From the IMG/VR virus record IMGVR_UViG_3300017917_002345, positions 1 through 63,707 of that record: 63,707 nucleotides of DNA; one strand, written 5' to 3'. The DNA is from a virus. The notes under the pieces are model-generated. The model saw nothing but the letters and a program-made list of their open reading frames with translations. It was not told where the DNA came from and ran no database searches. Below, one piece after another: positions 1 through 63,707 of the stretch (the first letter of the stretch is position 1; each line of letters starts with the position of its first letter). The translations under genes were made by a program, and so were the position numbers.

Positions 1-2
1 CA

Positions 3-734
3 GAAGTTCGTCCTTGGTTCAAGGATAAGAGCTTAGAAGACATGGGTCGTAAGTACTGGAAAAAGAAGAGCTATCTGTTCCAAGGGTTTGTTGTTGACAG
101 CAAACTACAAGAAGATAAAGCTCCGGAAAATCCAATCCGTAGATTCATTATCGGATCTCAAATTTTTAACATCGTTAAGAATGCACTTATGGATGCAGAG
201 ATTGAAGAACTACCAACTGACTATGTTCGCGGTCTTGATTTCAAAATTGCAAAAACAACCAAAGGTGGGTATGCTGATTACTCTACTTCTACTTGGGCTC
301 GTCGTGAACGTGCTCTTGGCGAAGCAGAAGCAGCAGCAATTGAGCAACACGGTCTATATGACCTAAAGAGCTTCTTGCCTAAGAAGCCAACTGAAGTTGA
401 ACTCAAAGTTATTAAAGAAATGTTTGAAGCATCTGTTGATGGTGAAGCATTTGATATGGAACGTTGGGGTCAATATTTCAAGCCGTCCGGATATACTGGC
501 ACAGGTGGTGGTAGTTCATCTAACACAACTTCTGCACCGGCAACACCGGCCCGTACAGCAGCACCGGCACCAGCAGCTACTGCTGAAGAAGCTGCACCTT
601 GGGATGAAGACGTCGGCGCAGCAGAAAAATCTTTCAAACCTGCAACAGAAGCAAAACCTGACAGTGCAGGCGGTGCAGCATCTAGCCGTGCAGCAGATAT
701 CATCGCAATGATTCGTAACCGTCAGAAAGACTAA
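3..734 (+). CDS. gp32-like single-stranded DNA-binding protein (5' truncated by window edge)
   Basis: The frame is open to the window edge, so only the C-terminal part of the protein is seen (about 243 residues; the first internal Met is at base 42). The visible part fits the OB-fold core end of T4 gp32: an aromatic and basic stretch (KYWKKKSYLFQGFVV, then ENPIRRFIIG), then a low-complexity linker rich in Ala, Pro, Thr and Ser, and a terminal segment with acidic patches (EEAAPWDEDVG) as in gp32 tails that recruit partner proteins. It lies 13 bp upstream of uvsX, the expected recombination partner. It should coat ssDNA during replication and recombination. The zinc-binding part would lie upstream of the window. 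Confidence 0.75.
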   Translation, partial: EVRPWFKDKSLEDMGRKYWKKKSYLFQGFVVDSKLQEDKAPENPIRRFIIGSQIFNIVKNALMDAEIEELPTDYVRGLDFKIAKTTKGGYADYSTSTWARRERALGEAEAAAIEQHGLYDLKSFLPKKPTEVELKVIKEMFEASVDGEAFDMERWGQYFKPSGYTGTGGGSSSNTTSAPATPARTAAPAPAATAEEAAPWDEDVGAAEKSFKPATEAKPDSAGGAASSRAADIIAMIRNRQKD

Positions 735-747
735 GGAGTAATAGATT

Positions 748-1812
748 ATGGGAAAGGCCTTCGATATTTCGAAGTTCCGCAAATCTATCACTAAAAGTAT
801 TGATGGTTTGGGAATTGGTTTTAATGATCCGACAGATTGGATCTCAACTGGTAATTACGCCTTAAACTATCTTATCTCCGGGGACTTCAATAAAGGGGTT
901 CCCCTTGGTAAGGTAACTGTGTTTGCAGGTGAGTCTGGTGCAGGTAAATCGTATATTTGCTCCGGAAACATTATTAAGAACGCACAGGAACAGGGCATTT
1001 ACGTTATCCTCGTTGACAGTGAAAACGCATTGGACGAAGCATGGCTACATGCTTTGGGCGTAGACACTAGCGAAGATAAACTTCTAAAACTCAACATGGC
1101 CATGATCGACGATGTAGCAAAAACTATTTCCGAGTTCATGAAAGAGTATAAAGTGATGCCACAAGAAGAGCGTCCGAAAGTTCTTTTTGTAATCGACTCG
1201 TTAGGTATGTTGTTAACTCCGACTGATTTGAATCAGTTCGAAGCAGGTGACTTGAAAGGTGATATGGGCCGTAAGCCTAAAGCACTTACCGCACTTGTTC
1301 GCAACTGCGTAAACATGTTCGGTAGCTATAACGTAGGTATGGTTTGTACAAATCACACATACGCTAGTCAGGATATGTTTGATCCGGATGATAAGATCTC
1401 GGGTGGCCAAGGTTTTATCTATGCAAGTTCAATTGTCGTTGCGATGCGGAAACTTAAACTTAAAGTTGATGCAGATGGTAATAAGACATCGGAAGTGCAC
1501 GGAATTCGATCTGCGTGTAAGATCATGAAAACACGTTACGCAAAGCCGTTTGAGTCAGTACAAGTTGAAATTCCATATTCGACTGGTATGAGTCCTCATA
1601 GTGGTTTAGTCGATCTCTTTGAAGCCAAAGGCATGTTGAAGAAAGAAGGCAACAGTCTCGTTTACACTACTATTGATGGGGAAATTATTAAACAGTTCCG
1701 CAAAGCATGGGAAAGAAACGAAAAAGACGGTCTCACTACAATAATGGCAGAAATTGACAAACGCCCTAGTACAGATGTCGTACCGGAAGTTGAAGAATCT
1801 GAGGAAGTATAA
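748..1812 (+). CDS. uvsX: UvsX-like RecA-family recombinase
   Basis: 354 residues, close to T4 UvsX (about 390). The Walker A motif GESGAGKS is at residues 61-68 and a Walker B-like KVLFVIDSLG is near residues 144-153. The N-terminus has the UvsX-type 'W.STG...LN.LISG' segment. It catalyses ATP-dependent strand exchange and recombination-dependent replication with gp32 and UvsY. A ribosome site (AAGGAG) lies upstream of the ATG. The gene follows the gp32-like gene and is immediately followed by a small acidic ORF and the UvsY-like gene, so these form one recombination operon. Confidence 0.93.
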   Translation: MGKAFDISKFRKSITKSIDGLGIGFNDPTDWISTGNYALNYLISGDFNKGVPLGKVTVFAGESGAGKSYICSGNIIKNAQEQGIYVILVDSENALDEAWLHALGVDTSEDKLLKLNMAMIDDVAKTISEFMKEYKVMPQEERPKVLFVIDSLGMLLTPTDLNQFEAGDLKGDMGRKPKALTALVRNCVNMFGSYNVGMVCTNHTYASQDMFDPDDKISGGQGFIYASSIVVAMRKLKLKVDADGNKTSEVHGIRSACKIMKTRYAKPFESVQVEIPYSTGMSPHSGLVDLFEAKGMLKKEGNSLVYTTIDGEIIKQFRKAWERNEKDGLTTIMAEIDKRPSTDVVPEVEESEEV

Positions 1813-1814
1813 AA

Positions 1815-2063
1815 ATGGAAGAACAACTGATATTTGAAATTTGGGATACATTTAGGGATAGTATTCCTGAAAAAGGCAGAGAGACTGCGGCAGCACAATT
1901 TGTTGACTTTTTGGTTAATAGAGATGTTGACGTAGAAACTTTAGAAAGTATCCTCGGGTACGATCCTCATCTTGATTCCGCTGTTGAACTTGTTCTTGCA
2001 GAGTTCAGAGATGACGACGTGGACATGATTGACGAAGATTATATCGACGACGAGGACTACTGA
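1815..2063 (+). CDS. small acidic protein between uvsX and uvsY-like gene
   Basis: 82 residues, strongly acidic, especially the C-terminal 20 residues (alternating Asp/Glu and aromatic: DDDVDMIDEDY, IDDEDY). It starts 2 bp after uvsX stops and its stop overlaps the next ATG by one base, so it is translationally coupled. I recognise no family. A DNA-mimic or partner-binding acidic tail is a guess only. Confidence 0.75.
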   Translation: MEEQLIFEIWDTFRDSIPEKGRETAAAQFVDFLVNRDVDVETLESILGYDPHLDSAVELVLAEFRDDDVDMIDEDYIDDEDY

Positions 2064-2518
2064 TGTCTTGGTATTCTAAAGTTAGTAAGGATATCACTCA
2101 CTTACCAGACTGCATAGAATACTTTTATAAAGAACTAGATATGGCAAGGGCCGAAGTCAAAATCTACGGAAAAGTAGAAAAGGCTTCGGCCAATCTACCT
2201 GGAATTGTTGAACAAAGGTTTAATCAGTTACAGGAAATTGAAGCTGTTCTCGAATACCTAAATATCGAATTACGGCGAACCCGTAGTAAGGCATTTAAGA
2301 AATATCTGGAAAATTATCAAAGAGCATTGAGCAGTCGAGATGTTGAAAAATACGTAGACGGTGAAGCTGATGTTGTTGATATGGAAAAAATAATCAACGA
2401 GTTTGCAATGTTGAGAAATCAATGGCTTGGGATAATCAAAGCACTTGATATAAAACAGTGGCAACTTAGCAACATTATTAAACTTCGAGCTGCTGGTTTA
2501 GACGATATTACCCTATAA
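2063..2518 (+). CDS. uvsY: UvsY-like recombination mediator
   Basis: 151 residues, predicted all-helical, compared with 137 for T4 UvsY. The call rests on position (two genes after uvsX), size, helical and charged make-up and a C-terminal 'W.GII.AL....W...NII' pattern like other UvsY relatives. UvsY helps load UvsX onto gp32-covered ssDNA. A rho-independent terminator follows directly. Confidence 0.6.
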   Translation: MSWYSKVSKDITHLPDCIEYFYKELDMARAEVKIYGKVEKASANLPGIVEQRFNQLQEIEAVLEYLNIELRRTRSKAFKKYLENYQRALSSRDVEKYVDGEADVVDMEKIINEFAMLRNQWLGIIKALDIKQWQLSNIIKLRAAGLDDITL

Positions 2519-2520
2519 TT

Positions 2521-2544
2521 AAAAAAGGACTTGTGTCCTTTTTT
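2521..2544 (+). terminator. rho-independent terminator after the uvsX-uvsY operon
   Basis: Inverted repeat AAAAAAGGAC / GTCCTTTTTT with a TTGT loop, followed by TT. It closes the recombination operon. Confidence 0.85.
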
Positions 2545-2559
2545 AATTTGTTGTATAAT
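2531..2559 (+). promoter_or_regulatory. sigma70-like promoter nested in the terminator
   Basis: TTGTGT at 2531-2536, a 17-nt spacer, TATAAT at 2554-2559. The -35 lies in the terminator loop and stem. The next ATG (2565) is only five bases after the -10, so the transcript would be leaderless or nearly so. Confidence 0.6.
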
Positions 2560-2564
2560 ATACT

Positions 2565-3743
2565 ATGAATATCGAAGATTTAATCATAAAACTCTTTTTA
2601 TCGTGCAAATTGAGCACATTTGACGATAAAGTCGCTTCAAATTTTTACGATCAACTTTGTCGAAACATTGGGTTTACTGAAAAGCAACGTAAGTTGGCGT
2701 TAACTATCCTTGATAGATATAAAACTCAATTATCAGTAGCAGCTGGAAGAGATGTGTCCCAATATCTAAGTAATCCAGTTTACAAATTTCCAGTAAGACA
2801 ATTGAATACTATGAAACGCATGTCGATTATTCCTAGTGAAACTTACGGAAAAGTTCTTAAGGTTGAATTTCCTTACAACGAAGAAATTGTTAAAAAGATT
2901 AACGATAAAAAACGAGATTTTGTTCATGCAGAATGGAACGCTGACCAAAAATCTTGGTTGTTTGCGCTAAATGAAAGAGTCTTGCCGCTAGTAACTGACC
3001 TAGTAGTCGATTACGGCTTTACTCCAGATGAAGAACTGGGCAATTATATTGAAGAGTTTGTTACTATTCGTGAAAATTTGGAAAAATATGTCCCTATGGT
3101 CAGTTATGATGGAGAAATTCCAAAATTCTTAAATGCAAGTAAACATATTCCACAGCCAACATCATCTGATGTAGTTGAAACACTGTTTACTGCTAGAAAA
3201 TCCGGGATCTTGACTTGGGATGAAAAAGTATCTTCTAAATTAGAATGTCAAAAAGTGAGTAAGGTTGTTTTAGACTTTCTAAATGAGAGCCCTAGTGCAA
3301 CTTTTACAATAAATCTGGAAGAAAACTCATTTTCTGATGTTGTTGATCTTGTTAAATTTATTGGACCGACCGTATTTGTAATACCTGGAGGCTCTGAATT
3401 TGAAAAAACAACAAACACAGTTCAACACTTACTCGAGAGTGGTGTTAAGTCGGAAGAAATTAGCGTACTCTTTAGGCTACCTAAAGAAACTGGTGCAAAA
3501 TTTAACGAATTTGTCAAAGAACAGCAGCTCAATAACCCAGTTTCTGAAAAAACTAGGGCAGTTTTTATCAGCGGAAAAGTTCCAAAGCCGATGATAACAT
3601 CGGGTGTTAGGTTCGAATCAGTTGTAAACTTCAGCATTTATAGTGTACACTATACTTTACGAGATTTTATAAAAAATCACCATAATGTAATACATGTTAT
3701 GGACAAAAATACACAAAGGAATTTTAATTTTGCCAGCTTGTAA
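2565..3743 (+). CDS. unknown protein coupled to UvsW helicase
   Basis: 392 residues, no family recognised with confidence. Residues around 125-145 (HAEWNADQKSWLFAL) resemble the HARP-type segment seen in fork-remodelling helicases (weak, by eye). The C-terminal half has alternating beta/alpha composition as in a RecA-like fold, but no Walker motif is visible. It overlaps the start of the UvsW-like helicase gene, so it may be a helicase partner or an inactive paralogue. That is inference. Confidence 0.7.
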   Translation: MNIEDLIIKLFLSCKLSTFDDKVASNFYDQLCRNIGFTEKQRKLALTILDRYKTQLSVAAGRDVSQYLSNPVYKFPVRQLNTMKRMSIIPSETYGKVLKVEFPYNEEIVKKINDKKRDFVHAEWNADQKSWLFALNERVLPLVTDLVVDYGFTPDEELGNYIEEFVTIRENLEKYVPMVSYDGEIPKFLNASKHIPQPTSSDVVETLFTARKSGILTWDEKVSSKLECQKVSKVVLDFLNESPSATFTINLEENSFSDVVDLVKFIGPTVFVIPGGSEFEKTTNTVQHLLESGVKSEEISVLFRLPKETGAKFNEFVKEQQLNNPVSEKTRAVFISGKVPKPMITSGVRFESVVNFSIYSVHYTLRDFIKNHHNVIHVMDKNTQRNFNFASL

Positions 3744-5220
3744 AATTATAATAAAAGACGAAGTCAATGTTAAAATTGAAAATTTAGATCTTGATACTCG
3801 AAAAGCATTAGTTCGCAAATTTAAGTACGAAGATCCCTCTGCAAGGTACAGACCTGCTTATAAATTAGGTAGATGGGACGGCACTGTTAGCTTTTTTGGG
3901 CTCGGTGGAACCACTTATCTTTCAATGTTGCCACAAGTTTTAGAGTATCTAGAGAGTAAAAACTATCATATTGAATTAGAAGACCTAAGAAACCCAACAA
4001 ATTTACAATTTGAGGAAATTTCTGAGGATTTCTGGGGAGAAAAGTGTTGGCCTGCCGGACATAGATTCGAAGGTCAGCCAATTCGTCTCCGAGAGGACCA
4101 AGTTGAGGTCATTAATAAGTTTTTAGAAAACCCGCAGTGCATTCAAGAAATTGCAACTGGGTTTGGTAAAACCATTACTACTGCAACTTTGGCAAAAATT
4201 TGTGAAAAATATGGTAGAACAGTGACAATTGTTCCGAACAAAAGTCTCGTTGAACAGACTGAAGAAGACTTTATCAACGTCGGATTAGACGTTGGTGTTT
4301 ACTACGGCGACAGAAAAGATTTAGACAAGACGCATACCATCTGTACTTGGCAAAGTTTGAATATCTTAGATAAAAAATCCAAAGAAATTAGTGATGAAGA
4401 GCTATTAACACTTGCAGAATTGTTAGATGGTGTTAACACTGTCATGGTAGATGAAGTGCATATGGCTAAAGCCGATGTATTGAAAACATTATTAACTAGA
4501 AATTTAGCAAATGCACCAATTCGTTGGGGACTCACTGGAACTGTTCCCAAGGCCGACCACGAATTTCAAAGCATTCGAGCAAGTTTAGGCGAAGTAGTTC
4601 ATAGAGTGAACGCACATGAATTACAGGAAGCAGGTGTCTTAAGCAAGTGTCATGTGAATATTATTCAAACAGCCGAATGGAAAGAATTTGGCGGTTATGC
4701 AGAAGAGCTAAAATTCCTAGTTACTAACAAAGAACGCATCGAGTTTTTAGGAACTTTGATAAAAGGCATAGCTGAAACTGGAAACACCTTAGTACTAGTT
4801 GATAGAATTGAGTGCGGAACTATGTTGCAAGCACATTTGAGCAATTTACTATCTCTTCTTAAAGAAGATCCAGACGTACCGTTCATTTCAGGTGCAGTAA
4901 AAACTAAAGACAGGAAGAGTGAGTACGATGAAATTCGCACAGCGAACAACAAAATTATTATTGCAACATACGGTGTTGCGGCAGTTGGAATCAACATTCC
5001 TAGAATTTTTAACTTAGTGTTAGTGGAGCCTGGCAAGTCATTTGTCAGAGTTATCCAATCTATTGGTCGTGGCATTCGGAAAGCTGACGACAAGGACTTT
5101 GTCCAAATTTGGGACTTTACGGCTAGTACAAAATATGCTAAACGACATTTAACAGAGCGAAAAAAGTTCTATAAAGAAGCAAAGTATCCGTTTACAATTG
5201 AAAAAGTGAAATATCAATAA
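3694..5220 (+). CDS. uvsW: UvsW-like superfamily 2 helicase
   Basis: Up to 508 residues. The order matches T4 UvsW: an N-terminal small domain ending in 'Y.PAYKLGRWDG', Walker A IATGFGKT, DEAH-type box VDEVH, motif III LTGT and motif VI QSIGRGIRKAD. UvsW unwinds branched recombination and replication intermediates (R-loops, regressed forks). The called ATG overlaps the previous gene by 50 bp. A TTG at 3730 preceded by AAAGGA is a plausible true start, because the recognisable UvsW N-terminus begins just after it. Confidence 0.9.
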   Translation: MLWTKIHKGILILPACKIIIKDEVNVKIENLDLDTRKALVRKFKYEDPSARYRPAYKLGRWDGTVSFFGLGGTTYLSMLPQVLEYLESKNYHIELEDLRNPTNLQFEEISEDFWGEKCWPAGHRFEGQPIRLREDQVEVINKFLENPQCIQEIATGFGKTITTATLAKICEKYGRTVTIVPNKSLVEQTEEDFINVGLDVGVYYGDRKDLDKTHTICTWQSLNILDKKSKEISDEELLTLAELLDGVNTVMVDEVHMAKADVLKTLLTRNLANAPIRWGLTGTVPKADHEFQSIRASLGEVVHRVNAHELQEAGVLSKCHVNIIQTAEWKEFGGYAEELKFLVTNKERIEFLGTLIKGIAETGNTLVLVDRIECGTMLQAHLSNLLSLLKEDPDVPFISGAVKTKDRKSEYDEIRTANNKIIIATYGVAAVGINIPRIFNLVLVEPGKSFVRVIQSIGRGIRKADDKDFVQIWDFTASTKYAKRHLTERKKFYKEAKYPFTIEKVKYQ

Positions 5221-5937
5221 TTAGATAGCTCGTCTAGAATTCCAATATTCTTTACGAGCTTCTGACATTTTTCTTTTAGTTTCTTCAGACATTACTCTCC
5301 CTTTTAGTTTCTCTGAAACGGTACGTTTTTGTTCTGCCGTCTTCGCGGGCATTAGTTTCCCTAGCTGCCCGGCTGATATCTTTTTCTTAGTTTCTTCAGA
5401 GTGTTTATATCCTTTTCTGGATTCTAATATTTTATTAATAGTAGATTGTGCAACTACTTTTCCAGTATGCGCCTTAGAAAGTTTTTGTTTCTGCTCTTCA
5501 GACATTGGTTTACCTTTGTTTGGTCCGGCGTGTTTTTTTCGAGATTCTGACATCTTCTTACGAGTTTCTTCTGATACTACTTTACCTTTGTGCTTGATGG
5601 ACATTTGTTTAGAGAAATTTATTTTTGCAAGCTCATAAAATTTTCCTTTAGACATGTGGCGCATTTGGCTATCATTTTTGACTCTTAATATTAGCCAAGC
5701 TGCGTACCACATTTTATTAATATGTTCAGGTTCCGCTAACATTTTTGTAAGTAGTATATGCGCTAATCGATGCTCTTTTGCAGTTAACGATACAATATTA
5801 CTTTTAGAGTTCGATCCGCCTAAACTTTTAGGAATAATATGGTGATCTTCGGTGTAGATTTCTTTTGGCAAAATTCTTGACTTTGCTCTATCAATAATAT
5901 TATAATAACATTTAGTGTACTTGTTGTTTAGAAACAT
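5221..5937 (-). CDS. HNH homing endonuclease with NUMOD3 repeats
   Basis: 238 residues. The N-terminal HNH-type core is 'EDHHIIPKSLGGSNSKSNIVSL..KEHRLAH' (residues about 30-60). It is followed by five or so Lys-rich NUMOD3 DNA-binding repeats of the type 'GKVVSEETRKKMSESRK'. It lies on the strand opposite to all its neighbours, directly abutting uvsW and the start of the next gene, as expected for a free-standing homing endonuclease gene. A late-type promoter box lies 24 bp upstream. Confidence 0.88.
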   Translation of the reverse strand: MFLNNKYTKCYYNIIDRAKSRILPKEIYTEDHHIIPKSLGGSNSKSNIVSLTAKEHRLAHILLTKMLAEPEHINKMWYAAWLILRVKNDSQMRHMSKGKFYELAKINFSKQMSIKHKGKVVSEETRKKMSESRKKHAGPNKGKPMSEEQKQKLSKAHTGKVVAQSTINKILESRKGYKHSEETKKKISAGQLGKLMPAKTAEQKRTVSEKLKGRVMSEETKRKMSEARKEYWNSRRAI

Positions 5938-5960
5938 AATTACTTTTCCTTAGACAACAA

Positions 5961-5968
5961 TATTTATG
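5961..5968 (-). promoter_or_regulatory. T4-type late promoter for the homing endonuclease
   Basis: CATAAATA on the minus strand. The ribosome site AAGGAAAAG and the ATG at 5937 follow. Confidence 0.55.
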
Positions 5969-6048
5969 GGAGAATTAAAATTCAGATACTTACTTTAGAT
6001 AATAAAACATTTTTCTTAAACGAGCTTCCTGACGAAGTCGATGATGAT

Positions 6049-6483
6049 TTGAGATTTTCAGTGTTGGATAACAGTGATAATCAAAATCCAGATTATTTCT
6101 TTATACCACTGATATTTTTAGAAAGTTTCACTGGTCCGGCAGCAGTATTAAAGATCGGATCTCACAAGTTAACTATGCCATTGGATTGGTGTACTATTGT
6201 TGGAGATCCAGAAGGCCCTGATATGGAAGTGCTGCCTCTAACAAGTTTGAACGATAGAGGGTTTAAGACATTTTGTTTTAACCCCCTTAGCAGTTTTAGA
6301 CCTGAGTTTTTAGATATAGACATTATAGATGTTTATCAGGATGTGAAGTGGTACTTCCCCAAAATGAAACCTGGGCAACTACTAACTACTCCGTTAACTG
6401 AAGGCGATAATCCGATCTGTGCATACTTCGTGAAAGAAGTAAGTCGTCAGAGCGAAATTGTTGATTATACAAAATGTTGGTAA
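6049..6483 (+). CDS. unknown protein; 5' end probably upstream of the called start
   Basis: 144 residues from a TTG at 6049. The same frame continues open upstream and reads as convincing protein (QILTLDNKTFFLNELPDE) back to about 5974, but it has no ATG, GTG or TTG there. An ATT start at 5980 preceded by GGGAG is possible. Because a homing endonuclease gene abuts this end, the original start may have been replaced when the element inserted. Family not recognised; it sits in the replication cluster. Confidence 0.65.
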   Translation: MRFSVLDNSDNQNPDYFFIPLIFLESFTGPAAVLKIGSHKLTMPLDWCTIVGDPEGPDMEVLPLTSLNDRGFKTFCFNPLSSFRPEFLDIDIIDVYQDVKWYFPKMKPGQLLTTPLTEGDNPICAYFVKEVSRQSEIVDYTKCW

Positions 6484-6488
6484 AATAA

Positions 6489-6953
6489 ATGGCAACAGCA
6501 AAACTTGATATTAAACGTGAACTCAGGGCAGTAGACACTCGAGATTATGGTTTTTACGATAATCTCACTGACGAAGAGAAAAAAGCATTTAGTCCCTATG
6601 TACTAATGCGATATACCTCAAATGTTCAGGGAGATGAGTCTCTACAAGAGTGGTTCTTAGAAGTGACTAATGAATATGTCAATAAGCATCACTGGACATT
6701 GAGTAAGAACCACAAGCCCCTATTATGGAAATTGTACGCAGGCACCGGTGTTGGACAATCAATGTACCATCCGTACCTAGCAGCAGGTAAAAGAGGCAAG
6801 GCAAATAAAATAGAAAAGTTACTTGCAGAAATTTACCCATCTTGGAAAATGGATGATATCAAAGTGTTAGCTAGCATGATGAATAAAAAGGATATCGAAG
6901 AACTTTTTGATAAAGTTGGTTTGGATAAGAAACAGCGCAAGGAGTACGAATGA
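6489..6953 (+). CDS. replication-cluster protein, possibly clamp-loader small subunit (gp62-like)
   Basis: 154 residues, helical and charged. The segment 'FSPYVLMRYTSN' followed later by 'LLWKLYAGTGVGQSMYHPYL..GK' resembles small proteins annotated in marine and freshwater T4-like phages in the clamp-loader position. The functional assignment is tentative and rests on that recollection and gene order. No ATPase motif is present, which is expected for gp62. Confidence 0.6.
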   Translation: MATAKLDIKRELRAVDTRDYGFYDNLTDEEKKAFSPYVLMRYTSNVQGDESLQEWFLEVTNEYVNKHHWTLSKNHKPLLWKLYAGTGVGQSMYHPYLAAGKRGKANKIEKLLAEIYPSWKMDDIKVLASMMNKKDIEELFDKVGLDKKQRKEYE

Positions 6954-7177
6954 GTAATCTTACTGATATGCGCGGCAATACATTCCATCACGGATGCAAA
7001 GTGGTTAGAGCAGTAGGTGACGGGCATCTTTCAATTTGCACAGTGACTAGAATCGAAAATGGTTCTATATATTTGGACAACAGTAAAATTGCCATTCGTT
7101 ATCCAAAAAGATTATTGATTATTGACCCTGATCCGTTGTATAATATGCTAAAACAACACGAAAAAAGCAAAGAATGA
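6950..7177 (+). CDS. small hypothetical protein
   Basis: 75 residues, beta-rich with a possible SH3-like pattern (GCKVVRAVGDGHLSI, then VTRIENGSIYL). It overlaps the previous stop by 4 bp (ATGA) and the next start by 4 bp. No function recognised. Confidence 0.75.
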   Translation: MSNLTDMRGNTFHHGCKVVRAVGDGHLSICTVTRIENGSIYLDNSKIAIRYPKRLLIIDPDPLYNMLKQHEKSKE

Positions 7178-7869
7178 TAGCATTAGCAGAACAGCCGTTT
7201 GTGTGTGCTCATTGTGGAAAGAAGTTCATGCATGAACGCACACTCTATGCTCACATGTGTGAGAAGAAGCGCCGCGTTATGCAAAAAGATGAAAAGCGTG
7301 TGCAAGCAGGATATATGGCCTATGTGAGATTTTATCAACTCACTCAGAATGATAAGAAAGGTAAGACTTACGAACACTTTTGCAATAGTGCATATTATAA
7401 TGCATTTGTAAAGTTTGGTAGCTTTATCAATAACGTCAATCCAATATATCCTCAGAAGTTTGTTGACTATGTGATTAAAAGTGGCGTAAAACTAGACCAT
7501 TGGTGTAGAGATGAACTTTACGAGCAGTATCTTTATGAAATGCTAAAAGTCGAACCAGTTGATTCGGCAGTTCAACGTTCTCTCCAAACTATGATGGAGT
7601 GGGCAGATGAACATAGTGCAAATTTTGCACATTACTTCGACTATGTGAGTTCGAATAAAGCAGTCCATGATATGTTAAATGGTAGAATTAGTCCCTGGCT
7701 CATACTCAATTGCACATCGGGCAAAACTATGATTAGCAAGATGAGCGACGAGCAGCTTGCAATGATCTCTCCTGTTTTTGATGTTAAATTTTGGTTAAAG
7801 AAATTCAAAGAAAATCCTGCTGATATTTTGATGATTCAAGAAATTTGTAAAGAGACTGGAATAAAATGA
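7174..7869 (+). CDS. C2H2 zinc-finger protein
   Basis: 231 residues. The N-terminus has a clear C2H2-type finger, 'FVCAHCGKKFMHERTLYAHMCEK' (C-x2-C-x12-H-x2-C, so the last ligand is Cys). The rest is helical with no recognised domain. It is coupled to its neighbours by 4-bp overlaps. Nucleic-acid binding is likely; the specific role is unknown. Confidence 0.8.
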   Translation: MIALAEQPFVCAHCGKKFMHERTLYAHMCEKKRRVMQKDEKRVQAGYMAYVRFYQLTQNDKKGKTYEHFCNSAYYNAFVKFGSFINNVNPIYPQKFVDYVIKSGVKLDHWCRDELYEQYLYEMLKVEPVDSAVQRSLQTMMEWADEHSANFAHYFDYVSSNKAVHDMLNGRISPWLILNCTSGKTMISKMSDEQLAMISPVFDVKFWLKKFKENPADILMIQEICKETGIK

Positions 7870-8156
7870 GCGAACCAGACTACATAAAAAGTATGCGAGA
7901 ATACTCGGAAGAATTATGTAAAGATCCAGTAAGGCTTAAAGCATTCTTGCGTAGTGTCATGGGCCCACCGAAGCGCACTCTTGAGGGTGAAGAAAAAGAA
8001 AGTGTTTGGTTAATGATACGTTTATCTGATAATCTTATTTCGACATCAAATAATCAACACACAATTACTGAAGTTTATCACGTAAACCAAAAAGAATATC
8101 ATGTAACATATTTTGATGGATCTATAGAAATAGAAGAAATGTTACCCGATGATTGA
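7866..8156 (+). CDS. small hypothetical protein
   Basis: 96 residues. Helical N-terminus (DPVRLKAFLRSVMGPP) followed by a beta-rich C-terminus ending with acidic residues. ATGA overlap with the zinc-finger gene, and it overlaps the next start by 8 bp. Not recognised. Confidence 0.7.
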   Translation: MSEPDYIKSMREYSEELCKDPVRLKAFLRSVMGPPKRTLEGEEKESVWLMIRLSDNLISTSNNQHTITEVYHVNQKEYHVTYFDGSIEIEEMLPDD

Positions 8157-8382
8157 CGTCTTCATTCCATTCGATAGGGTTCCTGGATCTAGGCAAGTTG
8201 GCAAACTATATCTTGTTACTAATTATGCAATTCAGTTGTCTGACTGGTGCAAAGATCAGGGATTAATTATGGGAATGGATTTTGAATGGGCAGTGGATAC
8301 GTATGAAGAAAAGATTCGATTTTCGTTTATGAATCGTGGGGGAAAATATTCTACTATGTTTGCACTAACTTTTGGATGTTAA
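8149..8382 (+). CDS. LRW-family small protein, divergent first member
   Basis: 77 residues. It has the central aromatic-Cys pattern (AIQLSDWCKDQG) and ends in STMFALTFGC in place of the consensus F.LRW. It opens the run of paralogous small genes that extends to about 14 kb. The next gene begins right after its stop. Confidence 0.7.
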   Translation: MIDVFIPFDRVPGSRQVGKLYLVTNYAIQLSDWCKDQGLIMGMDFEWAVDTYEEKIRFSFMNRGGKYSTMFALTFGC

Positions 8383-8601
8383 ATGATTCTTGACCTTGGA
8401 CCGTTACCTTACAGATATGCTGTAGAAATTATTAAATGGTGCTTTGAGCACCATGTTGATACAGAGAAATGTATATTGCTTATTAGAGCAATGTCCGAGT
8501 CGCCCGCACCTAAGGTTGAATGGACTATTGACGTGCCTGAAAAATACATAACTTATTTTCTTTTGAAGTGGCCCGAGTATAACCAAGCTACTAACGACTA
8601 G
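8383..8601 (+). CDS. LRW-family small protein
   Basis: 72 residues. Central 'AVEIIKWCFEHH' and C-terminal 'KYITYFLLKW' fit the family. The extra tail after the W (PEYNQATND) is unusual. Confidence 0.7.
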   Translation: MILDLGPLPYRYAVEIIKWCFEHHVDTEKCILLIRAMSESPAPKVEWTIDVPEKYITYFLLKWPEYNQATND

Positions 8602-8616
8602 TATAATAAAAACGAT

Positions 8617-8937
8617 ATGCATCAAACTAAAAAAATTTGGCAATTGGAAACGGTTAATTTGAATTCTATAGATGCTACTTATATAAATGGTTTGGGGTGC
8701 GATATTACTATCGAAAGAGACGATCCTGTGGAGTTATCCTGCACCGGTGGGACGTACCAATATACAGCAAATCGACCCCGCATTATTATCGAAACATCTT
8801 GCGAAAAACAGGAATCTATGCTAAAATTAAAGTATGGAAGTGAACTCGTATTAATGCAAGTTTATAAAACTATTGGATCATACTGCTATTCAAATGAAAA
8901 CTTCAATTTGGTATCACACCGCAGATCGCCAACCTGA
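8617..8937 (+). CDS. small protein, possible divergent LRW-family relative
   Basis: 106 residues, beta-rich, with 'QESMLKLKYG' resembling the C-terminal helix of a later gene (13544-13810), here followed by 30 more residues. The -10-like TATAAT at 8594-8599 is seven bases or so from the mRNA start region, so transcription may begin very near the ATG. The 3' part overlaps the next gene by 44 bp. Confidence 0.6.
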   Translation: MHQTKKIWQLETVNLNSIDATYINGLGCDITIERDDPVELSCTGGTYQYTANRPRIIIETSCEKQESMLKLKYGSELVLMQVYKTIGSYCYSNENFNLVSHRRSPT

Positions 8938-9229
8938 TAAATCGGGATACTATATCGCCTACAAGAGCTATAGCATGGGTGACGATTCGACAGGCACGGG
9001 CTATTATTATTACAATAAGTCTGCAAACGAATGGCGCGATAGCAAGTTAAGTCATGCTCACTATGCTAATGTCTATTACTGGACTGACGCTGATCCGGAT
9101 GCATGGGTTGACAGTGATCCTCCTGTAATACACCGTAAGGCCGCAGTAGCAAATCCTGCACTTGAAATTGCTTGGAAAAATGTAGAAGAAGCAATCCGCC
9201 AGTATGAGATTGTGAAAGCACTTACTTAA
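8894..9229 (+). CDS. DUF551-like small protein
   Basis: 111 residues from the ATG at 8894. The pattern 'W.TADRQPDKSGYYIAY' then 'VYYWTDADPDAWV' matches the W...P..SG.Y....YW form of DUF551-type phage proteins. The C-terminal 'NPALEIAWKNVEEAIRQYE' helix recurs in looser form in the genes at 9243 and 13997. Role unknown. Confidence 0.7.
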   Translation: MKTSIWYHTADRQPDKSGYYIAYKSYSMGDDSTGTGYYYYNKSANEWRDSKLSHAHYANVYYWTDADPDAWVDSDPPVIHRKAAVANPALEIAWKNVEEAIRQYEIVKALT

Positions 9230-9242
9230 TTTAACTACAACA

Positions 9243-9566
9243 ATGAATGAATATATCTACGCACATGTAATCAGTAACGGCCCTTACATAAGCAGCACCT
9301 CAACGCCCTCAGGTATGGTCCGGTACCATAATTCAAATTTTGAAATTTATGACGGCAACTATTGGGTGTCTGTCGCCCCGCCTACTGTGAACATCTCATT
9401 ATCTAATGATATGATTTCAATTATTAATTGGGCAATGACTAAGATGGCTGAAGAGAAACAGATAGAACAAATGGCAAACGATCATCCTGCGATAAAGGCA
9501 GCATACGAACAATTTAAGAAATCTGCAGAACAGTTGAAGACTACAATAGTTTTAAGTAAAGAATGA
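9243..9566 (+). CDS. hypothetical protein with a helix shared with 13997-14383
   Basis: 107 residues. N-terminal beta-rich part ('GNYWVSVAPP'). The C-terminal helix 'HPAIKAAYEQFKKSAEQLK' is clearly similar to 'YPAVRKAYEQYSLILKL' in the protein at 13997-14383. That shared module suggests paralogy or domain swapping inside the array. Confidence 0.72.
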   Translation: MNEYIYAHVISNGPYISSTSTPSGMVRYHNSNFEIYDGNYWVSVAPPTVNISLSNDMISIINWAMTKMAEEKQIEQMANDHPAIKAAYEQFKKSAEQLKTTIVLSKE

Positions 9567-9805
9567 TTGATGACGACAACATCACACCGTCGATGCAGAC
9601 AGGCAAGGCCTCTAGTTGGCTAGGTGAATATCATTGGGTTAGTCTCCCTGGGTATGAACAGGACGACACTGGACCAGTGAACGAAGTGCTAATATGGTGC
9701 GTCAATCAGTTTGGAAAAAGTGGAGCCCGATGGTTCGAAAAAGAAAAAAAATTCTATTTCAAAGATGAGAAAGACATGACTATATTCATATTGAGGTGGT
9801 CATGA
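9563..9805 (+). CDS. LRW-family small protein
   Basis: 80 residues. Central 'VLIWCVNQFGKSGARW' and C-terminal 'DEKDMTIFILRWS' are textbook for the family. Its last codons (AGG TGG TCA TGA) carry the next gene's Shine-Dalgarno and ATGA start. Confidence 0.82.
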   Translation: MIDDDNITPSMQTGKASSWLGEYHWVSLPGYEQDDTGPVNEVLIWCVNQFGKSGARWFEKEKKFYFKDEKDMTIFILRWS

Positions 9806-10014
9806 GCCCTGAATGGAAATATCGAATTACTCTAGAAAGATCCGATTGGATTGATATTCAATACTGGTGCGAAGCCTACATCGGCGAGTTCGATAAGGAC
9901 TGGTATAAGTTAGGTATAGACCCTGCTGAATATGTGATTGAAGGCAGGACTAGGACTACTTGGTTGTTTAAGCAAGAGAGACACGCTGTAGAGTTTTCTT
10001 TGAGGTGGGCATGA
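9802..10014 (+). CDS. LRW-family small protein
   Basis: 70 residues, starting at the ATG that overlaps the previous stop. 'DIQYWCEAYIGEFDKDWY' is followed by 'KQERHAVEFSLRWA'. Confidence 0.82.
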   Translation: MSPEWKYRITLERSDWIDIQYWCEAYIGEFDKDWYKLGIDPAEYVIEGRTRTTWLFKQERHAVEFSLRWA

Positions 10015-10229
10015 AACACTTGCCTTACACTGTTAGAATACACAAGTCAAAACAACGTGAAGCCGAAGCGTGGTGTCACGAGAATCTGGGCAAACGTTGG
10101 AGTGTAGTGGATAACAGAGAAGGTAAATGGAGTTGCTTCTGGGCAGGGTTTAGACAACAGTATCCGGGTTATGATTTTCATTTTGCTAACGAGAGAGATT
10201 TGCTCATTTTTATATTGAAATGGTTATGA
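10011..10229 (+). CDS. LRW-family small protein
   Basis: 72 residues. 'REAEAWCHENLGKRW' and 'NERDLLIFILKWL' are present. The Arg of LRW is Lys here, so the coupled Shine-Dalgarno is weaker (GAAATGG). Confidence 0.82.
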   Translation: MKHLPYTVRIHKSKQREAEAWCHENLGKRWSVVDNREGKWSCFWAGFRQQYPGYDFHFANERDLLIFILKWL

Positions 10230-10540
10230 ACACACAATCAGATCCAAGATTAATGATTCCTATGATTAGAAAAACCATGCCGCAGATCGTTGCTAACCAA
10301 ATCATGGGTGTACAACCTATGACAGGGACTGGCGGCAAGAGCCTATTCAGGCAGTTCTTTGATAAACAATTCAATAAGAAGTACTGGCCCTATCAATACG
10401 AAGTAGACCACCATGATCGCTTTGAAATTGAGAGATGGTGTTGGGATCGTTTCAAAGGGCGATATTGGAATAACTACGGCCATAAATTTGTATTCAAGCG
10501 TGAGAAGGACGCTGTATTGTTTGCTTTGAGGTGGATATGA
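10226..10540 (+). CDS. LRW-family small protein with N-terminal extension
   Basis: 104 residues. An extra N-terminal 50 residues (Met-rich, basic) precede the standard unit 'ERWCWDRFKGRYW' ... 'KREKDAVLFALRWI'. Confidence 0.8.
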   Translation: MNTQSDPRLMIPMIRKTMPQIVANQIMGVQPMTGTGGKSLFRQFFDKQFNKKYWPYQYEVDHHDRFEIERWCWDRFKGRYWNNYGHKFVFKREKDAVLFALRWI

Positions 10541-10965
10541 ACTTAGATCATTTAACAGACGAAGAACTTATCAGTTATGTCATCAAGCATGACACCGATC
10601 CCGTTCGACTGCGGCTTGCCAAATACATGGACAATATGCCGGGATTTATTCTTAAGCGTTTAGAAGATGTGGGCATGAATCCCGAGACTTGCATGTTCCA
10701 AAATTTCTACGATCCCGGTGATTACATCACACATTTAGAAAGCGAAATCGCATGGCGAGACGATGACATTCATGAGCTACAGGACAAGCTAGCAGAACGA
10801 GAAACCCTTACTGTTGCAGATCTTATCGAAGAGCTTTTGCATAATAATCGCAGGTTAGAAATTAGAGCACAACAAAGCGATGCTGATCGTCGCAAGGCTG
10901 AAGAAGATAACGAACGCACACAAGCTAAGATGAAAGTGTGGCGTGCTATTAGTACTGACGTATGA
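10537..10965 (+). CDS. coiled-coil hypothetical protein within the LRW array
   Basis: 142 residues. It lacks the family C-terminus. The C-terminal 70 residues look like a coiled coil (HLESEIAWRDDDIHELQDKL, and a run of Arg/Glu/Ala heptads). ATGA-coupled to the LRW genes on both sides, so it is a passenger in the same transcript. Confidence 0.75.
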   Translation: MNLDHLTDEELISYVIKHDTDPVRLRLAKYMDNMPGFILKRLEDVGMNPETCMFQNFYDPGDYITHLESEIAWRDDDIHELQDKLAERETLTVADLIEELLHNNRRLEIRAQQSDADRRKAEEDNERTQAKMKVWRAISTDV

Positions 10966-11273
10966 ACAAATTGAAAAAGATACAAGTTGCATGGAATTTA
11001 AGAAACCCTTCACCAGCTGATTGGGGGATAGACGAATCTTTGACTGATCGTGCTGCAAAAATCCTCCAGGAAGAGATTGATTGGGAAATTGAAAGTGATC
11101 TACTAGTAGCGTTCGGTTGGCATAAAATCAATATTGAAAGTACAGTCTATACCTCTGCGCAAATTGGTACATGGTTAACCGAAAATGCAACAGGTGCTTA
11201 TCACGGTCGATCAAGAACCTGGTTGTTCGAAAACAAAAAAGATGCTATACTATTTGCATTAAGGTGGGCATAA
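10962..11273 (+). CDS. LRW-family small protein
   Basis: 103 residues. C-terminal 'ENKKDAILFALRWA'. The middle has a divergent acidic segment (LQEEIDWEIESDLLVAFGW) instead of the WC motif. Confidence 0.8.
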   Translation: MNKLKKIQVAWNLRNPSPADWGIDESLTDRAAKILQEEIDWEIESDLLVAFGWHKINIESTVYTSAQIGTWLTENATGAYHGRSRTWLFENKKDAILFALRWA

Positions 11274-11275
11274 CG

Positions 11276-11476
11276 ATGATTCATATCAAAATTCCATTTC
11301 GAGGCCAAGGTGTTGTTGAGATGAATAACTGGATTCAAGACAATGGACTAGTTTTTCGTAGAGACTGGGAATGGGATTCGAGTAGTGACTGGGACAGTTC
11401 CGAATCGTGTTACATATACTCGTTTTCACCAAACTTTTCTAAAATTGCGTCGATGTTTGCACTACAGTGGTCTTAA
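11276..11476 (+). CDS. LRW-family small protein
   Basis: 66 residues. 'EMNNWIQDNGLVFRRDWEW' and 'KIASMFALQWS' (LQW variant). It starts two bases after the previous stop, downstream of the AGGTGG encoded by the previous LRW. Confidence 0.78.
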   Translation: MIHIKIPFRGQGVVEMNNWIQDNGLVFRRDWEWDSSSDWDSSESCYIYSFSPNFSKIASMFALQWS

Positions 11477-11889
11477 CTAACATCTTATCCTCGATAACAC
11501 GGCTATATAAAGAGTGGCGAGATTGTCGCTTTCTGCGTAAGCACGGCTGTGAAGATTGGGAGCAGTATAACTATCGCTTTGATCCTGATATTTGTAAGCG
11601 GGCTACTGAGATTAAAAATTACTATCAAGGCTACCCTTACATCTACTGTATCGAAAATCGCAATCACAAAGTTTATGAGTGGGATCTAGCTTATGACGGC
11701 ATGTATGTTGTCAATAAGTGGATGAAAGCAAACTGTAAAGACAAGTTTAGACTAGACTATCATCGTGCTATGAATGCTCCGGGTACTGCTTGGGAGTGGC
11801 ACATAACCGAGCTAGGCGGTGGCGACTATGTCTTTGCTGCCTTTAAGAGCGAACGAGACTTTAACTGGTTTTTATTGAGGTGGGCATGA
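11467..11889 (+). CDS. LRW-family protein, long form
   Basis: 140 residues from a GTG overlapping the previous gene by 10 bp (no ATG is available before residue 78). The N-terminal half carries a separate Cys- and Tyr-rich segment. The second half is the family unit 'VNKWMKANCKDKFRLDYH' ... 'KSERDFNWFLLRWA'. Confidence 0.75.
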   Translation: MVLTNILSSITRLYKEWRDCRFLRKHGCEDWEQYNYRFDPDICKRATEIKNYYQGYPYIYCIENRNHKVYEWDLAYDGMYVVNKWMKANCKDKFRLDYHRAMNAPGTAWEWHITELGGGDYVFAAFKSERDFNWFLLRWA

Positions 11890-12104
11890 TGTTTATACAT
11901 ACATACCACGAATACTGGAATCAGGGATGGATTGTAGCCGCTTTTGCTCGAATCAATGACGTCAACAAGTTTTTAGAAATGAGACAATGGTGTTATGATA
12001 CATACGGTAAACCGGGGGATCGATGGAAGGATGGAATTGCTTACGGTGAAGTGCTGTTTAATGCTGAAAAAGATTTAACGTTGTTTCTGTTGAAATGGGC
12101 ATGA
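11886..12104 (+). CDS. LRW-family small protein
   Basis: 72 residues. 'EMRQWCYDTYGKPGDRW' and 'NAEKDLTLFLLKWA'. Confidence 0.82.
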   Translation: MMFIHTYHEYWNQGWIVAAFARINDVNKFLEMRQWCYDTYGKPGDRWKDGIAYGEVLFNAEKDLTLFLLKWA

Positions 12105-12328
12105 GAGTAGATATTGAACCATACTGGAGAAAACTTGCCAACTGGTATTGGGACAATGCCAGCGGCCGAGACGGCGGCATGAGTATTTGGCAAATGCTGG
12201 AACGCGACTACGGTGCTATCAGAGTCTATAACGGCCCAAACATCGACAAGTATGGTCCCAGGATGTTAACGATTGTTGACTTTCCTAACGAAAAAACTTA
12301 TGCCATGTTTTTATTGAGGTGGTCATGA
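12101..12328 (+). CDS. LRW-family small protein
   Basis: 75 residues. 'KLANWYWDNASGRDGG' and 'PNEKTYAMFLLRWS'. ATGA-coupled on both sides. Confidence 0.82.
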   Translation: MRVDIEPYWRKLANWYWDNASGRDGGMSIWQMLERDYGAIRVYNGPNIDKYGPRMLTIVDFPNEKTYAMFLLRWS

Positions 12329-12543
12329 CGATGTACAAAGTTGTTTATGCTCAAACTACAGACGGCACATTGTCTGCGTATCAGCGTAGTTATAAAGATC
12401 ACCTAGTAGATGAATGGCTTAACGAATACTGTAAAGGTCGTTACTACCATAACCCGGGTTGGACAACGGAAAAGTTTATTGAGTTTGAAGACAGCAGAGA
12501 TGCTATGTGGTTTGCACTAAGGTGGGCAAATAATGGCTATTAA
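12325..12543 (+). CDS. LRW-family small protein
   Basis: 72 residues. 'VDEWLNEYCKGRYYH' and 'DSRDAMWFALRWA', then four extra residues (NNGY), so the next gene overlaps by 11 bp rather than 4. Confidence 0.8.
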   Translation: MTMYKVVYAQTTDGTLSAYQRSYKDHLVDEWLNEYCKGRYYHNPGWTTEKFIEFEDSRDAMWFALRWANNGY

Positions 12544-12838
12544 ACCAGACGATTGCGTAATTAAACTCAAGGATCTTGAAACTGGGGTGAGAATTAGTAA
12601 AGATTGGTACGGCGGCAATAAGGAAATACCAGTGTACGTGCCTTACTGGAAAAACTTCCTAGCTCATGTTAAAGATACAACTGATTGGAAGTCTGGATTT
12701 AATGCGTACGACGAAAACTTTAATTTACAACTTGCCAAATTCAACGGAACGTTTAAGCAAACTAAGAAGTGGGATGATAGGTATATTAAATTTCGATCAC
12801 ACAGAGATCTTACATTGTTCATACTAAGATGGTCATGA
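12533..12838 (+). CDS. LRW-family small protein
   Basis: 101 residues. N-terminal part divergent; C-terminal 'RSHRDLTLFILRWS' is canonical. Confidence 0.8.
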   Translation: MAIKPDDCVIKLKDLETGVRISKDWYGGNKEIPVYVPYWKNFLAHVKDTTDWKSGFNAYDENFNLQLAKFNGTFKQTKKWDDRYIKFRSHRDLTLFILRWS

Positions 12839-13083
12839 AGCTTAGGATAGAATCGACAAAATGGCATGGGTGCTCGTACCATGTCATTAGTCCCTATTCT
12901 CCATCTTGGAGTATAGAAGGGAATATTAGTACATGGACTGCCTTGCAGGAATGGTGCGAAAATAATTTCGGTATTGTCGGCGATCCTTGGTCAACAACTG
13001 CTGAACGATGGTACTATAATAACGGAAAAATTTTTTTACGTAATGAAAAAGATCTATCCTTATTTGTGTTGAGGTGGTCGTGA
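12835..13083 (+). CDS. LRW-family small protein
   Basis: 82 residues. 'LQEWCENNFGIVGDPW' and 'RNEKDLSLFVLRWS'. The next start is GTG, still in the four-base overlap (GTGA). Confidence 0.82.
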   Translation: MKLRIESTKWHGCSYHVISPYSPSWSIEGNISTWTALQEWCENNFGIVGDPWSTTAERWYYNNGKIFLRNEKDLSLFVLRWS

Positions 13084-13304
13084 ACGACTTTGAATATCGA
13101 ATACTAATACCACTCCAGTGCACTGACATATGGGACATACAAGGTGCATTGGGGGAAGTTATAGAAATAAAAGAATGGCTTGATCAAGCAACTGCCTGGC
13201 AAGATAATCAGTACGATGTAAAGATTTTAACGTCTAAAAGAATGCTAGATGTTTGGATTAAAGATGAAAAGATTGCAGTCATGTGTGCACTGAGGTGGGC
13301 ATGA
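13080..13304 (+). CDS. LRW-family small protein (GTG start)
   Basis: 74 residues. 'EIKEWLDQATAWQDNQY' and 'KDEKIAVMCALRWA'. The GTG start is inferred from the conserved junction. Confidence 0.78.
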   Translation: MNDFEYRILIPLQCTDIWDIQGALGEVIEIKEWLDQATAWQDNQYDVKILTSKRMLDVWIKDEKIAVMCALRWA

Positions 13305-13540
13305 AAAAAGAAGACATTGAACGGCTGTATAGATTGAAAAGAAACATAATCACTGACGGGTGCGGTACTTATCCTTGGAAACAAGTATTTGTTTGGTGGC
13401 CTAAAATTAGTATTTCAGGTCAGAGACTGTTCTGGTGCAAAGCATATAAAAGAAAGGTATGGGTAGTGTGGGGTACTAGTTTTCACATGGAACCCGAGGT
13501 ACAATATGCTACAGTGTTTGAGATATTGTCCCATAATTAA
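13301..13540 (+). CDS. small basic protein, divergent array member
   Basis: 79 residues, basic and Trp-rich. It has 'FWCKAYKRKVWVVWG' in the middle, and its end (QYATVFEILSHN) keeps only the spacing of the family helix. Confidence 0.68.
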   Translation: MKKEDIERLYRLKRNIITDGCGTYPWKQVFVWWPKISISGQRLFWCKAYKRKVWVVWGTSFHMEPEVQYATVFEILSHN

Positions 13541-13543
13541 CTT

Positions 13544-13810
13544 ATGACTAGTATTAAAAATTTTACTTCAAACACGTTAACAATCAAAATTGGTGAACAT
13601 TACTCCAATGTTGACCAATCGACAGTTGACGGGGAACAGTGGTACACTGTAAAATGTAGTACTGGTATATTATTGTGGGTTAAAACTCATCCACAAAACA
13701 TGTGGCATGAACATATTGATAGCAATTGGTATTTCGATAAAACTGTTCTCGATGTTCATGAAAAGATATATACTATGCTACAGTTGAAGTACGGTGATGG
13801 TAGAGTTTAA
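13544..13810 (+). CDS. divergent LRW-family protein
   Basis: 88 residues ending 'HEKIYTMLQLKYG', the same terminal pattern as 'QESMLKLKYG' in the gene at 8617. The stretch before it is beta-rich with several Trp residues. Confidence 0.7.
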   Translation: MTSIKNFTSNTLTIKIGEHYSNVDQSTVDGEQWYTVKCSTGILLWVKTHPQNMWHEHIDSNWYFDKTVLDVHEKIYTMLQLKYGDGRV

Positions 13811-14000
13811 GGTATCGAGTGTCGGTGTTGCAGAAGCGTGGTGTTCGAAGTACATCAGTCCTCGTCGCTACTATCTCCATAACAGAATGGGGGGCGATGG
13901 CTGGCGTATTATGCGACATTATAGCACTTCCGAAATACTGTTATGCATAGAAGATGATAAAAAGGCCTTAATGGCCATGCTAACCTTGAGCGGACAATGA
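13797..14000 (+). CDS. divergent LRW-family protein
   Basis: 67 residues from the ATG at 13797. 'VAEAWCSKYISPRRYY' and 'EDDKKALMAMLTLSG'; the end resembles the first array member (STMFALTFG). Confidence 0.72.
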   Translation: MVEFKVSSVGVAEAWCSKYISPRRYYLHNRMGGDGWRIMRHYSTSEILLCIEDDKKALMAMLTLSGQ

Positions 14001-14383
14001 CAAATATAACAACAAAAAAGTTCTGTGCAGAACACGGTATTAGAGTAATTGACAGCGGCAAACGAGCATATCGGCATACAAAGACCAACGTTGCCCTCTT
14101 TAGATATGAGGACGACTATAATCGTTTCTTAAACGAACATTTTACCGCAGAGACAGAAACGCTATACACTATGGAAATTACCGAAAGTGAACTAAATCGC
14201 ATTGCAGATTTTGAAAATCAAGTGTTCAACAATATGAAAGAAACGGGGCATTATAATCTATTTGAAATTATGATGGAACAGAAAGAAGAAGAGCAGCGAC
14301 TTCGAAACAAGTACCCTGCAGTTCGCAAGGCGTACGAACAATATAGCCTAATATTAAAGCTGGCTGAAAGTGGAGAATTATGA
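13997..14383 (+). CDS. array-end protein with two modules
   Basis: 128 residues. The N-terminal half has a family-like 'CAEHGIRVIDSGKRAYR' and 'RYEDDYNRFLNEH'. The C-terminal helix 'YPAVRKAYEQYSLILKL' is shared with the gene at 9243. It is coupled (ATGA) to the array and to the heptose module that follows. Confidence 0.72.
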   Translation: MTNITTKKFCAEHGIRVIDSGKRAYRHTKTNVALFRYEDDYNRFLNEHFTAETETLYTMEITESELNRIADFENQVFNNMKETGHYNLFEIMMEQKEEEQRLRNKYPAVRKAYEQYSLILKLAESGEL

Positions 14384-14736
14384 GATTAGAAGGATTCGTA
14401 AAAAAAGGTTGGGGGCATGAGCTAATTTGGGCAACTAACGACAAATACTGTGGCAAGCTGTTAAAGTTTAACAAGGGTGCAAAATTCTCAATGCACTTTC
14501 ACGCACAAAAAGATGAAACTTGGTACGTAATAGATGGCAAGTTCAAAGTCGTTTGTATCGATACTGTAAACGCATCACAAATTGAAACTGAGTTAAATCC
14601 TGGAGACACTTGGCACAATCCCCCACTGTTGCCGCATCAAGTATTTTGTATAGAAGAAGGTACACTAATTGAAGTTAGTACTCCTGACTCTATTGAAGAC
14701 AATTACCGTGTAGCAAAGGGCGATAGTCAAAAATGA
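14380..14736 (+). CDS. cupin-fold sugar-phosphate-type protein
   Basis: 118 residues. The single cupin domain shows 'FSMHFHAQKDETWYVIDGKFKV' with metal-ligand His, His and Glu, then 'LNPGDTWHNPPLLPHQVF', as in mannose-6-phosphate isomerase type II/GDP-mannose pyrophosphorylase tails. It opens the heptose gene cluster and probably acts on, or senses, a sugar phosphate there. The exact substrate is unknown. Confidence 0.75.
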   Translation: MRLEGFVKKGWGHELIWATNDKYCGKLLKFNKGAKFSMHFHAQKDETWYVIDGKFKVVCIDTVNASQIETELNPGDTWHNPPLLPHQVFCIEEGTLIEVSTPDSIEDNYRVAKGDSQK

Positions 14737-15500
14737 AAATATTAATTACTGGCCATCGTGGATTTATTGGTCAAAATATGGTTGCTGCTCTAAGGAACGA
14801 GCATCAACTTTCTTTTTATGAATGGGGCGATCCTCCACCTAATTTTGAAGGTTTGGATTGGTGTATCCACCTGGGTGCAATTAGCAGTACCAACGAAAAA
14901 GATGTTGAGAAAGTCATGAGACAGAATCATGACTTCAGCTGCATGGTTTTGATGGCATGCCAGCTTAACAATGTAAACTTACAATACGCTAGCTCAGCAA
15001 GTGTGTACGGTATGGGATCGAACTTTCGAGAAGATGCTCCCCCAAGTCCACAAAGTCCGTATGCATGGAGCAAATATTTGTTTGATCGTCATGTAAAGGC
15101 TCAAAAGTTCGATAACATTGTTGTACAAGGTTTTAGATACTTCAATGTTTATGGCCCGCATGAAGATCACAAAGATCAACCAAGTCCACACCATAAATTT
15201 ACTAAACAAGCCGAGACTACTGGAGTCATTAAACTGTTTGAAGGTTCTGAAAATTTCAAACGAGACTTTGTGCCAGTGTCAACGGTTATTGAAGTTCATA
15301 AGAAATTCTTTAACGTAAAAGAAACGGGTATTTGGAACGTTGGTACTGGAACGCCGCAGTCATTCAAACATATTGCCGAGACTATTGCTGAGGGTATGGG
15401 AGCAAAGATTGAATATATTCCAATGCCCGACGATCTAAAAAATCAGTATCAGACTTACACTTGTGCTGACTTAACAAATTTAAGGAAGCATTATCCATGA
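14733..15500 (+). CDS. NAD(P)-dependent sugar epimerase, HldD-like
   Basis: 255 residues, extended SDR type. Rossmann glycine motif GHRGFIGQN at residues 7-15, a catalytic Ser region (YASSASVYG) and YAWSK for the Y-x3-K pair. 'RYFNVYGPHEDHK' and 'HKF' resemble ADP-L-glycero-D-manno-heptose 6-epimerase (RfaD/HldD). It would convert ADP-D,D-heptose to ADP-L,D-heptose. It is shorter than the about 310 residues of cellular HldD. Coupled to the next gene by a 4-bp overlap. Confidence 0.8.
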   Translation: MKILITGHRGFIGQNMVAALRNEHQLSFYEWGDPPPNFEGLDWCIHLGAISSTNEKDVEKVMRQNHDFSCMVLMACQLNNVNLQYASSASVYGMGSNFREDAPPSPQSPYAWSKYLFDRHVKAQKFDNIVVQGFRYFNVYGPHEDHKDQPSPHHKFTKQAETTGVIKLFEGSENFKRDFVPVSTVIEVHKKFFNVKETGIWNVGTGTPQSFKHIAETIAEGMGAKIEYIPMPDDLKNQYQTYTCADLTNLRKHYP

Positions 15501-15889
15501 AAGTAATTGTTAACGGTACGTTTGACATTTTACACAGAGGTCATATTGAGCTTTTGCAGTATGCAGGTGACTTGGGTAGCTTACTAGTCTGCATTGACAC
15601 TGACAGGCGTGTTCGTGAACTCAAAGGCCCAGATAGACCCATTAACAATCAAGAAGATCGGAAGTTCATGCTTGAAAATCTAAACTGTGTTGACTGGGTA
15701 AAATTATTTGATTCTGAACAAGAGTTAATAGATATCATTAAAGAATACGGTCCGGACATTATGGTAAAGGGCAGCGACTATAAAGGCCAGCCTATTGTGG
15801 GCAGTGACCTAATCAAAGAAATTAAATTTTATGACAGAGTTGAACCTTACTCGACTACAAAAATTATCCAAAATATTATTAATCGGTGA
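15497..15889 (+). CDS. heptose-1-phosphate adenylyltransferase, HldE C-domain/HldC-like
   Basis: 130 residues. Nucleotidyltransferase signature 'GTFDILHRGHIELL' (HxGH) near the N-terminus, 'VKGSDYKG' and 'YSTTKIIQNII', all typical of the RfaE domain 2/HldC family. It would form ADP-heptose from heptose-1-phosphate and ATP. In E. coli this domain is fused to the kinase; here the kinase is the next gene. Confidence 0.85.
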   Translation: MKVIVNGTFDILHRGHIELLQYAGDLGSLLVCIDTDRRVRELKGPDRPINNQEDRKFMLENLNCVDWVKLFDSEQELIDIIKEYGPDIMVKGSDYKGQPIVGSDLIKEIKFYDRVEPYSTTKIIQNIINR

Positions 15890-16628
15890 TAGTTGTACTG
15901 ACGAATATAAGATCGGTACTGTTGAACGAATTAGTCCCGAAGCACCTGTACCTGTAATAAAAATTGTCGACAGCTATACTATACCGGGGATGGCGTCGAA
16001 TGTTTATAAAAACATGTTAGCACTCGGTGTTACTCCAGAGTTTGTTACAAATACTGAAGAAATCACAAAGACTAGATTTATTGATAAGAAGTCTGGACAG
16101 CACTTACTACGAGTAGACAACGACGGTGCGTTGTCAAGTTGGACGGGCAATACATCCATGCCATTGGATCAATATGATGCCGTTGTTATTTCGGATTACA
16201 ATAAAGGTTTTTTAACTTACGATAATATCGAATACGTGATCCGTAATTCGAAAGGTCCAGTATTCATAGATACTAAAAAAACTAATCTAGTACAGTTCGA
16301 CTCTCCTAGAGTATATGTAAAAATTAATGAACTAGAATACAAGAGTTCACTTAGTTGCCCTGAACATTTGATCGTCACAATGGGCGAACAAGGGGCATTG
16401 TACACTTCGGCAATTGCCGGAGTTAAGACATTCCCGACAGATAAAGTGGAAGTAGTTGATGTGTGCGGTTGCGGGGATACATTTTTAGCTGCTTTATCTT
16501 TCGGTTACCTATTACATGGCAATATAGAATATGCTATAATGTTTGCTAATAAAGCTGCGAGCATAACTGTCCAACATCGTGGAAACTATGCACCAACAAT
16601 TGAGGAGATACGTAATGCCGGATATTGA
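15831..16628 (+). CDS. heptose-7-phosphate kinase, HldE N-domain/HldA-like (PfkB family)
   Basis: 265 residues. 'ILLIGDSCTDEY' and 'ISPEAPVPVIK' are RfaE kinase-type. The C-terminal PfkB motif reads VCGCGDTFLAAL, with the usual GAGD changed to GCGD but the catalytic Asp kept. The domain order is the reverse of the usual HldE fusion (transferase first). It overlaps the transferase gene by 59 bp, so the true start may be further in. Confidence 0.82.
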   Translation: MTELNLTRLQKLSKILLIGDSCTDEYKIGTVERISPEAPVPVIKIVDSYTIPGMASNVYKNMLALGVTPEFVTNTEEITKTRFIDKKSGQHLLRVDNDGALSSWTGNTSMPLDQYDAVVISDYNKGFLTYDNIEYVIRNSKGPVFIDTKKTNLVQFDSPRVYVKINELEYKSSLSCPEHLIVTMGEQGALYTSAIAGVKTFPTDKVEVVDVCGCGDTFLAALSFGYLLHGNIEYAIMFANKAASITVQHRGNYAPTIEEIRNAGY

Positions 16629-17196
16629 TTTAGACTTTGCAGATCGAAATAAAATTCTCGATATTATCGATCATGTACCTGCTGCAATTGTTGATGAAAA
16701 TGGTGTGTTTAAGAAGCACAATACTGGGGTATATTGTACTTCTATCCCGTACAACCCTATAACTGGCACTGCATGTTTTGATTACAAAACTGCCGAATCG
16801 AGGGGCTATTTTAAGATAGATTTCTTAAACGTAAGTGTTTATAAAGAAATACATGACGAAGACCATCTTATTGAATTGATGGAACAAGAGCCTTTGTGGG
16901 ACCTTCTGTTAGAAGATGAGTTTGTAGATAGATTGTTCCATGTTAACGGCCACGGTTCAATTCTTCGACAGATGCGTCCGACTAGTGTAGATCAATTAGC
17001 CGCAGTACTGGCTATGATTCGACCTGCAAAACGCTATTTGATTGGGAAAGATTGGGCGACAGTGATGTCTGAAGTTTGGGTTAAACCAACTGGAGATGAG
17101 TACTATTTTAAGAAGAGTCATGCGTACAGTTATGCAATGCTCGTTATAGTACACATGAACTTGTTATGTGAAAAGATTAAATCCGGGAACCTCTAG
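16615..17196 (+). CDS. miniature DNA polymerase III alpha (DnaE palm)-like protein
   Basis: 193 residues from the ATG at 16615 (GAGGAGATACGTA ribosome site). It begins MPDIDLDFADR, the PDxDxDF motif of DnaE holding two catalytic Asp. It continues with 'HNTGVYCTSIP' (DnaE KHAGGVVIAP), 'TACFDYKTAESRGYFKIDFL' (DnaE ...FDKSDVE..GLVKFDFLG, third catalytic Asp), 'RPTSVDQLAAVLAMIRP' and 'KKSHAYSYAML'. All these lie in native order but in under 200 residues instead of about 1,150. PHP, most of the fingers and tau-binding regions are absent. Polymerase activity is not established; it could be a regulator or a decoy. Confidence 0.75.
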   Translation: MPDIDLDFADRNKILDIIDHVPAAIVDENGVFKKHNTGVYCTSIPYNPITGTACFDYKTAESRGYFKIDFLNVSVYKEIHDEDHLIELMEQEPLWDLLLEDEFVDRLFHVNGHGSILRQMRPTSVDQLAAVLAMIRPAKRYLIGKDWATVMSEVWVKPTGDEYYFKKSHAYSYAMLVIVHMNLLCEKIKSGNL

Positions 17197-17554
17197 GAGT
17201 ACGCATTAGCTGTATTGACTTGCGTTTGACTCTTTTTTCTGCAATTTCACTAAGATTTACAACGGGACCAAATACAACTTCTATATCCTTTACATTAAAG
17301 GTCTTTATAAAAGGCTTAAACACCTGCATTTCGTTCTTTAGAAAAATATTGATAGGTATAGTTCTGTTGCTTTCCCACCACCATATTTCGCCCATTTCTA
17401 GAAATGCCTTTCGGTATTCATTTCCCGTAATCATAGCAAGATCGTACATGCTTACTACGTAACTATCGAGATTGATTATTATACCAACGTACTCTTTATC
17501 GTTAGATCTCAGGCATGATATAAATGGATATTTTTCTTGAAATTGCTCTTTCAT
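17177..17554 (-). CDS. hypothetical protein, minus strand
   Basis: 125 residues, mixed alpha/beta (YVGIIINLDSYVVSMYDL), basic C-terminus (KRVKRKSIQLMRTPRGSR). It lies between two plus-strand genes and its 3' end overlaps the end of the DnaE-like gene by 20 bp. No family recognised. Confidence 0.7.
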   Translation of the reverse strand: MKEQFQEKYPFISCLRSNDKEYVGIIINLDSYVVSMYDLAMITGNEYRKAFLEMGEIWWWESNRTIPINIFLKNEMQVFKPFIKTFNVKDIEVVFGPVVNLSEIAEKRVKRKSIQLMRTPRGSRI

Positions 17555-17564
17555 GGTAGGTTAA

Positions 17565-17572
17565 AATAAATA
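17565..17572 (+). promoter_or_regulatory. T4-type late promoter
   Basis: AATAAATA, five bases before the ATG at 17578, so the late transcript is leaderless or nearly so. Confidence 0.6.
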
Positions 17573-17577
17573 CTCTT

Positions 17578-18411
17578 ATGCAAAATTTACCAATCTATTT
17601 ATACGCTAACACACTCGACGTAACGTTAGATTTGGATGCTACGATTAAGGGAGTAAACAGAGTCATGTATCAACACGATCTCGAAGTACAAAAAGGCATC
17701 AAAAACAAGATACGAATTCAATTTAAGAACAGTGATCAGAAACGAATACAAATCCACAATACCCAAACGTTTATTTTTAGCGTGTATGATTCGGTCAATC
17801 GAAGGCTGCTGTTGGAAAAAGAACTTGAAGTTTTGGATGTATCTACGGCAACTAGGGGTCTAGCTCTTCTTACGTTGACTGAGAGCGACACTATGGACTT
17901 GGATAAAGCCAGTTACCAGTTTAGTGTAAAGATGCAAGACACTGATGGAACCTACCTTCCTACCTATGCTAATACCTATTACGGTGTTGCTGGAACACTG
18001 CATTTGAATCAGGATGTTTACCCCGTACTTCAAGAAAGTATCGAAATAAGCACATTCAATATAACCTACAATGATTCGATACAGAGGTACGAACATAAGA
18101 GCGGCAATATCTATGCAAGCCCGGAATTCAACGGCAACACTGCATTGCACACACTTGCACTCTACATGACTGGATACAAGGGCAAAGTATATGTCCAGGG
18201 CACATTAGACAACAGCCCAGAGTCCAGCGGAAACTACAGCACTATTCAAGAACTCACATATAACGGGTTTACTGGAATCGATTATCTAAACTTTAATGGA
18301 GTGTACACCTACATTAGGATTGTGCATGTTCCGGATATAGCGCCCGCAGAATCAAATAACGATAATCCTGACTACTACGGTTCGTTTGACAAAGCACTAT
18401 ACAGAAGTTAA
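17578..18411 (+). CDS. virion structural protein (tail or baseplate region)
   Basis: 277 residues, beta-rich. The N-terminus 'VNRVMYQHDLEVQKGIKNKI' and later 'NTYYGVAGTLHL' and 'FNGVYTYIRI' match a family I recall as a conserved structural protein in aquatic T4-like phages. It sits directly after a late promoter. The exact place in the particle is not known. Confidence 0.65.
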   Translation: MQNLPIYLYANTLDVTLDLDATIKGVNRVMYQHDLEVQKGIKNKIRIQFKNSDQKRIQIHNTQTFIFSVYDSVNRRLLLEKELEVLDVSTATRGLALLTLTESDTMDLDKASYQFSVKMQDTDGTYLPTYANTYYGVAGTLHLNQDVYPVLQESIEISTFNITYNDSIQRYEHKSGNIYASPEFNGNTALHTLALYMTGYKGKVYVQGTLDNSPESSGNYSTIQELTYNGFTGIDYLNFNGVYTYIRIVHVPDIAPAESNNDNPDYYGSFDKALYRS

Positions 18412-18419
18412 AATAGTGT

Positions 18420-19418
18420 ATGAACGAAATCCAAGCAGGACTTCTAGCACTATTACCACCTAAAAGAAAAGCCACACCTAGCGGTTGGACTAGCTTCAAT
18501 GCGCCTTGTTGCCACCATAGGGGTGAAAACCACGACACCCGGCAGCGCGGGGGAGTATTAACCAATCCCAACGGCGGATTCCAATATCATTGTTTCAACT
18601 GTCACTTTAAGGCAGGATGGACTCCGGGAAAATTAATCAGTGCAAACACTCGTAACCTATTCAGATGGATAGGCATGAGTGAAAATGATATCGGTAAACT
18701 AAACTTAATTGCACTAAAACTCAAAGATGATCAACCCGTAACAAAAACTGCACTGTCATTTGAACTATCGGAACGTGCACTACCCGACGACTGTTTACCT
18801 ATAAACGAATGGATATCGTTAGGTGCTCAAGATCAAGATTTATTGGATGTAATTGCATATCTAGTAGATGATCGAAAGGTACATTGGGAATGGTATAATT
18901 GGCACTGGTCCGCAGCCTCGGGATTTAGAGATAGAGTCATAATCCCGTTTTATCATAATGGGAAAATAGTCGGATACACAGGTAGGAAAATTAGACCCGG
19001 TAAACCAAAATACCTAACAGATGCCCAACCGGGGTATGTGTTTAACTTGGATGCGCAGTCAAGAGATAGAGAATTTGTCATTGGAGTTGAAGGACAATTC
19101 GATGCGATTGCAATAGATGGTGTTGCATTCATGCATAACTTGCCCAATGAAACTCAGTGTGCCAGACTAAATGCGCTAAACAAAGAAGTTATTATTGTTC
19201 CAGATTATGACAAAGCCGGTGCAATGATGCTGGATGCTGCAATTGCCAACAAGTGGAGCGTTAGTATGCCGCCATGGGAAGAAGGCATAAAGGACGTTGC
19301 GGATGCAGTTAAAAAATATGGTAGACTATACGTGCTCACCACAATTTTACACTACAGGGTACACGGAGAGATAAAAATAAATCTACTAAAGAAAAAATTG
19401 GAAGCTATTGATGAGTAA
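18420..19418 (+). CDS. DNA primase (gp61-like)
   Basis: 332 residues. N-terminal zinc-binding set: C30, C31-H32 and C58-x2-C61 around a CHC2-like ribbon, then a TOPRIM core 'FVIGVEGQFDAIAIDG' with 'IIVPDYDKAGA'. It makes RNA primers for lagging-strand synthesis together with the gp41-like helicase encoded next. The helicase ATG lies inside its last codons. A TAAAAT box five bases before the ATG suggests a leaderless start. Confidence 0.88.
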   Translation: MNEIQAGLLALLPPKRKATPSGWTSFNAPCCHHRGENHDTRQRGGVLTNPNGGFQYHCFNCHFKAGWTPGKLISANTRNLFRWIGMSENDIGKLNLIALKLKDDQPVTKTALSFELSERALPDDCLPINEWISLGAQDQDLLDVIAYLVDDRKVHWEWYNWHWSAASGFRDRVIIPFYHNGKIVGYTGRKIRPGKPKYLTDAQPGYVFNLDAQSRDREFVIGVEGQFDAIAIDGVAFMHNLPNETQCARLNALNKEVIIVPDYDKAGAMMLDAAIANKWSVSMPPWEEGIKDVADAVKKYGRLYVLTTILHYRVHGEIKINLLKKKLEAIDE

Positions 19419-20874
19419 AGAAAAAACAGTAAAACCAAATTATGATTACAACATGCAAAAACTCTATCTAGAGATGTTTTTGTCCGATGCTGAAACTTTT
19501 ATACGTTGTCAAAATATTTTCGATCCGGAAAACTTTGATCAAAAGCTACAAGACTCTGCAAGATTTATTACCAAGTATGTAGATGAATACAAAGTAATGC
19601 CCGAAGCTGCAATTGTAAATGCAGCAACTCGCAACGACTTTTCAGCAGTGTCCTTGCCAAAGGAAAACTATGAATGGTTGATGGACGAGTTTGAAAATTT
19701 CAGTAGGCACAAGGGTCTAGAACGAGCAATTATCAAAAGCAGTGACTACTTGGAATCGGGCGACTACGGTCCAGTGGAAAAGCTAATCAAGGATGCAATC
19801 CAGATCAGCTTAAACAAAGACATGGGTACTGACTACTTCGAAGCCCCGCGTGAACGATTGACTAAACTCAAAGACGGTAACGGTCAAATTTCAACTGGTT
19901 GGCCCAGCGTTGATAAAAAGTTATATGGCGGATTTAACAGAGGCGAACTTAATATTTTTGCAGCAGCATCCGGCGGTGGCAAGAGCTTGTTCCTGGCCAA
20001 TATGGGTGTTAACTGGGCGTTGATGGGGCTTAACGTACTGTACTTGACATTCGAACTTTCCGAGGGACTGGTTGCCATGCGATTGGACTCGATGATGACT
20101 GGCATTGCAACAAGGGAAGTATTCAAGAACATCGATGATGTGGAACTCAAAGTCAAGATGTTGGGCAAGCGAGCAGGATCCTTGCAGATCAAATACATGC
20201 CTTCGGGAAAGAACTGTAACGACATTAGGGCTTACTTGAAAGAGTATCAAGTTAAGAAAGGTGTCAAACCCGACGTGTTGCTAATCGACTACTTGGACTT
20301 GATGATGCCGTTGAGTGTGAAGGTCAGTCCCAGTGACCTATTCGTTAAGGACAAGTATGTATCGGAAGAGATTCGTAACTTGGCCATGGAAACACAGTGT
20401 ATCACAGTAACTGCATCGCAGCTAAACCGCAGTGCTGTTGAAGAGATTGAATTTGACCACAGTCATATTTCAGGTGGTCTCAGTAAGATCATGACAGCGG
20501 ATAACGTGATCGGTATCTTTACAAGCCGCGCAATGAAAGAACGTGGACGCTATCAAATTCAGTTTATGAAAACACGTAGCTCCAGCGGTGTGGGACAGAA
20601 AGTTGATCTCGAGTTTAATATGGACACTCTGAGGATCAGTGATTTGGGCGAAGATGGGGACAGTGACAGTGGTAGCAGTGCCAAGAGCTCGACACCATCT
20701 GTTTATGCAGGTCTCAAACGAACCAGTAGCGTTAGTACCACTACTGATCCAGAAACTGGAGAAATACCGGAAGTAGATCCCACTAAAGGTGCATCGGTCA
20801 ATAAAAGCCGACACGCTAAGGGAGTAGCCGACATTAGAAGTATGTTGGCGTCCCTTAACTCGGAGCGCGATTAA
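19411..20874 (+). CDS. replicative DNA helicase (DnaB/gp41-like)
   Basis: 487 residues from the ATG at 19411. An N-terminal helical domain is followed by a RecA-type core: 'GWPSVDKKLYGGFNRGELNIF', Walker A ASGGGKS at about 186-192, 'LTFELSE', 'VLLIDYLDLM' (Walker B) and 'QLNRSA'. The C-terminal tail is low-complexity (Ser, Thr, Asp rich). It drives 5'-3' unwinding at the fork and pairs with the primase upstream. Confidence 0.93.
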   Translation: MSKEKTVKPNYDYNMQKLYLEMFLSDAETFIRCQNIFDPENFDQKLQDSARFITKYVDEYKVMPEAAIVNAATRNDFSAVSLPKENYEWLMDEFENFSRHKGLERAIIKSSDYLESGDYGPVEKLIKDAIQISLNKDMGTDYFEAPRERLTKLKDGNGQISTGWPSVDKKLYGGFNRGELNIFAAASGGGKSLFLANMGVNWALMGLNVLYLTFELSEGLVAMRLDSMMTGIATREVFKNIDDVELKVKMLGKRAGSLQIKYMPSGKNCNDIRAYLKEYQVKKGVKPDVLLIDYLDLMMPLSVKVSPSDLFVKDKYVSEEIRNLAMETQCITVTASQLNRSAVEEIEFDHSHISGGLSKIMTADNVIGIFTSRAMKERGRYQIQFMKTRSSSGVGQKVDLEFNMDTLRISDLGEDGDSDSGSSAKSSTPSVYAGLKRTSSVSTTTDPETGEIPEVDPTKGASVNKSRHAKGVADIRSMLASLNSERD

Positions 20875-21431
20875 AACCAAGTAGCAACTTGTATTCGGGT
20901 GGATTCATTGATAACAGCATGCCACTGTTCAATGTCGTCTAGTCCGAATACAATTTCGGGTTCAGCAGGAGTAAAGCTCCAAGTGTGATGGATACTCCAC
21001 GGGGCTTCTCCTAATACTTCGCCTTCTAAATGACCCGGTAACCATCTTGAAAATCCCGCCACTACTCTAAAGTGTTCGGGGCCTTCGTTTTCGGCAATTG
21101 CTGCGAGTATGCTGACATCATAGCTGACACCGATATGTTCGTTTACACGAATAGTTGTGGGACTAGACCAATCCATACTGTGCACCACATGTATTCGATT
21201 GGAACCTGTAGGTCCCCCGCTGTACAAAGGTCGGTCATGTGGCGATGTGAGTCCCACATTTTCCATCACAGTTTGAAAGTTTAGATCATTGGTGAATGGC
21301 TTGTTGATTTGGAGACCAATGGCGCCAGTGTCGTCGTGTTCGATTATCAACACCACTCCCCTACGTAGAATGGGTTCTTGACGTCGGGGATGAGCTGCCA
21401 GTAAGTATCCTTGGTAGTTTTGTTCAATCAT
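20871..21431 (-). CDS. AlgH/YqgE (UPF0301)-like protein
   Basis: 186 residues. 'GYLLAAHPRRQEPILRRGVV', 'IEHDDTGAIGLQINKP', 'LYSGGPTG' and 'VVAGFSRWLPGHLEGE' are the successive signatures of the YqgE/AlgH family, at the family's usual length (about 190). In bacteria the family is linked to transcriptional regulation and stress; the biochemical role is unclear. It lies opposite to the helicase and overlaps it by 4 bp at the 3' end. Confidence 0.88.
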   Translation of the reverse strand: MIEQNYQGYLLAAHPRRQEPILRRGVVLIIEHDDTGAIGLQINKPFTNDLNFQTVMENVGLTSPHDRPLYSGGPTGSNRIHVVHSMDWSSPTTIRVNEHIGVSYDVSILAAIAENEGPEHFRVVAGFSRWLPGHLEGEVLGEAPWSIHHTWSFTPAEPEIVFGLDDIEQWHAVINESTRIQVATWF

Positions 21432-21445
21432 AACAATATTTAACC

Positions 21446-21453
21446 GATAAATA
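21446..21453 (+). promoter_or_regulatory. T4-type late promoter
   Basis: GATAAATA, seven bases before the ATG at 21461, with no Shine-Dalgarno between. Confidence 0.55.
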
Positions 21454-21460
21454 TTCTACT

Positions 21461-22165
21461 ATGCGAATGATTGAATTTACCGGCGGATATCAAGAACATG
21501 ACGAGCTCAATCCCCTACTGTGGGATGGACTCGAACTCAAAGAACCCATAAGGGCAGCACTTCTGGAGATAGCAGAAGAGTTTGTCAAGTTTATAGACAT
21601 TGACATGCCCGTACAAGACCTACTGATCACCGGGGGGCAAGCGTCTTACCACTACACTCCCCACAGTGATTTGGATCTACATCTAGTGATCGACTACTCG
21701 AGTATTTCTTGTGACCAAGAAGTAGCAGAACTGCTGGACACCAAGAGACTGCTGTTCAAACAACAGCACTCGATCACACTCCGTGGAATCCCAGTAGAAC
21801 CCGGAACCGAAGACGCAGCTCGCCCATCTGTGAGTGCAGCTTACAGTCTAATGACACGGGAGTGGATTCGCCCACCCAAAAACCATTCGGGCACTATAGA
21901 CAGTGAAAAGGTGGATCAGCAAGTGCAGCAGTGGGCAAGAATAATTCGTGCAGTTTTGCGTCAAAACAGCCCAGAACTGGCGGAAAAAGTGCTGAAATTA
22001 TTGCGAAAATACCGCAAAACAGGCTTAAAACTCACCGGTGAATATGGACCAGAGAATCTAGCATATAAAGCCCTAAGAAACCAAAATCTAGTGGCACAGC
22101 TAGCAGATCGGGTGAATCAAGATATAGATAGGCGCCTTACCAGGGAGAGTCCGAAAGCCCAGTAA
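21461..22165 (+). CDS. nucleotidyltransferase-fold protein
   Basis: 234 residues. 'LLITGGQASYHYTPHSDLDLHLVIDY' carries the polymerase-beta-type G[GS]..S....SD.D motif (SDLDLHLV). The C-terminal half is helical and basic. It probably transfers a nucleotide to an unknown target. Its last codons form one arm of an inverted repeat that spans the stop codon. Confidence 0.75.
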   Translation: MRMIEFTGGYQEHDELNPLLWDGLELKEPIRAALLEIAEEFVKFIDIDMPVQDLLITGGQASYHYTPHSDLDLHLVIDYSSISCDQEVAELLDTKRLLFKQQHSITLRGIPVEPGTEDAARPSVSAAYSLMTREWIRPPKNHSGTIDSEKVDQQVQQWARIIRAVLRQNSPELAEKVLKLLRKYRKTGLKLTGEYGPENLAYKALRNQNLVAQLADRVNQDIDRRLTRESPKAQ

Positions 22166-22170
22166 GGCGC
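22132..22170. terminator. inverted repeat at convergent gene ends
   Basis: GCGCCTTAC (22132-22140) and GTAAGGCGC (22162-22170) with a 21-nt loop; the stop codon is in the second arm. It is followed by a second short GC hairpin (GCGCGAAGCGC) and CGCGAAAAAGCG-ATTTTT. It probably ends transcription between the convergent genes. Confidence 0.55.
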
Positions 22171-22218
22171 GAAGCGCTCGCGCGAAAAAGCGATTTTTAA
22201 GACTATTATCTACGCAGT

Positions 22219-22743
22219 TTATTTGCGCAATCTCACAGCGAGATCCGCCCGCAACACTGCTATAGCAGAATCCAAACTACCGTCCAAGACCCTAATAGCC
22301 CAACCTCCAGCACGAGTCCATTCTTCACAGTTACTGCGACGATCATCCACTAGAATATCTCCCTGTTGGCAGTGACGATGCTTGTCCTGACTGTGTGGTC
22401 CGAACATAACGGGAATATCGGGAAAGTAGTCCAATGCCCACAAGACCTTGTCATAGAACGCCCACGGCATATCGTCATTCTTGGGCACGGCAGTCAAAAA
22501 CTTCAAATGCCATCCCAATTCATCCCTATAGCGTCTACCCAAATCAGCCAGCTCCTGGGCACGTGGCATCAAGGGCAAATGACGATAAAAACGTGACTGA
22601 TCGCGTATACGCAGCCATTCTTCGGGCGTGTTCTTATAGTGCCCGGTAACATAGTCCTTGAGTGGCCTACCCAAAAAGTTACTGGCAGCAGTTTCCCAAT
22701 CTGCCATTACTCCGTCCATGTCCAAATAAAATGTATTGCTCAT
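22219..22743 (-). CDS. 5'(3')-deoxyribonucleotidase-like HAD protein
   Basis: 174 residues. N-terminal 'YLDMDGVMADWE' is the DxDGV.AD motif I of the NT5C/5'-nucleotidase HAD group. 'FLTAVPK' (motif II) and 'DILVDDRRSNCEEW..AGG' (motif IV) follow. It would dephosphorylate (deoxy)nucleoside monophosphates and tune nucleotide pools. Its start overlaps the stop of the next gene upstream (ATGA). Confidence 0.85.
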   Translation of the reverse strand: MSNTFYLDMDGVMADWETAASNFLGRPLKDYVTGHYKNTPEEWLRIRDQSRFYRHLPLMPRAQELADLGRRYRDELGWHLKFLTAVPKNDDMPWAFYDKVLWALDYFPDIPVMFGPHSQDKHRHCQQGDILVDDRRSNCEEWTRAGGWAIRVLDGSLDSAIAVLRADLAVRLRK

Positions 22744-23186
22744 AGTGATCCTTGATATATGTAATTGACCGTGTGCTCGTTTGTCCTCAATACTTGGGCA
22801 CCGTTTCTAATATGAAATTTACGGGCCATCTCAGTGGGTGGACTCAGTGTAACATACTGCTCTACACAGGGACGATTGTGCTGTATCCACTCTTGGGTGG
22901 CTAGAATCATAGATCTACCAGCACCAGCACGATAGCTCCATACAGTATAAAACACTGCCACACTCTGTGTCAAATGGGGGTCATTCACTAGAGCTTCTAC
23001 GCTAGTGGGCACTTGGTCACAGTAAGCAACACATACAGCAGCTTGGGGAGTGCTAGTGGAGTCCAACAGTACAAATATGTTACTGTGTGCGGATACTCTA
23101 AATTCAATGGGTAGTTCGGGTCTTACAGGATCGTCTTGTATGACAGAGCAAAGGGGGTCGGAGAGTGAAGTTATTACATGCAGCAT
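22740..23186 (-). CDS. GNAT-like acetyltransferase
   Basis: 148 residues. 'VFYTVWSYRAGAGRSMILATQEWI' matches the GNAT motif A (R/Q-x-x-G-x-G/A plus helix), and 'EMARKFHIRNGAQVL' resembles the C-terminal motif B. Substrate unknown. It is the first gene of a minus-strand pair with the nucleotidase. Confidence 0.65.
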   Translation of the reverse strand: MLHVITSLSDPLCSVIQDDPVRPELPIEFRVSAHSNIFVLLDSTSTPQAAVCVAYCDQVPTSVEALVNDPHLTQSVAVFYTVWSYRAGAGRSMILATQEWIQHNRPCVEQYVTLSPPTEMARKFHIRNGAQVLRTNEHTVNYIYQGSL

Positions 23187-23578
23187 GATCTAGGGGAGTT
23201 ATATATGTACTTATCGAAAATCTATACTAGCGGGCAAAAATTCTGTAAAAAAATTTTTTGCGACCCCGATTTTAATTCTGCTGAAAGTTTAAGGGTCCAG
23301 ATTCTATAGGCAGGGCAAAAAATTTTGATGCAGCAAAAAACAGGTTTGAAATTAAATCACCTAGGCAGTTCTAATACAGGTGGGGTGGTGAATTTTGGGG
23401 GTTTTTAGAAGAGTGAAGAAAGAGTGGAGGAGGGAGGAAGACGGGTTTGAAGGAGGGAAGGTTTGAGCCCATATCCGCATGTTGCAAAAAAACAACAGTG
23501 CAATTTATATACCACCACCCCCACCGACCCCCGACGACGGCGGCCCCACCAGGGGGCACACCGTATTATGCAGCGTTT
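23187..23578. other. non-coding spacer with purine-rich tract
   Basis: About 390 bases without a convincing gene. It holds A/T-rich runs (AAAAAAATTTTTTG), a purine-rich G/A tract around 23409-23460, a C/A-rich tract and one copy of a 20-nt hairpin repeat (23542-23561). Function not evident; it separates the helicase-side genes from the early cassette region. Confidence 0.5.
23542..23561 (-). repeat. 20-nt hairpin repeat, copy 1
   Basis: Identical to 23939-23958. On the minus strand it reads GTGTGCCCCCTGGTGGGGCC, a stem GCCCC/GGGGC with a five-base loop, directly after a -10-like box. Confidence 0.65.
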
Positions 23579-23767
23579 TTACACTATCTCAGCGTCCATA
23601 CTTGTGCAAGTAATGCTATACTGCAAGTCCTCACCCTCACTGTACACACGTTTTGCAGTAGCAATTGCCTGCTCCAAGCGCTCTTTTGTGCTATAAACGT
23701 GCGCGTAGTCCCTTGTAACCCGGTCATCGATGTCGTAAAAATACAAAGTAAGCACGTAAACTGTCAT
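23579..23767 (-). CDS. small hypothetical protein, early cassette
   Basis: 62 residues, one helix (TKERLEQAIATAKRVY) between beta stretches. Own promoter at 23813-23841 and a 5' leader hairpin. Ribosome site AAAAAAGGAGCTTAAC before the ATG. No family recognised. Confidence 0.72.
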   Translation of the reverse strand: MTVYVLTLYFYDIDDRVTRDYAHVYSTKERLEQAIATAKRVYSEGEDLQYSITCTSMDAEIV

Positions 23768-23783
23768 GTTAAGCTCCTTTTTT

Positions 23784-23806
23784 ATGCGCTACACTGTGCA
23801 ACGCAT
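23784..23806 (-). promoter_or_regulatory. 5' leader stem-loop
   Basis: ATGCGTTGCACAGTGTAGCGCAT on the minus strand (shown here as 23 bases for position only by its ends ATGCG..CGCAT), about ten bases downstream of the -10, so at the extreme 5' end of the mRNA. Confidence 0.65.
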
Positions 23807-23812
23807 GTATGT

Positions 23813-23841
23813 ATTGTAAGCTAATAACGCAAAACATGCAA
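23813..23841 (-). promoter_or_regulatory. early promoter
   Basis: TTGCAT-N17-TACAAT on the minus strand, driving the gene at 23579-23767. Confidence 0.75.
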
Positions 23842-23961
23842 GTGTTTTTTAATAGTGTAGTGCTTTGTAGGGTTATTAAAAATGCTTGATCCTTTTTATG
23901 CGCGGCATTATAATACAGCCGTACACCCGAGCGGAGGTGGCCCCACCAGGGGGCACACTGT
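23842..23961 (-). pseudogene. decayed early cassette: promoter and leader without a gene
   Basis: Downstream of the promoter at 23962-23990 come the 20-nt hairpin, a GCGCATAAAAAGGATC stretch that matches the usual leader end (GCGCATAAAAAGGAGC) with one change, and then ATT where the start codon is expected. No ORF of more than ten codons follows. It is either a cassette that has lost its gene or a short non-coding transcript. Confidence 0.4.
23939..23958 (-). repeat. 20-nt hairpin repeat, copy 2
   Basis: Identical to 23542-23561. Here it lies at the predicted mRNA 5' end of the promoter at 23962-23990. Confidence 0.65.
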
Positions 23962-23990
23962 ATTTTAACACATTTTGGACGTGTTTGCAA
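23962..23990 (-). promoter_or_regulatory. early promoter without an evident gene
   Basis: TTGCAA-N17-TAAAAT on the minus strand. No ORF follows it before the next promoter. Confidence 0.6.
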
Positions 23991-24014
23991 GCAAAGACCC
24001 TTGCGGGTCTAGGG

Positions 24015-24194
24015 TCATTTTTGTTGTAGCAAATAAGTTTGCATCTCGTCCTTAAAATCGCAAAGCAAGTTTTTTTCTGTTGCAGTTAAGTTGCTAAACT
24101 GTTCGTCTAGTACTTGCAAAGTGCGCACAAGTCCGGGATTACCAAAGTTTTTGTTGTAGTTTGCAACAAACTCTAACGCAGTAAGTTCTCGCAT
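24015..24194 (-). CDS. small hypothetical protein, early cassette
   Basis: 59 residues (begins MRELTALEFV, ends QTYLLQQK). ATG at 24194 is preceded by AAAAAGGAGCTTGT, a conserved leader hairpin and a promoter at 24238-24266. Mostly helical, no family recognised. A GACCC..GGGTC hairpin follows the stop. Confidence 0.75.
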   Translation of the reverse strand: MRELTALEFVANYNKNFGNPGLVRTLQVLDEQFSNLTATEKNLLCDFKDEMQTYLLQQK

Positions 24195-24209
24195 ACAAGC
24201 TCCTTTTTA

Positions 24210-24232
24210 TGCGCTACACTGTGCAGCGCATA
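24210..24232 (-). promoter_or_regulatory. 5' leader stem-loop
   Basis: ATGCGCTGCA-CAG-TGTAGCGCAT stem-loop: a ten-base-pair stem with a CAG loop at the mRNA 5' end. Confidence 0.7.
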
Positions 24233-24237
24233 AGTGT

Positions 24238-24266
24238 ATTATACACAAAACGCAAGCACTGTGCAA
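24238..24266 (-). promoter_or_regulatory. early promoter with terminator-like stem
   Basis: TTGCAC-N17-TATAAT. ACAAAACGC and GCGTTTTGT flank the -35, so the upstream gene's terminator and this promoter share sequence. Confidence 0.75.
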
Positions 24267-24291
24267 GCGTTTTGTGCATTGTTTTTAGCAA

Positions 24292-24480
24292 TTAAAAACC
24301 GTCAATTGCAGGGTCCAAGCTATGCTCAATACACAGTTCCGCACTTGCACTACTAATGCACATAAGTAATGCTTCCACTGCGTCCTTTGTTACAGTGTTT
24401 GTAGCACTTAAGTACATAAGTTCTTGCGCATTTATTACAATGCTTTGCAGTGTAATAAGCTCGCTTTTTGTAAGTTGCAT
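24292..24480 (-). CDS. small hypothetical protein, early cassette
   Basis: 62 residues from the ATG at 24480, chosen because it follows AAAAAGGAGCTTAAC. An all-helical pattern (TKSELITLQSIVINAQELM, EALLMCISSASAELC). No family recognised. Promoter 24526-24554, leader hairpin 24496-24519. Confidence 0.72.
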   Translation of the reverse strand: MQLTKSELITLQSIVINAQELMYLSATNTVTKDAVEALLMCISSASAELCIEHSLDPAIDGF

Positions 24481-24495
24481 GTTAAGCTCCTTTTT

Positions 24496-24519
24496 ATGCG
24501 CTACACTATTGCAGCGCAT
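24496..24519 (-). promoter_or_regulatory. 5' leader stem-loop
   Basis: Same leader hairpin as its neighbours, with a slightly longer loop (one extra base), ends ATGCGCTGC..AGCGCAT. Confidence 0.65.
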
Positions 24520-24525
24520 AACTGT

Positions 24526-24554
24526 ATTATACACAAAACGCCCGCACAATGCAA
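24526..24554 (-). promoter_or_regulatory. early promoter
   Basis: TTGCAT-N17-TATAAT; terminator-like arms ACAAAACGC/GCGTTTTGT surround the -35 as at 24238. Confidence 0.75.
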
Positions 24555-24573
24555 GCGTTTTGTGTGTTGTTTA

Positions 24574-24825
24574 TTAACAACTGTACAGCAAGGTTTTTGC
24601 ACCTTCTACAATCATTGCGCTATACCCTTCCTCCCCTGCTTTTGCGCAAGCAACCCACTCATCAAAAGTGTCGCTGTCTGCAAGCTCCTCGTCCCAAATT
24701 AGTATGCCATCGCATGTTGCAAAGTCCTCGCCCCGCTTTAGCGTAACTTTAACAGTGCTGCCGCTAGTGTTTGCGTCTTCGTAGTAGCCCGCTGCCTCTA
24801 CGCTAATAACTGTAACTTTTTGCAT
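24574..24825 (-). CDS. small acidic hypothetical protein, early cassette
   Basis: 83 residues from the ATG at 24825. Beta-rich start (MQKVTVISVEAAGYY, STVKVTLKRGE), then an acidic helical part. No family recognised. Its 3' end (24584-24598) contains TACAGCAAGGTTTTT on the opposite strand, the core of a repeat found elsewhere in the window. Confidence 0.72.
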   Translation of the reverse strand: MQKVTVISVEAAGYYEDANTSGSTVKVTLKRGEDFATCDGILIWDEELADSDTFDEWVACAKAGEEGYSAMIVEGAKTLLYSC

Positions 24826-24840
24826 GTTAAGCTCCTTTTT

Positions 24841-24863
24841 ATGCGCTACACTGTGCAGCGCAT
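24841..24863 (-). promoter_or_regulatory. 5' leader stem-loop
   Basis: Ten-base-pair stem with CAG loop, identical to the one at 24210-24232. Confidence 0.7.
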
Positions 24864-24870
24864 AGCATGT

Positions 24871-24899
24871 ATTATATACAAAACGCTTGCGCAGTGCAA
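24871..24899 (-). promoter_or_regulatory. early promoter
   Basis: TTGCAC-N17-TATAAT. The arms CAAAACGC/GCGTTTTG again flank the -35. Confidence 0.75.
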
Positions 24900-24917
24900 G
24901 CGTTTTGTTGTTGTTTT

Positions 24918-25223
24918 TTAGCAAAAAAGCTCGTCGTGCAGCTCTGCATCTATCCACAAGTTATCCACAGCGTCAGTGTATGCTGTAACTGTTTTAGCGT
25001 AGCAGCGCCCACCTACTACTGTAACAGTGTTTACAGTTTGCAGTGTAAACTCGCCCAGCTCGCTTGCAGTGCAGCTAACGTAGTCGTCGTGCTCGTCTAC
25101 TGCAATTACATAGTGCTCAAGCAGCGTAGTGTCATAGTTTGCAACGTCCTCGCACAAGTCGCTCTCGTGTGCTTGCACAAGTTTATAAAAGCACTGTCCC
25201 AATTTTGTTGCATTTGCGTACAT
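24918..25223 (-). CDS. hypothetical protein, early cassette
   Basis: 101 residues, acidic, with scattered Cys. Start at 25223 after AACAAGGAAGCAAC. By chance or not, its coding sequence includes a perfect DnaA-box sequence (TTATCCACA at 24961-24969). No family recognised. Confidence 0.72.
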   Translation of the reverse strand: MYANATKLGQCFYKLVQAHESDLCEDVANYDTTLLEHYVIAVDEHDDYVSCTASELGEFTLQTVNTVTVVGGRCYAKTVTAYTDAVDNLWIDAELHDELFC

Positions 25224-25239
25224 GTTGCTTCCTTGTTAC

Positions 25240-25260
25240 TGCGCTACACTGTGCAGCGCA
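25240..25260 (-). promoter_or_regulatory. 5' leader stem-loop
   Basis: TGCGCTGCA-CAG-TGTAGCGCA stem-loop between -10 and ribosome site. Confidence 0.65.
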
Positions 25261-25268
25261 TAGCATGT

Positions 25269-25297
25269 ATTATAAGCTAATAACGCAAAACATGCAA
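25269..25297 (-). promoter_or_regulatory. early promoter
   Basis: TTGCAT-N17-TATAAT; almost identical in sequence, spacer included, to the promoter at 23813-23841. Confidence 0.75.
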
Positions 25298-25343
25298 GTG
25301 TTTTTTGTATAACCCTGCGCCCTGTGTGGGTATCGAATTCCTC

Positions 25344-25371
25344 TTGCATCCGCCTGCCAACCTGCTATACT
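25344..25371 (+). promoter_or_regulatory. plus-strand promoter
   Basis: TTGCAT-N16-TATACT, followed at 25381-25398 by a leader hairpin CGCCGC-AATCCA-GCGGCG and the ribosome site AGGAG. Confidence 0.65.
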
Positions 25372-25417
25372 ACAGCCATGCGCCGCAATCCAGCGGCGTC
25401 GAAACCAGGAGTTATTC

Positions 25418-25756
25418 ATGTCCACATCCAATGAACTTGCTCGCCGCTTCAGAAGCCGAGAGGTGGCGGCAGGAGAGGTGCTTGCTCAATTCCATGAGAA
25501 GCTGGCGAAGGATGCAGCGTATGCGCTGTCGTGGAGCTTGGATGCATTCCGAGCAGCTGGCAGGCAGGCGGTGTTCCGTGAGTTGGCGGAGGCGTTCGAG
25601 AGGGACTGCTCGGTAGAAGACGCCCGTGCTACACTGCTTGGCCGTGTGAGGAGTGCGGCACTGTATCCGCCGCAGAGCAGCAGCCCCGTGAGCAATCTCA
25701 TGGACCAGTATCGTGGGGCAGCAGCAGCCGAGGCACTGGAGCTGTTGGACTACTGA
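25418..25756 (+). CDS. hypothetical protein, the only plus-strand gene of the early region
   Basis: 112 residues, helical, Ala/Arg/Glu-rich and GC-richer than its neighbours. It has its own promoter (25344-25371), a 5' leader hairpin, an AGGAG ribosome site and a terminator (25798-25826), so it is a self-contained unit in reverse orientation. Family not recognised. Confidence 0.7.
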   Translation: MSTSNELARRFRSREVAAGEVLAQFHEKLAKDAAYALSWSLDAFRAAGRQAVFRELAEAFERDCSVEDARATLLGRVRSAALYPPQSSSPVSNLMDQYRGAAAAEALELLDY

Positions 25757-25797
25757 TGCAGCGAATGGGGCGGGCTATGCGCCTGCCCATAAGGATT

Positions 25798-25826
25798 CCC
25801 GCACTCTGGAAATAGTGGAGTGCGGG
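25798..25826 (+). terminator. rho-independent terminator
   Basis: CCCGCACTC (25798-25806) / GAGTGCGGG (25818-25826), followed by TTCTCC. It ends the plus-strand gene at 25418-25756. Confidence 0.7.
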
Positions 25827-26105
25827 TTCTCCTACGAGTGGACAGTGGAGAGAGTTAGGTGGAGGAGAGCGGGCGCTGGAGGGAATGGATGCCGCGCCCG
25901 TGGAGTCAGTACCGCCCAGCAGTCTCTCACCGACGGGCGGCCTTCAGTGTGCCTTTTGTGTCCAAACCCACTGCCCACATGTTCGCACCTGCCCCACACG
26001 CATGTCTACGGGCCCTATGCTGCGATGAACTGGAGTCCGTGTAGTCTAGTATAGGGCCCCTTGCTCAAACGGTTGTAGGGGCGCATCGCCGGGCGAAGAC
26101 GTTCT

Positions 26106-26125
26106 GCTACAGCAAGGTTTTTAAG
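26106..26125 (+). repeat. GCTACAGCAAGGTTTTTAAG repeat
   Basis: Identical over 20 bases to 32604-32623; shorter copies occur four times at 44.3-44.5 kb. Confidence 0.75.
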
Positions 26126-26158
26126 GGTAGGGCAGGTGATCTGCCCCTCCTGCTGCGC

Positions 26159-26314
26159 TTAGAACGGAATGATCTGTGTATCAGCCCTGCGTCCATTTGC
26201 CAGCTGCCACAGCGCACACTCCCGCCAAGTACCAATAGCCCAAGCACTGCCAGCAACGATGCTGCCAAACTTGCCCTCGTCACTTACTACAATGTAGAGT
26301 TGCTTCTTGCTCAT
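26159..26314 (-). CDS. small hypothetical protein, early cassette
   Basis: 51 residues from the ATG at 26314 (leader AACAAGGAGCAGAGC). Starts MSKKQLYIVVSDEGKFGSIV and has 'AWAIGTWRECALWQLANG'. Beta then helix; resembles the start of other small accessory proteins but no family recognised. Confidence 0.7.
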   Translation of the reverse strand: MSKKQLYIVVSDEGKFGSIVAGSAWAIGTWRECALWQLANGRRADTQIIPF

Positions 26315-26341
26315 GCTCTGCTCCTTGTTGAACATGAGTGT

Positions 26342-26370
26342 ATTATACTGCCTTTGAGTAAGGGCGTCAA
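26342..26370 (-). promoter_or_regulatory. early promoter
   Basis: TTGACG-N17-TATAAT. The stop codon of the gene at 26367-26534 is the TGA of this -35. Confidence 0.85.
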
Positions 26371-26534
26371 GCCCCCTGCAACTCTTGGTCAATGTCAAAC
26401 AGGACTTGGTCAATGTGCTCGCAGGTCTCTTCAATGCCCACGGTCGCGGGGTCATAGACGCTTTGGAACTTCAGCAGTGCAGCCTTGAACTCCTGTGCTG
26501 CCCGCTCCAGCTCTGCAAACTTTTGGTCAATCAC
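26367..26534 (-). CDS. small helical protein with GTG start
   Basis: 55 residues. The GTG at 26534 overlaps the previous stop (GTGA) and is preceded by GGAGGGC, so it is translationally coupled to the gene at 26531-26710. The product is a helical protein (FAELERAAQEFKAALLKF) with a short internal repeat, HIDQ/DIDQ. The stop lies in the next promoter's -35. No family recognised. Confidence 0.68.
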   Translation of the reverse strand: MIDQKFAELERAAQEFKAALLKFQSVYDPATVGIEETCEHIDQVLFDIDQELQGA

Positions 26535-26710
26535 TCCACGCCCTCCAACTCCATGATGTCGTACATGAGGTCCTGTACAAGGTCATCTATTGCGTGGCGT
26601 GTGTCCTGCCCTGCATCCGTCTCCCCCAAGGTCTCCCGGATCAGCTCTTCCGCTTGCTCGATCAGCTCCAGTGCTTCACGAAGCTTTGCTGCCTTTTGCA
26701 TGTTTGTCAT
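26531..26710 (-). CDS. small helical protein, early cassette
   Basis: 59 residues from the ATG at 26710. A coiled-coil-like helix (AAKLREALELIEQAEELI) and an acidic C-terminus. Own promoter at 26738-26766. Operon partner of the GTG-start gene. Confidence 0.72.
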   Translation of the reverse strand: MTNMQKAAKLREALELIEQAEELIRETLGETDAGQDTRHAIDDLVQDLMYDIMELEGVE

Positions 26711-26737
26711 GATGTGCTCCTTGTTGAACATGAGTGT

Positions 26738-26766
26738 ATTATACTGTCATTCCTGATACCAGTCAA
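26738..26766 (-). promoter_or_regulatory. early promoter inside a microgene
   Basis: TTGACT-N17-TATAAT. Its -35 and spacer lie inside the coding sequence of the 24-residue gene at 26747-26821. Confidence 0.82.
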
Positions 26767-26821
26767 CCCCATCTTCTGACCAATACCATGCTTTCAAGTA
26801 GTGATTGTAGAATCGTTTCAT
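26747..26821 (-). CDS. 24-residue aromatic microprotein
   Basis: ATG at 26821 preceded by AACAAGGAGCGCGGC and its own promoter (26848-26876). The peptide starts MKRFYNHYLKAWYW and ends DGVDWYQE: eight aromatic residues in 24. Its stop codon touches the next -10 region, and the next gene's promoter -35 is in its codons. That a full cassette (promoter, leader, ribosome site) precedes so short an ORF argues that it is translated. Confidence 0.6.
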   Translation of the reverse strand: MKRFYNHYLKAWYWSEDGVDWYQE

Positions 26822-26847
26822 GCCGCGCTCCTTGTTGCAATATGTGT

Positions 26848-26876
26848 ATTATACTGCCTAGGGGATGGCGTGTCAA
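26848..26876 (-). promoter_or_regulatory. early promoter
   Basis: Perfect -35 TTGACA, 17-nt spacer, TATAAT. The TGA of the -35 is the stop codon of the gene at 26873-27031. Confidence 0.88.
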
Positions 26877-27031
26877 CCCCAGCGGCTTGCACACTTCTTC
26901 AGCTCGTTGATCTCGAACAGGATTTCCCGGCGACGCTCATCAGTCTTGGCGTTGGTAGCCTCGTCCAGTTCTCCTGCGATCTCGTCCAACATGAAGAGTT
27001 CTTCGTAGAGGTCGTTGATCTGATCTTGCAT
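26873..27031 (-). CDS. small helical protein, early cassette
   Basis: 52 residues from the ATG at 27031. Acidic helix (DLYEELFMLDEIAGELDEAT) then a basic one (DERRREILFEINELKKC). No family recognised. Confidence 0.7.
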   Translation of the reverse strand: MQDQINDLYEELFMLDEIAGELDEATNAKTDERRREILFEINELKKCASRWG

Positions 27032-27061
27032 GGCGTGCTCCTTGTTGCTGTCCATACATGT

Positions 27062-27090
27062 ATTATAGGGCCTTTCGGCCCCGCTGTCAA
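27062..27090 (-). promoter_or_regulatory. early promoter with hairpin spacer
   Basis: TTGACA-N17-TATAAT. The spacer holds GGGCC-GAAA-GGCCC. The upstream stop codon is the TGA of the -35. Confidence 0.88.
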
Positions 27091-27488
27091 GCAGCAATCT
27101 GCACGTAGTCTCGGTCCCACGCGCCAATGCTCAAGTGGGTGTAAAATGCAGTGTCGAAGTAATCGGTCATCGCATCGCTATTGTCATAGAACTTACGACC
27201 ACCTGCACGACCCGGGGCATTGTGCATGATCTCATTGATCTTGTGCAGTGCAGCGCGGGCTTCTGCTTGCGCCCAGTGGCTGTCGATCCAGTACTGGTTG
27301 ACTTGGCAGTGCTTGCGCCCGTTGTAGCTGTTCTCAAAGCCCTCGCTGAAGTCCACAGTGCCCTGCAGGATGGTCACGTCAACGCTGAGAGAGCCGCTGC
27401 CCTTGCGAGCGCTGAACTTCCACTTGGGGAAAGCAGCTTTGAGCTCCTTGCGGATTGCTGCGACGTCTTGTGCTGTGATGTATGCCAT
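27087..27488 (-). CDS. LPD29-like hypothetical protein
   Basis: 133 residues. The N-terminus 'DVAAIRKELKAAFPKWKFSARKG' followed by 'SLSVDVTI' resembles large polyvalent protein-associated domain 29 (recalled pattern: IRK.LK.AFP..KFSVR...S). Such domains occur in phage and plasmid accessory proteins. Function unknown. Own promoter at 27525-27553. Confidence 0.75.
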   Translation of the reverse strand: MAYITAQDVAAIRKELKAAFPKWKFSARKGSGSLSVDVTILQGTVDFSEGFENSYNGRKHCQVNQYWIDSHWAQAEARAALHKINEIMHNAPGRAGGRKFYDNSDAMTDYFDTAFYTHLSIGAWDRDYVQIAA

Positions 27489-27524
27489 TTCGTTTGCTCC
27501 TAGTGTGTTGCTGTCTATGTGTGT

Positions 27525-27553
27525 ATTATACTGTCAGACAGCGTGGGCGTCAA
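27525..27553 (-). promoter_or_regulatory. early promoter
   Basis: TTGACG-N17-TATAAT, driving the LPD29-like gene. Confidence 0.82.
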
Positions 27554-27764
27554 CCTTTTTCATAAGGTCGAACAGCTGATTTTGAAGCAGCGCCATCTCA
27601 TCGTGCTCCACGTAGAAGTCAGTGGTGGGGTCCCAGTATTGACCTTGGCCGGGATCGTAGTACAATACTCGGAGGTTGGCGAAGATAAAGGGCCCTTCCA
27701 GCCCCTTACGGAGCCCGTAGCCCTTGAGTAGCTCTTCAGTGCGTCCTAGAACCCTGTGGCCCAT
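27534..27764 (-). CDS. small hypothetical protein, second gene of a pair
   Basis: 76 residues from the ATG at 27764, one base after the stop of the preceding gene. 'FIFANLRVLYYDPGQGQYWDP' and a C-terminal amphipathic helix (ALLQNQLFDLMKKVDAH). A longer in-frame version exists upstream but overlaps the preceding gene, so the short start was chosen. Confidence 0.65.
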   Translation of the reverse strand: MGHRVLGRTEELLKGYGLRKGLEGPFIFANLRVLYYDPGQGQYWDPTTDFYVEHDEMALLQNQLFDLMKKVDAHAV

Positions 27765-27765
27765 T

Positions 27766-27990
27766 TCAGTGTCCCAGTGCAAAGTTCCGGAGGTTGCGGA
27801 TGTATTCAATATAGACTTGGTGACGCCGAGCATTCTCGTGCCATGCCACCACAACCACGTCGTTGGTCTTGACTCCGAGGAAACGGCCGCGGCTGCTCCT
27901 GTCGCCGGCGTACACCCATTGCCCGGGCTGCATCTGCCGCATGTCATCGTGACTCATGTTCCAAATGTTGCGTGGTTGGGTGTAGCGCAT
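27766..27990 (-). CDS. small hypothetical protein, SH3-like
   Basis: 74 residues. 'MQPGQWVYAGDRSSRGRFLG' and 'NDVVVVAWHENARRHQVYIEYI' suggest a small beta barrel. Leader and promoter (28019-28048) directly precede it. Confidence 0.7.
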   Translation of the reverse strand: MRYTQPRNIWNMSHDDMRQMQPGQWVYAGDRSSRGRFLGVKTNDVVVVAWHENARRHQVYIEYIRNLRNFALGH

Positions 27991-28018
27991 GGTGTGCTCC
28001 TTGTGTGTCTATGAGTGT

Positions 28019-28048
28019 ATTATACGACTTCAGTAGACAGGTTGTCAA
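28019..28048 (-). promoter_or_regulatory. early promoter inside coding sequence
   Basis: TTGACA-N18-TATAAT. The stop codon TAA of the upstream gene (28020-28217) is part of this -10, so the whole promoter is coding. Confidence 0.85.
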
Positions 28049-28217
28049 GGAATTTGTTGTAGGTTTCTTCGCCCCATTTGCGGGCCTTGTAGGAGCAGAT
28101 GACGCCTACCCGCTCCATGGTGTTGATCTTGGTCAGCGCCGGTGTGTCCGGGTTCTCGAGGATCGCCACAGCGTTCTTCATCTGCAGGATCACCTGTTGG
28201 AGTTCTTCGTTTGTCAT
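28020..28217 (-). CDS. small hypothetical protein
   Basis: 65 residues, helical (NEELQQVILQMKNAVAILE). Coupled to the membrane protein upstream by ATGA. Its last 10 codons contain the next gene's promoter. Confidence 0.7.
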   Translation of the reverse strand: MTNEELQQVILQMKNAVAILENPDTPALTKINTMERVGVICSYKARKWGEETYNKFLDNLSTEVV

Positions 28218-28357
28218 TCGAATTTCGACACAACGGAGATTGCCATTACGACACCTAAGATCACGCAGAACATGAGGGGCTTTTCCAGCAGGCCTACGCC
28301 GGCAATGGCAAGCAGGACGCCCAGGAGGCCGAAGAGGATGATTGAAACGAATTGCAT
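28214..28357 (-). CDS. two-helix small membrane protein
   Basis: 47 residues, ATG at 28357 after AACAAGGAGCACAAT. Two hydrophobic segments: SIILFGLLGVLLAIAGVGLL and MFCVILGVVMAISVV, likely a hairpin in the inner membrane. Function unknown; size and form would suit a superinfection-exclusion or lysis-timing protein, which is a guess. Confidence 0.7.
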   Translation of the reverse strand: MQFVSIILFGLLGVLLAIAGVGLLEKPLMFCVILGVVMAISVVSKFE

Positions 28358-28383
28358 ATTGTGCTCCTTGTTGCGATGTGTGT

Positions 28384-28413
28384 ATTATAACACTGTTTTG
28401 GGCAGAGTGTCAA
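28384..28413 (-). promoter_or_regulatory. early promoter
   Basis: TTGACA-N18-TATAAT; the upstream stop codon is the TGA of the -35. Confidence 0.85.
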
Positions 28414-28643
28414 CTGATTACACAGTACATGCCATCATTGATACCCCATACGGTATCGCGGGCAAGAGTGGCCTGCTTCTTGGTGCCCCGTACTGCAATC
28501 ACCACTTCATCGACGCCCATGCCCGGTGTCACCGAAATGACATCGAGCCGAGCATCTGCCAGTTCCTTGCGGGCCTGCTGGACAGCAGGGCTGGGCATGT
28601 TTTCAGCGGTGATGTAGAAGATGCGGATGTATGCTTTGTTCAT
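28410..28643 (-). CDS. hypothetical protein with leaderless start
   Basis: 77 residues. The ATG (28643) is only six bases from the -10, with no room for a ribosome site, unlike all other cassettes here. Alternating alpha/beta composition (VDEVVIAVRGTKKQ). No family recognised. A start at the next Met (residue 16) is possible but also lacks a ribosome site. Confidence 0.65.
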   Translation of the reverse strand: MNKAYIRIFYITAENMPSPAVQQARKELADARLDVISVTPGMGVDEVVIAVRGTKKQATLARDTVWGINDGMYCVIS

Positions 28644-28649
28644 GTGTGT

Positions 28650-28678
28650 ATTATAACAGGGAGTCGCCTCCCTGTCAA
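28650..28678 (-). promoter_or_regulatory. early promoter with hairpin spacer
   Basis: Perfect consensus TTGACA-N17-TATAAT. The spacer contains CAGGGA-GGCGAC-TCCCTG (28657-28674). Confidence 0.9.
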
Positions 28679-28679
28679 C

Positions 28680-28967
28680 TCACATCGTCCAATATCTTTC
28701 CATGCTCGGGTCGCAGGGACCGCCGCGGTCTTCTGCCTCGATCTGCACCATGGCACCAGTCATCAAGTTCTTGACCATCACGTACCGCTCCTTGACCTCG
28801 AAGCGCCAGCCCTGCGTGGAGGGGTACAGTTGGGCAGTGAGCGCAGCCAGTTCACGCTCGACAGCTTCGCGATCCATTCCGCTAAACGGATACTTGGCCA
28901 CAAAGCGCTCGCCTGCCTTGGTACGCTTGTCTGCTTTGTACACTGTCACAATCCAATCTGTTTTCAT
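28680..28967 (-). CDS. hypothetical protein, early cassette
   Basis: 95 residues from the ATG at 28967. Begins with a beta strand (DWIVTVYKADKR), then 'GMDREAVERELAALTAQL' helix. Mixed charged. No family recognised. Confidence 0.72.
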   Translation of the reverse strand: MKTDWIVTVYKADKRTKAGERFVAKYPFSGMDREAVERELAALTAQLYPSTQGWRFEVKERYVMVKNLMTGAMVQIEAEDRGGPCDPSMERYWTM

Positions 28968-28993
28968 CGTCTGCTCCTTGTTACAATACATGT

Positions 28994-29022
28994 ATTATAA
29001 CACCGAGTAGAGATCAGAGCAA
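28994..29022 (-). promoter_or_regulatory. early promoter
   Basis: TTGCTC-N17-TATAAT, overlapping the 3' end of the RadC-like gene. Confidence 0.75.
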
Positions 29023-29517
29023 GCCTTTTTCTGCCATGCTCAAGCTCATTCCATTGCCTGCTGTGATGATGTGATCGAGCACTCGCACGTCGACCAGCGC
29101 CAGCGCAGCCTTGAGACTCTGAGTCAGTGCCTCATCTGCTCGGCTAGGTTGGACTTGACCACTGGGGTGGTTGTGTGTTAAAATAGCGGCAGCGGCATTG
29201 TTTCGCAAGGCTGCTCTCACCACCTCCCGAGGATAGACGCTGGTCTGGCTGAGTGTGCCTTCGAACATGTCCTCCATCGCGATCATACGGTTTTGGCTGT
29301 CCAACCACATGATGCTGAACACCTCACGGTATTGGTCACTGCGAGTGCTGACCCGAAGCACCAAGTAGTCTCGGACTGCCGCCGGTGTGTGGAAAGCATC
29401 CAGGTGAACCACACGCCGCGAGAGGATGGCCAGTGCCTGCCGAATGATGTCATCTTCGGTGCTCACTGCATCACTGCCATATGCCACCGGATCCTCTGAC
29501 CTTGCTACGAGATTCAT
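29014..29517 (-). CDS. RadC-like JAMM/MPN-domain protein
   Basis: 167 residues. The JAMM metal-binding signature is present: 'AILTHNHPSGQVQPSRADEALT' (H-x-H-P-S-G...S-x-x-D) preceded by 'GTLSQTSVYPREVVRAAL'. The cellular N-terminal HhH region is missing, as is common in phage and plasmid RadC. The cellular role is uncertain; plasmid-type RadC are often linked to anti-defence islands. Confidence 0.88.
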   Translation of the reverse strand: MNLVARSEDPVAYGSDAVSTEDDIIRQALAILSRRVVHLDAFHTPAAVRDYLVLRVSTRSDQYREVFSIMWLDSQNRMIAMEDMFEGTLSQTSVYPREVVRAALRNNAAAAILTHNHPSGQVQPSRADEALTQSLKAALALVDVRVLDHIITAGNGMSLSMAEKGLL

Positions 29518-29543
29518 CTCTTGCTCCTTGTTGCGATGTGTGT

Positions 29544-29572
29544 ATTATAACACCCACCGCAACCCGTGTCAA
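29544..29572 (-). promoter_or_regulatory. early promoter
   Basis: TTGACA-N17-TATAAT, driving the RadC-like gene. Confidence 0.85.
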
Positions 29573-29576
29573 TACC

Positions 29577-29720
29577 TCAGGCCTGATCGTATGCTTGGAT
29601 CAGTTCCCGGCTGCTCACCTTGAACTTGGCGACCACTCGGGCCGTGGCGTCCGGGAATTCCAATCCCTCAGCCATCAAGTTGAACAGTGCTTCGACGGCT
29701 TTTTCCAGTTTGCGGCTCAT
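29577..29720 (-). CDS. 47-residue helical protein
   Basis: ATG at 29720 after AACAAGGAGCTGAT. 'EAVEALFNLMAEGLEFPDATARVVAKFKVSSRELIQAYD' looks like a three-helix unit with a helix-turn-helix-like second half. DNA binding is possible but unproven. Confidence 0.68.
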   Translation of the reverse strand: MSRKLEKAVEALFNLMAEGLEFPDATARVVAKFKVSSRELIQAYDQA

Positions 29721-29745
29721 ATCAGCTCCTTGTTGCAATAACTGT

Positions 29746-29774
29746 ATTTTACTGTCTTTTGAATAACCTGTCAA
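29746..29774 (-). promoter_or_regulatory. early promoter with -35 in a hairpin loop
   Basis: TTGACA-N17-TAAAAT. GAATAACC and GGGTTATTC on the two sides of the -35 form a stem. Confidence 0.8.
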
Positions 29775-29844
29775 CCGTTTGGGTTATTCTTTTGGGGCTA
29801 GAGTGTGGTGCCCTAGCCCCTGTTTATAGCCCCGTAGGGCGTTT

Positions 29845-30078
29845 TTAGACCATCACTACGGTGTTAGTCTGCAGACGTTCTTTTGCAACGGCTACGGCTT
29901 GTGCAATAGCGTTCTCGACGTACATTTCATTGTCGTCTGCATTGGCAATGTCGCCTGTAACGAGTGCGGCGTTACGGACGGTCATGCGATTGACACCGTC
30001 GAAACTGAATACAATACGCAGGGTTTTGAGGCGAGCGTTTTTAACGACTTTTGCGTACAGTGTGCAGTTGGTTTGCAT
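29845..30078 (-). CDS. hypothetical protein, early cassette
   Basis: 77 residues, beta-rich first half (LYAKVVKNARLKTLRIVFSF) and a helical end (ENAIAQAVAVAKERL). A GGGGCTAG..CTAGCCCC hairpin at 29796-29822 follows it. No family recognised. Confidence 0.72.
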   Translation of the reverse strand: MQTNCTLYAKVVKNARLKTLRIVFSFDGVNRMTVRNAALVTGDIANADDNEMYVENAIAQAVAVAKERLQTNTVVMV

Positions 30079-30105
30079 GTTAGTGCTCCTTGTTACAATA
30101 ACTGT

Positions 30106-30134
30106 ATTGTAACACCAAAAGGGCCTGTTTGCAA
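30106..30134 (-). promoter_or_regulatory. early promoter with -35 in a terminator loop
   Basis: TTGCAA-N17-TACAAT. The stem AAAGGGC / GCCCTTTT (30117-30141) encloses the -35. Confidence 0.8.
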
Positions 30135-30153
30135 GCCCTTTCAGTGTTATTTT

Positions 30154-30501
30154 TCAGTCGAGCCTGCTGCCTGCGTATGCCTCTACGCCCAGCTGTTCAC
30201 GCAGGATGTCTGCGTAGGCCTCAGCGCCCACTTCCTTGGCAGTGATTGCTTGCGTAGCGCTACCACTGGGGTTCCACAGTTGCAGTCCGCCCGAGTAGCC
30301 TTTGCGGAAGCCCACTGCCGCAAGTGCCTTGCCCAGTTTGGAATTGGAACGCACCTTGTACACTGTAACCCATGCAAAGCCACAGGCGTCGCGCTCACCG
30401 TGCTGGGCCAGGAAGTTCTGTGTCGCACGGCTTGCGGCGTCAGCGGCACGGGTGAGGATTGTTTGCACTGCAACGGGGTCGAAGGTTTGAACTGCGGTCA
30501 T
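30154..30501 (-). CDS. conserved phage/plasmid-type hypothetical protein
   Basis: 115 residues. 'CGFAWVTVYKVRSNSKLGKAL', 'GYSGGLQLWNPSG' and the terminal 'AYAGSRLD' belong to a family I recall from phages and plasmids without an assigned function. Leader hairpin and promoter precede it. Confidence 0.78.
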   Translation of the reverse strand: MTAVQTFDPVAVQTILTRAADAASRATQNFLAQHGERDACGFAWVTVYKVRSNSKLGKALAAVGFRKGYSGGLQLWNPSGSATQAITAKEVGAEAYADILREQLGVEAYAGSRLD

Positions 30502-30517
30502 TGTTTGCTCCTGTTAC

Positions 30518-30538
30518 TGCGCCACACTGTGTAACGCA
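30518..30538 (-). promoter_or_regulatory. 5' leader stem-loop with wobble pairs
   Basis: TGCGTTACA-CAG-TGTGGCGCA on the minus strand. Relative to the 24-kb copies, two C-G/T-A pairs are replaced by T-G wobbles, so the stem is kept while the sequence changes. Confidence 0.6.
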
Positions 30539-30545
30539 TGATTGT

Positions 30546-30574
30546 ATTATACAACCAAAAGGGCCTGTTTGCAA
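30546..30574 (-). promoter_or_regulatory. early promoter with -35 in a terminator loop
   Basis: TTGCAA-N17-TATAAT; same AAAGGGC/GCCCTTT arrangement as at 30106. Confidence 0.8.
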
Positions 30575-30593
30575 GCCCTTTCTTTCTGGAGGG

Positions 30594-30923
30594 TTATTCA
30601 TCTTCCTCTTGCAGTTCTTCGGATTCTGTGTTAGCATAGATCCAAGCTTCGATGTGGTCACGGACGCGGTCGTCGTCGCTAGTGTACACTACATAATCGC
30701 CCAGTTCCACGCGGCAGTCTTTGTCCACGTACTCGAACCCGCCGTAGTACTGCAAAGAGCGATCATTGCCTTTGCGCACTACAATGCAGTCCTTGCTCAC
30801 CCACAGCCGGCCACCAGCGCGGATGTCCAGGCCCAACCGATCAGCGCTCACTTGCGTCATTTCCCACACAATGTTATCGGCAGTTTCTTTGACTTCTTCG
30901 ATGTAGTCCAAAATGTTCTGCAT
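30594..30923 (-). CDS. acidic hypothetical protein
   Basis: 109 residues from the ATG at 30923. Beta-rich middle ('GGRLWVSKDCIVVRKGNDR', 'VELGDYVVYTSD') and a Glu-rich tail (EELQEEDE). No family recognised. Confidence 0.75.
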   Translation of the reverse strand: MQNILDYIEEVKETADNIVWEMTQVSADRLGLDIRAGGRLWVSKDCIVVRKGNDRSLQYYGGFEYVDKDCRVELGDYVVYTSDDDRVRDHIEAWIYANTESEELQEEDE

Positions 30924-30950
30924 GTTAGTGCTCCTGTTTAACATGAGTGT

Positions 30951-30980
30951 ATTATAACTCCAAAACGCATGGGGTGTCAA
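30951..30980 (-). promoter_or_regulatory. early promoter with -35 in a hairpin loop
   Basis: TTGACA-N18-TATAAT. GCATAGGGG and CCCCATGC flank the -35; TTTTGG follows, as in a terminator. Confidence 0.85.
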
Positions 30981-31007
30981 TACCCCTATGCGCTTTAGGG
31001 TCTTTAT

Positions 31008-31220
31008 TTAGAACTTGACAACGGAGTCAACTTGGTCGAGATATGCCCAGTGCATGTCGCCTTCGCGAGTGCGATAGTCAATGCCCGGTAGACCGTTTTT
31101 GATGTCGCTGTCAACCCCTGTTACAGTTGCACGAACAGCCGGGTCGTTGCCGAAGCAGCCACGCACCATCACAACACTGCCTTCGCGTACTTGGGACAGT
31201 TTGATCTTGTTTGCGAACAT
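31008..31220 (-). CDS. small SH3-like protein
   Basis: 70 residues. 'VREGSVVMVRGCFGNDPAVRATVTGVD' is KOW/SH3-like. Promoter at 31249-31277. Confidence 0.72.
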   Translation of the reverse strand: MFANKIKLSQVREGSVVMVRGCFGNDPAVRATVTGVDSDIKNGLPGIDYRTREGDMHWAYLDQVDSVVKF

Positions 31221-31248
31221 GTTATGCCTTTCTGTTTAACATGAGTGT

Positions 31249-31277
31249 ATTGTAATGTCTTTTGGAGAAGAGCGCAA
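31249..31277 (-). promoter_or_regulatory. early promoter
   Basis: TTGCGC-N17-TACAAT. Confidence 0.72.
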
Positions 31278-31313
31278 GAGTTATTTTGAATAACCCTGCG
31301 CCCTTCATGGACA

Positions 31314-31760
31314 TTAATGAATCTTTACAATGCTACTCACTTTGATGTTAAACACATCGTTGTCACTGCCGCCCTCTTTGAACTCGCTTGCAAGCGCCAT
31401 CACACGTACTGCACCTGCGTCAATGGGCGTCCCGTCTGCAAGCTCAAAGGCAGTGTGCGCCTTGTGCTTGGTATTGTGTGCAATAGTACAACGGAGGTAC
31501 ATCTCGCCTTTGTGTGCAATAGTGTAGGGAAAGTCCACCCACTCGCCCCAGGGCAAACCCGCGTTCTGTGCAGGCAGATCGCCCGTAGCCCGCTTATCTT
31601 GCACCGCTTGGATGTTGTCGTAGTTGACACCCACTCGCACTGTGTAGGTGCTCAGTTTGAACACCTCGGGCTGACCCTTGCGCATCTTGACAGGGCGGCG
31701 GGTGCTGAGGGTAACATACTGTCCCTTACGTTGCATGAGTGTTTGCAGTGTGTTTTGCAT
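31314..31760 (-). CDS. hypothetical protein, early cassette
   Basis: 148 residues from the ATG at 31760. 'RKGQYVTLSTRRPVKMRKG', 'VRVGVNYDNIQAVQDKR' and 'GEWVDFPYTIAHKGEMYLRC' recall a conserved accessory family of large phages. Function unknown. Confidence 0.75.
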   Translation of the reverse strand: MQNTLQTLMQRKGQYVTLSTRRPVKMRKGQPEVFKLSTYTVRVGVNYDNIQAVQDKRATGDLPAQNAGLPWGEWVDFPYTIAHKGEMYLRCTIAHNTKHKAHTAFELADGTPIDAGAVRVMALASEFKEGGSDNDVFNIKVSSIVKIH

Positions 31761-31787
31761 GTTAGTGCTCCTGTTTAACATGTCTGT

Positions 31788-31816
31788 ATTATAGCGCACC
31801 TTGCATTACCACGCAA
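31788..31816 (-). promoter_or_regulatory. early promoter
   Basis: TTGCGT-N17-TATAAT for the gene at 31314-31760. Confidence 0.75.
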
Positions 31817-31852
31817 GACTTTTCTGTAAAGACCCTACAAAAAAATATGGTA

Positions 31853-31881
31853 TTGACACGTTCTCCAAATGAGCATATAAT
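31853..31881 (+). promoter_or_regulatory. consensus promoter on the plus strand
   Basis: TTGACA-N17-TATAAT on the plus strand, against the direction of all nearby genes, with no ORF after it. Confidence 0.8.
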
Positions 31882-31887
31882 TACGGC

Positions 31888-32030
31888 TAGACAGCGAGCT
31901 ACCTTGCTTGACTGTCTGCGGCTATGCGTCTTGACTGGGCACCTGCCCTTGTGCGCCTACGCCACTGTGCTAGTTCAGTGCAGCGCCTGCACACCTACTG
32001 TGCAGTGTTGCCTCATTGGCAACGCACACC
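31888..32030 (+). ncRNA. candidate structured small RNA
   Basis: Starts about seven bases after a perfect plus-strand promoter and contains a run of hairpins: AGACAG..CTGTCT (31890-31915), GTGCAG-CGC-CTGCAC and GTTGCC-TCATT-GGCAAC (32008-32024). No ORF of note and no tRNA pattern fits. It ends against the 3' end of the prepilin-like gene and is antisense to its last codons. No U-run terminator is visible, so the 3' end is uncertain. Confidence 0.5.
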
Positions 32031-32252
32031 CTTGCCAAACTCGTCCATCACTTGGCGAACATTACCTTCTTGGCTTACAGTGAATTTGTAGCCATCAATA
32101 CAACGCATCTCGGTCATGCCGTTGATACCCCAACTGATGGTATTACCTTGTTTGGCGCCGTTGACTACACCTGCAATCATTATGACAAAGACTGCAACGA
32201 ATGCGATTGCAAACACCATCAATTCAATAAGAGTGAATCCACGCTGTTTCAT
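32013..32252 (-). CDS. type IV prepilin-like protein
   Basis: 79 residues. The N-terminus MKQRG-FTLIELMV is a class III (prepilin) leader with the G|F cleavage site and the invariant Glu at +5, followed by a hydrophobic helix to about residue 32. A Cys pair near the end (MRCIDG ... VRCQ) is like the disulfide loop of pilins. Host prepilin peptidase could process it. It is ATGA-coupled to the gene upstream. A role in altering host pili or blocking pilus-dependent superinfection is inference. Confidence 0.82.
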   Translation of the reverse strand: MKQRGFTLIELMVFAIAFVAVFVIMIAGVVNGAKQGNTISWGINGMTEMRCIDGYKFTVSQEGNVRQVMDEFGKGVRCQ

Positions 32253-32545
32253 TCTTCAACTCCGAAATGCTTTAGCAAGTCGTTACCTGCTAGATAATTC
32301 TTTACACGTTTTACAGTGTTCATGCACACTTCGTCAAAACCAGTGCTTTCCTCAACATCAATAATTACACCAGTAAGATCCCAGGATTGTTTTCTATTAA
32401 GTTCAGCACATTCCCGAACAATCAACTCGGCGTGCTTGCCAGACACAATAGCATAGTAAATGTCATTGTATCGGTGTTCCGGTGGCACTCGACTATCAGC
32501 ATATTCCAACGCTTGGGTGTATAGTTCTCCGATTCGCTCGTTCAT
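32249..32545 (-). CDS. hypothetical protein in operon with the prepilin-like gene
   Basis: 98 residues. 'RIGELYTQALEYADSRVPPEHRYNDIYYAIVSGKHAELIVREC' is a helical family I recall from other phages. Promoter at 32572-32600. Confidence 0.75.
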   Translation of the reverse strand: MNERIGELYTQALEYADSRVPPEHRYNDIYYAIVSGKHAELIVRECAELNRKQSWDLTGVIIDVEESTGFDEVCMNTVKRVKNYLAGNDLLKHFGVEE

Positions 32546-32571
32546 GCCTGCTCCCTGTTGTCTATGTGTGT

Positions 32572-32600
32572 ATTATACACATTCGGCCCTAGTGTGTCAA
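32572..32600 (-). promoter_or_regulatory. early promoter
   Basis: TTGACA-N17-TATAAT, perfect consensus. Confidence 0.87.
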
Positions 32601-32603
32601 CTC

Positions 32604-32623
32604 GCTACAGCAAGGTTTTTAAG
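32604..32623 (+). repeat. GCTACAGCAAGGTTTTTAAG repeat
   Basis: Identical to 26106-26125; immediately upstream (minus sense) of a promoter. Confidence 0.75.
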
Positions 32624-32628
32624 AACTG

Positions 32629-32925
32629 TCACTCTGCCTGCAGGTCTTCGCACACCCAACGGTCTTCTGCAGGATCATAACCTTCGGAGACCAGCTCTTC
32701 AACCGCTGCATTGAGCTCGCTCTCCAAGTCCCATACTGCTGCTGCAACACGCTCGTCCTTCTTGCGGCGTGCTCTGTTGCTGCCCTTCTGGTACACTTGG
32801 AACAAGTGCTCTTCGCAGTAGTTACGACCCGCCACTGTGGGCTTGCAGCACGTGGGCGTCATCTGAGGGCTGTTACCAATCCACAGACAAGTGGGCGACG
32901 TTGATGTTATGCTAGTAGACCTCAT
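32629..32925 (-). CDS. GcrA-like C-terminal domain protein
   Basis: 98 residues. 'TCLWIGNSP...TCCKPTVAGRNYCEEHLFQVYQKG' resembles the C-terminal half of GcrA cell-cycle regulators (C-x-W-x-x-G ... C ... YC..H...Y). The N-terminal DNA-binding part of GcrA is missing; a charged helical tail follows. Third gene of an operon (33156-34025, 32929-33159, this). Assigned by eye, moderate certainty. Confidence 0.68.
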   Translation of the reverse strand: MRSTSITSTSPTCLWIGNSPQMTPTCCKPTVAGRNYCEEHLFQVYQKGSNRARRKKDERVAAAVWDLESELNAAVEELVSEGYDPAEDRWVCEDLQAE

Positions 32926-32928
32926 AGC

Positions 32929-33159
32929 TTAACTCTTTCCTTTAATACGGTCGATTTGTTTTTTGAGTTCGTCGATCTTGACTTGAGGTAACTCCAGAGC
33001 CATCATCGCACCATCCTGAACTCCAACGAAGTAAGACAGCCTGTCTGCAACTGCGAACAAGGCAAGTATTGCCCAAAAGCCAATACTTGACAAGGTCAAT
33101 CCAGCAAGCCCGCTGAGCGCAAGGCCCAGCGTGATGTAGAGTGCAATCCGCGTTATCAT
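32929..33159 (-). CDS. small membrane protein
   Basis: 76 residues. Two hydrophobic segments (ITRIALYITLGLALSGLAGL, SIGFWAILALFAVADRL) then a charged helix (IDELKKQIDRIKGKS). Coupled by ATGA to the AAA+ gene upstream. Confidence 0.75.
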   Translation of the reverse strand: MITRIALYITLGLALSGLAGLTLSSIGFWAILALFAVADRLSYFVGVQDGAMMALELPQVKIDELKKQIDRIKGKS

Positions 33160-34025
33160 CGTTTCATGATAGTTGTGCGGCTCATTGCTTGCCAGTTGTT
33201 GGGAAAGCTCTTACGCAGTTCACCCAACTTGAGCACAGTGCGCAAGCTCAGTTCACGCAGGCTGTCTTGATTGTCGACCACGTACTGTAGCAGCTCATCA
33301 CGCACTGCCTCGGGCTCGTCAAAGTCATAGCGATCAAGCATGCCTTGTTCGTTGACAACATGTTTGATGCGGAGAATCTTTTCACGAGCAGTATCCATCT
33401 CCAAGTCAATGTAGTGGCAACGGCTCTCCAATGCATCCAAGTGCCCACGCAGTCGCTTGCTCTTGACATGTGCAAACTTGATGTTAGTGATGAAGATTGC
33501 AGCACCTTTGAACTCAAAGCGATCAGGGATGCCTTCGGCTCGTAGGATGCGGCTGTCAGTGTTCCAAGAGATCCAACGCTTCTCGCTGCTGTCAAGTGCA
33601 CCCTTGAGAGTGTTGAGGCTCTGCTCTTCCATCAAGATGTCGTCGCAGTCATCAAACACGACAACATTGCCTTTGTCTGCGAACTCGTAGAGCTTACAGT
33701 AGAGACCCACTGCACTCATACGACCTTTGACAATTTCAAACTTGGGTTTCTTCTCGGCCAGTGTGTTCAACAGGTCTGCCTTTTGCAGTACTGCTTCAAC
33801 ACCGTAGCTCTTGCCGACACCTGGCGGGCCACTCACAATCATAGCCTTGACGTTGCCGTCTTTGACAGCCTGTGTCATTTGATCCAGAACCAGAAAGCGC
33901 TCATTAATGCGAGCAAGGATCTCTGCGTCTGTTTGTTTTGCCACTGCTTCAGCACGGACTCGAATTGCTTCTGTATCGAATTCCAAAACTGTTTCAACGG
34001 CGCTGGGCTTACGTACTGCTGACAT
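33156..34025 (-). CDS. AAA+ ATPase
   Basis: 289 residues. Walker A VSGPPGVGKSYG (residues about 64-75), Walker B VVVFDDCDD, sensor-1-like 'AAIFITN' and an arginine-rich 'KSKRLRGHLDALESRC'. Architecture matches the stand-alone AAA+ proteins often found in T4-like accessory regions. Target unknown. It heads the operon with the membrane and GcrA-like proteins, so it may act at the membrane or on host transcription; that is inference. Confidence 0.85.
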   Translation of the reverse strand: MSAVRKPSAVETVLEFDTEAIRVRAEAVAKQTDAEILARINERFLVLDQMTQAVKDGNVKAMIVSGPPGVGKSYGVEAVLQKADLLNTLAEKKPKFEIVKGRMSAVGLYCKLYEFADKGNVVVFDDCDDILMEEQSLNTLKGALDSSEKRWISWNTDSRILRAEGIPDRFEFKGAAIFITNIKFAHVKSKRLRGHLDALESRCHYIDLEMDTAREKILRIKHVVNEQGMLDRYDFDEPEAVRDELLQYVVDNQDSLRELSLRTVLKLGELRKSFPNNWQAMSRTTIMKR

Positions 34026-34060
34026 CTAAACTCCTATTGTTGTATGTTGCGTATGAGTGT

Positions 34061-34089
34061 ATTATACTATCACAAACGGAACTTGTCAA
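34061..34089 (-). promoter_or_regulatory. early promoter
   Basis: TTGACA-N17-TATAAT, overlapping the 3' end of the gene at 34070-34306. Confidence 0.87.
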
Positions 34090-34306
34090 GCACTTCGTTT
34101 GCTTCATCCATCCGATCTGTGCCATCGCAGCATTCATCAATTGTTTCAACAATCATGAGATTGACGAGGGTTGCAGCTTCTTCTTTGAGCTCTTGATCAG
34201 GCATCATACTGATCAAATAGTCAATGTCCTTTTTGGTTTGACAGCTCCAGATGAGATCTGCCAAAATTGCCTGTCGGGGTGTAAGGCCTTCCAATCGAAT
34301 AGTCAT
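34070..34306 (-). CDS. small helical protein, early cassette
   Basis: 78 residues: 'TPRQAILADLIWSCQTKKDIDYLISMMPDQELKEEAATLVNLM' is all helical. A similar family of uncertain function occurs in other T4-like phages. Leader differs (AGAGGTACATAG). Confidence 0.75.
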   Translation of the reverse strand: MTIRLEGLTPRQAILADLIWSCQTKKDIDYLISMMPDQELKEEAATLVNLMIVETIDECCDGTDRMDEANEVLDKFRL

Positions 34307-34332
34307 CTATGTACCTCTATTGCCATAAAAGC

Positions 34333-34361
34333 ATTATAAGGCCTTACGGCCCTGTTGTCAA
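34333..34361 (-). promoter_or_regulatory. early promoter with hairpin spacer
   Basis: TTGACA-N17-TATAAT. The spacer holds GGCC-GTAA-GGCC. The stop codon of the Gp88-like gene is the TGA of the -35. Confidence 0.87.
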
Positions 34362-35065
34362 GCTACCTGCTTGATTCGAATAACGAACCCCGAAGTGTCC
34401 TTGCGAGCCGGGCCCTTTGCACGTAGCCCTACGACGCCCACAATGGGGTCTAGGAAACGCAGATCCGTGTTGTCGGCACTGTAGACTCCATCCGGGATAC
34501 GATCATACACTACGGCAACGTTCATGCCCTGTGCAAGTGCCTGCTGAACATCGGCATCGTTGTTTTCAGCACGGCTGAACGTGAGGTGATAGTTGGGGAT
34601 GTGGGAAACCTTACGACCTAATACTTTAGTATAGTCGTAAAATTGAATCGACGGGAAGCATTCAAAGATCGTCTTGTCCTTGCCGGGCACGGTATACTTC
34701 TCCCAGCTAAGGTCCGACGTGCCGTTCAAACGGAACACGGGGATCAAGTCCTTGCGACGAGCTTGACGTACTGCACGGGCGATGTCATCATACAGGTCCA
34801 GCATGAACTGATCGCGGTCATCAAAGAACTGTTGAGTGCGGCGCTCGCGAGCAAGGTGCACGTGGTTCTTGGTCTCGCCTGGCTTGAGCATGCCACCCTG
34901 ACCTGCACGGTGCAAACATGCTGCCCTGCAGCCCGGAGTGGACTTGGGGCAAACATTACCACGGCCTGCTTCTTCAGCAGGAGCAAGGTGCAGGATGTAG
35001 GTCATGAATCCTGCCTTGATGCCCTTGACTGTTTTGGCGTTTCCTGTGGTAAGCAATTTGAACAT
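34358..35065 (-). CDS. Gp88-like phage protein
   Basis: 235 residues. 'GNVCPKSTPGCRAACLHRAGQGG' with a Cys trio, 'RERRTQQFFDDRDQFM', 'RLNGTSDLSWEK' and 'FYDYTKVLGR' are diagnostic of the 'gene product 88' family widespread in phages. Molecular function unknown; the Cys set suggests metal binding. Confidence 0.88.
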   Translation of the reverse strand: MFKLLTTGNAKTVKGIKAGFMTYILHLAPAEEAGRGNVCPKSTPGCRAACLHRAGQGGMLKPGETKNHVHLARERRTQQFFDDRDQFMLDLYDDIARAVRQARRKDLIPVFRLNGTSDLSWEKYTVPGKDKTIFECFPSIQFYDYTKVLGRKVSHIPNYHLTFSRAENNDADVQQALAQGMNVAVVYDRIPDGVYSADNTDLRFLDPIVGVVGLRAKGPARKDTSGFVIRIKQVA

Positions 35066-35093
35066 TGACTAGCTCCTTGTTTACAATAAGTGT

Positions 35094-35122
35094 ATTATAA
35101 CACCAATTGTGGCAGTCGTCAA
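35094..35122 (-). promoter_or_regulatory. early promoter
   Basis: TTGACG-N17-TATAAT; the TGA of the -35 is the stop codon of the next gene upstream. Confidence 0.85.
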
Positions 35123-35325
35123 TCCAAATAGTGTGAAAAAGCCAATTCGTTTACCAGCTCGGGGTACTGCTCATTGAGTCGGTTGAGGTCCTCTTCGTTG
35201 AGAGGCTCGCCCGTATCCTCCCACTCGGCGTATGCAATAAATGCATCGCAGAAGTCAGGGTAGTCCCTGGGATCGACATCTTGTACCTCGAAGGAACATA
35301 CCTGGCGGTTGTCTAGCATTGTCAT
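35119..35325 (-). CDS. small acidic protein
   Basis: 68 residues from the ATG at 35325 (AAAGGAGATCAAG ribosome site). Rich in Asp/Glu (DVDPRDYPDF, EDTGEPLNEEDL). No family recognised. Confidence 0.72.
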   Translation of the reverse strand: MTMLDNRQVCSFEVQDVDPRDYPDFCDAFIAYAEWEDTGEPLNEEDLNRLNEQYPELVNELAFSHYLD

Positions 35326-35350
35326 CTTGATCTCCTTTTGCAATGTCTGT

Positions 35351-35378
35351 ATTATACAGTCTTTTGCTCTGTTGTCAA
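35351..35378 (-). promoter_or_regulatory. early promoter
   Basis: TTGACA-N16-TATAAT. Confidence 0.85.
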
Positions 35379-35783
35379 GACCCTTCCTTCATCTTTGAAG
35401 GTTTCATCGTTTGCCAAAGGTTGCAGTATGTGAATGAGTCCGCCTTCCATTGCACTCAGCTCGGTCTCCTTTGCCAACTCAATGTAGTTGATTGTCCAAT
35501 TGGAAGGAGTGATGTTATAATTCTCACGCAGCCACTTCCAGCCCTTGGGATCTATTTGATGCTTCTTGGGTGTGCCGTGTGCTTTGAACCAATGACTATC
35601 CTGTCGGTCCTTGATAGTACCTTTGCCTACATAGATGATGAGATCATCCTCGGAGGTTAGGACATAGACTCCGCGACTGGTCTTCTTCAGTTCTTTATAG
35701 GATTGGAAAGGTTTGGTTTGGACTGTGCAGTCGATGTTGAAGACCTCTTTCAATCGATCTACAGTTTCTGTGACTTTGCTCAT
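35352..35783 (-). CDS. GIY-YIG nuclease-like protein
   Basis: 143 residues from the ATG at 35783. 'SRGVYVLTSEDDLIIYVGKGTIKDR' matches the GIY-YIG core (G-V-Y ... Y-V-G) with the following Arg, and 'EGGLIHILQPLAN' supplies the catalytic Glu region. A small stand-alone domain; it could be a homing-type or restriction-type nuclease. Confidence 0.8.
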   Translation of the reverse strand: MSKVTETVDRLKEVFNIDCTVQTKPFQSYKELKKTSRGVYVLTSEDDLIIYVGKGTIKDRQDSHWFKAHGTPKKHQIDPKGWKWLRENYNITPSNWTINYIELAKETELSAMEGGLIHILQPLANDETFKDEGRVLTTEQKTV

Positions 35784-35810
35784 TGTGGTCTCTGTGTAGT
35801 GTATGTCTAC

Positions 35811-35839
35811 ATTATACACTCAAAAGACTCACGTGTCAA
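35811..35839 (-). promoter_or_regulatory. early promoter
   Basis: TTGACA-N17-TATAAT. Confidence 0.86.
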
Positions 35840-35883
35840 ATTGTGAATGATTGGCATTCCTCTAACGATAAGAGCAACATAAC

Positions 35884-35959
35884 TGGCGCCGCTGGAGGGA
35901 CTCGAACCCCCGACTCACGCTTTAGAAGAGCGTTACTCTATCCACTGAGTTACAGCGGC
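35884..35959 (-). tRNA. tRNA-Arg (anticodon UCU)
   Basis: Full cloverleaf on the minus strand, 76 bases: acceptor GCCGCTG/CAGCGGC, D-arm CTC..GAG, anticodon stem ACGCT/AGCGT around CTTCTAA, T-arm GGGGG-TTCGAGT-CCCTC, encoded CCA. It reads AGA codons, often rarer in GC-rich hosts than in phage genes. Confidence 0.95.
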
Positions 35960-35990
35960 GTACCTGTATTTATGCAAATACTAAATTAAG

Positions 35991-36020
35991 GCCCATATTC
36001 TATCCAACTGAGCTACGGGC
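35991..36020 (-). pseudogene. 5' half of a decayed tRNA
   Basis: GCCCGTAGCTCAGTTGGATAGA is a typical tRNA 5' half (acceptor, then D-arm), but the sequence then diverges and no T-arm or acceptor 3' strand follows before the intact tRNA-Arg. A remnant of a second tRNA gene. Confidence 0.65.
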
Positions 36021-36026
36021 AGAAAA

Positions 36027-36100
36027 GTGACAAGGTCGGCGCTTCCCAGCGTGGACCTTGTCTGTACCTGGGGACACTACCTCCCAGGATTTTTTTGGAA
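36027..36100 (+). ncRNA. candidate small RNA with terminator hairpin
   Basis: Plus-strand sequence has GACAAGGTC..GACCTTGTC (36030-36061) enclosing CGCT-TCCC-AGCG, then CCTGGG..CCCAGG followed by ATTTTTTT, a textbook sRNA ending, and a further GGAAGG..CCTTCC stem. No ORF. No strong plus promoter was found, so the direction is not certain; on the minus strand the same hairpins lie in the 3' region of the gene at 36129. Confidence 0.45.
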
Positions 36101-36128
36101 GGGCACTACACCTTCCGTCGGAGCGATC

Positions 36129-36374
36129 TTAGGCAAACATGCCGGCTCTGCTGCCAGTCACATCGCGAGCGCTGATGCGATAGGCAGTGCGGCCTTCTGT
36201 GTTGCGTGTGGTATTGACCTTAAGACCAGCACCACGAAGCTCTGTCATTCTTGCACGAATGTTCTTGATACCAAACGTAGCCTGGGCTTGAGCAGCGCTC
36301 AAAGTACGGCCAGTGCCACGCAGGTAAGATTCCAAGAATTCGTTCTGTGTCGTTGTCAATTTAGTGAAACTCAT
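36129..36374 (-). CDS. winged-helix DNA-binding protein
   Basis: 81 residues from the ATG at 36374. 'LSAAQAQATFGIKNIRARMTELRGAGLKVNTTRN.EGRTAYRIS' has the helix-turn-helix plus wing pattern of small phage wHTH proteins. Probably a transcriptional regulator acting on phage or host promoters. Promoter 36415-36442. Confidence 0.8.
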   Translation of the reverse strand: MSFTKLTTTQNEFLESYLRGTGRTLSAAQAQATFGIKNIRARMTELRGAGLKVNTTRNTEGRTAYRISARDVTGSRAGMFA

Positions 36375-36414
36375 GATTTTTCCTTGTAGTATACTGCGCT
36401 GGGCAGTTAATACA

Positions 36415-36442
36415 ATTATAAAACACGAGCAGAAAATGTCAA
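36415..36442 (-). promoter_or_regulatory. early promoter
   Basis: TTGACA-N16-TATAAT; the TGA of the -35 is the stop codon of the upstream gene. The leader is longer than usual (about 40 bases). Confidence 0.84.
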
Positions 36443-36660
36443 GCCTTAATCTTATCAAATTCCTTGCTCAGATAATACTTGAGCAGTTTTTCTTGAATAG
36501 CACTGGCAAGATCGATATGTATCGTATCGGATACAGTGAATCGATAGGGCATATGCCCCCAAGTGTTGGATTTGATAAAGTCTGCGAACAGTAGACGATG
36601 ATCTCGATTTGCGGGATCAAATTCTACCACGTTGCGAAGATTCTTGGTAAGGATTGTCAT
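36439..36660 (-). CDS. small hypothetical protein
   Basis: 73 residues. 'FDPANRDHRLLFADFIKSNTWGHMPYRF' and a C-terminal helix. No promoter of its own was found; an AACGGG..CCCGTT hairpin (36677-36702) separates it from the gene upstream, so it is probably read through from 37088. Confidence 0.7.
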   Translation of the reverse strand: MTILTKNLRNVVEFDPANRDHRLLFADFIKSNTWGHMPYRFTVSDTIHIDLASAIQEKLLKYYLSKEFDKIKA

Positions 36661-36722
36661 TGTGTACCTTTATCGAAACGGGACTTATTGACATTGCCCG
36701 TTACGCACACGGCAGGGGTTGA

Positions 36723-37088
36723 TCAGAACGGAGCGTCTTCGAGCTCTGCGTCAGCTGCGACTTTTGCAGCAGCACGAGCTTGGATGTCTTCCATAGAGGG
36801 CTCAGCCGGGGCCTTCTTCTCACGCTTGGCCTTGGGCTCTTTGGGTTGGCGCTTCTCCAGTGCAGCCTCGAGCGCTTCGCGGATTGCAGCATTGCCATTG
36901 TCGAAGTTGATGCTGAGCAAGTAGGCCAGCGCATCTTCTTTGGTCATGGGCTCTTTGAGCTCGATGATGTCGATGTCACTGTGCATGCCTTTGGCCAGCA
37001 CTTTGACACGCATTTGGTCATTGGCAAAGCGGGGCTTGATAACGCCCATACGGGTTGAAACGCCGGCGAATTTGAAAGTTTTGGACAT
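36723..37088 (-). CDS. hypothetical protein with charged linker
   Basis: 121 residues from the ATG at 37088 (AAGGAGATTACT). N-terminal beta-rich domain (TFKFAGVSTRMGVIKPRFAND), then a Lys/Glu/Pro linker (KRQPKEPKAKREKKAP) and acidic helix. Two-part architecture suggests a nucleic-acid or protein adaptor. Family not recognised. Confidence 0.75.
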   Translation of the reverse strand: MSKTFKFAGVSTRMGVIKPRFANDQMRVKVLAKGMHSDIDIIELKEPMTKEDALAYLLSINFDNGNAAIREALEAALEKRQPKEPKAKREKKAPAEPSMEDIQARAAAKVAADAELEDAPF

Positions 37089-37116
37089 AGTAATCTCCTT
37101 GTATGTCTGTGTGTTT

Positions 37117-37139
37117 ATGAACAGCACCGCGCTGTCCAT
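37117..37139 (-). promoter_or_regulatory. 5' leader stem-loop of different sequence
   Basis: ATGGACAGC-GCGGT-GCTGTTCAT: same placement and ATG..CAT ends as the 24-kb leader hairpins but a different stem. Confidence 0.6.
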
Positions 37140-37145
37140 GTGTTA

Positions 37146-37174
37146 ATTATACCGTATTTTGGAGTCTTTGTCAA
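37146..37174 (-). promoter_or_regulatory. early promoter
   Basis: TTGACA-N17-TATAAT. Confidence 0.85.
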
Positions 37175-37179
37175 CCAAA

Positions 37180-37350
37180 TTACGAATTAACTGTATCGAA
37201 CGGGCTGAATTCTTCGGTTGAGTGTTGCGAATCTGCAACAAGGGCATTGACAACCCGAAAGCCTGCCTCACGATGCTCGTCTGCCTCATACTCACAGAAG
37301 ATGTGATAGAGGAACAGATCGCCATCCCAAACTTCCCAAGAATTGAACAT
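37180..37350 (-). CDS. small acidic protein
   Basis: 56 residues from the ATG at 37350. 'WDGDLFLYHIFCEYEADEHREAGF' - aromatic and acidic. No family recognised. Confidence 0.7.
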   Translation of the reverse strand: MFNSWEVWDGDLFLYHIFCEYEADEHREAGFRVVNALVADSQHSTEEFSPFDTVNS

Positions 37351-37380
37351 GTTTGCTCCTAGTGTGTTGAACATGAGTGT

Positions 37381-37409
37381 ATTATAACAAGGGCCGGGGC
37401 CCTTGTCAA
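37381..37409 (-). promoter_or_regulatory. early promoter with hairpin filling the spacer
   Basis: TTGACA-N17-TATAAT. AAGGGC-CCCG-GCCCTT (37389-37404) occupies almost the whole spacer. Confidence 0.88.
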
Positions 37410-37413
37410 CGCT

Positions 37414-37815
37414 TTATTCGTCGTACTCGGCCGCAACCTCAGCAGCCCATTCTTCAGTCGCTTGATCGTAAGGGATCAGCTTCTTGCAGAGCACACTGCC
37501 ACCGTATGTGTTGCCGCAGTGCCACACGCCGTCTTTGAACACGTAGTACCACTCGGCCCAGCAGTCCTTAGCGGCTTGAAAGAGCTCGTCAAACGAGTCG
37601 TAGTCTTTGGGTTCTACGCCCTTATCACCGCGATCACGGTAAAAGCCATCGGTCAACGAGCTGCGGTCGCCTTCTGCAAGCAGGTCTTCAACGTCTGCCT
37701 GTGTGTTGTATGCTTGCAACTCTCGTCCCACGCCCTCGAGATAGCCGTCCCAGTGAACGTAGATTGTGCGGCACTTGTTGCCAATCATCACGCCAACTAA
37801 ACTACGAGTTCCCAT
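37414..37815 (-). CDS. conserved phage protein starting MGTRSL
   Basis: 133 residues. 'MGTRSLVGVMIGNKCRTIYVHWDGYLEGVG' is the signature start of a family found in many phages (HWDGYL core), function unknown. Acidic C-terminus. Confidence 0.85.
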   Translation of the reverse strand: MGTRSLVGVMIGNKCRTIYVHWDGYLEGVGRELQAYNTQADVEDLLAEGDRSSLTDGFYRDRGDKGVEPKDYDSFDELFQAAKDCWAEWYYVFKDGVWHCGNTYGGSVLCKKLIPYDQATEEWAAEVAAEYDE

Positions 37816-37846
37816 CGTTTGCTCCTAAGTGTGTTTCAGTGTGTGT

Positions 37847-37875
37847 ATTGTAACTCCAAACTGCACTCTTGTCAA
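37847..37875 (-). promoter_or_regulatory. early promoter with -35 in a hairpin loop
   Basis: TTGACA-N17-TACAAT. CTGCACT/AGTGCAG (37861-37881) is a perfect stem with the -35 in its loop. Confidence 0.85.
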
Positions 37876-37897
37876 GTGCAGTTCAGACTTACTTGGC

Positions 37898-38035
37898 TCA
37901 GTCCTTCTTGGACTTTGCAGCTTCTTGGGCTGCGAGCTTGCCCGAGTAAGTGTTGCCAGCCTTGTGGATCAACCCCGTCTTGGTGTACGTGATTGTGCCA
38001 CCAGTGGACGACGGGATGACAGTTCCTGCTTGCAT
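37898..38035 (-). CDS. 45-residue basic protein
   Basis: ATG at 38035 after CTGGAGAGCAAG. 'GGTITYTKTGLIHKAGNTYSGKLAAQEAAKSKKD': beta hairpin then a basic helix. Promoter 38066-38095. No family recognised. Confidence 0.7.
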   Translation of the reverse strand: MQAGTVIPSSTGGTITYTKTGLIHKAGNTYSGKLAAQEAAKSKKD

Positions 38036-38065
38036 CTTGCTCTCCAGTTTGTTGAACATGAGTGT

Positions 38066-38095
38066 ATTATAAGGGGCCTGAGCCCCTTATGTCAA
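38066..38095 (-). promoter_or_regulatory. early promoter with hairpin filling the spacer
   Basis: TTGACA-N18-TATAAT with AAGGGGC-TCA-GGCCCCTT-like stem (38071-38088); upstream stop codon in the -35. Confidence 0.88.
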
Positions 38096-38535
38096 GCAGT
38101 TTCAGTCTGCTTTTCAGCTTTGGCCACGCCACGCAGGTCCTTCATGGTCAGCCCCTTTGCAGCCAGCACCGCTTGCACTTCAGCCAGTGCAGCAGCCTTC
38201 GCTTCCAGCATCATCTGCTTGGCTTGGGCCTTGGCAGTACGCTTTTCAGCACGAGCAGCAGCACGAGCAGCAGCACGTTCGTTCTTTGCAGCTTCGCGGG
38301 CTTCAGCACGGGCAGCAGCCTTCTCAGCACGGGTAGCAGCACGAGCAGCAGCTTTCTCAGCTTTGGTAGCTTCGCGTGCAGCAGTGCGCTCGGCACGCTT
38401 GGCCATCAGTGCAGCCACACGCTCGGCCTTGGCAGCAGCTTTGGCTTCAGCTTTGGCTTGAGCTTCCAGTGCCTTGCGCTCGGCGGTCAGAGCAGCCAGT
38501 TGAGCTTGGATTTGAGCGATAGTTTGTGCAGTCAT
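38092..38535 (-). CDS. Ala/Lys/Arg-rich coiled-coil protein with H-NS-like end
   Basis: 147 residues, almost wholly helical. The middle is a low-complexity repeat of Ala, Arg, Lys and Glu. The N-terminus 'QLAALTAERKALEAQAKAEA' and C-terminus 'ALAEVQAVLAAKGLTMKDL' resemble the two ends of the oligomerisation domain of beta-proteobacterial H-NS proteins ('I..VR..IAEYGLT..DL'), but the DNA-binding QGR-type domain is absent. It could interfere with host H-NS; low-complexity composition makes this uncertain. Confidence 0.72.
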   Translation of the reverse strand: MTAQTIAQIQAQLAALTAERKALEAQAKAEAKAAAKAERVAALMAKRAERTAAREATKAEKAAARAATRAEKAAARAEAREAAKNERAAARAAARAEKRTAKAQAKQMMLEAKAAALAEVQAVLAAKGLTMKDLRGVAKAEKQTETA

Positions 38536-38575
38536 TGCGTTCTCCTTCAGTGGTTAAAAAAGTGTCTGTGAATGT

Positions 38576-38604
38576 ATTATAACAAGTCTTTTCTTACTTG
38601 TCAA
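38576..38604 (-). promoter_or_regulatory. early promoter with hairpin spacer
   Basis: TTGACA-N17-TATAAT with ACAAGT/ACTTGT arms in the spacer (38582-38601). Confidence 0.86.
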
Positions 38605-38665
38605 CAACTTTGCAAACATTTCGATCTTGTTTGTTTTGATCTAGTGTTTGCTTCGTTGTGTGTGT

Positions 38666-38694
38666 ATTGTAGCAAGGATCTTACGCCTTGTCAA
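38666..38694 (-). promoter_or_regulatory. second promoter upstream of the coiled-coil gene
   Basis: TTGACA-N17-TACAAT with CAAGG/CCTTG in the spacer. It is followed by about 45 bases and then a 21-codon ORF (38554-38619) lacking a good ribosome site, so it may simply add transcription to 38092-38535. Confidence 0.7.
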
Positions 38695-38697
38695 CAA

Positions 38698-38907
38698 TTA
38701 TTTCGAGGATTCCTTCGTCGCATGCGACTTGAACAGGAAGTTCGACAGCAGGCTCAAGCCCCAGGCTTGCAACCAAGTGATCTCATGGAGACCAGTAAAG
38801 ATGCTAGGCATCACAGCATCCCACAGCAGCATCACAGGGAGGCTCAGCAGGAAGGAAAACACCACCGAAATGGCAATGGTTGTCAGCAGTAGTGTAAAGT
38901 GACTCAT
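38698..38907 (-). CDS. small membrane protein
   Basis: 69 residues from the ATG at 38907. Hydrophobic segments 'FTLLLTTIAISVVFSFLLSL' and 'LLWDAVMPSIFTGLHEI', basic C-terminus. Promoter 38937-38965. Confidence 0.72.
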   Translation of the reverse strand: MSHFTLLLTTIAISVVFSFLLSLPVMLLWDAVMPSIFTGLHEITWLQAWGLSLLSNFLFKSHATKESSK

Positions 38908-38936
38908 CAAGTGCTCCGTTTGTTGAACATGAGTGT

Positions 38937-38965
38937 ATTATAGTGGAGAAAGAGCAAACATGCAA
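38937..38965 (-). promoter_or_regulatory. early promoter with -35 in a terminator loop
   Basis: TTGCAT-N17-TATAAT. An 11-bp perfect stem GGAGAAAGAGC/GCTCTTTCTCC (38945-38974) encloses the -35. Confidence 0.86.
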
Positions 38966-38985
38966 GCTCTTTCTCCTCTAAACCC

Positions 38986-39309
38986 TTACTCGGCCCAGTA
39001 GTAGCCTTCCCAGCAGTCCTGGGTACACATGCGGCTAATACGCTTGATCTGCCCCTGTACGCGGCGGAAAAACTCGTCCTTAGGCATACGCTTGCCCTGG
39101 AGTGCAACAATGAACTTGGCAGCGTCTGTTACGCTGTCAAAGCGAATGCCCTCTGCCACAACGGGCTTCTTATGAGGGCGGCGCTCCAAGTCTTTGATGA
39201 CTGCGGCTTCGACTTCCTCCCGGGGCACAGTACCTGCAACGATGCCCGTAATGAGCGCGATGCGATTGCAGGAAGTGGCGAGGGGGAACACAGTGTTGGT
39301 AACCTTCAT
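38986..39309 (-). CDS. hypothetical protein, early cassette
   Basis: 107 residues from the ATG at 39309. Helical start (IALITGIVAGTVPREEVEAAVI), 'RFDSVTDAAKFIVALQGK' and a Trp/Cys end (CTQDCWEGYYWAE). No family recognised. Confidence 0.74.
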   Translation of the reverse strand: MKVTNTVFPLATSCNRIALITGIVAGTVPREEVEAAVIKDLERRPHKKPVVAEGIRFDSVTDAAKFIVALQGKRMPKDEFFRRVQGQIKRISRMCTQDCWEGYYWAE

Positions 39310-39339
39310 TTTGGCTCCTAGTGCGTTGAACATGTGTGT

Positions 39340-39369
39340 ATTATAACGCCGTTACCAGGCCGGCGTCAA
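39340..39369 (-). promoter_or_regulatory. early promoter with hairpin spacer
   Basis: TTGACG-N18-TATAAT. ACGCCG/CGGCGT stem across the spacer. Confidence 0.84.
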
Positions 39370-39376
39370 GCCTTTT

Positions 39377-39790
39377 TCAACCCCACAGCTTCGAAAATTC
39401 TTCCTGCTGAGCGCGGGCCCGTGCATCCCAGTTGATGCCGAACTTCTCGCCCCAAGCCCGCATGAACTTCTTGCCCACGTCCAAGCTCACGAAGTCTTCG
39501 CCTTGCATACCTTGCTCACTGTAGCAGACATCCTTGCCGGGGAGACCTTGTGAGTTCAGGAACTGTTGCAGTTCTTTGAGGAACTGGCGATCAGTGTAGA
39601 TCAAGCCTTCCTTGTGGACATCCCAGGTCTTGATGTCAAACTGAACACGGAGCTCACCGTACTCGGGAACACCGCCGGGTTTGAACCCGTCGTCGATGTA
39701 GGGACCCAGCATCATGTCCTTGATCAGGACCGACTTTTTGGAATTGGACCAAAGGCCCATTCCGTCTGTGTTGAAAACAATCTTAGTCAT
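39377..39790 (-). CDS. hypothetical protein, early cassette
   Basis: 137 residues. 'FNTDGMGLWSNSKKSVLIKDMMLG', 'VHKEGLIYTDRQFLKELQQFL'. Mixed alpha/beta. No family recognised. Confidence 0.74.
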   Translation of the reverse strand: MTKIVFNTDGMGLWSNSKKSVLIKDMMLGPYIDDGFKPGGVPEYGELRVQFDIKTWDVHKEGLIYTDRQFLKELQQFLNSQGLPGKDVCYSEQGMQGEDFVSLDVGKKFMRAWGEKFGINWDARARAQQEEFSKLWG

Positions 39791-39819
39791 CTGCGCTCCT
39801 TGTTTGTTGCAGTGTCAGT

Positions 39820-39848
39820 ATTATATAAAAAAGGGGCCCGGGAGTCAA
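39820..39848 (-). promoter_or_regulatory. early promoter
   Basis: TTGACT-N17-TATAAT with a CCCGGGCCCC-TTTTTT run in the spacer. Confidence 0.8.
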
Positions 39849-39879
39849 CCACAGGCCCTAAACCCTAGGAGCGGTAGGG

Positions 39880-40437
39880 TTATTCGTTTGACTCAGCTTC
39901 CCAGTCAGCCATACTGCCCGAGATGTCAAAGTAGTCGTCAATCTCTTCGCCAACAACATCGCGCACAGTAGCCGCAGTGGCATCACCGTACTCAACGCAG
40001 TCGTCAATGCCGTTCTCGTACTTGCCAGCGAATGCCATGCCGGGCTCGTAGTAGAACGCTTCGATCTCAAAGCCCAGCTCCAAGAGTTTGTTATAGGCGC
40101 CAATGGGTGGAGCCCATGCTGAGTCAAAGGCAGCGGTAACAGTGTTGGCGTCCGGTCGCTCAACATTGTCCAGGGCGAAGTCCCACTTGGTACCCCAGTT
40201 GGCAATGTTCCAATCGTACCAATCCTTGTGACCAAACAGGCGCAGGTTCTCCAGTTGCCGAATCTCCAGTTCCCTTTGTTTGTCTTCGTCACCGTATGAA
40301 CCGGCAATGGTCTCCAACAGAGGCTTGGGCGTGGGCATGAACTCCATGAGCAGGCCGTCTTTACCTTTGACCACACGGTCAATCATTGCAGGGTCTGCGT
40401 GACGCAGGGTGATACCGTTTGAACACCAATTCGGCAT
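39880..40437 (-). CDS. Api92/YubB ferredoxin-like domain protein
   Basis: 185 residues. The start MPNWCSNGITL, 'FMPTPKPL', 'DWYDWNIANWGTKWD' and 'FDSAWAPPIGAYNKLLELGF' are all diagnostic of the Api92-like family found in phages, plasmids and integrative elements. Function unknown. Confidence 0.9.
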   Translation of the reverse strand: MPNWCSNGITLRHADPAMIDRVVKGKDGLLMEFMPTPKPLLETIAGSYGDEDKQRELEIRQLENLRLFGHKDWYDWNIANWGTKWDFALDNVERPDANTVTAAFDSAWAPPIGAYNKLLELGFEIEAFYYEPGMAFAGKYENGIDDCVEYGDATAATVRDVVGEEIDDYFDISGSMADWEAESNE

Positions 40438-40475
40438 AGTAGGTGCCTCTTTCTTTAACTGTTGAACATGAATGT

Positions 40476-40504
40476 AGTATAGCGCCCTAGCGCCATACCG
40501 TCAA
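40476..40504 (-). promoter_or_regulatory. early promoter with hairpin spacer
   Basis: TTGACG-N17-TATACT; GCGCTAGGGCGC in the spacer; upstream stop codon in the -35. Confidence 0.8.
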
Positions 40505-40758
40505 GAGAATTCGTAGAACTTGACGTTGGGATCCAGCTTCTGGAGCTCTCGAGCGGCAGTAGTGAGTTCGATGTAGCGAGCACGAACTTGGCCGCGGCTC
40601 AGCTCACCGTCACAGGCCAAGTTCTCGGGACTCAGGGCGCAGTCGATGATGTCTGCAATCTCTTGGCGGTCTGCGGCATTGTCGAGCAAGAGTTCTTTCT
40701 CGCCGAAGATTCTTTTGAATGCGTTCCGTTGCTCTACGAACTTGATCAGTGTTTTCAT
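40501..40758 (-). CDS. hypothetical helical protein
   Basis: 85 residues from the ATG at 40758 (TTGGAGAGAAAG). 'RQEIADIIDCALSPENLAC' and 'RARYIELTTAARELQKL' helices. No family recognised. Confidence 0.72.
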   Translation of the reverse strand: MKTLIKFVEQRNAFKRIFGEKELLLDNAADRQEIADIIDCALSPENLACDGELSRGQVRARYIELTTAARELQKLDPNVKFYEFS

Positions 40759-40790
40759 CTTTCTCTCCAATGTTTGCTGTCCATGTGTGT

Positions 40791-40820
40791 ATTATAACAC
40801 CATTAGAACCAAGATGTGTA
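40791..40820 (-). promoter_or_regulatory. early promoter, weak -35
   Basis: A TATAAT (40791-40796) and the usual leader are present, but the -35 is poor (TACACA at 18 nt), unlike its neighbours. Confidence 0.55.
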
Positions 40821-41030
40821 TATCCCGGCAAGGCTTACGGTTATTCCCGCAAGGTTGACCAAACTCTGCGGTCGATTGGCCACACGGATTGTCCAGATCA
40901 GATAGCACAGTCCGCCCCCTGCACCTGCTACCGAATCCCACGGATGCAGTTCACGGTAGAAGTTCATCAGCACGTACATGGTGAGCAGGCACACTGTACC
41001 TGCCCACTGTAGCACATCATTCAATTTCAT
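40803..41030 (-). CDS. three-helix small membrane protein
   Basis: 75 residues. 'LQWAGTVCLLTMYVLMNFY', 'AGAGGGLCYLIWTI' and 'LVNLAGITVSLAGIYTSW' are hydrophobic. ATGA-coupled to the gene upstream. The form recalls CBU_0592-like small membrane proteins; not certain. Confidence 0.75.
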   Translation of the reverse strand: MKLNDVLQWAGTVCLLTMYVLMNFYRELHPWDSVAGAGGGLCYLIWTIRVANRPQSLVNLAGITVSLAGIYTSWF

Positions 41031-41383
41031 GCTCGCTCAAACCTTCCTTCAATCATTTCACGCATACGGGCCAACTCTGCTTCTGCTTCTGCCAGCACAG
41101 TGATCAACTGATCTTCGACAGTGCCATCTGTAAGCACATCTTCGGGGTTTTCGTACAGGCAACCACCGAGGTACGAGCAACCTACTTCATGCCCGCCAAA
41201 CATAGCACGAACCCGCAGCATGAACCAGTCATACTTGCCCGAATCAATGTCTGCGTAGAGTTGCTTCTTGTTGTCAAAACACTCGCTGAGTTGATCCCAC
41301 GGATCGATGTCTTCCCAAGTCTTGTCAACGATGATCTCAAAGCCGTTACGCTCAAACGAGGCCAATTGTTCGTAGTGTCGCAT
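41027..41383 (-). CDS. hypothetical acidic protein
   Basis: 118 residues. 'FEIIVDKTWEDIDPWDQLSECFDNKKQLYADID..KYDWFMLRVRAM' is a pattern I recall from other phage accessory proteins without function. Promoter 41415-41443. Confidence 0.75.
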   Translation of the reverse strand: MRHYEQLASFERNGFEIIVDKTWEDIDPWDQLSECFDNKKQLYADIDSGKYDWFMLRVRAMFGGHEVGCSYLGGCLYENPEDVLTDGTVEDQLITVLAEAEAELARMREMIEGRFERA

Positions 41384-41414
41384 CGCTTGCTCCAGTGTGT
41401 TTCAGTGTATGTGT

Positions 41415-41443
41415 ATTATAACACCGATCTCCAATAGGGTCAA
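41415..41443 (-). promoter_or_regulatory. early promoter
   Basis: TTGACC-N17-TATAAT; GGGT..ACCC arms at 41437-41451 enclose the -35. Confidence 0.82.
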
Positions 41444-41468
41444 CAAGACCCTATCAGGCATCGGACTA

Positions 41469-41939
41469 TTACCAGCTGGAGTGATATTCAAAATCCCATT
41501 GTTCGGGCAGCATCAAGCACTGGTCGATGACCTTGATCGTGCCCTCGATGTCCTTGAAGTACCATTCATCGTACTCGTCTCCACCGAAGAAGAAGCCCTG
41601 CTGACGGGGCAGTAGCTCATTGGCCAAGTGCCGGAAGTCCAGTACCCGCTGACACAGATCGCGCAGTTCTGTCAACTGTTCGCGGCTCACATAGTAGCGC
41701 CCACAGTCGTCCTCACCGCCCTGCACATTGTCCACGAACCATTTGTGAATGTGGTTTGCCTTGCGCCAATAGCCGCATTCGATCTGAACTTCCTTGACAG
41801 GAGTGGAGTCGCCCCAGCGACCTTTGCAATCTTTGAGTTCAGGAAACAGTGCTGCAATAGCGTTCATTTTGGGCTCGTCATCCTCACGGAAGACCTTGCT
41901 CATATAACGCTTGCCGCTCAAGTACATATCCAATCCCAT
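41469..41939 (-). CDS. conserved phage protein starting MGLDMYL
   Basis: 156 residues from the ATG at 41939 (AAGGAGAACGCA). Start MGLDMYLSGKRY, 'ECGYWRKANHIHKWFVDNVQ', 'CGRYYVSREQL' and 'YDEWYFKDIEGT' identify a family frequent in phages and also in bacteria, function unknown. Confidence 0.88.
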   Translation of the reverse strand: MGLDMYLSGKRYMSKVFREDDEPKMNAIAALFPELKDCKGRWGDSTPVKEVQIECGYWRKANHIHKWFVDNVQGGEDDCGRYYVSREQLTELRDLCQRVLDFRHLANELLPRQQGFFFGGDEYDEWYFKDIEGTIKVIDQCLMLPEQWDFEYHSSW

Positions 41940-41968
41940 TGCGTTCTCCTTGCAGTATTGATGAATGT

Positions 41969-41998
41969 ATTGTAACAACGATTCTACAGTGGTGTCAA
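41969..41998 (-). promoter_or_regulatory. early promoter
   Basis: TTGACA-N18-TACAAT. Confidence 0.8.
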
Positions 41999-42009
41999 CA
42001 AAGACCCTA

Positions 42010-42378
42010 TCAGGCATCGGGCGATTCTTCAGCTGTGGACCAGCACTGATACTCGCTAACACGAGCAGGATAGAGTGACCCGCCACCGTTGCCGTACACA
42101 TCTTCCAGCCAGCGGATACCCATTTGCAAGCGCGGGATGGCGAACCTGCTCTCGTCCCCATCCGCCAAAGCGAACAGCACATCACAGCGCCCGCCAGTGC
42201 CCTCTACGGGGAATCCGCGCTCGTAGTCGGGTGCAGTAAGGATCTCTTCCAAGTACTGGACGCGGACGCCCAACTCTTTCAGGAAGAACTGTTCGAACTC
42301 CGCCACTTGGGCAGCACCTACTACAGTGCCGGGCCATACACAGACTTGGGTAAAGCCCGGTTTCAGTTGAACGTTCAT
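42010..42378 (-). CDS. hypothetical protein, early cassette
   Basis: 122 residues. 'QVAEFEQFFLKELGVRVQYLEEILT' and 'GGRCDVLFALADGDESRFAIPRLQMGI' ; a recurring phage accessory family with no assigned function. Confidence 0.76.
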   Translation of the reverse strand: MNVQLKPGFTQVCVWPGTVVGAAQVAEFEQFFLKELGVRVQYLEEILTAPDYERGFPVEGTGGRCDVLFALADGDESRFAIPRLQMGIRWLEDVYGNGGGSLYPARVSEYQCWSTAEESPDA

Positions 42379-42408
42379 CTCTTGCTCCTAGTGTGTTGCA
42401 GTGTGTGT

Positions 42409-42437
42409 ATTATAGCAGGGTTGCCGTAGTGTGTCAA
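42409..42437 (-). promoter_or_regulatory. early promoter with -35 in a hairpin loop
   Basis: TTGACA-N17-TATAAT; GCAGGGTTG/CAACCCTGC arms enclose the -35. Confidence 0.86.
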
Positions 42438-42457
42438 CAACCCTGCAGGCTGTAGGG

Positions 42458-42733
42458 TTATTCAACCACTTCCAGCATGTTGGCCGGAACTCTCCACATC
42501 ATGCTGCCAGTGTTGACAGTGACATACTTCTGTGCGATTTTGGTCACCGTGCCCTGCTCTCCAAGCGGGTTCTTGGCACTGGTCCAGCGCACAGTACCGC
42601 CAATTCGAAGCTGTCGTTTGGCAGTCTGCGCCAGTCGAGCCCGGGCAAATTTCACAGCGTCGATGATGCTTTCCAACTGAGTGTTGGTGAAAGTGCCTTG
42701 GATGATAGCAGTGTTGATTTGGGTGATGTCCAC
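42458..42733 (-). CDS. small KOW/SH3-like protein (GTG start)
   Basis: 91 residues from GTG at 42733, preceded by AAGGAGCTGAAA. Helical N-terminus, then 'GTVRWTSAKNPLGEQGTVTKIAQKYVTVNT', a KOW-like barrel. Possibly nucleic-acid binding. Confidence 0.74.
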   Translation of the reverse strand: MDITQINTAIIQGTFTNTQLESIIDAVKFARARLAQTAKRQLRIGGTVRWTSAKNPLGEQGTVTKIAQKYVTVNTGSMMWRVPANMLEVVE

Positions 42734-42762
42734 TTTCAGCTCCTTAGTGTGTTGCAGTGTGT

Positions 42763-42791
42763 ATTATAACAGGGACCTTGCCCTGTGTCAA
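42763..42791 (-). promoter_or_regulatory. early promoter with hairpin spacer
   Basis: TTGACA-N17-TATAAT; CAGGG-CAAGGT-CCCTG in the spacer. Confidence 0.88.
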
Positions 42792-43010
42792 TCAAAATTC
42801 GCCACCGTCGAACGCACAATCGCGCTCACGATCCACCATACGTTCCCAATGCTCACGGAGAGCAGCACGGGCGGCCGCAACATCGCCCCCGGCCTCTACG
42901 AGAACCCGAGCATAATCCGCATCGCTGAAACACTCAACGACCCAATGACCGCCCTCCTCATAATGAGCAAGGGCATAGGCTTCTAACGCTTGACGAGCTA
43001 GTGAGGCCAT
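42792..43010 (-). CDS. small acidic helical protein
   Basis: 72 residues, Ala-rich helices ('LARQALEAYALAHYEEGGHW', 'ARAALREHWERMVDRERDC'). No family recognised. Confidence 0.7.
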   Translation of the reverse strand: MASLARQALEAYALAHYEEGGHWVVECFSDADYARVLVEAGGDVAAARAALREHWERMVDRERDCAFDGGEF

Positions 43011-43039
43011 CTTCTACTCCTTTGTGTCTGTGTGAGTGT

Positions 43040-43068
43040 ATTATAAGCGAATCCCACTCACTTGTCAA
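43040..43068 (-). promoter_or_regulatory. early promoter
   Basis: TTGACA-N17-TATAAT; AGTGAGTGGGAT... spacer; upstream stop codon in the -35. Confidence 0.86.
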
Positions 43069-43259
43069 TAGTCATCGAAGTAGTCATTGTCCGCGATGTA
43101 GTCGCTGTCATCCAGAGCCACCTGCTCGGCGATTTCCCTAGCAATGGCTTCCACCGTCGCATATGAGACTTCATACACGATGGCAATCTGCCGAAAGCTC
43201 AATTCACCCCGCTCGATCTCTTCCCCAATGGCCATGTGAAGTTCGTTCATTGCTGTCAT
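43065..43259 (-). CDS. small helix-turn-helix protein
   Basis: 64 residues. 'ERGELSFRQIAIVYEVSYATVEAIAREIAEQ' is a clear helix-turn-helix of the small phage type; the tail is acidic (DDSDYIADNDYFDDY). Possible regulator. Second gene after the membrane protein at 43270. Confidence 0.78.
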   Translation of the reverse strand: MTAMNELHMAIGEEIERGELSFRQIAIVYEVSYATVEAIAREIAEQVALDDSDYIADNDYFDDY

Positions 43260-43269
43260 AGAGTTCTCC

Positions 43270-43401
43270 TCAACGATTGATCAATTGAAAACAGTAGCCA
43301 AAAGAGTTTGTGAGTCTGCACTCGTTCCAGACCCCGACCTTCCAGTAGATCGTGGCGGCGAAGAGAATCACCACCAAAACAATGCCTAGAAACAATCGCA
43401 T
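43270..43401 (-). CDS. 43-residue membrane protein
   Basis: ATG at 43401 after AAAGGAGTTGATA. 'LFLGIVLVVILFAATIYW' is one membrane helix, followed by a Cys-containing tail. Promoter 43421-43449. Confidence 0.7.
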   Translation of the reverse strand: MRLFLGIVLVVILFAATIYWKVGVWNECRLTNSFGYCFQLINR

Positions 43402-43420
43402 TATCAACTCCTTTGACTTC

Positions 43421-43449
43421 ATTATATATCCAAAACCTCCCGACATCAA
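43421..43449 (-). promoter_or_regulatory. early promoter
   Basis: TTGATG-N17-TATAAT. Confidence 0.78.
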
Positions 43450-43454
43450 CCGTT

Positions 43455-43604
43455 TTATGCAGGTGTACTGTCGAGCCACTGCTGATACTCCAGTTCGTCC
43501 GCACGTTCACGATCCCGAACTATGTCGTATGCAACTTCATCGGGATAGCCCTGAGCCACAAGTTCTGCCCTTTGCGCTTCAAACTCTTCTGCTGAATAAA
43601 ACAT
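43455..43604 (-). CDS. 49-residue acidic protein
   Basis: ATG at 43604 after AAAAGGAGTTGACG. 'YSAEEFEAQRAELVAQGYPDEVAYDIVRDRER' helices. First gene downstream of the DnaA-box region on this strand. Promoter 43637-43665. Confidence 0.72.
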   Translation of the reverse strand: MFYSAEEFEAQRAELVAQGYPDEVAYDIVRDRERADELEYQQWLDSTPA

Positions 43605-43636
43605 CGTCAACTCCTTTTCGTATACGTGATATCAGC

Positions 43637-43665
43637 ATTATAGAGTCTTCTGCCCATTCCGTCAA
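43637..43665 (-). promoter_or_regulatory. early promoter next to the DnaA-box array
   Basis: TTGACG-N17-TATAAT, 13 bp from the first DnaA box. Confidence 0.82.
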
Positions 43666-43677
43666 CCATTTTCTGTC

Positions 43678-43935
43678 TGTGTATAACCTGTGTATAACTT
43701 GTGGATTGTGGATATCCTGTGTATAACCTGTGTATATGTGGATAACTTGTGGACAGTGTGTGGATAAGCTGTGTATATGTGGATAACCTGTGAACAAGCT
43801 GTGGATATCATGTGTATAACTTGTGGATTGTGGATAACTTGTGGATACACTGTGTATAGAGTGTGGATAACTCTAGATCCAGTGGACAACCTGTGGACGA
43901 CCTGTGTATATGTTGTGGATAAGCTGTGGATATCT
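43678..43935 (+). repeat. DnaA-box array
   Basis: Ten perfect TGTG[G/T]ATAA boxes (complement TTAT[C/A]CACA) begin at 43678, 43689, 43718, 43737, 43759, 43778, 43811, 43829, 43862 and 43914, all in the same orientation, with about as many one-mismatch copies between them. Density and orientation go far beyond chance. Either a DnaA-dependent replication origin or a DnaA-titrating locus. Confidence 0.85.
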
Positions 43936-44110
43936 TGGGCGGATTTCGGTGAGTTTTCAACCATTTTTTGGGCGATTTCGTGGCAGAATCACCACGATTT
44001 CAACCGTTTTTTGAACCTTTTGACAGCCTTTTTGCAGGATTTTTAGGGTAGAAAGAATTTGGTGGCGACACCGAAGACAAGCAATGCTCAAATACTCTGA
44101 CGTGCTCTGA

Positions 44111-44152
44111 CGTGCTCTAAAGTGTTCTCACCGTGCTCTAAAGTGTTCTCAC
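44111..44152 (+). repeat. 21-bp perfect tandem repeat with degenerate neighbours
   Basis: CGTGCTCTAAAGTGTTCTCAC occurs at 44111-44131 and 44132-44152 back to back. Partial units (GTGCTCTGAC at 44092-44110 region, TTCTCAC and CTCTATTCTCAC further right) surround it, iteron-like. Confidence 0.8.
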
Positions 44153-44344
44153 CCCATTCTCGCTCTATTCTCACAGTGGTCTGAAGGGTTCTCACGGCAT
44201 ATACATATACACATGCACTCTATACACAGTGCGCTCTACTGTGCTCACACAGCCACTCCTACTGCTTCACACAGTGCGAATATTCACTCCACATATGCGT
44301 GTGAGCTTCACTATCCTGCCCGTGTGTGGGTGCTCGCGCAGTTC

Positions 44345-44360
44345 GCTACAGCAAGGTTTT
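44345..44360 (+). repeat. GCTACAGCAAGGTTTT repeat, copy A
   Basis: Perfect 16-base match to the core of the copies at 26106 and 32604. Confidence 0.75.
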
Positions 44361-44384
44361 CTGTAGAACGTCTATACACATGAT

Positions 44385-44400
44385 GCTACAGCAAGGTATT
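44385..44400 (+). repeat. GCTACAGCAAGGTATT repeat, copy B
   Basis: One change (T to A) from copy A. Confidence 0.72.
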
Positions 44401-44437
44401 TGCTATATACACATGCGTATGCATGGCATGTGTATAT

Positions 44438-44453
44438 GCTACAGCAAGGTATT
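44438..44453 (+). repeat. GCTACAGCAAGGTATT repeat, copy C
   Basis: Same variant as copy B. Confidence 0.72.
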
Positions 44454-44476
44454 TGGCACGTGTTGTAGTTGCACTC

Positions 44477-44492
44477 GCTACAGCAAGGTTTT
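44477..44492 (+). repeat. GCTACAGCAAGGTTTT repeat, copy D
   Basis: Identical to copy A; the four copies are spaced by 40, 53 and 39 bp. Confidence 0.75.
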
Positions 44493-44521
44493 ATGCGAGT
44501 GTGTGTATATATGTGGGAAAT

Positions 44522-45268
44522 TTAATCGAACTTTACCCAGGTCCAGTCCATGCCCTGTACTGGAGTTAGTCCTATATGGCTGCGGGGAATGAAGTAGAGA
44601 TCCGTGTCTATACGCATTTGGTCCACTAGGTTTGCTATACAACTGTCCACGGCCACTATGGCTTGGGCTCCCTCTAGTATTTTTAGCCAATTGAATATGC
44701 TGGGAGTCTCCCCTTCTGTTATGTATATGGTCTGCCAGTCGTCGGGGATTGTGGAGGGGTCAAATTCTGCTCGATGGTCACTGCCCTCCAAGTGTACTAC
44801 TGCGTAAAGGGGATTCTTGACCAGGCGGTTGTAGAGCTCTTGTTCTTTATCAGTCGCCCGGGTGATGGCGTCTGCTAGGCACCATTTCTTCAGGAAGGGC
44901 ACACTGGCCCGTATGTACTTGTACTGGTCGAACTTGGTGTGCTGGAAGTAAAGTTCTTCGTGGAAGCGGTAGGAGGTGAGTGCTTGGTACAGGGGCAGGT
45001 GTTCTTTTACTCCCGCTTGGTTCAATAGCTGTTCCGGGGTTCGGTAGAAGTAGTTGCCCGTCGTGTCAGTGGCTACTGGTATCCACTGCACCCAGGGCAC
45101 ATGTTGCTCAAAGTGGGGTATGAACTCTTCACATATGGGCCACGAGATGTCATAGCCCTCTTGGTGGTAGTGGTGGGCTATGGGCAGGGCTATCACTATG
45201 TCGCCCAGCCCCCGGCTCTGTATGATGCCCAGGGCGTTCGTCTTGTTCTTGCTCATGTGCTTGCTCAT
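44522..45268 (-). CDS. GT9 heptosyltransferase-like glycosyltransferase
   Basis: 248 residues from the ATG at 45268. N-terminal 'IIQSRGLGDIVIALPIAHHY' is the GT9 (ADP-heptose:LPS heptosyltransferase) start R..G.GD.i...P....., and the C-terminal domain has 'ILEGAQAIVAVDSCIANLVDQM' (usual D[ST]g..H....). It should add a sugar, possibly heptose, to host LPS or another acceptor. One base separates it from the gene upstream. Confidence 0.78.
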   Translation of the reverse strand: MSKHMSKNKTNALGIIQSRGLGDIVIALPIAHHYHQEGYDISWPICEEFIPHFEQHVPWVQWIPVATDTTGNYFYRTPEQLLNQAGVKEHLPLYQALTSYRFHEELYFQHTKFDQYKYIRASVPFLKKWCLADAITRATDKEQELYNRLVKNPLYAVVHLEGSDHRAEFDPSTIPDDWQTIYITEGETPSIFNWLKILEGAQAIVAVDSCIANLVDQMRIDTDLYFIPRSHIGLTPVQGMDWTWVKFD

Positions 45269-45269
45269 A

Positions 45270-46040
45270 TTAGAAATAGCTACCCCGTGGGTGATTGGGG
45301 AAGTAGCACTCGTTGCGTTCCAAGGGCAGATCTCGTCGTGCTTCGCACAGCCATGAGGTGCCCAAGCCAATGGCTAAACTCAGTGCCACACTTTGGTTAC
45401 CGATGAACTGTTCGGCACCGGCGATGACCTCTGCTAGGTCCAGTAGTGTGGGGGTCTCTAGGTGTGGTAGGTCCCAGCCAGTAAACTCCCGGAAGGCCTC
45501 GTACTCTGCGGGCAGGCCCACGAACACGCTCTGTTGGTCCGCACCCTCACTCAGCCATTGATCCCATACATCCCGACTAGAGGGGTCGCACCAACGTGCC
45601 GTGCGGTTGACAACTAGGTTGCGGGCGCCCAAATCCCGGGGTCGGGCCACACGGAGCCAAGGGGTGTTTCTCAGCTCCTCCTGCACCCTTGTGTCCAGGA
45701 TGCCGAACTCCCGTGCGTAGATGTCCACATAGTTGCCCGGGTGGTGAACAAATGTGGTGCGAAATCGGTCCAAGTTGTGGGTGATCTCCGTGGTCTTGGG
45801 GTCCAGGGCTTCAAAGCTGTGTATGTAGTCCTGATGTTCCATAAAGCTCTGCATGAACTCCCTATCTTGGTCAGTCATGCGCCCCCGGTGAAACTCCAGG
45901 GGCTTGCTGCCATAGTAGTGCTCGCCGATCCAGTCGATTTGGTTGAGGTGCAGGTAAAACTCCCCACCCCCGAAATGTCGCACTAGGGGTAGACTGTAGA
46001 TGAGGTCTCCCATGGTGCCGCTGTGTTTGAATCTATTCAT
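45270..46040 (-). CDS. GT9-like glycosyltransferase
   Basis: 256 residues from the ATG at 46040 (AAAGGAAAAACGCCTT). 'FKHSGTMGDLIYSLPLVRHFGG' is the GT9-type N-terminus, and 'DLAEVIAGAEQFIGNQSVALSLAIGLG' the donor-binding end (iGn.s....lA...g). Works with the gene downstream, probably in LPS or virion glycosylation. Confidence 0.78.
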   Translation of the reverse strand: MNRFKHSGTMGDLIYSLPLVRHFGGGEFYLHLNQIDWIGEHYYGSKPLEFHRGRMTDQDREFMQSFMEHQDYIHSFEALDPKTTEITHNLDRFRTTFVHHPGNYVDIYAREFGILDTRVQEELRNTPWLRVARPRDLGARNLVVNRTARWCDPSSRDVWDQWLSEGADQQSVFVGLPAEYEAFREFTGWDLPHLETPTLLDLAEVIAGAEQFIGNQSVALSLAIGLGTSWLCEARRDLPLERNECYFPNHPRGSYF

Positions 46041-46068
46041 AAGGCGTTTTTCCTTTTCTTTCTGTGCG

Positions 46069-46076
46069 TATTTATT
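46069..46076 (-). promoter_or_regulatory. T4-type late promoter
   Basis: AATAAATA upstream of the two glycosyltransferase genes. Confidence 0.55.
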
Positions 46077-46115
46077 GGAGACCTGTAGACCCCGAAAAAT
46101 ACTGCACAAGACTAA

Positions 46116-46123
46116 CATAAATA
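46116..46123 (+). promoter_or_regulatory. T4-type late promoter
   Basis: CATAAATA, 26 bases before the ATG at 46150; divergent from the glycosyltransferase promoter. Confidence 0.55.
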
Positions 46124-46149
46124 TAGCAAACGACCAACTATCCTACTAT

Positions 46150-46959
46150 ATGACTTTTCCAGTTTCCACCGGTACTAGCATTACTGCTCTCCAATACAAC
46201 ACACTCCATAACTCTGTGAATAACGTACTGGGGTTGGGTGAAAACGGCTATGGGCTGGCAATCCTGCTCAGTGCGCCCATTACTAATCAAAACAAACTCA
46301 CTGCCCAAGCGTGGGACAATCTTCGAACCGATATCGATATTGCCTACAGGCACATCACGAACGCACCTAGTACAATCCCGGCAATTGTTACCGGTACTAC
46401 AGTAGTCACAGCGGCTATTATAAACAAGTTCTGGGAAGCAGTGGAGTTTATTGACGAAAACAGACTCACCTGCCACCCCCAGCAGTACTTCAAGGACCCT
46501 GCTACTGGCGCCACTGTGAACACCGAAGGGGGTGTGAGCAGTAGAACTGCCGGGTGGGGTTTGCCACCGGACCCCACTAGCATTACCCATGAGGTCAATG
46601 TGGTTTGGGCATCACCGGCCATAAGATCATACTTCTTCAACTCCGGTGGTATACTGGAATGGAAACCCTATCACACTAACGCACCCATGACCCCCGGAGC
46701 CACCCTCAATGACTTGGATACCGAGTGGGCATCCTTTATCAATTATGTTCAAGCACAGGGTGGTTGGGATTATGGTAGTGAGACCTATAGGGACTGGGAT
46801 ACCACATCGACCACGTACACCAGTGGAACCCTGCGCATTAGCATCACTGCCAGTCAGGAAACAGAAACGAACATACGATTTGTCTGCACGTTCACTAATG
46901 CAGAAACACCACAACTGATAGTAACACCGAGCGGTGAGTACTATAACATTCTCTATTAA
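46150..46959 (+). CDS. virion structural protein
   Basis: 269 residues from the ATG at 46150; the reading frame runs further upstream but that part overlaps the divergent gene. 'FPVSTGTSITALQYNTLHNSVNNVLGLG' and a beta-rich C-terminus with Ser/Thr/Asn-rich loops belong to a structural family recalled from aquatic T4-like phages. Late promoter upstream. Confidence 0.72.
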   Translation: MTFPVSTGTSITALQYNTLHNSVNNVLGLGENGYGLAILLSAPITNQNKLTAQAWDNLRTDIDIAYRHITNAPSTIPAIVTGTTVVTAAIINKFWEAVEFIDENRLTCHPQQYFKDPATGATVNTEGGVSSRTAGWGLPPDPTSITHEVNVVWASPAIRSYFFNSGGILEWKPYHTNAPMTPGATLNDLDTEWASFINYVQAQGGWDYGSETYRDWDTTSTTYTSGTLRISITASQETETNIRFVCTFTNAETPQLIVTPSGEYYNILY

Positions 46960-46964
46960 GCACT

Positions 46965-48131
46965 ATGGCGTCTAAAACATTCAAACTGCAAAACCTTTCG
47001 TCGGGGCCTGCCGAAGTAACCAGCATAAACTTTACCACGCCATCGGGAGTGCAGCACTCTGCAAACTTGAGCAATTTCGGGGGCAATTTAACTGGCAAGA
47101 CCAACTTTACTGGTTCCGATGGCGCGTTTGTAGTAACCAAAAACTACATACGAGACACCAAACCCCAATCAGTTCAATTTCAGAGTTATTCGGAGTACCC
47201 TACCGCCACTGCTAACTTTGCAAGTTATAACACAGTCACTAACATGCTTTCGATTACTAATGCATCGGGAGAAATTGGATCCGGATGGACTGTAACAGGC
47301 GCCGGCGGCGCTTTCAATGGCACCCAAACTGTTTTATCTGCATCGCCGGGTAGCGTAAAGCTCAGTCAAGGACCGTTGACTACCGTTGTGGGTACTCCTA
47401 TATTGACTTTTACTGGACCTAACCCCATAAGACAGCTAACAGTTAATAGAAATGATCGAATACTAGCAGGATGGGTTGCAAGTTCAGTTCCTACCGGATT
47501 TACTAGTGGGCAAACTGTGTCTAGGATAATTCCTACCGGCGATCCAGCAGTCACCGTAATTGAAATGAGTGCCAATCCCGACAGCCCACTCACTGCCGGG
47601 CAATCTATAACTTTTTCTGCACCCGGTGGCGCAATAGAACTGTATGTAGATGACACCGCTGGTATAATACCAGGGTTCAAAGTAACAGGAAACGGGTACA
47701 CTGGAGATCAAAGAGTCGAGCTCATTTACTTAGATCCGCCTAGGCTAATAATCAGTGCCCACCCTCCTGGCAATCCTGTATATCCAGGATCTGTGTCGTT
47801 CGTTGATGACGGCCCTATAAGTATTATACCAGCAGGATCATCAGTGGACTTCACTATCGATTATACTCAAACGCTTAATACCCCCGCAACAGTCACTGCT
47901 ACTATGGTCATTAGCGCAAACCTGTTGGGCGAATCAGTTATAAAAACTATCAAGAATACTGTTGCCGTTTCGCAAGCGCCAGTTGAAAACCCAAATACGG
48001 ATTTTACACCTGGTGGCGGATCGGGAGAAACTGCACCGGGGACGGTAACGGACAGCGGTGGCAGCAGCAGTGGAAGTAATTGGAATTGGATACCTTTGGC
48101 TGTGTTTATTTTTACAGGTTGGTTTTGGTAA
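46965..48131 (+). CDS. beta-rich structural protein with C-terminal anchor-like segment
   Basis: 388 residues. Repeated Ig-like beta composition, a Gly/Ser-rich linker near residue 360 (GGSSSGSNWNW) and a hydrophobic end (IPLAVFIFTGWFW). Probable decoration, tail or fibre-related protein. No family named. Confidence 0.68.
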   Translation: MASKTFKLQNLSSGPAEVTSINFTTPSGVQHSANLSNFGGNLTGKTNFTGSDGAFVVTKNYIRDTKPQSVQFQSYSEYPTATANFASYNTVTNMLSITNASGEIGSGWTVTGAGGAFNGTQTVLSASPGSVKLSQGPLTTVVGTPILTFTGPNPIRQLTVNRNDRILAGWVASSVPTGFTSGQTVSRIIPTGDPAVTVIEMSANPDSPLTAGQSITFSAPGGAIELYVDDTAGIIPGFKVTGNGYTGDQRVELIYLDPPRLIISAHPPGNPVYPGSVSFVDDGPISIIPAGSSVDFTIDYTQTLNTPATVTATMVISANLLGESVIKTIKNTVAVSQAPVENPNTDFTPGGGSGETAPGTVTDSGGSSSGSNWNWIPLAVFIFTGWFW

Positions 48132-48137
48132 GATATT

Positions 48138-49652
48138 ATGGCAACATCATTTAACGTTAATCTTGGAATTGAAAGTCGATTGGGGTTTAAGAGGCCCAGT
48201 GGTGCAGTAGAAGCTCCTTTGCCTGTAATGCAAACTACTCGAACTCTAAATGGAGAAACTTTTGCAGATACTGGTATATCGGCACAGACAAAGATTTTGT
48301 TCATAAGCGATATTGGCATATATGATGGTATTCGTACTGGTACTACTAGCTCCGTGCAACCAGTAACATTGACCAACTACGGTAATACTGAAGTACTCAT
48401 CACTGCCACATATCTTAGTGCAAACGGTGCTAGCCCCATACTGATATTAGACCCAGAAGGTGCAGGAACGAGTGTACCATTGGAATCGGGCGCTGGCAAC
48501 TTTAGATATGGTTACTATTCTCCAATATCAGTACCTCCTAGCGGATCGACTACTCTTGGTTTATCATACAGGGGAGATCAAGAAGGTGAATGGTCTAATG
48601 GTATTATATTTCTTGCAAACACTGATCTAGGAATCTATAAAAGCACCACTCGACAAATAGTTGGTAATATATATGAGTTTGATCTGGACCCCAAGGAAGT
48701 GTCATATACCTTCAGCGATTTTGAAGCACCATTCATTCAAGAATTTACTGTTACTCCCTATCAAGGAGTAACTGATGAACTCGAAGTCACTATCGGGGAA
48801 ACTGCTGCATCTGCATTCGCCGTTGTCAGTAAATCTACATCCTCATTCTCCATTGGGTTCAATCCTAGACTTATTGGAAACGTAAATGGCGTATACACTG
48901 CAACAATATCGGTACTGGCAAGAAGCGGTGAGTTCACTGATTCTGAGACTGCCACACTCACTGTTACTGTTGATATAACACCAGATGCCTATCGACCTAT
49001 ATCCCAAACATCCTATTGGAGGAGTGCAGGGTCATTTGATAATAGTGTTGTCGGAGTAAGTTACGATAAAATAGGTGGAAGAAAGACTATAACAATCGGA
49101 GTGGGTACCGGCGGCAACGGAGTTCCTGAATTTGCAAACGGGGGCAAGGCTTATGCCGATGTATCTAGTATAGGTAGATATGGTGCAACTGCTCAAATAC
49201 CCTACCCTGGTTGGGCCAATGTCTACAGAATTCCAGTCAATGCAGACGGTGATACAACACCTAGAACCTACTACTCTAAAGACTATCAAGTCAAAAACGC
49301 CGGCGTGGATTACGGATCTTATTTCGGTGATTACGAGTCCGAAGGTTCTATGTTCATAATCTATGATGATGGTGAAGGAAATATTAGAGTCGAGCTAACT
49401 CGACTTAGAGCATTATCTGGAAACGAGTCCATAGACCGAACACTAAAGAATTTAACTAGAGCACTGCATTACTATTCCGCAGTTGACTCTCCTAGTAGAT
49501 ATCCCGATAATGCCAGGGGAAATTTAGACCCATCTCCGACAAATGCATTTGGTGACTTTACGAGCGATGGGCTGTATACTCATCTGTTCTTAGGGTTCCT
49601 AAAGAATGGAAGAGTAGTCTCGTCAATAGTAGATTTACCAAAATCTATTTAA
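48138..49652 (+). CDS. large beta-rich structural protein
   Basis: 504 residues. Two or three Ig/abnormal-spindle-like beta units ('VQPVTLTNYGNTEVLITATYL', 'VSYTFSDFEAPFIQEFTVTP'), then a C-terminal domain with 'QTSYWRSAGSFDNSVVGVSYDKIGG'. Likely an exposed virion component. It follows the previous gene by 6 bp. Confidence 0.7.
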   Translation: MATSFNVNLGIESRLGFKRPSGAVEAPLPVMQTTRTLNGETFADTGISAQTKILFISDIGIYDGIRTGTTSSVQPVTLTNYGNTEVLITATYLSANGASPILILDPEGAGTSVPLESGAGNFRYGYYSPISVPPSGSTTLGLSYRGDQEGEWSNGIIFLANTDLGIYKSTTRQIVGNIYEFDLDPKEVSYTFSDFEAPFIQEFTVTPYQGVTDELEVTIGETAASAFAVVSKSTSSFSIGFNPRLIGNVNGVYTATISVLARSGEFTDSETATLTVTVDITPDAYRPISQTSYWRSAGSFDNSVVGVSYDKIGGRKTITIGVGTGGNGVPEFANGGKAYADVSSIGRYGATAQIPYPGWANVYRIPVNADGDTTPRTYYSKDYQVKNAGVDYGSYFGDYESEGSMFIIYDDGEGNIRVELTRLRALSGNESIDRTLKNLTRALHYYSAVDSPSRYPDNARGNLDPSPTNAFGDFTSDGLYTHLFLGFLKNGRVVSSIVDLPKSI

Positions 49653-49668
49653 GAATTACCAAAATTAG

Positions 49669-49697
49669 TTGGTTTTTATCCAATTTGGCAGTATAAT
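49669..49697 (+). promoter_or_regulatory. sigma70-like promoter for the lysin gene
   Basis: TTGGTT-N17-TATAAT; a second TATAAT-like box lies at about 49711-49716. The ribosome site is strong (AAAAAAGGAGGG). Confidence 0.6.
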
Positions 49698-49750
49698 CTG
49701 TCAAAGTTGTATAATTATTCTTACAACTCTTAAAAAAGGAGGGCATACCA

Positions 49751-50362
49751 ATGTCTAAACTACTTAACAAAGTAGCTAACACAGTAATAGGCCTGATGTT
49801 TTTATCTGGTGGCGTGGCGGCTGCAGGAACGGATATTAGCAACAGCACAGCAGCACAGGTCAATAATTACTCAGAATCGAAAAACAGTTCGATAAATTAT
49901 AGTCCTGCAGATCCGAAAGAACTACTGTGTCTAGCTCGTAATATTTTTTATGAATCAGCTAGCGAACCTGAAGAAGGTAAAATTGCAGTAGGTGTCGTGA
50001 CTCTAAACAGGGTGGATGATCCAAGATTCCCTAAGACAGTTTGCGAGGTTGTCAAACAAAAGACCCTCGTTGTTCGAACGGTTAGCGTGGAAAACAAACA
50101 AGTAAATGTCAAGAGAATGATTTGCCAGTTCAGCTGGGTTTGTGAGATCACTAGGCGTATCACTCAAACAGACGAAAGATGGATACAGAGTTTAGATATC
50201 GCAAGACGTTTGCTTGAAGGAGAACATGATGATCACAAGTCTTATCTAGGGAACATTTTATATTTTCATTCCGCACAAATAAATCCCATGTGGATAGGTT
50301 TGAAAAAGTCAATAAGAATTGGCAGTCATGTTTTTTATGTTGACCGGGCTCGGCATAAATAA
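49751..50362 (+). CDS. exported SleB-like cell-wall hydrolase
   Basis: 203 residues. Signal peptide (MSKLLNKVANTVIGLMFLSGGVAAAG, cut near residue 25), then 'LLCLARNIFYESASEPEEGKIAVGVVTLNRVDDPRFPKTVCEVV', the Hydrolase_2/SleB domain with its catalytic Glu, and 'ICQFSW'. A peptidoglycan hydrolase that uses host secretion, so a probable endolysin or virion-independent wall enzyme. Confidence 0.88.
   Translation: MSKLLNKVANTVIGLMFLSGGVAAAGTDISNSTAAQVNNYSESKNSSINYSPADPKELLCLARNIFYESASEPEEGKIAVGVVTLNRVDDPRFPKTVCEVVKQKTLVVRTVSVENKQVNVKRMICQFSWVCEITRRITQTDERWIQSLDIARRLLEGEHDDHKSYLGNILYFHSAQINPMWIGLKKSIRIGSHVFYVDRARHK
50354..50361 (+). promoter_or_regulatory. T4-type late promoter
   Basis: CATAAATA at the end of the SleB-like gene, five bases before the ATG at 50367, so a leaderless start. 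Confidence 0.65.
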
Positions 50363-50366
50363 TGGC

Positions 50367-50657
50367 ATGAGAGCACATGAGTTTATCACTGAATCAGCTG
50401 CCTGGCGTCGTAAAGAAGGAAAAAGCAAAACCGGAGGATTGAATGCCAAGGGTGTTGCTAGCTATCGAAGAGAAAATCCAGGCAGCAAGCTACAAATGGC
50501 TGTTACTACTCCACCTAGCAAACTTAAACCTGGCAGCAAGGCTGCAAAACGTAGAAAGAGTTTTTGTGCTAGGATGAGTGGTGTCGAAGGTCCTATGGAA
50601 AAAGATGGCAAGCCGACTCGTAAAGCTCTTGCGCTAAGAAAGTGGAATTGCGAATGA
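50367..50657 (+). CDS. DUF6321-like basic protein with capsid-targeting N-terminus
   Basis: 96 residues from the ATG at 50367. Begins MRAHEFITE-S, which fits the T4 capsid-targeting sequence and (L/I)-x-E cleavage rule. The rest ('GGLNAKGVASYRRENPGSKL', 'KRRKSFCARMSGV') is the DUF6321-like family, basic. A likely internal head protein injected with DNA. Confidence 0.8.
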   Translation: MRAHEFITESAAWRRKEGKSKTGGLNAKGVASYRRENPGSKLQMAVTTPPSKLKPGSKAAKRRKSFCARMSGVEGPMEKDGKPTRKALALRKWNCE

Positions 50658-50911
50658 GGATTAATGAAATTCTAAGTGAAAGAAAACTTTCTCCACCGAC
50701 AGCCAGTCAGTGTGCAGTCAAAGTTTTGTCAAACGTAAGACGTGCTCAATGTGTTGCAAGAGGTCTTAGAGCACACGACAGTAACCACACCGATGGCACA
50801 GGTAAACAAGGTGTTGACGGAAGCGGGAAGTCGCTAAAAGGAAGAAAAGTTAAGAGTGAGAAGTACGGTGGAGTGGTCAAAGACTACACCGCAAAATCTC
50901 GTGGACGTTAA
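50654..50911 (+). CDS. basic protein with capsid-targeting N-terminus
   Basis: 85 residues from the ATG at 50654, overlapping the previous stop (ATGA). Begins MRINEILSE-R. The rest is basic and Gly-rich ('HDSNHTDGTGKQGVDGSGKS'). Probably packaged in the head. Confidence 0.75.
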   Translation: MRINEILSERKLSPPTASQCAVKVLSNVRRAQCVARGLRAHDSNHTDGTGKQGVDGSGKSLKGRKVKSEKYGGVVKDYTAKSRGR

Positions 50912-51255
50912 TCTTCGTTCTTTCTAAAAGTTTCTACAGCTTTTTCTAATAACTCAAAATGATCAAGGTCTGCGTATTGGTCGTCTAATTCGTAGATCTT
51001 GTCTTCAGTACTAGTCGCTTCCCACTCTTCTACACCAATCATTTCCATTAGCTCTGTAAATGAGATCGGTTCTCCTCTCATCTGACTTACCCAAACACAG
51101 GTTAAGAAGCTACACATAAAGACGACTCGATCATCGTCTATACCAAATTCATCACACCAATCTCTAGTTTTGGCAAGATAATAGTCGATATCTTCAATCC
51201 TGTTTTCCAATTGGATAATCCATTCTTTCGTATCGTCTCTGGACCAGTACTTCAT
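50908..51255 (-). CDS. hypothetical acidic protein
   Basis: 115 residues: 'EWIIQLENRIEDIDYYLAKTRDWCDEFGIDDDRVVFMCSF' helical. Late-type box CATAAATA upstream (51274-51281). No family recognised. Confidence 0.72.
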   Translation of the reverse strand: MKYWSRDDTKEWIIQLENRIEDIDYYLAKTRDWCDEFGIDDDRVVFMCSFLTCVWVSQMRGEPISFTELMEMIGVEEWEATSTEDKIYELDDQYADLDHFELLEKAVETFRKNED

Positions 51256-51273
51256 ATTTGTGTCCTCCCAAAC

Positions 51274-51281
51274 TATTTATG
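51274..51281 (-). promoter_or_regulatory. T4-type late promoter
   Basis: CATAAATA followed by GGGAGGACACAAAT and the ATG at 51255. Confidence 0.58.
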
Positions 51282-51290
51282 GTTAAGGCA

Positions 51291-51319
51291 TTGACACTGC
51301 CAGCAGAGTACTGTATAAT
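51291..51319 (+). promoter_or_regulatory. sigma70 promoter for DNA ligase
   Basis: TTGACA-N17-TATAAT, perfect consensus. Confidence 0.85.
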
Positions 51320-51347
51320 AATCTTATAAAGACATTTAGGACACCAA

Positions 51348-52640
51348 ATGACTACACCTTGCGATGCAGTAATTCGTAGCCTCGAAGAACACTCTAGTCG
51401 GCTAAACAAAGAGGCAATCATTGAAGCCGAGAAGGACAATGCGGAATTGTTCGAAGGCTTTAATCTTGCACTCAGTCCCTTTATTACCTTTGGTGTAAAG
51501 AAGGTACCGACACATTCTGGTCCTGATGGACAAGGACTTCCCTGGGCTGCATTTACACACTTGTGTGAACTCCTGCGAACTCGCCAACTGACTGGTGATG
51601 CTGCCCGACAGGCGATTGAACTCTCACTATCGGCTAGTACACAGCGGCAATGGAACGATTGGTACCGACGGATCCTTATTAAGGACTTGCGCTGCGGTGT
51701 GAGTGAAAAAACAATTAACAAAATTGTTAAAGGTGCGGTCCCGTTGTTTGAGTGCATGTTGGCTCATGATGGCGCTGGTCACGAAAGTAAGATTGTTGGC
51801 AAAAAGTTGCTTGAGCCCAAACTCGACGGTGTTAGGGCAATTTTGATTATTGATGCAGACTCCCAAACTGCTACCATTTACAGCCGTAACGGCAAAGTGC
51901 TTGAAAACTTCGGTCATATTACTTCTGCTGTAGAAGCTAATATGGAGTTGTTTGATCGTAGCATAGTCATCGATGGGGAAGTAGTCAGCAAGTCGTTCCA
52001 AGACCTGATGAAACAGGTTCATAGAAAGAGCGATGCAGATGCTAGCGATGCAAGATTGATGGCATTTGATATCGTACCCCTCAGTGAGTTCCGTAAAGGT
52101 AAGAGTGTCCTGGGGCAGCGCCGCAGGAGCAACCTCCTGAGGAGCATGAAACCAGTTCTGGATAAAATTGGCAGCATCGACATCATCCCGCAAAAGGAAG
52201 TAGATTTGAGCACCGAGCAAGGACGCCAGGAGTTCAAACAGTACAACAAGGAAGCAATTGATGCAGGCTTTGAAGGTATCATGATCAAAGATGTTGATGC
52301 ACCTTATGTATGCAAGCGCCATGTGGCATGGCTAAAACAAAAGCCGTTTATTGAAGTAAGTTTGACTATTGTGGGCGTTGAGCCCGGAACAGGGAAAAAT
52401 GAAGGTAAGATGGGTGCAGTCATTTGCGAAGGCGAAGACGATGGCAAATTCATTAGAGTCAATGTTGGGTCTGGTTGGACAGACGCTCAAAGAGCCGAAA
52501 TTGACGATTCAGTCATTGGCCAGATCCTGGAAGTCCGAGCAGATGCGATCACTAGGAGCCAAGATAGTGAGGACGTATACAGTCTACGGTTCCCACGGGC
52601 ACTTCGATTCCGCGGCTTTGCGGCAGGTGAGAAAATATAA
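51348..52640 (+). CDS. ATP-dependent DNA ligase (gp30-like)
   Basis: 430 residues. Nucleotidyltransferase motif I 'LLEPKLDGVRAI' with catalytic Lys at about 158, 'YSRNGK' (III), 'DGEVV' (IIIa), 'EGIMIKD' (IV) and 'AWLKQKP' (V), then an OB-fold. Seals nicks in phage DNA. Heads an operon with the next three genes. Confidence 0.93.
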   Translation: MTTPCDAVIRSLEEHSSRLNKEAIIEAEKDNAELFEGFNLALSPFITFGVKKVPTHSGPDGQGLPWAAFTHLCELLRTRQLTGDAARQAIELSLSASTQRQWNDWYRRILIKDLRCGVSEKTINKIVKGAVPLFECMLAHDGAGHESKIVGKKLLEPKLDGVRAILIIDADSQTATIYSRNGKVLENFGHITSAVEANMELFDRSIVIDGEVVSKSFQDLMKQVHRKSDADASDARLMAFDIVPLSEFRKGKSVLGQRRRSNLLRSMKPVLDKIGSIDIIPQKEVDLSTEQGRQEFKQYNKEAIDAGFEGIMIKDVDAPYVCKRHVAWLKQKPFIEVSLTIVGVEPGTGKNEGKMGAVICEGEDDGKFIRVNVGSGWTDAQRAEIDDSVIGQILEVRADAITRSQDSEDVYSLRFPRALRFRGFAAGEKI

Positions 52641-52641
52641 G

Positions 52642-52884
52642 ATGGACAAACTAGCAGTAAAAGAATTAATCTACGGCGGTATCAACGAACTGGTACATAA
52701 CGACAAGTTTTACAGGCATAGCTCTGTGGGACCCGAGTACTGTCGATTCACAGATGCGGGGAAAGTTGCCCTCGAGGAATTTATGGCCCAAATGGCAGTA
52801 AATATGTATAAGGCAGAATCAGCCGATCTCGATAAACGAGCAAAGGAGATGGTTATTAATGGACTTAAAGGAGAAAGAGTTTAA
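52642..52884 (+). CDS. hypothetical protein in ligase/IF-1 operon
   Basis: 80 residues from the ATG at 52642, one base after the ligase stop. '[43 protein letters not shown]' is reminiscent of small phage proteins of this position; helical. Function unknown. Confidence 0.72.
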
Positions 52885-52886
52885 TC

Positions 52887-53108
52887 GTGGCTAAGGAAGA
52901 TGTCATTAGTTTAGAAGGAAAAATAGAAGAAGTACTACCCAACGCAATGTTTCGGGTAAAATTACTAGAACAAAATACTACTGTTCTAGGTCACATTTCA
53001 GGGAAGATGCGGCAAAATCGTATTCAAATCTTGGCGGGGGATTTGGTTCAAGTGGAAATGAGCCCATACGATTTAACAAAGTGCCGAATTGTCTATCGCA
53101 CTAAATGA
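52887..53108 (+). CDS. infA: translation initiation factor IF-1
   Basis: 73 residues from GTG at 52887 (AAGGAGAAAGAG upstream). It aligns end to end with bacterial IF-1 (72 residues in E. coli): '[18 protein letters not shown]', '[14 protein letters not shown]', '[21 protein letters not shown]'. S1-like OB fold that binds the 30S A site during initiation. A phage copy is rare; it lies between ligase-operon genes and an LRW-family gene. Confidence 0.93.
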
Positions 53109-53374
53109 TAGATTCAAAGAACCCGCTAGACGAAGAATATGCAGAAATTCTAGAGGCTAAGAGGAAACGCAACGAGCATTGGCTGCGTATGCGTAGGGCA
53201 AAAGCATACTGGGAGATGTTGTATGGCCCTGATGATATCAGCAAATTTTGGCCTTGGTTGGATCGAGAATTTGGTCTTAAGCCAGAACAAGACTCTTACG
53301 GTAATATTATCGAAGGTTACGTTATAACAGATGAGAAGAAATACACTATTTTTCTTCTAAAGTTTAGCCAATAA
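53105..53374 (+). CDS. solitary LRW-family member
   Basis: 89 residues. '[13 protein letters not shown]' and the end '[15 protein letters not shown]' fit the family consensus of the 8-14 kb array, 40 kb away. ATGA-coupled to IF-1. Confidence 0.75.
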
Positions 53375-53396
53375 AAAAGCCCCTTACGGGGCTTTT
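53375..53396 (+). terminator. rho-independent terminator, bidirectional
   Basis: AAAAGCCCC-TTAC-GGGGCTTTT between convergent genes. Confidence 0.9.
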
Positions 53397-53397
53397 C

Positions 53398-53907
53398 TTA
53401 TTCCAAGTAGTTTGCCCAAGCTGGGTGTTGCAAGTCCCACTTCATCTTCTTTCTCTTGTCAACCAATTGAAAGTATGTAGGCTTGAACGGCTTAACTCTT
53501 GGGACAATCTTCTTGTCGTTACCTTTATTGGCATTACAAGTTGCGCAGGCGCATACGGTGTTTTCGAACGTAGTCTTTCCACCGTGACTAACTGGCAACA
53601 CGTGGTCCAAAGTGGCAGTTTTTCTAGTCACTTCATCACCGCAGTATTGGCAAACGTACCCGTCTCGTAAGAATACATTATGTTTAGAATAGCGAATTGA
53701 AGTTTTTCTCTTTTCGTATTCTTTTAGAATCATAACAGAGGGCACTTGGGTTTCCCAGTTTGCACTGTGAACGACCCAATCTTCGTAGAATTCCAATACG
53801 GTGGCTTTTTCCAAAACCATGTACTTAATGGAATCTTCCCATGTAATTATGCTTAACGGCAACCAAGAAACGGGTGCACCGTCAGCGTTTAATAATAATG
53901 TTGACAT
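53398..53907 (-). CDS. HNH endonuclease
   Basis: 169 residues. 'FLRDGYVCQYCGDEVTRKTATLDHVLPVSHGGKTTFENTVCACATCNANKGN' is a full HNH domain with two Cys pairs and the catalytic DHV..SxGG. Resembles the HNH enzymes common in cyanophage-type genomes. Driven by an AATAAATA late box at 53940-53947. Confidence 0.9.
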   Translation of the reverse strand: MSTLLLNADGAPVSWLPLSIITWEDSIKYMVLEKATVLEFYEDWVVHSANWETQVPSVMILKEYEKRKTSIRYSKHNVFLRDGYVCQYCGDEVTRKTATLDHVLPVSHGGKTTFENTVCACATCNANKGNDKKIVPRVKPFKPTYFQLVDKRKKMKWDLQHPAWANYLE

Positions 53908-53939
53908 TTTTAACTTTCAAAGGTTATTGTGACCCGAAG

Positions 53940-53947
53940 TATTTATT
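53940..53947 (-). promoter_or_regulatory. T4-type late promoter
   Basis: AATAAATA on the minus strand, upstream of the HNH gene. Confidence 0.55.
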
Positions 53948-53985
53948 ATAGCAGAAATTACCGTAAAGAGCAACTAAATAACCAT

Positions 53986-54273
53986 ATGAACTACTCAACT
54001 TTAATACATTCTGGCATTGTTAACCCTCCTAAAACAGTGACCGAAACTCAAGATCCAGTCGATACAGTAACTATGGATGTTCCTTTACTAACTCGATTGC
54101 TGGAGCTAGCTCGAGAAAATATTAAATCAGATGAAGATCTGCACGTTGTTCTTAGTCGAATATTAGAGTTAAAAAATAAAGATGTATTGACTATGAATGA
54201 CTATACGCAGATTGCAGGTCCCGAGCAAACAGAGCTAGAATCTATTAAAAAACTTGCGGGAATTGGTCAATGA
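53986..54273 (+). CDS. small hypothetical late protein
   Basis: 95 residues from the ATG at 53986. 'MDVPLLTRLLELARENIKSDEDLHVVLSRILEL' and 'MNDYTQIAG' recall a conserved small protein of T4-like marine phages. A CTAAATA box six bases or so upstream may start a leaderless mRNA. Confidence 0.7.
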   Translation: MNYSTLIHSGIVNPPKTVTETQDPVDTVTMDVPLLTRLLELARENIKSDEDLHVVLSRILELKNKDVLTMNDYTQIAGPEQTELESIKKLAGIGQ

Positions 54274-54722
54274 CTATTCAATTTATTAACACTGGTAGCA
54301 GTGCAAATTCTGGTGACGGCGACACGTTAAGAGTTGCATTTACGAAAATCAATAAAAATTTCGAAGGCCTTATATCTATACTGGGATCGAGTTCTACAGA
54401 CTTTGTAGAAATTTCTCAAGATGTAATAAGTTCTATGATAGTCCACGATAGACATGTTGGTCTGTCTTCGCATTACGATGATCTCGAAAACGTTGTTGAG
54501 TTTACGGTAAATCCGGAAGTTTTTCAAACAGACGAGCAGGTTTTAGAAATTGACGGAGGGACGTCAATAACAAAATATCCTGTTCCTAAATTAACAAACA
54601 CCAAGTCCCTGGATGCTGGCGGCTCGATAGCAGTATATAGTGCAACCAGGGGGCTAAATATTGACGGAGGTGCTTCCGCTACTTCTTTCGATACATTAAT
54701 AGTTGACGGAGGCAATGCATAA
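54270..54722 (+). CDS. tail-fibre-associated structural protein
   Basis: 150 residues. 'FINTGSSANSGDGDTLRVAFTKINKNF' is a common N-terminal module of phage tail and fibre proteins; C-terminal Gly/Asp-rich repeats (IDGGTS, LDAGGS, IDGGAS, VDGGNA). ATGA-coupled upstream and 2 bp from the fibre gene. Confidence 0.75.
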   Translation: MTIQFINTGSSANSGDGDTLRVAFTKINKNFEGLISILGSSSTDFVEISQDVISSMIVHDRHVGLSSHYDDLENVVEFTVNPEVFQTDEQVLEIDGGTSITKYPVPKLTNTKSLDAGGSIAVYSATRGLNIDGGASATSFDTLIVDGGNA

Positions 54723-54724
54723 AA

Positions 54725-55969
54725 ATGGCAAACAAGATTCAATTAAGAAGAGATTTATCAAGTAACTGGAACAATTCTAATCCAGTGTTAGACCAGGGCG
54801 AGTTAGGTGTCGAACTTGATACAAATAAAGTTAAAATTGGTAACGGCGTCGATCAGTGGACAGATTTAGAATACCTAAAGGGTGATGTAAGTACTATCCA
54901 AGGACCTACTGGTGCTGCTGGAGAAATGGGACCTACTGGGCCTGCTGGAGAAATGGGACCTACTGGTGCTGCTGGTACAGCTAATACTGGGGATGTTACA
55001 TTCGACGGTGTTAAGGTCATTGGTGCTGGTACCGCATCGGGAGACGGCGCAGGCTATTCTACCCTAGAACTTGTACCAGACAACAATCTTTACGGAAACA
55101 ATCAGTATCTAGTTATTGATCCAACAGCACCTAGCCACATTCACATCCGTGCTGGGGGAACACAAGACGCTAGTATGGCAGATCTATTCCTTGGCGGCGA
55201 GAAGAATCACGTTAGAGTATCTGACGCTAGTGGAGTCTACTTAAAGAACGAACGAACAAACAGTAATTATTATTTTTATGCTGATCCTACAGATTTTAAT
55301 AGCGGTACTTGGTTTACAGATGGTGTTGCTAATTATGTACAATACACTGTTCCTACCAATCCAGAACTTGGATTAAGAGCTTTTGAATTTGGGAATAATC
55401 CTCTAGATAGATTATATGCCAACGACGGAACAAATTATTACACACTAACCAGTGCCGGAAGTATAACAAACTTAGGCGGTGGTACGTGGAAAATACAGGT
55501 AACAGAAGTACCACCAACAAGCCCTGTAACATTAACTAATATAAACTTTGAAATCTTTAGCATTGTTATTAACGAGATGTACCTTGCCAACAATGACTTT
55601 AGAGTAGATGTTACAGATGACGTTAGGATTATTGGTAGCGATTTAGTTAGACTAATCAATAACTCTGCAACGTCACCTGTTGAAATTATTGCAGATGATA
55701 ACAATACTTCTCGTACTTGGGCATTCGGTGTAGATGGTACATTGACATTCCCAGACGGGACCATTCAAACGACTGCATTTACATCGGGCATCGTAGGACC
55801 TACTGGACCACAAGGGGAAATTGGACCTACTGGACCTGCTGGTGCTACAGGACCTTCAATGACTATCCCTGGACCATATGCTGATGATAGCGCGGCTGCA
55901 TCTGCAGGTGTTGCTATCGGTAGTACGTACTATCAAACTAGTGGGCAAGTATTTGTACGACTAACATAA
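54725..55969 (+). CDS. tail fibre protein with collagen-like repeats
   Basis: 414 residues. N-terminal 'NKIQLRRDLSSNWNNSNPVLDQGELGVELDTNKVKIGNG' is the major-tropism-determinant N-terminal module; two runs of collagen-like Gly-x-y (GPTGAAGEMGPTGPAG at about 60, GPTGPQGEIGPTGPAGATGP at about 355) flank a beta-rich centre. Probable receptor-binding or accessory fibre. Confidence 0.85.
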   Translation: MANKIQLRRDLSSNWNNSNPVLDQGELGVELDTNKVKIGNGVDQWTDLEYLKGDVSTIQGPTGAAGEMGPTGPAGEMGPTGAAGTANTGDVTFDGVKVIGAGTASGDGAGYSTLELVPDNNLYGNNQYLVIDPTAPSHIHIRAGGTQDASMADLFLGGEKNHVRVSDASGVYLKNERTNSNYYFYADPTDFNSGTWFTDGVANYVQYTVPTNPELGLRAFEFGNNPLDRLYANDGTNYYTLTSAGSITNLGGGTWKIQVTEVPPTSPVTLTNINFEIFSIVINEMYLANNDFRVDVTDDVRIIGSDLVRLINNSATSPVEIIADDNNTSRTWAFGVDGTLTFPDGTIQTTAFTSGIVGPTGPQGEIGPTGPAGATGPSMTIPGPYADDSAAASAGVAIGSTYYQTSGQVFVRLT

Positions 55970-55988
55970 TTTCATCAACTATTGTATT

Positions 55989-56276
55989 ATGAAAGCAACT
56001 GAAATTATTAGAGGAGTACTCGATTTAATTGATCAAGTAGAATGTGCCCAGCAAGAGAATCCTGTAGATGTTATAGGAGGTGAGTTTGCCCAATTGTTTG
56101 CGCAGATGACGGCAACGCCTCCACAAGGGTATGACAACAGTCCAGAACCACATGTGCAGGATATTCACAGCGTAACTACTAACGCAGGCGGCGGATTAAA
56201 TGGCCCAAAGAACCCAGCAGACATTAGATCAGATAGCGTTAGTATGTACCCTGCATATCAGGCGGAGAGGAAATAA
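55989..56276 (+). CDS. hypothetical late protein
   Basis: 95 residues. Starts MKATEIIRGVLDLID, a loose form of the short N-terminal pattern shared by head-targeted proteins here, though the cleavage Glu is absent. The rest is Gly/Asn/Pro-rich. Confidence 0.7.
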   Translation: MKATEIIRGVLDLIDQVECAQQENPVDVIGGEFAQLFAQMTATPPQGYDNSPEPHVQDIHSVTTNAGGGLNGPKNPADIRSDSVSMYPAYQAERK

Positions 56277-56926
56277 TGTCGTTGAACGGTATTGCACAAT
56301 TACCAACTAAAGAACTTAGACAGAAAGCTAAACTTGATTTAGCTTCTGCTAAAAGAGCTGCGGACGGATATGCCAGATCAACTTACGATATTACACAACT
56401 CCCTACTCAGTACAATGATAACGGTATCATTAATAATCCAAATATTGGGGGATTAGTACAAGGACGACCTTGGATCACTACTGCGACATTTACATTCTAT
56501 GAAGCATTTGGTACAACTAGTGCTATCTCGACTACACAGTATGCAAGTGGTAACAAAATCTATGCTGAATCTTCAACTTATGATGTTCCTAACTTTCAAC
56601 CTGCTCGAGTTGTAGTAAATGATATTCAAGTTGTAAACACAGAATTACGAGGTCACACTCTAGTGGTATTAGATTCGTACGGTGATGTTGTTACACCTGC
56701 TACACAATATGATACCTACCTGTCCCCCAATGCGCAGGCATTAGCTGCGCTAGCATCGGCATTGAACAATGTAGCCTCGGGCAATATTGTAGTGTTAGTA
56801 TCATATGATGCCAGTGCGCTGGATGCTGGAGTTCGTTCGGCAATCAATACAGGATACGGTTCAACTAACAGTACTACTTGGACATCAGAAAGGCGCAGCC
56901 ATATCTTTATAGGTATCAAAGCATAA
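56276..56926 (+). CDS. structural protein with ILEI-like domain
   Basis: 216 residues. The C-terminal half 'LRGHTLVVLDSYGDVVTPATQYDTYL', 'ALASALNNVASGNIVVLVSYDASALD' matches interleukin-like EMT inducer (ILEI/FAM3) domains that occur in some phage tail proteins. The N-terminus 'IAQLPTKELRQKAKLDLASAKRAADGY' is helical. Likely tail-associated. Confidence 0.75.
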   Translation: MSLNGIAQLPTKELRQKAKLDLASAKRAADGYARSTYDITQLPTQYNDNGIINNPNIGGLVQGRPWITTATFTFYEAFGTTSAISTTQYASGNKIYAESSTYDVPNFQPARVVVNDIQVVNTELRGHTLVVLDSYGDVVTPATQYDTYLSPNAQALAALASALNNVASGNIVVLVSYDASALDAGVRSAINTGYGSTNSTTWTSERRSHIFIGIKA

Positions 56927-58236
56927 TGCCTGTTGATCGTTATCAGACTCTAACAAACTATCGTCATCCACAAGATAGTAATCTGTTGGATGTACATCGC
57001 GCTATGGAGTACAACACTCTGGGCCAGCCAGTTTTACGCACAACGTCTGGCGCATCTCCTACAAGTAACGACGGCTTTGGTAGATTGAGAATTAGTCAAC
57101 CATTTACACTATTTGACAGCTTTCACCGTTATCAAGACAATGGCCGTATTAGCATGTCTATTGCTGGCGCGGCAACTAGCATACACGATCCTAACTCTAG
57201 CAGCATCCTAAATACTGTAACTGGGCAACAAGGCGATCATGTTTATAGAGAAAGTAGTCGCGTGTTTGCGTATCAGCCTGGAAAGAGTTTACAAATTTTA
57301 CAAACTTTTTGTATGGCAGAACCGCAAGCGGGGCTCCGTCAACGCTATGGATTTTTTGATACATCTAACGGTATCTATTTAGAACAAGATGACGGTGTTT
57401 ATTATTTTGTACGCAGATCAACTAGTACAGGTCAAATAGTCAATTTCAGAGTCCCGCAGTCAGACTGGAACGTGGACTCATTAGATAGTACGGGCACTTC
57501 TACTAAAACACTAGATCTAACTCGAGCACAGATCATGTTTATTGATATTGAGTGGCTAGGGGTGGGTAGTGTTCGTTGCGGGTTTGTTATAGATGGTGAG
57601 TTTGTGTTAGCACACATATTCCATCATGCTAATAATGTGACAACAACTTATATGGGGACTGCCTGCTTGCCTGTGAGAGCAGAAATAGAGAATACAGCCA
57701 CTAACAATGTTGCTAGCAGTCTACGTATAATCTGTACTTCTGTTGTGTCTGAGGGTGGGTATGAGCTAAGGGGACGCCCACGAGCAGTTGGCCATATGCT
57801 TTCAGCTCCTTACAGAATGGCTACCCCTGGAACTATATATCCATTGTTGAGCATTAGATTAAAAGCCAATAGACTTGGCGCCGTTGTCATACCACAAGAT
57901 TACAGTGTAGCAGTTACAGCAGCATCAAATTTTAGATTTTTGATAATTGACAAAGCAATAACATCTGGTGGAACTTGGGTGTCGGCAGGCACTGACAGTT
58001 CGGTCGAGTATAATCTTACAGCAACTGGATATTCTAACGGCACAGTTGTTGAAGAAGGCTATATAATAGCAAGTAATCAAGCAGCGTCAACGCCAAGTTT
58101 ACAAACTATCCCATTCCGATATCAATTGGAAAGAAACACATTTACCAATACGGCATACGAGTTTGTTATAGCCTGTGTAAGTACAGGAAACAACCAGGAC
58201 GTATTTGCCTCTGTACAGTGGCAGGAAATAACATGA
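56926..58236 (+). CDS. large virion structural protein
   Basis: 436 residues from the ATG at 56926 (TAATG overlap). 'FDSFHRYQDNGRISMS', 'QQGDHVYRESSRVFAYQPGKS', 'RYGFFDTSNGIYLEQD' is a conserved jelly-roll type structural family of T4-like phages of marine and freshwater hosts. Exact location unknown. Confidence 0.78.
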   Translation: MPVDRYQTLTNYRHPQDSNLLDVHRAMEYNTLGQPVLRTTSGASPTSNDGFGRLRISQPFTLFDSFHRYQDNGRISMSIAGAATSIHDPNSSSILNTVTGQQGDHVYRESSRVFAYQPGKSLQILQTFCMAEPQAGLRQRYGFFDTSNGIYLEQDDGVYYFVRRSTSTGQIVNFRVPQSDWNVDSLDSTGTSTKTLDLTRAQIMFIDIEWLGVGSVRCGFVIDGEFVLAHIFHHANNVTTTYMGTACLPVRAEIENTATNNVASSLRIICTSVVSEGGYELRGRPRAVGHMLSAPYRMATPGTIYPLLSIRLKANRLGAVVIPQDYSVAVTAASNFRFLIIDKAITSGGTWVSAGTDSSVEYNLTATGYSNGTVVEEGYIIASNQAASTPSLQTIPFRYQLERNTFTNTAYEFVIACVSTGNNQDVFASVQWQEIT

Positions 58237-58652
58237 CCTATAGAAAATATATCAATATTATAGAAGCAGCAAATGAAGGATGTCCTATCCCTACATTTGA
58301 CATCGGCATCAATTTAGAGAACCGAAAGAAAGCTATAGACGAGTACATGTATGGACCACTCGATCCCAATGAGCCCAATGAAGAGTTTTGGCAAAAGATT
58401 GCTGATGAGTGGAATATGGACGACATTGAGCAGGCGAAGTCTGCTAGATGTGGTAACTGTGCTGCGTTTGATGTCACAAGCAAGATGCAAGAATGTATTG
58501 CTAAGGGCATTGGCAGCGAACCCGGATCTGACGCACATGACACAGTTGATGCTGGTACATTGGGTTATTGTAAGTTCTTAAAATTCAAATGTGCCGCAAA
58601 GCGTACCTGTTCGGCATGGGTTGAAGGTGGCCCAATAACAGATAAGGCATAA
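58233..58652 (+). CDS. Cys-rich protein with capsid-targeting N-terminus
   Basis: 139 residues from the ATG at 58233. Starts MTYRKYINIIE-AAN (I-x-E then Ala), then a charged region and a C-terminal Cys cluster (ARCGNCAAFD, GYCKFLKFKCAAKRTCSAW) like the HiPIP-type iron-sulfur module seen in other phage proteins. Possibly packaged in the head. Confidence 0.75.
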   Translation: MTYRKYINIIEAANEGCPIPTFDIGINLENRKKAIDEYMYGPLDPNEPNEEFWQKIADEWNMDDIEQAKSARCGNCAAFDVTSKMQECIAKGIGSEPGSDAHDTVDAGTLGYCKFLKFKCAAKRTCSAWVEGGPITDKA

Positions 58653-58653
58653 C

Positions 58654-58845
58654 ATGAGAGCGATTGAGTTCATTGTCGAAAACTTTGCTGATGGCAAGAA
58701 TCCCGGTCGTAAAGGGCTAGCCAAGCGTATGGGTGTAAACTGTAAACAACCGGTTACCAAACTAAGAAAGATTGCCAAGAACTCAACAGGCGAACGACAA
58801 CGAATGGCACACTGGTGTGCTAATATGAAATCAGGTAAAAAATAA
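58654..58845 (+). CDS. small basic protein with capsid-targeting N-terminus
   Basis: 63 residues: MRAIEFIVE-N then basic ('PGRKGLAKRMGVNCKQPVTKLRKIAKNSTGERQRMAHW'). Likely a DNA-binding internal head protein. Confidence 0.78.
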   Translation: MRAIEFIVENFADGKNPGRKGLAKRMGVNCKQPVTKLRKIAKNSTGERQRMAHWCANMKSGKK

Positions 58846-58854
58846 AGGAAATAT

Positions 58855-59289
58855 ATGAAAAAATTTTTAATAGCAATGCTAATGATTCCAGCACTTGCAT
58901 TCGCACAAAAGCAACCACAAGGCGTAACATATGACGCACAGATACTTCGCGTAAGTGACGGCGATACAGTCGTTATCTCGGCACCGTTCTTACCTGCTCC
59001 TCTAAAGCCTGAACTTGCTGTTCGTGTTTATGGAGTTGATACTCCTGAAAAAGGATTCCGTGCCAAGTGCCCACAAGAAGATCAGCGTGGACAAGCAGCA
59101 TCTGCATTTACAAAGCAAGCAGTTTCTCAAGCACAGCAAAGACAAGTAGTCCTTTACGCTTGGGACAAGTTTGGCGGTCGTGTACTAGGAGACATTATTC
59201 TTAACGGTCAGAGCTTGCGCAGTATGCTAATTGCTAATGGTTTCGCTAGGGAGTATTATGGCGAAGCAAAGACTAGCTGGTGTAACTAA
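58855..59289 (+). CDS. secreted staphylococcal-nuclease-like nuclease
   Basis: 144 residues. Signal peptide MKKFLIAMLMIPALAFAQ, then an SNase fold: 'ILRVSDGDTVVIS', 'VRVYGVDTPEKG', 'QEDQRGQAASAF', 'YAWDKFGGRVLGDI', 'LRSMLIANGFARE'. Catalytic Arg, Asp and Glu are in place. Exported to the periplasm, where it might degrade incoming DNA of competing phages (inference). Confidence 0.88.
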   Translation: MKKFLIAMLMIPALAFAQKQPQGVTYDAQILRVSDGDTVVISAPFLPAPLKPELAVRVYGVDTPEKGFRAKCPQEDQRGQAASAFTKQAVSQAQQRQVVLYAWDKFGGRVLGDIILNGQSLRSMLIANGFAREYYGEAKTSWCN

Positions 59290-59391
59290 CCCACCTTAGG
59301 GCCGTTAGTCGCTACGGTAAAAGGCGTCCGCGAAATTTCACTGCACCGCGTAGTGTGCCGGGAGATAAAGTAACTCCCACTAAATACAATC

Positions 59392-59805
59392 ATGAGAGCA
59401 CGGCAGTTTATTATTGAAAGCGCAGATCGAGACAACAAGAAGTTTGTAGAAATGTTTTCTAAATTTCTACCTCTTGCGATGGAACACTTGCGACTAGATA
59501 GATTGCCTAAAATTGTGTTTCAAAAAAACATAGATCACGCAGGACAACCTACATTTGGCATGTATGTAAATGGAGAGCATATACTATACGTTGCTCTTGC
59601 AAATCGTCATCCTAATGATATACTTAGAACTGTGGCTCACGAATTGCAGCACTTCAAGCAGGATATTGAAGATCAGTTAAATGACTACAGCGGTGAAACG
59701 GGTAGTTCAGAAGAAAATGAAGCAAACGCAATGGCAGGTATTGTTATGCGGCACTTTAACAAACGGTATCCTGAATACCTAACAGTGAAGCCTATATTAA
59801 TGTAA
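59392..59805 (+). CDS. zinc metallopeptidase with capsid-targeting N-terminus
   Basis: 137 residues. MRARQFIIE-S N-terminus, then a zincin core: 'ILRTVAHELQHFKQD' (HExxH at 83-87) and a downstream Glu in 'SSEENEANAMAG' as third ligand. A protease that would be packaged and injected. Target unknown. Confidence 0.85.
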   Translation: MRARQFIIESADRDNKKFVEMFSKFLPLAMEHLRLDRLPKIVFQKNIDHAGQPTFGMYVNGEHILYVALANRHPNDILRTVAHELQHFKQDIEDQLNDYSGETGSSEENEANAMAGIVMRHFNKRYPEYLTVKPILM

Positions 59806-59812
59806 TCATAAG

Positions 59813-59834
59813 AAAAGGACCCGAAGGTCCTTTT
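59813..59834 (+). terminator. rho-independent terminator
   Basis: AAAAGGACC-CGAA-GGTCCTTTT, followed by CT. Confidence 0.9.
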
Positions 59835-59882
59835 CTATTCTACTATATTTTGGCTACGCCCAATATTATAATTCTTATATAA

Positions 59883-60143
59883 TTACTTTGCTTTATTGAC
59901 GAAGTTATACATCTTTTCAGCAGTTTCGAGAACTTTATCAAGTCCGGGAAACTCAGGCATACCAACCTTAGTAACGATCTGACCAGTCTTCTCGTCACGT
60001 TCGGCAGTCATTTCCCAACCAGCAAATTTAACTTGATAATCTTGTTGAACAAGATCTTTAGCCATTGCTAAGATGTCAGTGCGGATTTCGTATCCGTTCT
60101 TATTGAATTTAACTTCGGGAATTTTTGGAGTAAACTCGCTCAT
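59883..60143 (-). CDS. hypothetical protein of a phasin-like pair
   Basis: 86 residues. 'YEIRTDILAMAKDLVQQDYQVKFAGWEMTAER' and 'VLETAEKMYNFVNKAK'. It is paired with the gene upstream in several T4-like phages as I recall. Function unknown. Confidence 0.75.
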   Translation of the reverse strand: MSEFTPKIPEVKFNKNGYEIRTDILAMAKDLVQQDYQVKFAGWEMTAERDEKTGQIVTKVGMPEFPGLDKVLETAEKMYNFVNKAK

Positions 60144-60156
60144 TATATTTTACTCC

Positions 60157-60378
60157 TTACTTGGTTTTGAAAAAGCTAGCAACATCGAACTTTGTCAGTT
60201 CTGAAATTAATTTTGCATTAACTTCTGTAGTCGATTTGACTGCTGCCTTGGTATATGCAGACTGCGCATCAACAAAATCATTTAATGCTTTCTTAACCCC
60301 ATCGTGTTGGACGAAAGTGTTGACAAACTGTTTCTTACCATTTTGAACAGTATCGATAAAGTCTTCTGTGTTAAACAT
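60157..60378 (-). CDS. phasin-like protein
   Basis: 73 residues from the ATG at 60378 (CAAGGAGAATAAT). 'ALNDFVDAQSAYTKAAVKSTTEVNAKLISELTKFDVASFF' resembles the helical phasin fold (amphipathic helices that bind lipid or granule surfaces). Assigned by eye. Confidence 0.7.
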   Translation of the reverse strand: MFNTEDFIDTVQNGKKQFVNTFVQHDGVKKALNDFVDAQSAYTKAAVKSTTEVNAKLISELTKFDVASFFKTK

Positions 60379-60404
60379 ATTATTCTCCTTGTGTCTATGT
60401 TTGT

Positions 60405-60427
60405 GTGTATGCAGCACCCTGCTGCCA
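60405..60427 (-). promoter_or_regulatory. 5' leader stem-loop of a late transcript
   Basis: ATGGCAGCA-GGG-TGCTGCAT, directly downstream of the late promoter, same position and ends as the leader hairpins of the early region. Confidence 0.55.
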
Positions 60428-60429
60428 TG

Positions 60430-60437
60430 TATTTATT
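60430..60437 (-). promoter_or_regulatory. T4-type late promoter
   Basis: AATAAATA on the minus strand. Confidence 0.58.
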
Positions 60438-60448
60438 GTAAAGATATG

Positions 60449-61018
60449 TCACCTGGAAATCAATGGAAATGCCATTTTATTGGCAAAATTTCTTTGAATT
60501 TTCCCCAAGTGATCTAACACTGCAAGGTTAGATTCCAACATTTCATGCATCACGCTTGCAGGTGTAGGGTTGGGAATACTGATATTGGCTAGGGTTTCCC
60601 CGCCATCGTTTATCAAAACCCCATGTTTGCTCGCTAACTTTTTGATAGCAGTATTGGTGCTTAAACAAACCATACAACCACCTTTAATACTGCGATTTTG
60701 GCACCACTCAATGCATCGCGCCATTAGGGCACTGCCCATGCCTTGCTTACGGTAGTCTCGTAGAACACTGAAAGCAAGTTCAGTTTCTCCGCCTTCTAGA
60801 GCTATGTGTCCGGCAGCAATTACTTCTAAGTTTTCGTTTTCAATTACAAAGATTTTATGGTCATTGTAGTTGTTTTCGAACTTATCACAAAGTGTGTTGA
60901 TTAATTCATCGCTGATCGGATACCCGAATCGTGTATATCTACTTTCTTCGTCTAAGGCAAGTAAATGTGTTCTATACTTGTGGTATTCTTGGGGTCTTAG
61001 CCTATATACCAAGTACAT
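60449..61018 (-). CDS. GNAT acetyltransferase
   Basis: 189 residues. 'IAAGHIALEGGETELAFSVLRDYRKQGMGSALMARCIEWCQNR' contains the acetyl-CoA loop R-x-x-G-x-G/S, and 'LSTNTAIKKLASKHG' the N-x-x-x...K..H end. Substrate unknown. Its start overlaps the stop of the tiny gene upstream (TGATG). Confidence 0.87.
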   Translation of the reverse strand: MYLVYRLRPQEYHKYRTHLLALDEESRYTRFGYPISDELINTLCDKFENNYNDHKIFVIENENLEVIAAGHIALEGGETELAFSVLRDYRKQGMGSALMARCIEWCQNRSIKGGCMVCLSTNTAIKKLASKHGVLINDGGETLANISIPNPTPASVMHEMLESNLAVLDHLGKIQRNFANKMAFPLISR

Positions 61019-61116
61019 CAGTAGCCCCTGTACTGTACTTTTGCCTTAACTGCTTCTGCTCTGGCTTCACCGATAACTAGCAGGAAATTCCAAATTGTAT
61101 CGAATATTTTTCTCAT
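61018..61116 (-). CDS. 32-residue membrane-associated protein
   Basis: ATG at 61116 overlapping the previous stop. 'IFDTIWNFLLVIGEARAEAVKAK' is an amphipathic to hydrophobic helix with a basic end; a tiny family I recall next to DUF3563-type genes. Confidence 0.65.
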   Translation of the reverse strand: MRKIFDTIWNFLLVIGEARAEAVKAKVQYRGY

Positions 61117-61295
61117 AGCATCCATCCCTTTGTGTTTTGTCTTTTGTCAAACTGGTTAGTCCAATATTCGACATCATAAGTTGTTTGTGGGTTCTTGGAA
61201 ATGATATACGCTTCTAAATCAGAACCGTATGTTCCCGAGTCTTCTACTCGTTTGAATAGTTTAGTGAAGTATGCTGTAATCTGTGTTAGTAACAT
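61113..61295 (-). CDS. DUF3563-like small protein
   Basis: 60 residues from the ATG at 61295 (AAAGGACACACA). 'YGSDLEAYIISKNPQTTYDVEYWTNQFDKR' fits DUF3563-like proteins. Heads a three-gene minus operon under a perfect TATAAATA late box. Confidence 0.72.
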   Translation of the reverse strand: MLLTQITAYFTKLFKRVEDSGTYGSDLEAYIISKNPQTTYDVEYWTNQFDKRQNTKGWML

Positions 61296-61342
61296 TGTGT
61301 GTCCTTTCTGTGCAGTAAAACTCATGGTTTCTACTGATACAG

Positions 61343-61350
61343 TATTTATA
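61343..61350 (-). promoter_or_regulatory. T4 consensus late promoter
   Basis: TATAAATA, exact T4 consensus. Confidence 0.7.
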
Positions 61351-61447
61351 TATATTAGTAGTTCTACTGATATAAAAATAGCCGTTGTTTTTGCCAAAAT
61401 GTATGTTACAATAAGTTAGATACTAAATACCAAAAGGAAGTACTATT

Positions 61448-61747
61448 TTGAAAAGAGCTACTAAAAGTTTATTGGAAGAACTCAACTCGATATCACTGAA
61501 TAAGAACAGTGAGGCAATAGTTGAGAGTCGGGCTACGCATGTTATTAATAGTGCAATTAACTTGTTGGCATCCATTAGGGAGAACTTTCCTGCAGAACAG
61601 GCTTACGAGTTAGAACGCCGCCTTCTAAACAGTATAAAATCCGGAGATCCGAGTAAATTTACCCGAGGTATTCGTAAGTTAAGAGACAATAAGGAAACTG
61701 CTAGGAATCTTAAGATCATAGAGGGCGATCTTAAAGACGATGATTAA
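61448..61747 (+). CDS. hypothetical late protein (TTG start)
   Basis: 99 residues from TTG at 61448, supported by AAGGAAG 8 bases upstream. 'INSAINLLASIRENFPAEQAYELERRLLNSIKSGDPSKFTRGIRKL' is a helical family known in T4-like phages. Role unknown. Confidence 0.72.
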   Translation: MKRATKSLLEELNSISLNKNSEAIVESRATHVINSAINLLASIRENFPAEQAYELERRLLNSIKSGDPSKFTRGIRKLRDNKETARNLKIIEGDLKDDD

Positions 61748-61794
61748 CCTAGTATTACTATAATTTTTTCTAAAAAGACTAAATAAAACTATAA

Positions 61795-61813
61795 AAGTTC
61801 CACAGGGGAACTT
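61795..61813 (+). promoter_or_regulatory. leader stem-loop
   Basis: AAGTTCC-ACAGG-GGAACTT between an ACTAAATA late-like box and the ribosome site AAGGAG of the gene at 61837. Confidence 0.55.
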
Positions 61814-61836
61814 AAAATGATTAAGGAGACCATAAA

Positions 61837-62238
61837 ATGGCTACATTAGTAAACAAAAACGAACAAGTTCTTGCACCTTTCTTCAAGAACGGTGTTACAC
61901 TACAGTTCTTCAATATTGATTTCGGCGCAGACGTAAGCGCAATGCTAGATGCAGACACCACAAACGTCAACCCACGCAGCCCAGTCGCAGTTGCACTAGA
62001 GGCAATTGCTCAAGTCGTTTCTATCGAAGTTATCGGTACAGTTCAAAACAACGGCAACGGCGCTGGCAATGACCTACGTATTGGTGTTGCTGCAATCGGC
62101 GGTGCTTATGGAACTGACACATACGACGGAACCAACGCAGAAACACTCGCCAAGCATCTAACAGATCTAGTTGCTGCTGCTGGTACACACCAAGGTGTTA
62201 ACCTAGCTGGTGCTGCTGTTACAGCATTCACCCTATAA
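61837..62238 (+). CDS. putative virion protein
   Basis: 133 residues, Ala/Gly/Asn-rich, beta-type, strong ribosome site (TTAAGGAGACCATAAA), own hairpin leader and terminator: a high-level monocistronic late gene. 'LQFFNIDFGADVSAMLDADTTNVNPRSPVAVALEAIAQ'. Not recognised; abundance signals suggest a structural or decoration protein. Confidence 0.7.
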   Translation: MATLVNKNEQVLAPFFKNGVTLQFFNIDFGADVSAMLDADTTNVNPRSPVAVALEAIAQVVSIEVIGTVQNNGNGAGNDLRIGVAAIGGAYGTDTYDGTNAETLAKHLTDLVAAAGTHQGVNLAGAAVTAFTL

Positions 62239-62255
62239 TTAATAGGTAAACAGAC

Positions 62256-62285
62256 AAAGGCGTATTTTCATACGCCTTTTCTTTT
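62256..62285 (+). terminator. rho-independent terminator
   Basis: AAAGGCGTA-TTTTCA-TACGCCTTTTCTTTT. Confidence 0.9.
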
Positions 62286-62287
62286 GA

Positions 62288-62295
62288 CATAAATA
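62288..62295 (+). promoter_or_regulatory. T4-type late promoter
   Basis: CATAAATA directly after the terminator, 22 bases before the ATG at 62318. Confidence 0.6.
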
Positions 62296-62317
62296 TCTTT
62301 AATTATATAGGTACTTT

Positions 62318-62719
62318 ATGCAAACTATTGAAATCAAAACACTCGTAGACATTACTGAGACAAACGTGATCAGACCAAATCAAGGTACACCGCTTGCACA
62401 TAACCAGCAAAAGAACTTTATCACACTGAAGCAGTGTATAGAAATCAGATCAAACATGATATTTGATGGGGGGCCTATGGTAGAGGAGCGCGATGTAAAA
62501 GATATGGGCTTTGGATCAAAATACAAAGGCAAGCACCGCGTGTGGACATTTGTCTTTAGTCCTGAAAGAGACGGAGTATACCCAACTGTTAAAACACTTG
62601 CAGATGATATCGACCAAGTCCCCATTATTCAAAATTTAACCGAAACGATAAATATGGAGACGGCGATTTTTGAATTATCTGATGCAACTACTGCAAACAC
62701 GATTATTAAGATAATTTAA
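62318..62719 (+). CDS. hypothetical late protein
   Basis: 133 residues. 'LVDITETNVIRPNQGTPLAHNQQKNFITLKQCIEIRSN' and 'GSKYKGKHRVWTFVFSPE' are features of a conserved T4-like late family. Function unknown. Confidence 0.75.
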   Translation: MQTIEIKTLVDITETNVIRPNQGTPLAHNQQKNFITLKQCIEIRSNMIFDGGPMVEERDVKDMGFGSKYKGKHRVWTFVFSPERDGVYPTVKTLADDIDQVPIIQNLTETINMETAIFELSDATTANTIIKII

Positions 62720-62744
62720 TGTCGATATCATACCGGAGAGATAA

Positions 62745-62978
62745 ATGGCAACGTCCGATATTGAAAAAGAGAATTTAGAAGCACATGTGGAATTGTGTGC
62801 AGAGAGATATAAGCAGCTAGACACAAGACTTAGTGCAATCGAGTCAAAGGTCGGCAATCTGCAGAAGACCATCGAGGACAGTTATTCGAGTACCGTTAGA
62901 GTATTGATTGGATCTGCAGGCACAGTGATTGTTGGGGTTTTATCACTTATTGGTGTCATTGTAACGAAGTTGCCTTAA
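62745..62978 (+). CDS. putative holin or XhlA-like membrane protein
   Basis: 77 residues. A coiled coil (ELCAERYKQLDTRLSAIESKVGNLQKTI) followed by one membrane helix (IGSAGTVIVGVLSLIGVIV): the XhlA-like layout linked to lysis proteins and some tail proteins. Confidence 0.68.
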   Translation: MATSDIEKENLEAHVELCAERYKQLDTRLSAIESKVGNLQKTIEDSYSSTVRVLIGSAGTVIVGVLSLIGVIVTKLP

Positions 62979-62979
62979 T

Positions 62980-63399
62980 ATGCGTATCAGCGAACTTTTG
63001 TCGGAACAGACACAACCAATCGGTACTGTCGGATCAACTGCCGGATCTCCCGGGCAAGTGCCATCAGTTAGTCAAACTCCGCCGGTTACTGCTGCCGATA
63101 AGAAATCAGATCCGGATCGAGAAAAGATTGCAAAACTCTTAATTCCCCAAGGCATCAAGGATCCTGCTGATTTGAATAATGCAACTGCTGCTATACAAAA
63201 GGCAATGCAAAATCCAAATCAGCTTAAACCTGATCAACAAGAGCTATTAGGCAAGCTCGTTAATCCTTTGCTAAAAAACCAGGCATTTGCGACAGCTATC
63301 AAACAAATTTCAACCCAAAAGCCAAAGATTGGTGCTGCCCCTGCATCGAACACAGATGCAGCATCATCGAAGTTTACCAATACCGGAGCAGCTATATGA
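62980..63399 (+). CDS. protein with capsid-targeting N-terminus
   Basis: 139 residues. MRISELLSE-Q start, then a Pro/Ser/Thr linker and a helical domain ('KIAKLLIPQGIKDPADLNNATAAIQKAM'). Probably packaged in the head. Coupled by ATGA to the next gene. Confidence 0.75.
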   Translation: MRISELLSEQTQPIGTVGSTAGSPGQVPSVSQTPPVTAADKKSDPDREKIAKLLIPQGIKDPADLNNATAAIQKAMQNPNQLKPDQQELLGKLVNPLLKNQAFATAIKQISTQKPKIGAAPASNTDAASSKFTNTGAAI

Positions 63400-63608
63400 A
63401 GATTTGCCAGCTTCTATCAGGCATCGGAATTGTCTTAACTAACGAAGAAAAGCAATTTATAGAAAAACATCGAGGTCGAGTTTCATTAGAAACCTTAGAT
63501 GAGCACAATTTGTGGTTGGCCCAAAATCTTGTACGCAAGGGCATCTACGACATAAGTAAAGACAGTAACACTTTGATCAAGAAGATAGATGAACAGACTG
63601 CCCAATGA
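63396..63608 (+). CDS. hypothetical late protein
   Basis: 70 residues. Starts MKICQLLSG, loosely like the targeted N-termini. 'NEEKQFIEKHRGRVSLETLDEHNLWLAQNLVRKGIYDIS' is helical. Confidence 0.72.
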   Translation: MKICQLLSGIGIVLTNEEKQFIEKHRGRVSLETLDEHNLWLAQNLVRKGIYDISKDSNTLIKKIDEQTAQ

Positions 63609-63707
63609 TTTATATTACAAAATACAACAACTTGACAAATCAATAAAAAAGAAGCTGTGGAGCCAAGGTCTAGTTGTTCCAGTAAAAGAAAACGATGGCG
63701 CCGTTCG
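63589..63707 (+). CDS. start of a gene cut by the window edge
   Basis: ATG at 63589 opens a frame that stays open to the end (39 codons: MNRLPNDLYYKIQQLDKSIKKK...). AAGAAG upstream; 20-bp overlap with the previous gene. Too little to assign. Confidence 0.5.
   Translation, partial: MNRLPNDLYYKIQQLDKSIKKKLWSQGLVVPVKENDGAV

Follow-up and report, generated by a model that had tools for sequence, protein, structure and literature searches.

A long tandem array of DnaA boxes at the head of the early genes in a T4-like jumbo phage, a possible sink for the host initiator

A noncoding region heading the early gene block of a T4-like jumbo phage carries 24 DnaA boxes in tandem on the minus strand (43678..43933). 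We tentatively favour the explanation that this is a docking array for host DnaA whose main effect would be to capture that protein. All coordinates refer to the window, by which we mean the whole 63.7-kb viral record analysed; relatives are given by our contig handles (L numbers) where they must be told apart.

The record is a fragment of a larger parent genome. Its PHROG matches include a UvsX-type recombinase, a UvsW-type helicase, a DnaB-like (gp41-type) helicase, a primase and a phage ligase, and its UvsX is 62–68% identical to those of jumbo myoviruses, among them Sinorhizobium phage Phosso, Agrobacterium phage Atu_ph07, Pectobacterium phage CBB and Cronobacter phage GAP32; together these matches place it among the T4-like jumbo phages. 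A DNA-level comparison with deposited phage genomes found none close to the window. From ∼25 to 43.6 kb run many small leftward genes behind near-perfect sigma-70 promoters of the form TTGACA-17-TATAATACACA. At least 12 near-identical copies of this early promoter, followed by an AGGAG ribosome site, lie on the minus strand at 26840-43070. The phage also carries bacterial-type sugar epimerase, pfkB-family kinase and AlgH-like genes (14733-15500, 15831-16628 and 20871-21431). Judging from the AlgH-like and the sugar epimerase and kinase genes, the host is probably a Gram-negative bacterium, likely a proteobacterium; searching a genome collection with the AlgH-like gene found no relative.

Boxes were called as 9-mers matching the consensus at seven or more of nine positions, which yields 10 perfect TTATMCACA boxes (9/9), nine with one mismatch (8/9) and five with two (7/9). 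The 10 perfect boxes fall at 43678-43922, every one on the minus strand, which bears out the preliminary description's claim of ten same-orientation boxes in 245 bp. That description also spoke of about ten near matches; imperfect boxes are indeed present, but they number 14, and the array ends at 43933. Pitch is exactly 11 bp in 18 of the 23 steps, the others being 7, 8, 8, 7 and 19 bp. In none of 200 dinucleotide shuffles did any 256-bp stretch contain two perfect boxes on the same strand, versus the 10 observed. The whole window holds 14 perfect boxes versus 1.3 expected by chance, a count that no shuffle reached; matches to TTATNCACA thus exceed chance, as befits a DnaA-box cluster.

Tandem Repeats Finder reports the array as a period of 11 over 43677-43932, with higher-order periods of 41 and 103 bp, and it has grown partly through duplications of these two lengths. 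Deviations from the consensus are unevenly spread over the 24 units: one among 120 positions of the TNCACA core, versus 18 among 72 at positions 1–3 (Fisher p = 6e-8). Selecting units at seven or more matches affects this statistic little, because a fixed 11-bp register misses only one unit. Such sparing of the core would not be expected from simple repeat decay. Two other candidate interpretations were dropped. Promoter decoys were considered since the boxes look like TATAATACACA in the early promoters, but the array has neither TATAAT nor the −35 spacing; and a 100-aa ORF on the minus strand (43662-43964) consists of translated boxes only, with no supporting homologue for a coding repeat.

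In Escherichia coli, DnaA prefers direct box pairs 2–3 bp apart, and changed spacing can disrupt binding (PMC11317965). The array repeats a 2-bp spacing wherever the pitch is 11 bp. Proteins with DnaA domain IV (PF08299) were found neither in this record, a fragment, nor in 49 other array-bearing viral records. We therefore dropped the idea of a phage-encoded DnaA-like initiator with boxes of its own, and host DnaA becomes the natural candidate reader. A host-DnaA array would fit all the sequence tests made, namely consensus, published pair spacing, conserved core and presence in some relatives.

It is quite improbable that the reader is something other than DnaA, such as a phage-encoded repeat-binding protein, or that the array is a neutral tandem-repeat expansion. 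The higher-order duplications do indicate active repeat growth, and the corresponding regions of relatives hold other 10–11-bp phased repeats of different sequence, as though phased arrays were a regional habit whatever binds them. Against this, what the 24 units conserve is the recognition core of DnaA, and the arrays of two related phages (L462 and L464) retain the same 9-mer while other sequence has diverged.

A noncoding hub of ∼0.9 kb (43610-44520), in which the array comes last, separates the leftward early block from the next gene. Read from the late side, the hub consists of AAATACCTTGCTGTAGC repeats, phased GTGAGAAC repeats leading into GAGTATTTGAGC, an inverted repeat, the DnaA array and an early promoter. 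Both the border of early leftward and late regions and the neighbouring tandem repeats of the preliminary description proved real, the repeats lying at 44095-44153 and 44345-44490. The late-side flanking gene (44522..45370, minus strand) has no Pfam or PHROG match. Four AAATACCTTGCTGTAGC copies lie at 44345..44493 (minus strand), where relatives have AAATACCCCGCTGTAG. Next come helically phased 10/21-bp repeats of the GTGAGAAC type running into GAGTATTTGAGC (44084..44196, minus strand; tandem part 44095-44153), which also have equivalents in relatives. In the spacer between these and the array (43936..44080) are two AAAA(C/T)GGTTGA elements that lack a good −10, together with an imperfect GTGGCAGAATCACCAC (GTGGCA) inverted repeat; the DNA of this spacer is not unusually unstable. 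A search for Rfam families in the window hub found none.

Past the array, the first promoter of the early block is a sigma-70 promoter on the minus strand, TTGACG-17 bp-TATAAT (43637..43665), with its −35 element 13 bp from the array end. The second, TTGATG-17-TATAAT (43421..43449, minus strand), shares with it the upstream AAAA(C/T)GGTTGA element that recurs in the spacer.

The same junction recurs in 20 viral contigs, where it is marked by homologues of the late-side flanking gene. The hub order common to these relatives is AAATACCCCGCTGTAG repeats, 10–11-bp phased repeats of varying sequence, a conserved GAGTATTTGAGCTTAGCCTCTC-type block, sometimes tRNAs, and early promoters. Among lags of 8–15, 12 of 13 hubs show their best periodicity at 10 or 11 bp, and in eight of the 13 it is matched by at most one of 100 shuffles. 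It seems as if each lineage fills this spot with its own phased binding array, to go by these sequences. Phased repeats of the GTGnGAAn type, again at 10–11 bp, are seen at the hubs of L122 (8840-9540), L137 (9670-9740), L454 (12240-12310) and L455 (11750-11850), and may be compared with 44084-44153 in the window.

We at one stage took the DnaA-box array to be unique to this phage, a view overturned by homologues of the early gene at 39880-40437, which led to three array-bearing lineages. Their arrays, of 15 boxes in L462/L463, 14 in L464 and nine in L460/L461 (the last in both orientations), sit between the same hub and the early block, just before the latter; their sequence differs from that in the window, with box content kept. 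The boxes lie on the early-gene strand in the window, L462 and L464, and are mixed in L460. The window and L462 have in common the 21-mer GTTATACACATGATATCCACA, which suggests that these two arrays are of common descent. In L460, a second perfect box pair with 12-bp pitch directly follows a tRNA pair (9629-9649), in addition to the hub array.

Other relatives do not have the array. The hubs of L137 and L139 hold a single box pair each (11- or 12-bp), two seen versus 0.03 expected over ten non-redundant hubs. In about ten lineages the hub has neither array nor pair, and these include the nearest relative by early gene (L457/L458), whose hub is present. A box-pair search of 50 related viral records gave no convincing pair, and nine complete or near-complete jumbo phages have no array, one of them having a single imperfect pair. 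The preliminary description had named absence from close relatives as evidence against its proposal; the array turns out to be present in three related lineages and absent from the nearest and about nine others. The early-gene tree is poorly supported, and the array carriers do not group together in it; it therefore allows no count of gains and losses. The array is real and recurrent, yet its patchy presence makes it optional, or dispensable, in the family.

The placement of the array raises the possibility, in our view a rather unlikely one, that DnaA acts here as a local transcription factor, with a filament on the array activating, repressing or timing the promoter at 43665-43637 and hence the early block. 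DnaA is a known regulator of transcription (PMC8203912). The promoter is strong and lies on the same strand, with its −35 element 13 bp downstream of the array, and in the three array-bearing relatives too nothing else in the hub comes between the array and the first early promoter. Local regulation is harder to reconcile with the variable distance, since the 13 bp in the window becomes roughly 60–200 bp in relatives. Moreover, of the at least 12 early promoters of this kind in the window just one has an array, and in relatives a comparable early block is run with none.

Another role for the hub would be that of a phage replication origin, where the array would be a DnaA-dependent helper, melting DNA or loading helicase for the first round. 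We consider this unlikely. The character of the hub would suit an origin: it is noncoding and rich in repeats, lies where two gene blocks diverge and is conserved within the family. In E. coli oriC, the unwinding region lies on the side faced by the CACA ends of the boxes; in the window these ends face the early promoter. The array also shares with bacterial oriC-type origins direct DnaA boxes at 2–3-bp spacing, but it differs from them in having more boxes, no DUE-like tract, no adjacent initiator gene, and no counterpart in most relatives. In a 50-bp stability profile, no stretch of the hub ranks among the least stable 5% of the window. The GC-skew analysis proposed in the preliminary description does give a local minimum of cumulative skew near the hub, but skew simply tracks gene direction, and we discarded it as independent evidence of an origin. 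The phage moreover has its own helicase, primase and UvsX. The borrowed origin proposed at the outset accordingly loses weight, because there is no DUE-like tract, skew follows the genes and close relatives lack the array. Sequence alone cannot separate a titration site from a borrowed origin.

Under the explanation we favour, capture of host DnaA, the array would be a cooperative docking platform within the hub. On direct boxes at 11-bp pitch, DnaA monomers would sit next to one another and assemble into a filament. With ∼24 sites per phage genome there would be little effect at entry; accumulating phage copies would then bind most of the cellular DnaA, new rounds of chromosome initiation would stop and replication resources would be freed. 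E. coli has ∼200 DnaA monomers per origin (PMC5835720). With 24 sites apiece, ten phage genomes or more could suffice to take up such a pool, so that the order of magnitude seems plausible. Capture is suggested by the boxes on one strand at 11-bp pitch, the conservation of the core, recurrence in relatives, the lack of a DUE and of PF08299, and the arrays of unrelated virulent phages. We infer both that DnaA binds the array and that titration prevails over any local effect.

Three points tell against capture. A pure sink is weakened by the constant place and polarity of the array (L460, with mixed boxes, excepted), neither of which titration needs, although shared descent could account for both. 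T4-type phages usually destroy host DNA, so that blocking oriC would be less useful to them. Finally, many relatives do without the array.

The preliminary description likened its proposed titration site to E. coli datA. Like datA, a box cluster outside oriC that binds many DnaA molecules, the array is predicted to bind many. The two differ in that datA contains just two consensus boxes and four with one mismatch (PMC5835720), works with IHF and inactivates DnaA-ATP. The IHF consensus WATCAANNNNTTR is absent from 43401-44560, and since IHF is part of datA action a strict datA reading is weakened. Of the original proposal, the host-DnaA array agrees with the sequence tests, while the likeness to datA is loose.

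Tandem boxes at this pitch occur in more than 100 viral contigs; among the matches listed, only L393 equals the window's array in chained boxes. Tandem DnaA boxes are also seen in named phages: among T7-like ones in Berlinvirus A7 and P483, in Molineuxvirinae and, just before ocr, in Klebsiella phage Kp7; among T5-like ones in bombadil and PM135; in microviruses, where they adjoin the replication gene; and in Lactococcus phage phiL47, where they occupy a divergent noncoding gap. In several T7-like, T5-like and other virulent phages (A7, P483, Kp7, ZK1, phiEap-1, bombadil, Tiff81 and Bhz55) tandem boxes lie near genome ends or the left end.

The T7-like left-end arrays (Berlinvirus A7, P483 and Kp7) resemble that of the window in placing tandem boxes in noncoding DNA ahead of the earliest genes, in phages for which no need of DnaA is known. 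They differ in having fewer perfect boxes (3–5 in the stretches read), in lying near genome ends and in pointing their CACA ends away from the early genes. T5 offers a similar mixture: as in the window, a virulent phage has direct DnaA boxes (∼12-bp pitch in T5) in repeat-rich noncoding DNA that adjoins early genes, but T5 is not T4-like, has only 2–4 boxes per cluster, and has a fixed genome end and two-step injection.

DnaA boxes are listed among the features of the T5 injection stop signal (PMC13250531, 2026), and the region so annotated has DnaA-type box pairs at 12-bp pitch. By analogy with the function proposed there, the array might serve genome entry or tethering, which we regard as very improbable. 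Arrays do lie within 1 kb of a record end in 14 of 32 tailed-phage records with arrays versus 1.2 expected, a figure inflated by the related phages in that set. Nothing suggests two-step entry in the present phage, and the genomes of T4-type phages are packaged by the headful as permuted molecules that lack fixed ends.

Clusters of DnaA boxes are already known, as is the presence of such boxes in the early DNA of T5. A literature search that covered few subscription papers found no long, regular, partly conserved array heading the early block of a T4-like jumbo phage, and no paper joining ‘jumbo phage’ and ‘DnaA box’. More broadly, and with considerable doubt, early-region tandem DnaA-box arrays might form a recurrent, probably convergent host-takeover element, a protein-free DNA decoy that captures the initiator, of which the window would have the longest example among the matches listed. 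Virulent phages halt host replication mostly via proteins. If the idea is right, a DNA element capturing the initiator would be a takeover device requiring no protein and gaining strength with phage copy number, and it would explain why clusters of DnaA sites are kept by T7-like, T5-like and T4-like phages, none of which is known to depend on the protein. Because relatives with and without the array share the hub, its function is testable through natural variants or a single noncoding deletion.

The hubs of several relatives have further features of their own. An apparently conserved structured noncoding RNA, to which no Rfam family corresponds, lies in the hubs of L133 (15720-16010), L452 (11170-11480), L122 (9230-9370) and L128 (11050-11280); the window seems to be without it. 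Some of these candidate RNAs end in a terminator-like hairpin.

Family-wide, the late side of the hub is marked by AAATACC(CC/TT)GCTGTAG repeats in 2–4 copies, at 44345-44493 in the window and likewise in L122, L126, L128, L130, L133, L137-L140, L452-L455, L462 and L464. The window has two extra single copies, one of them directly upstream of an early promoter (32604-32615).
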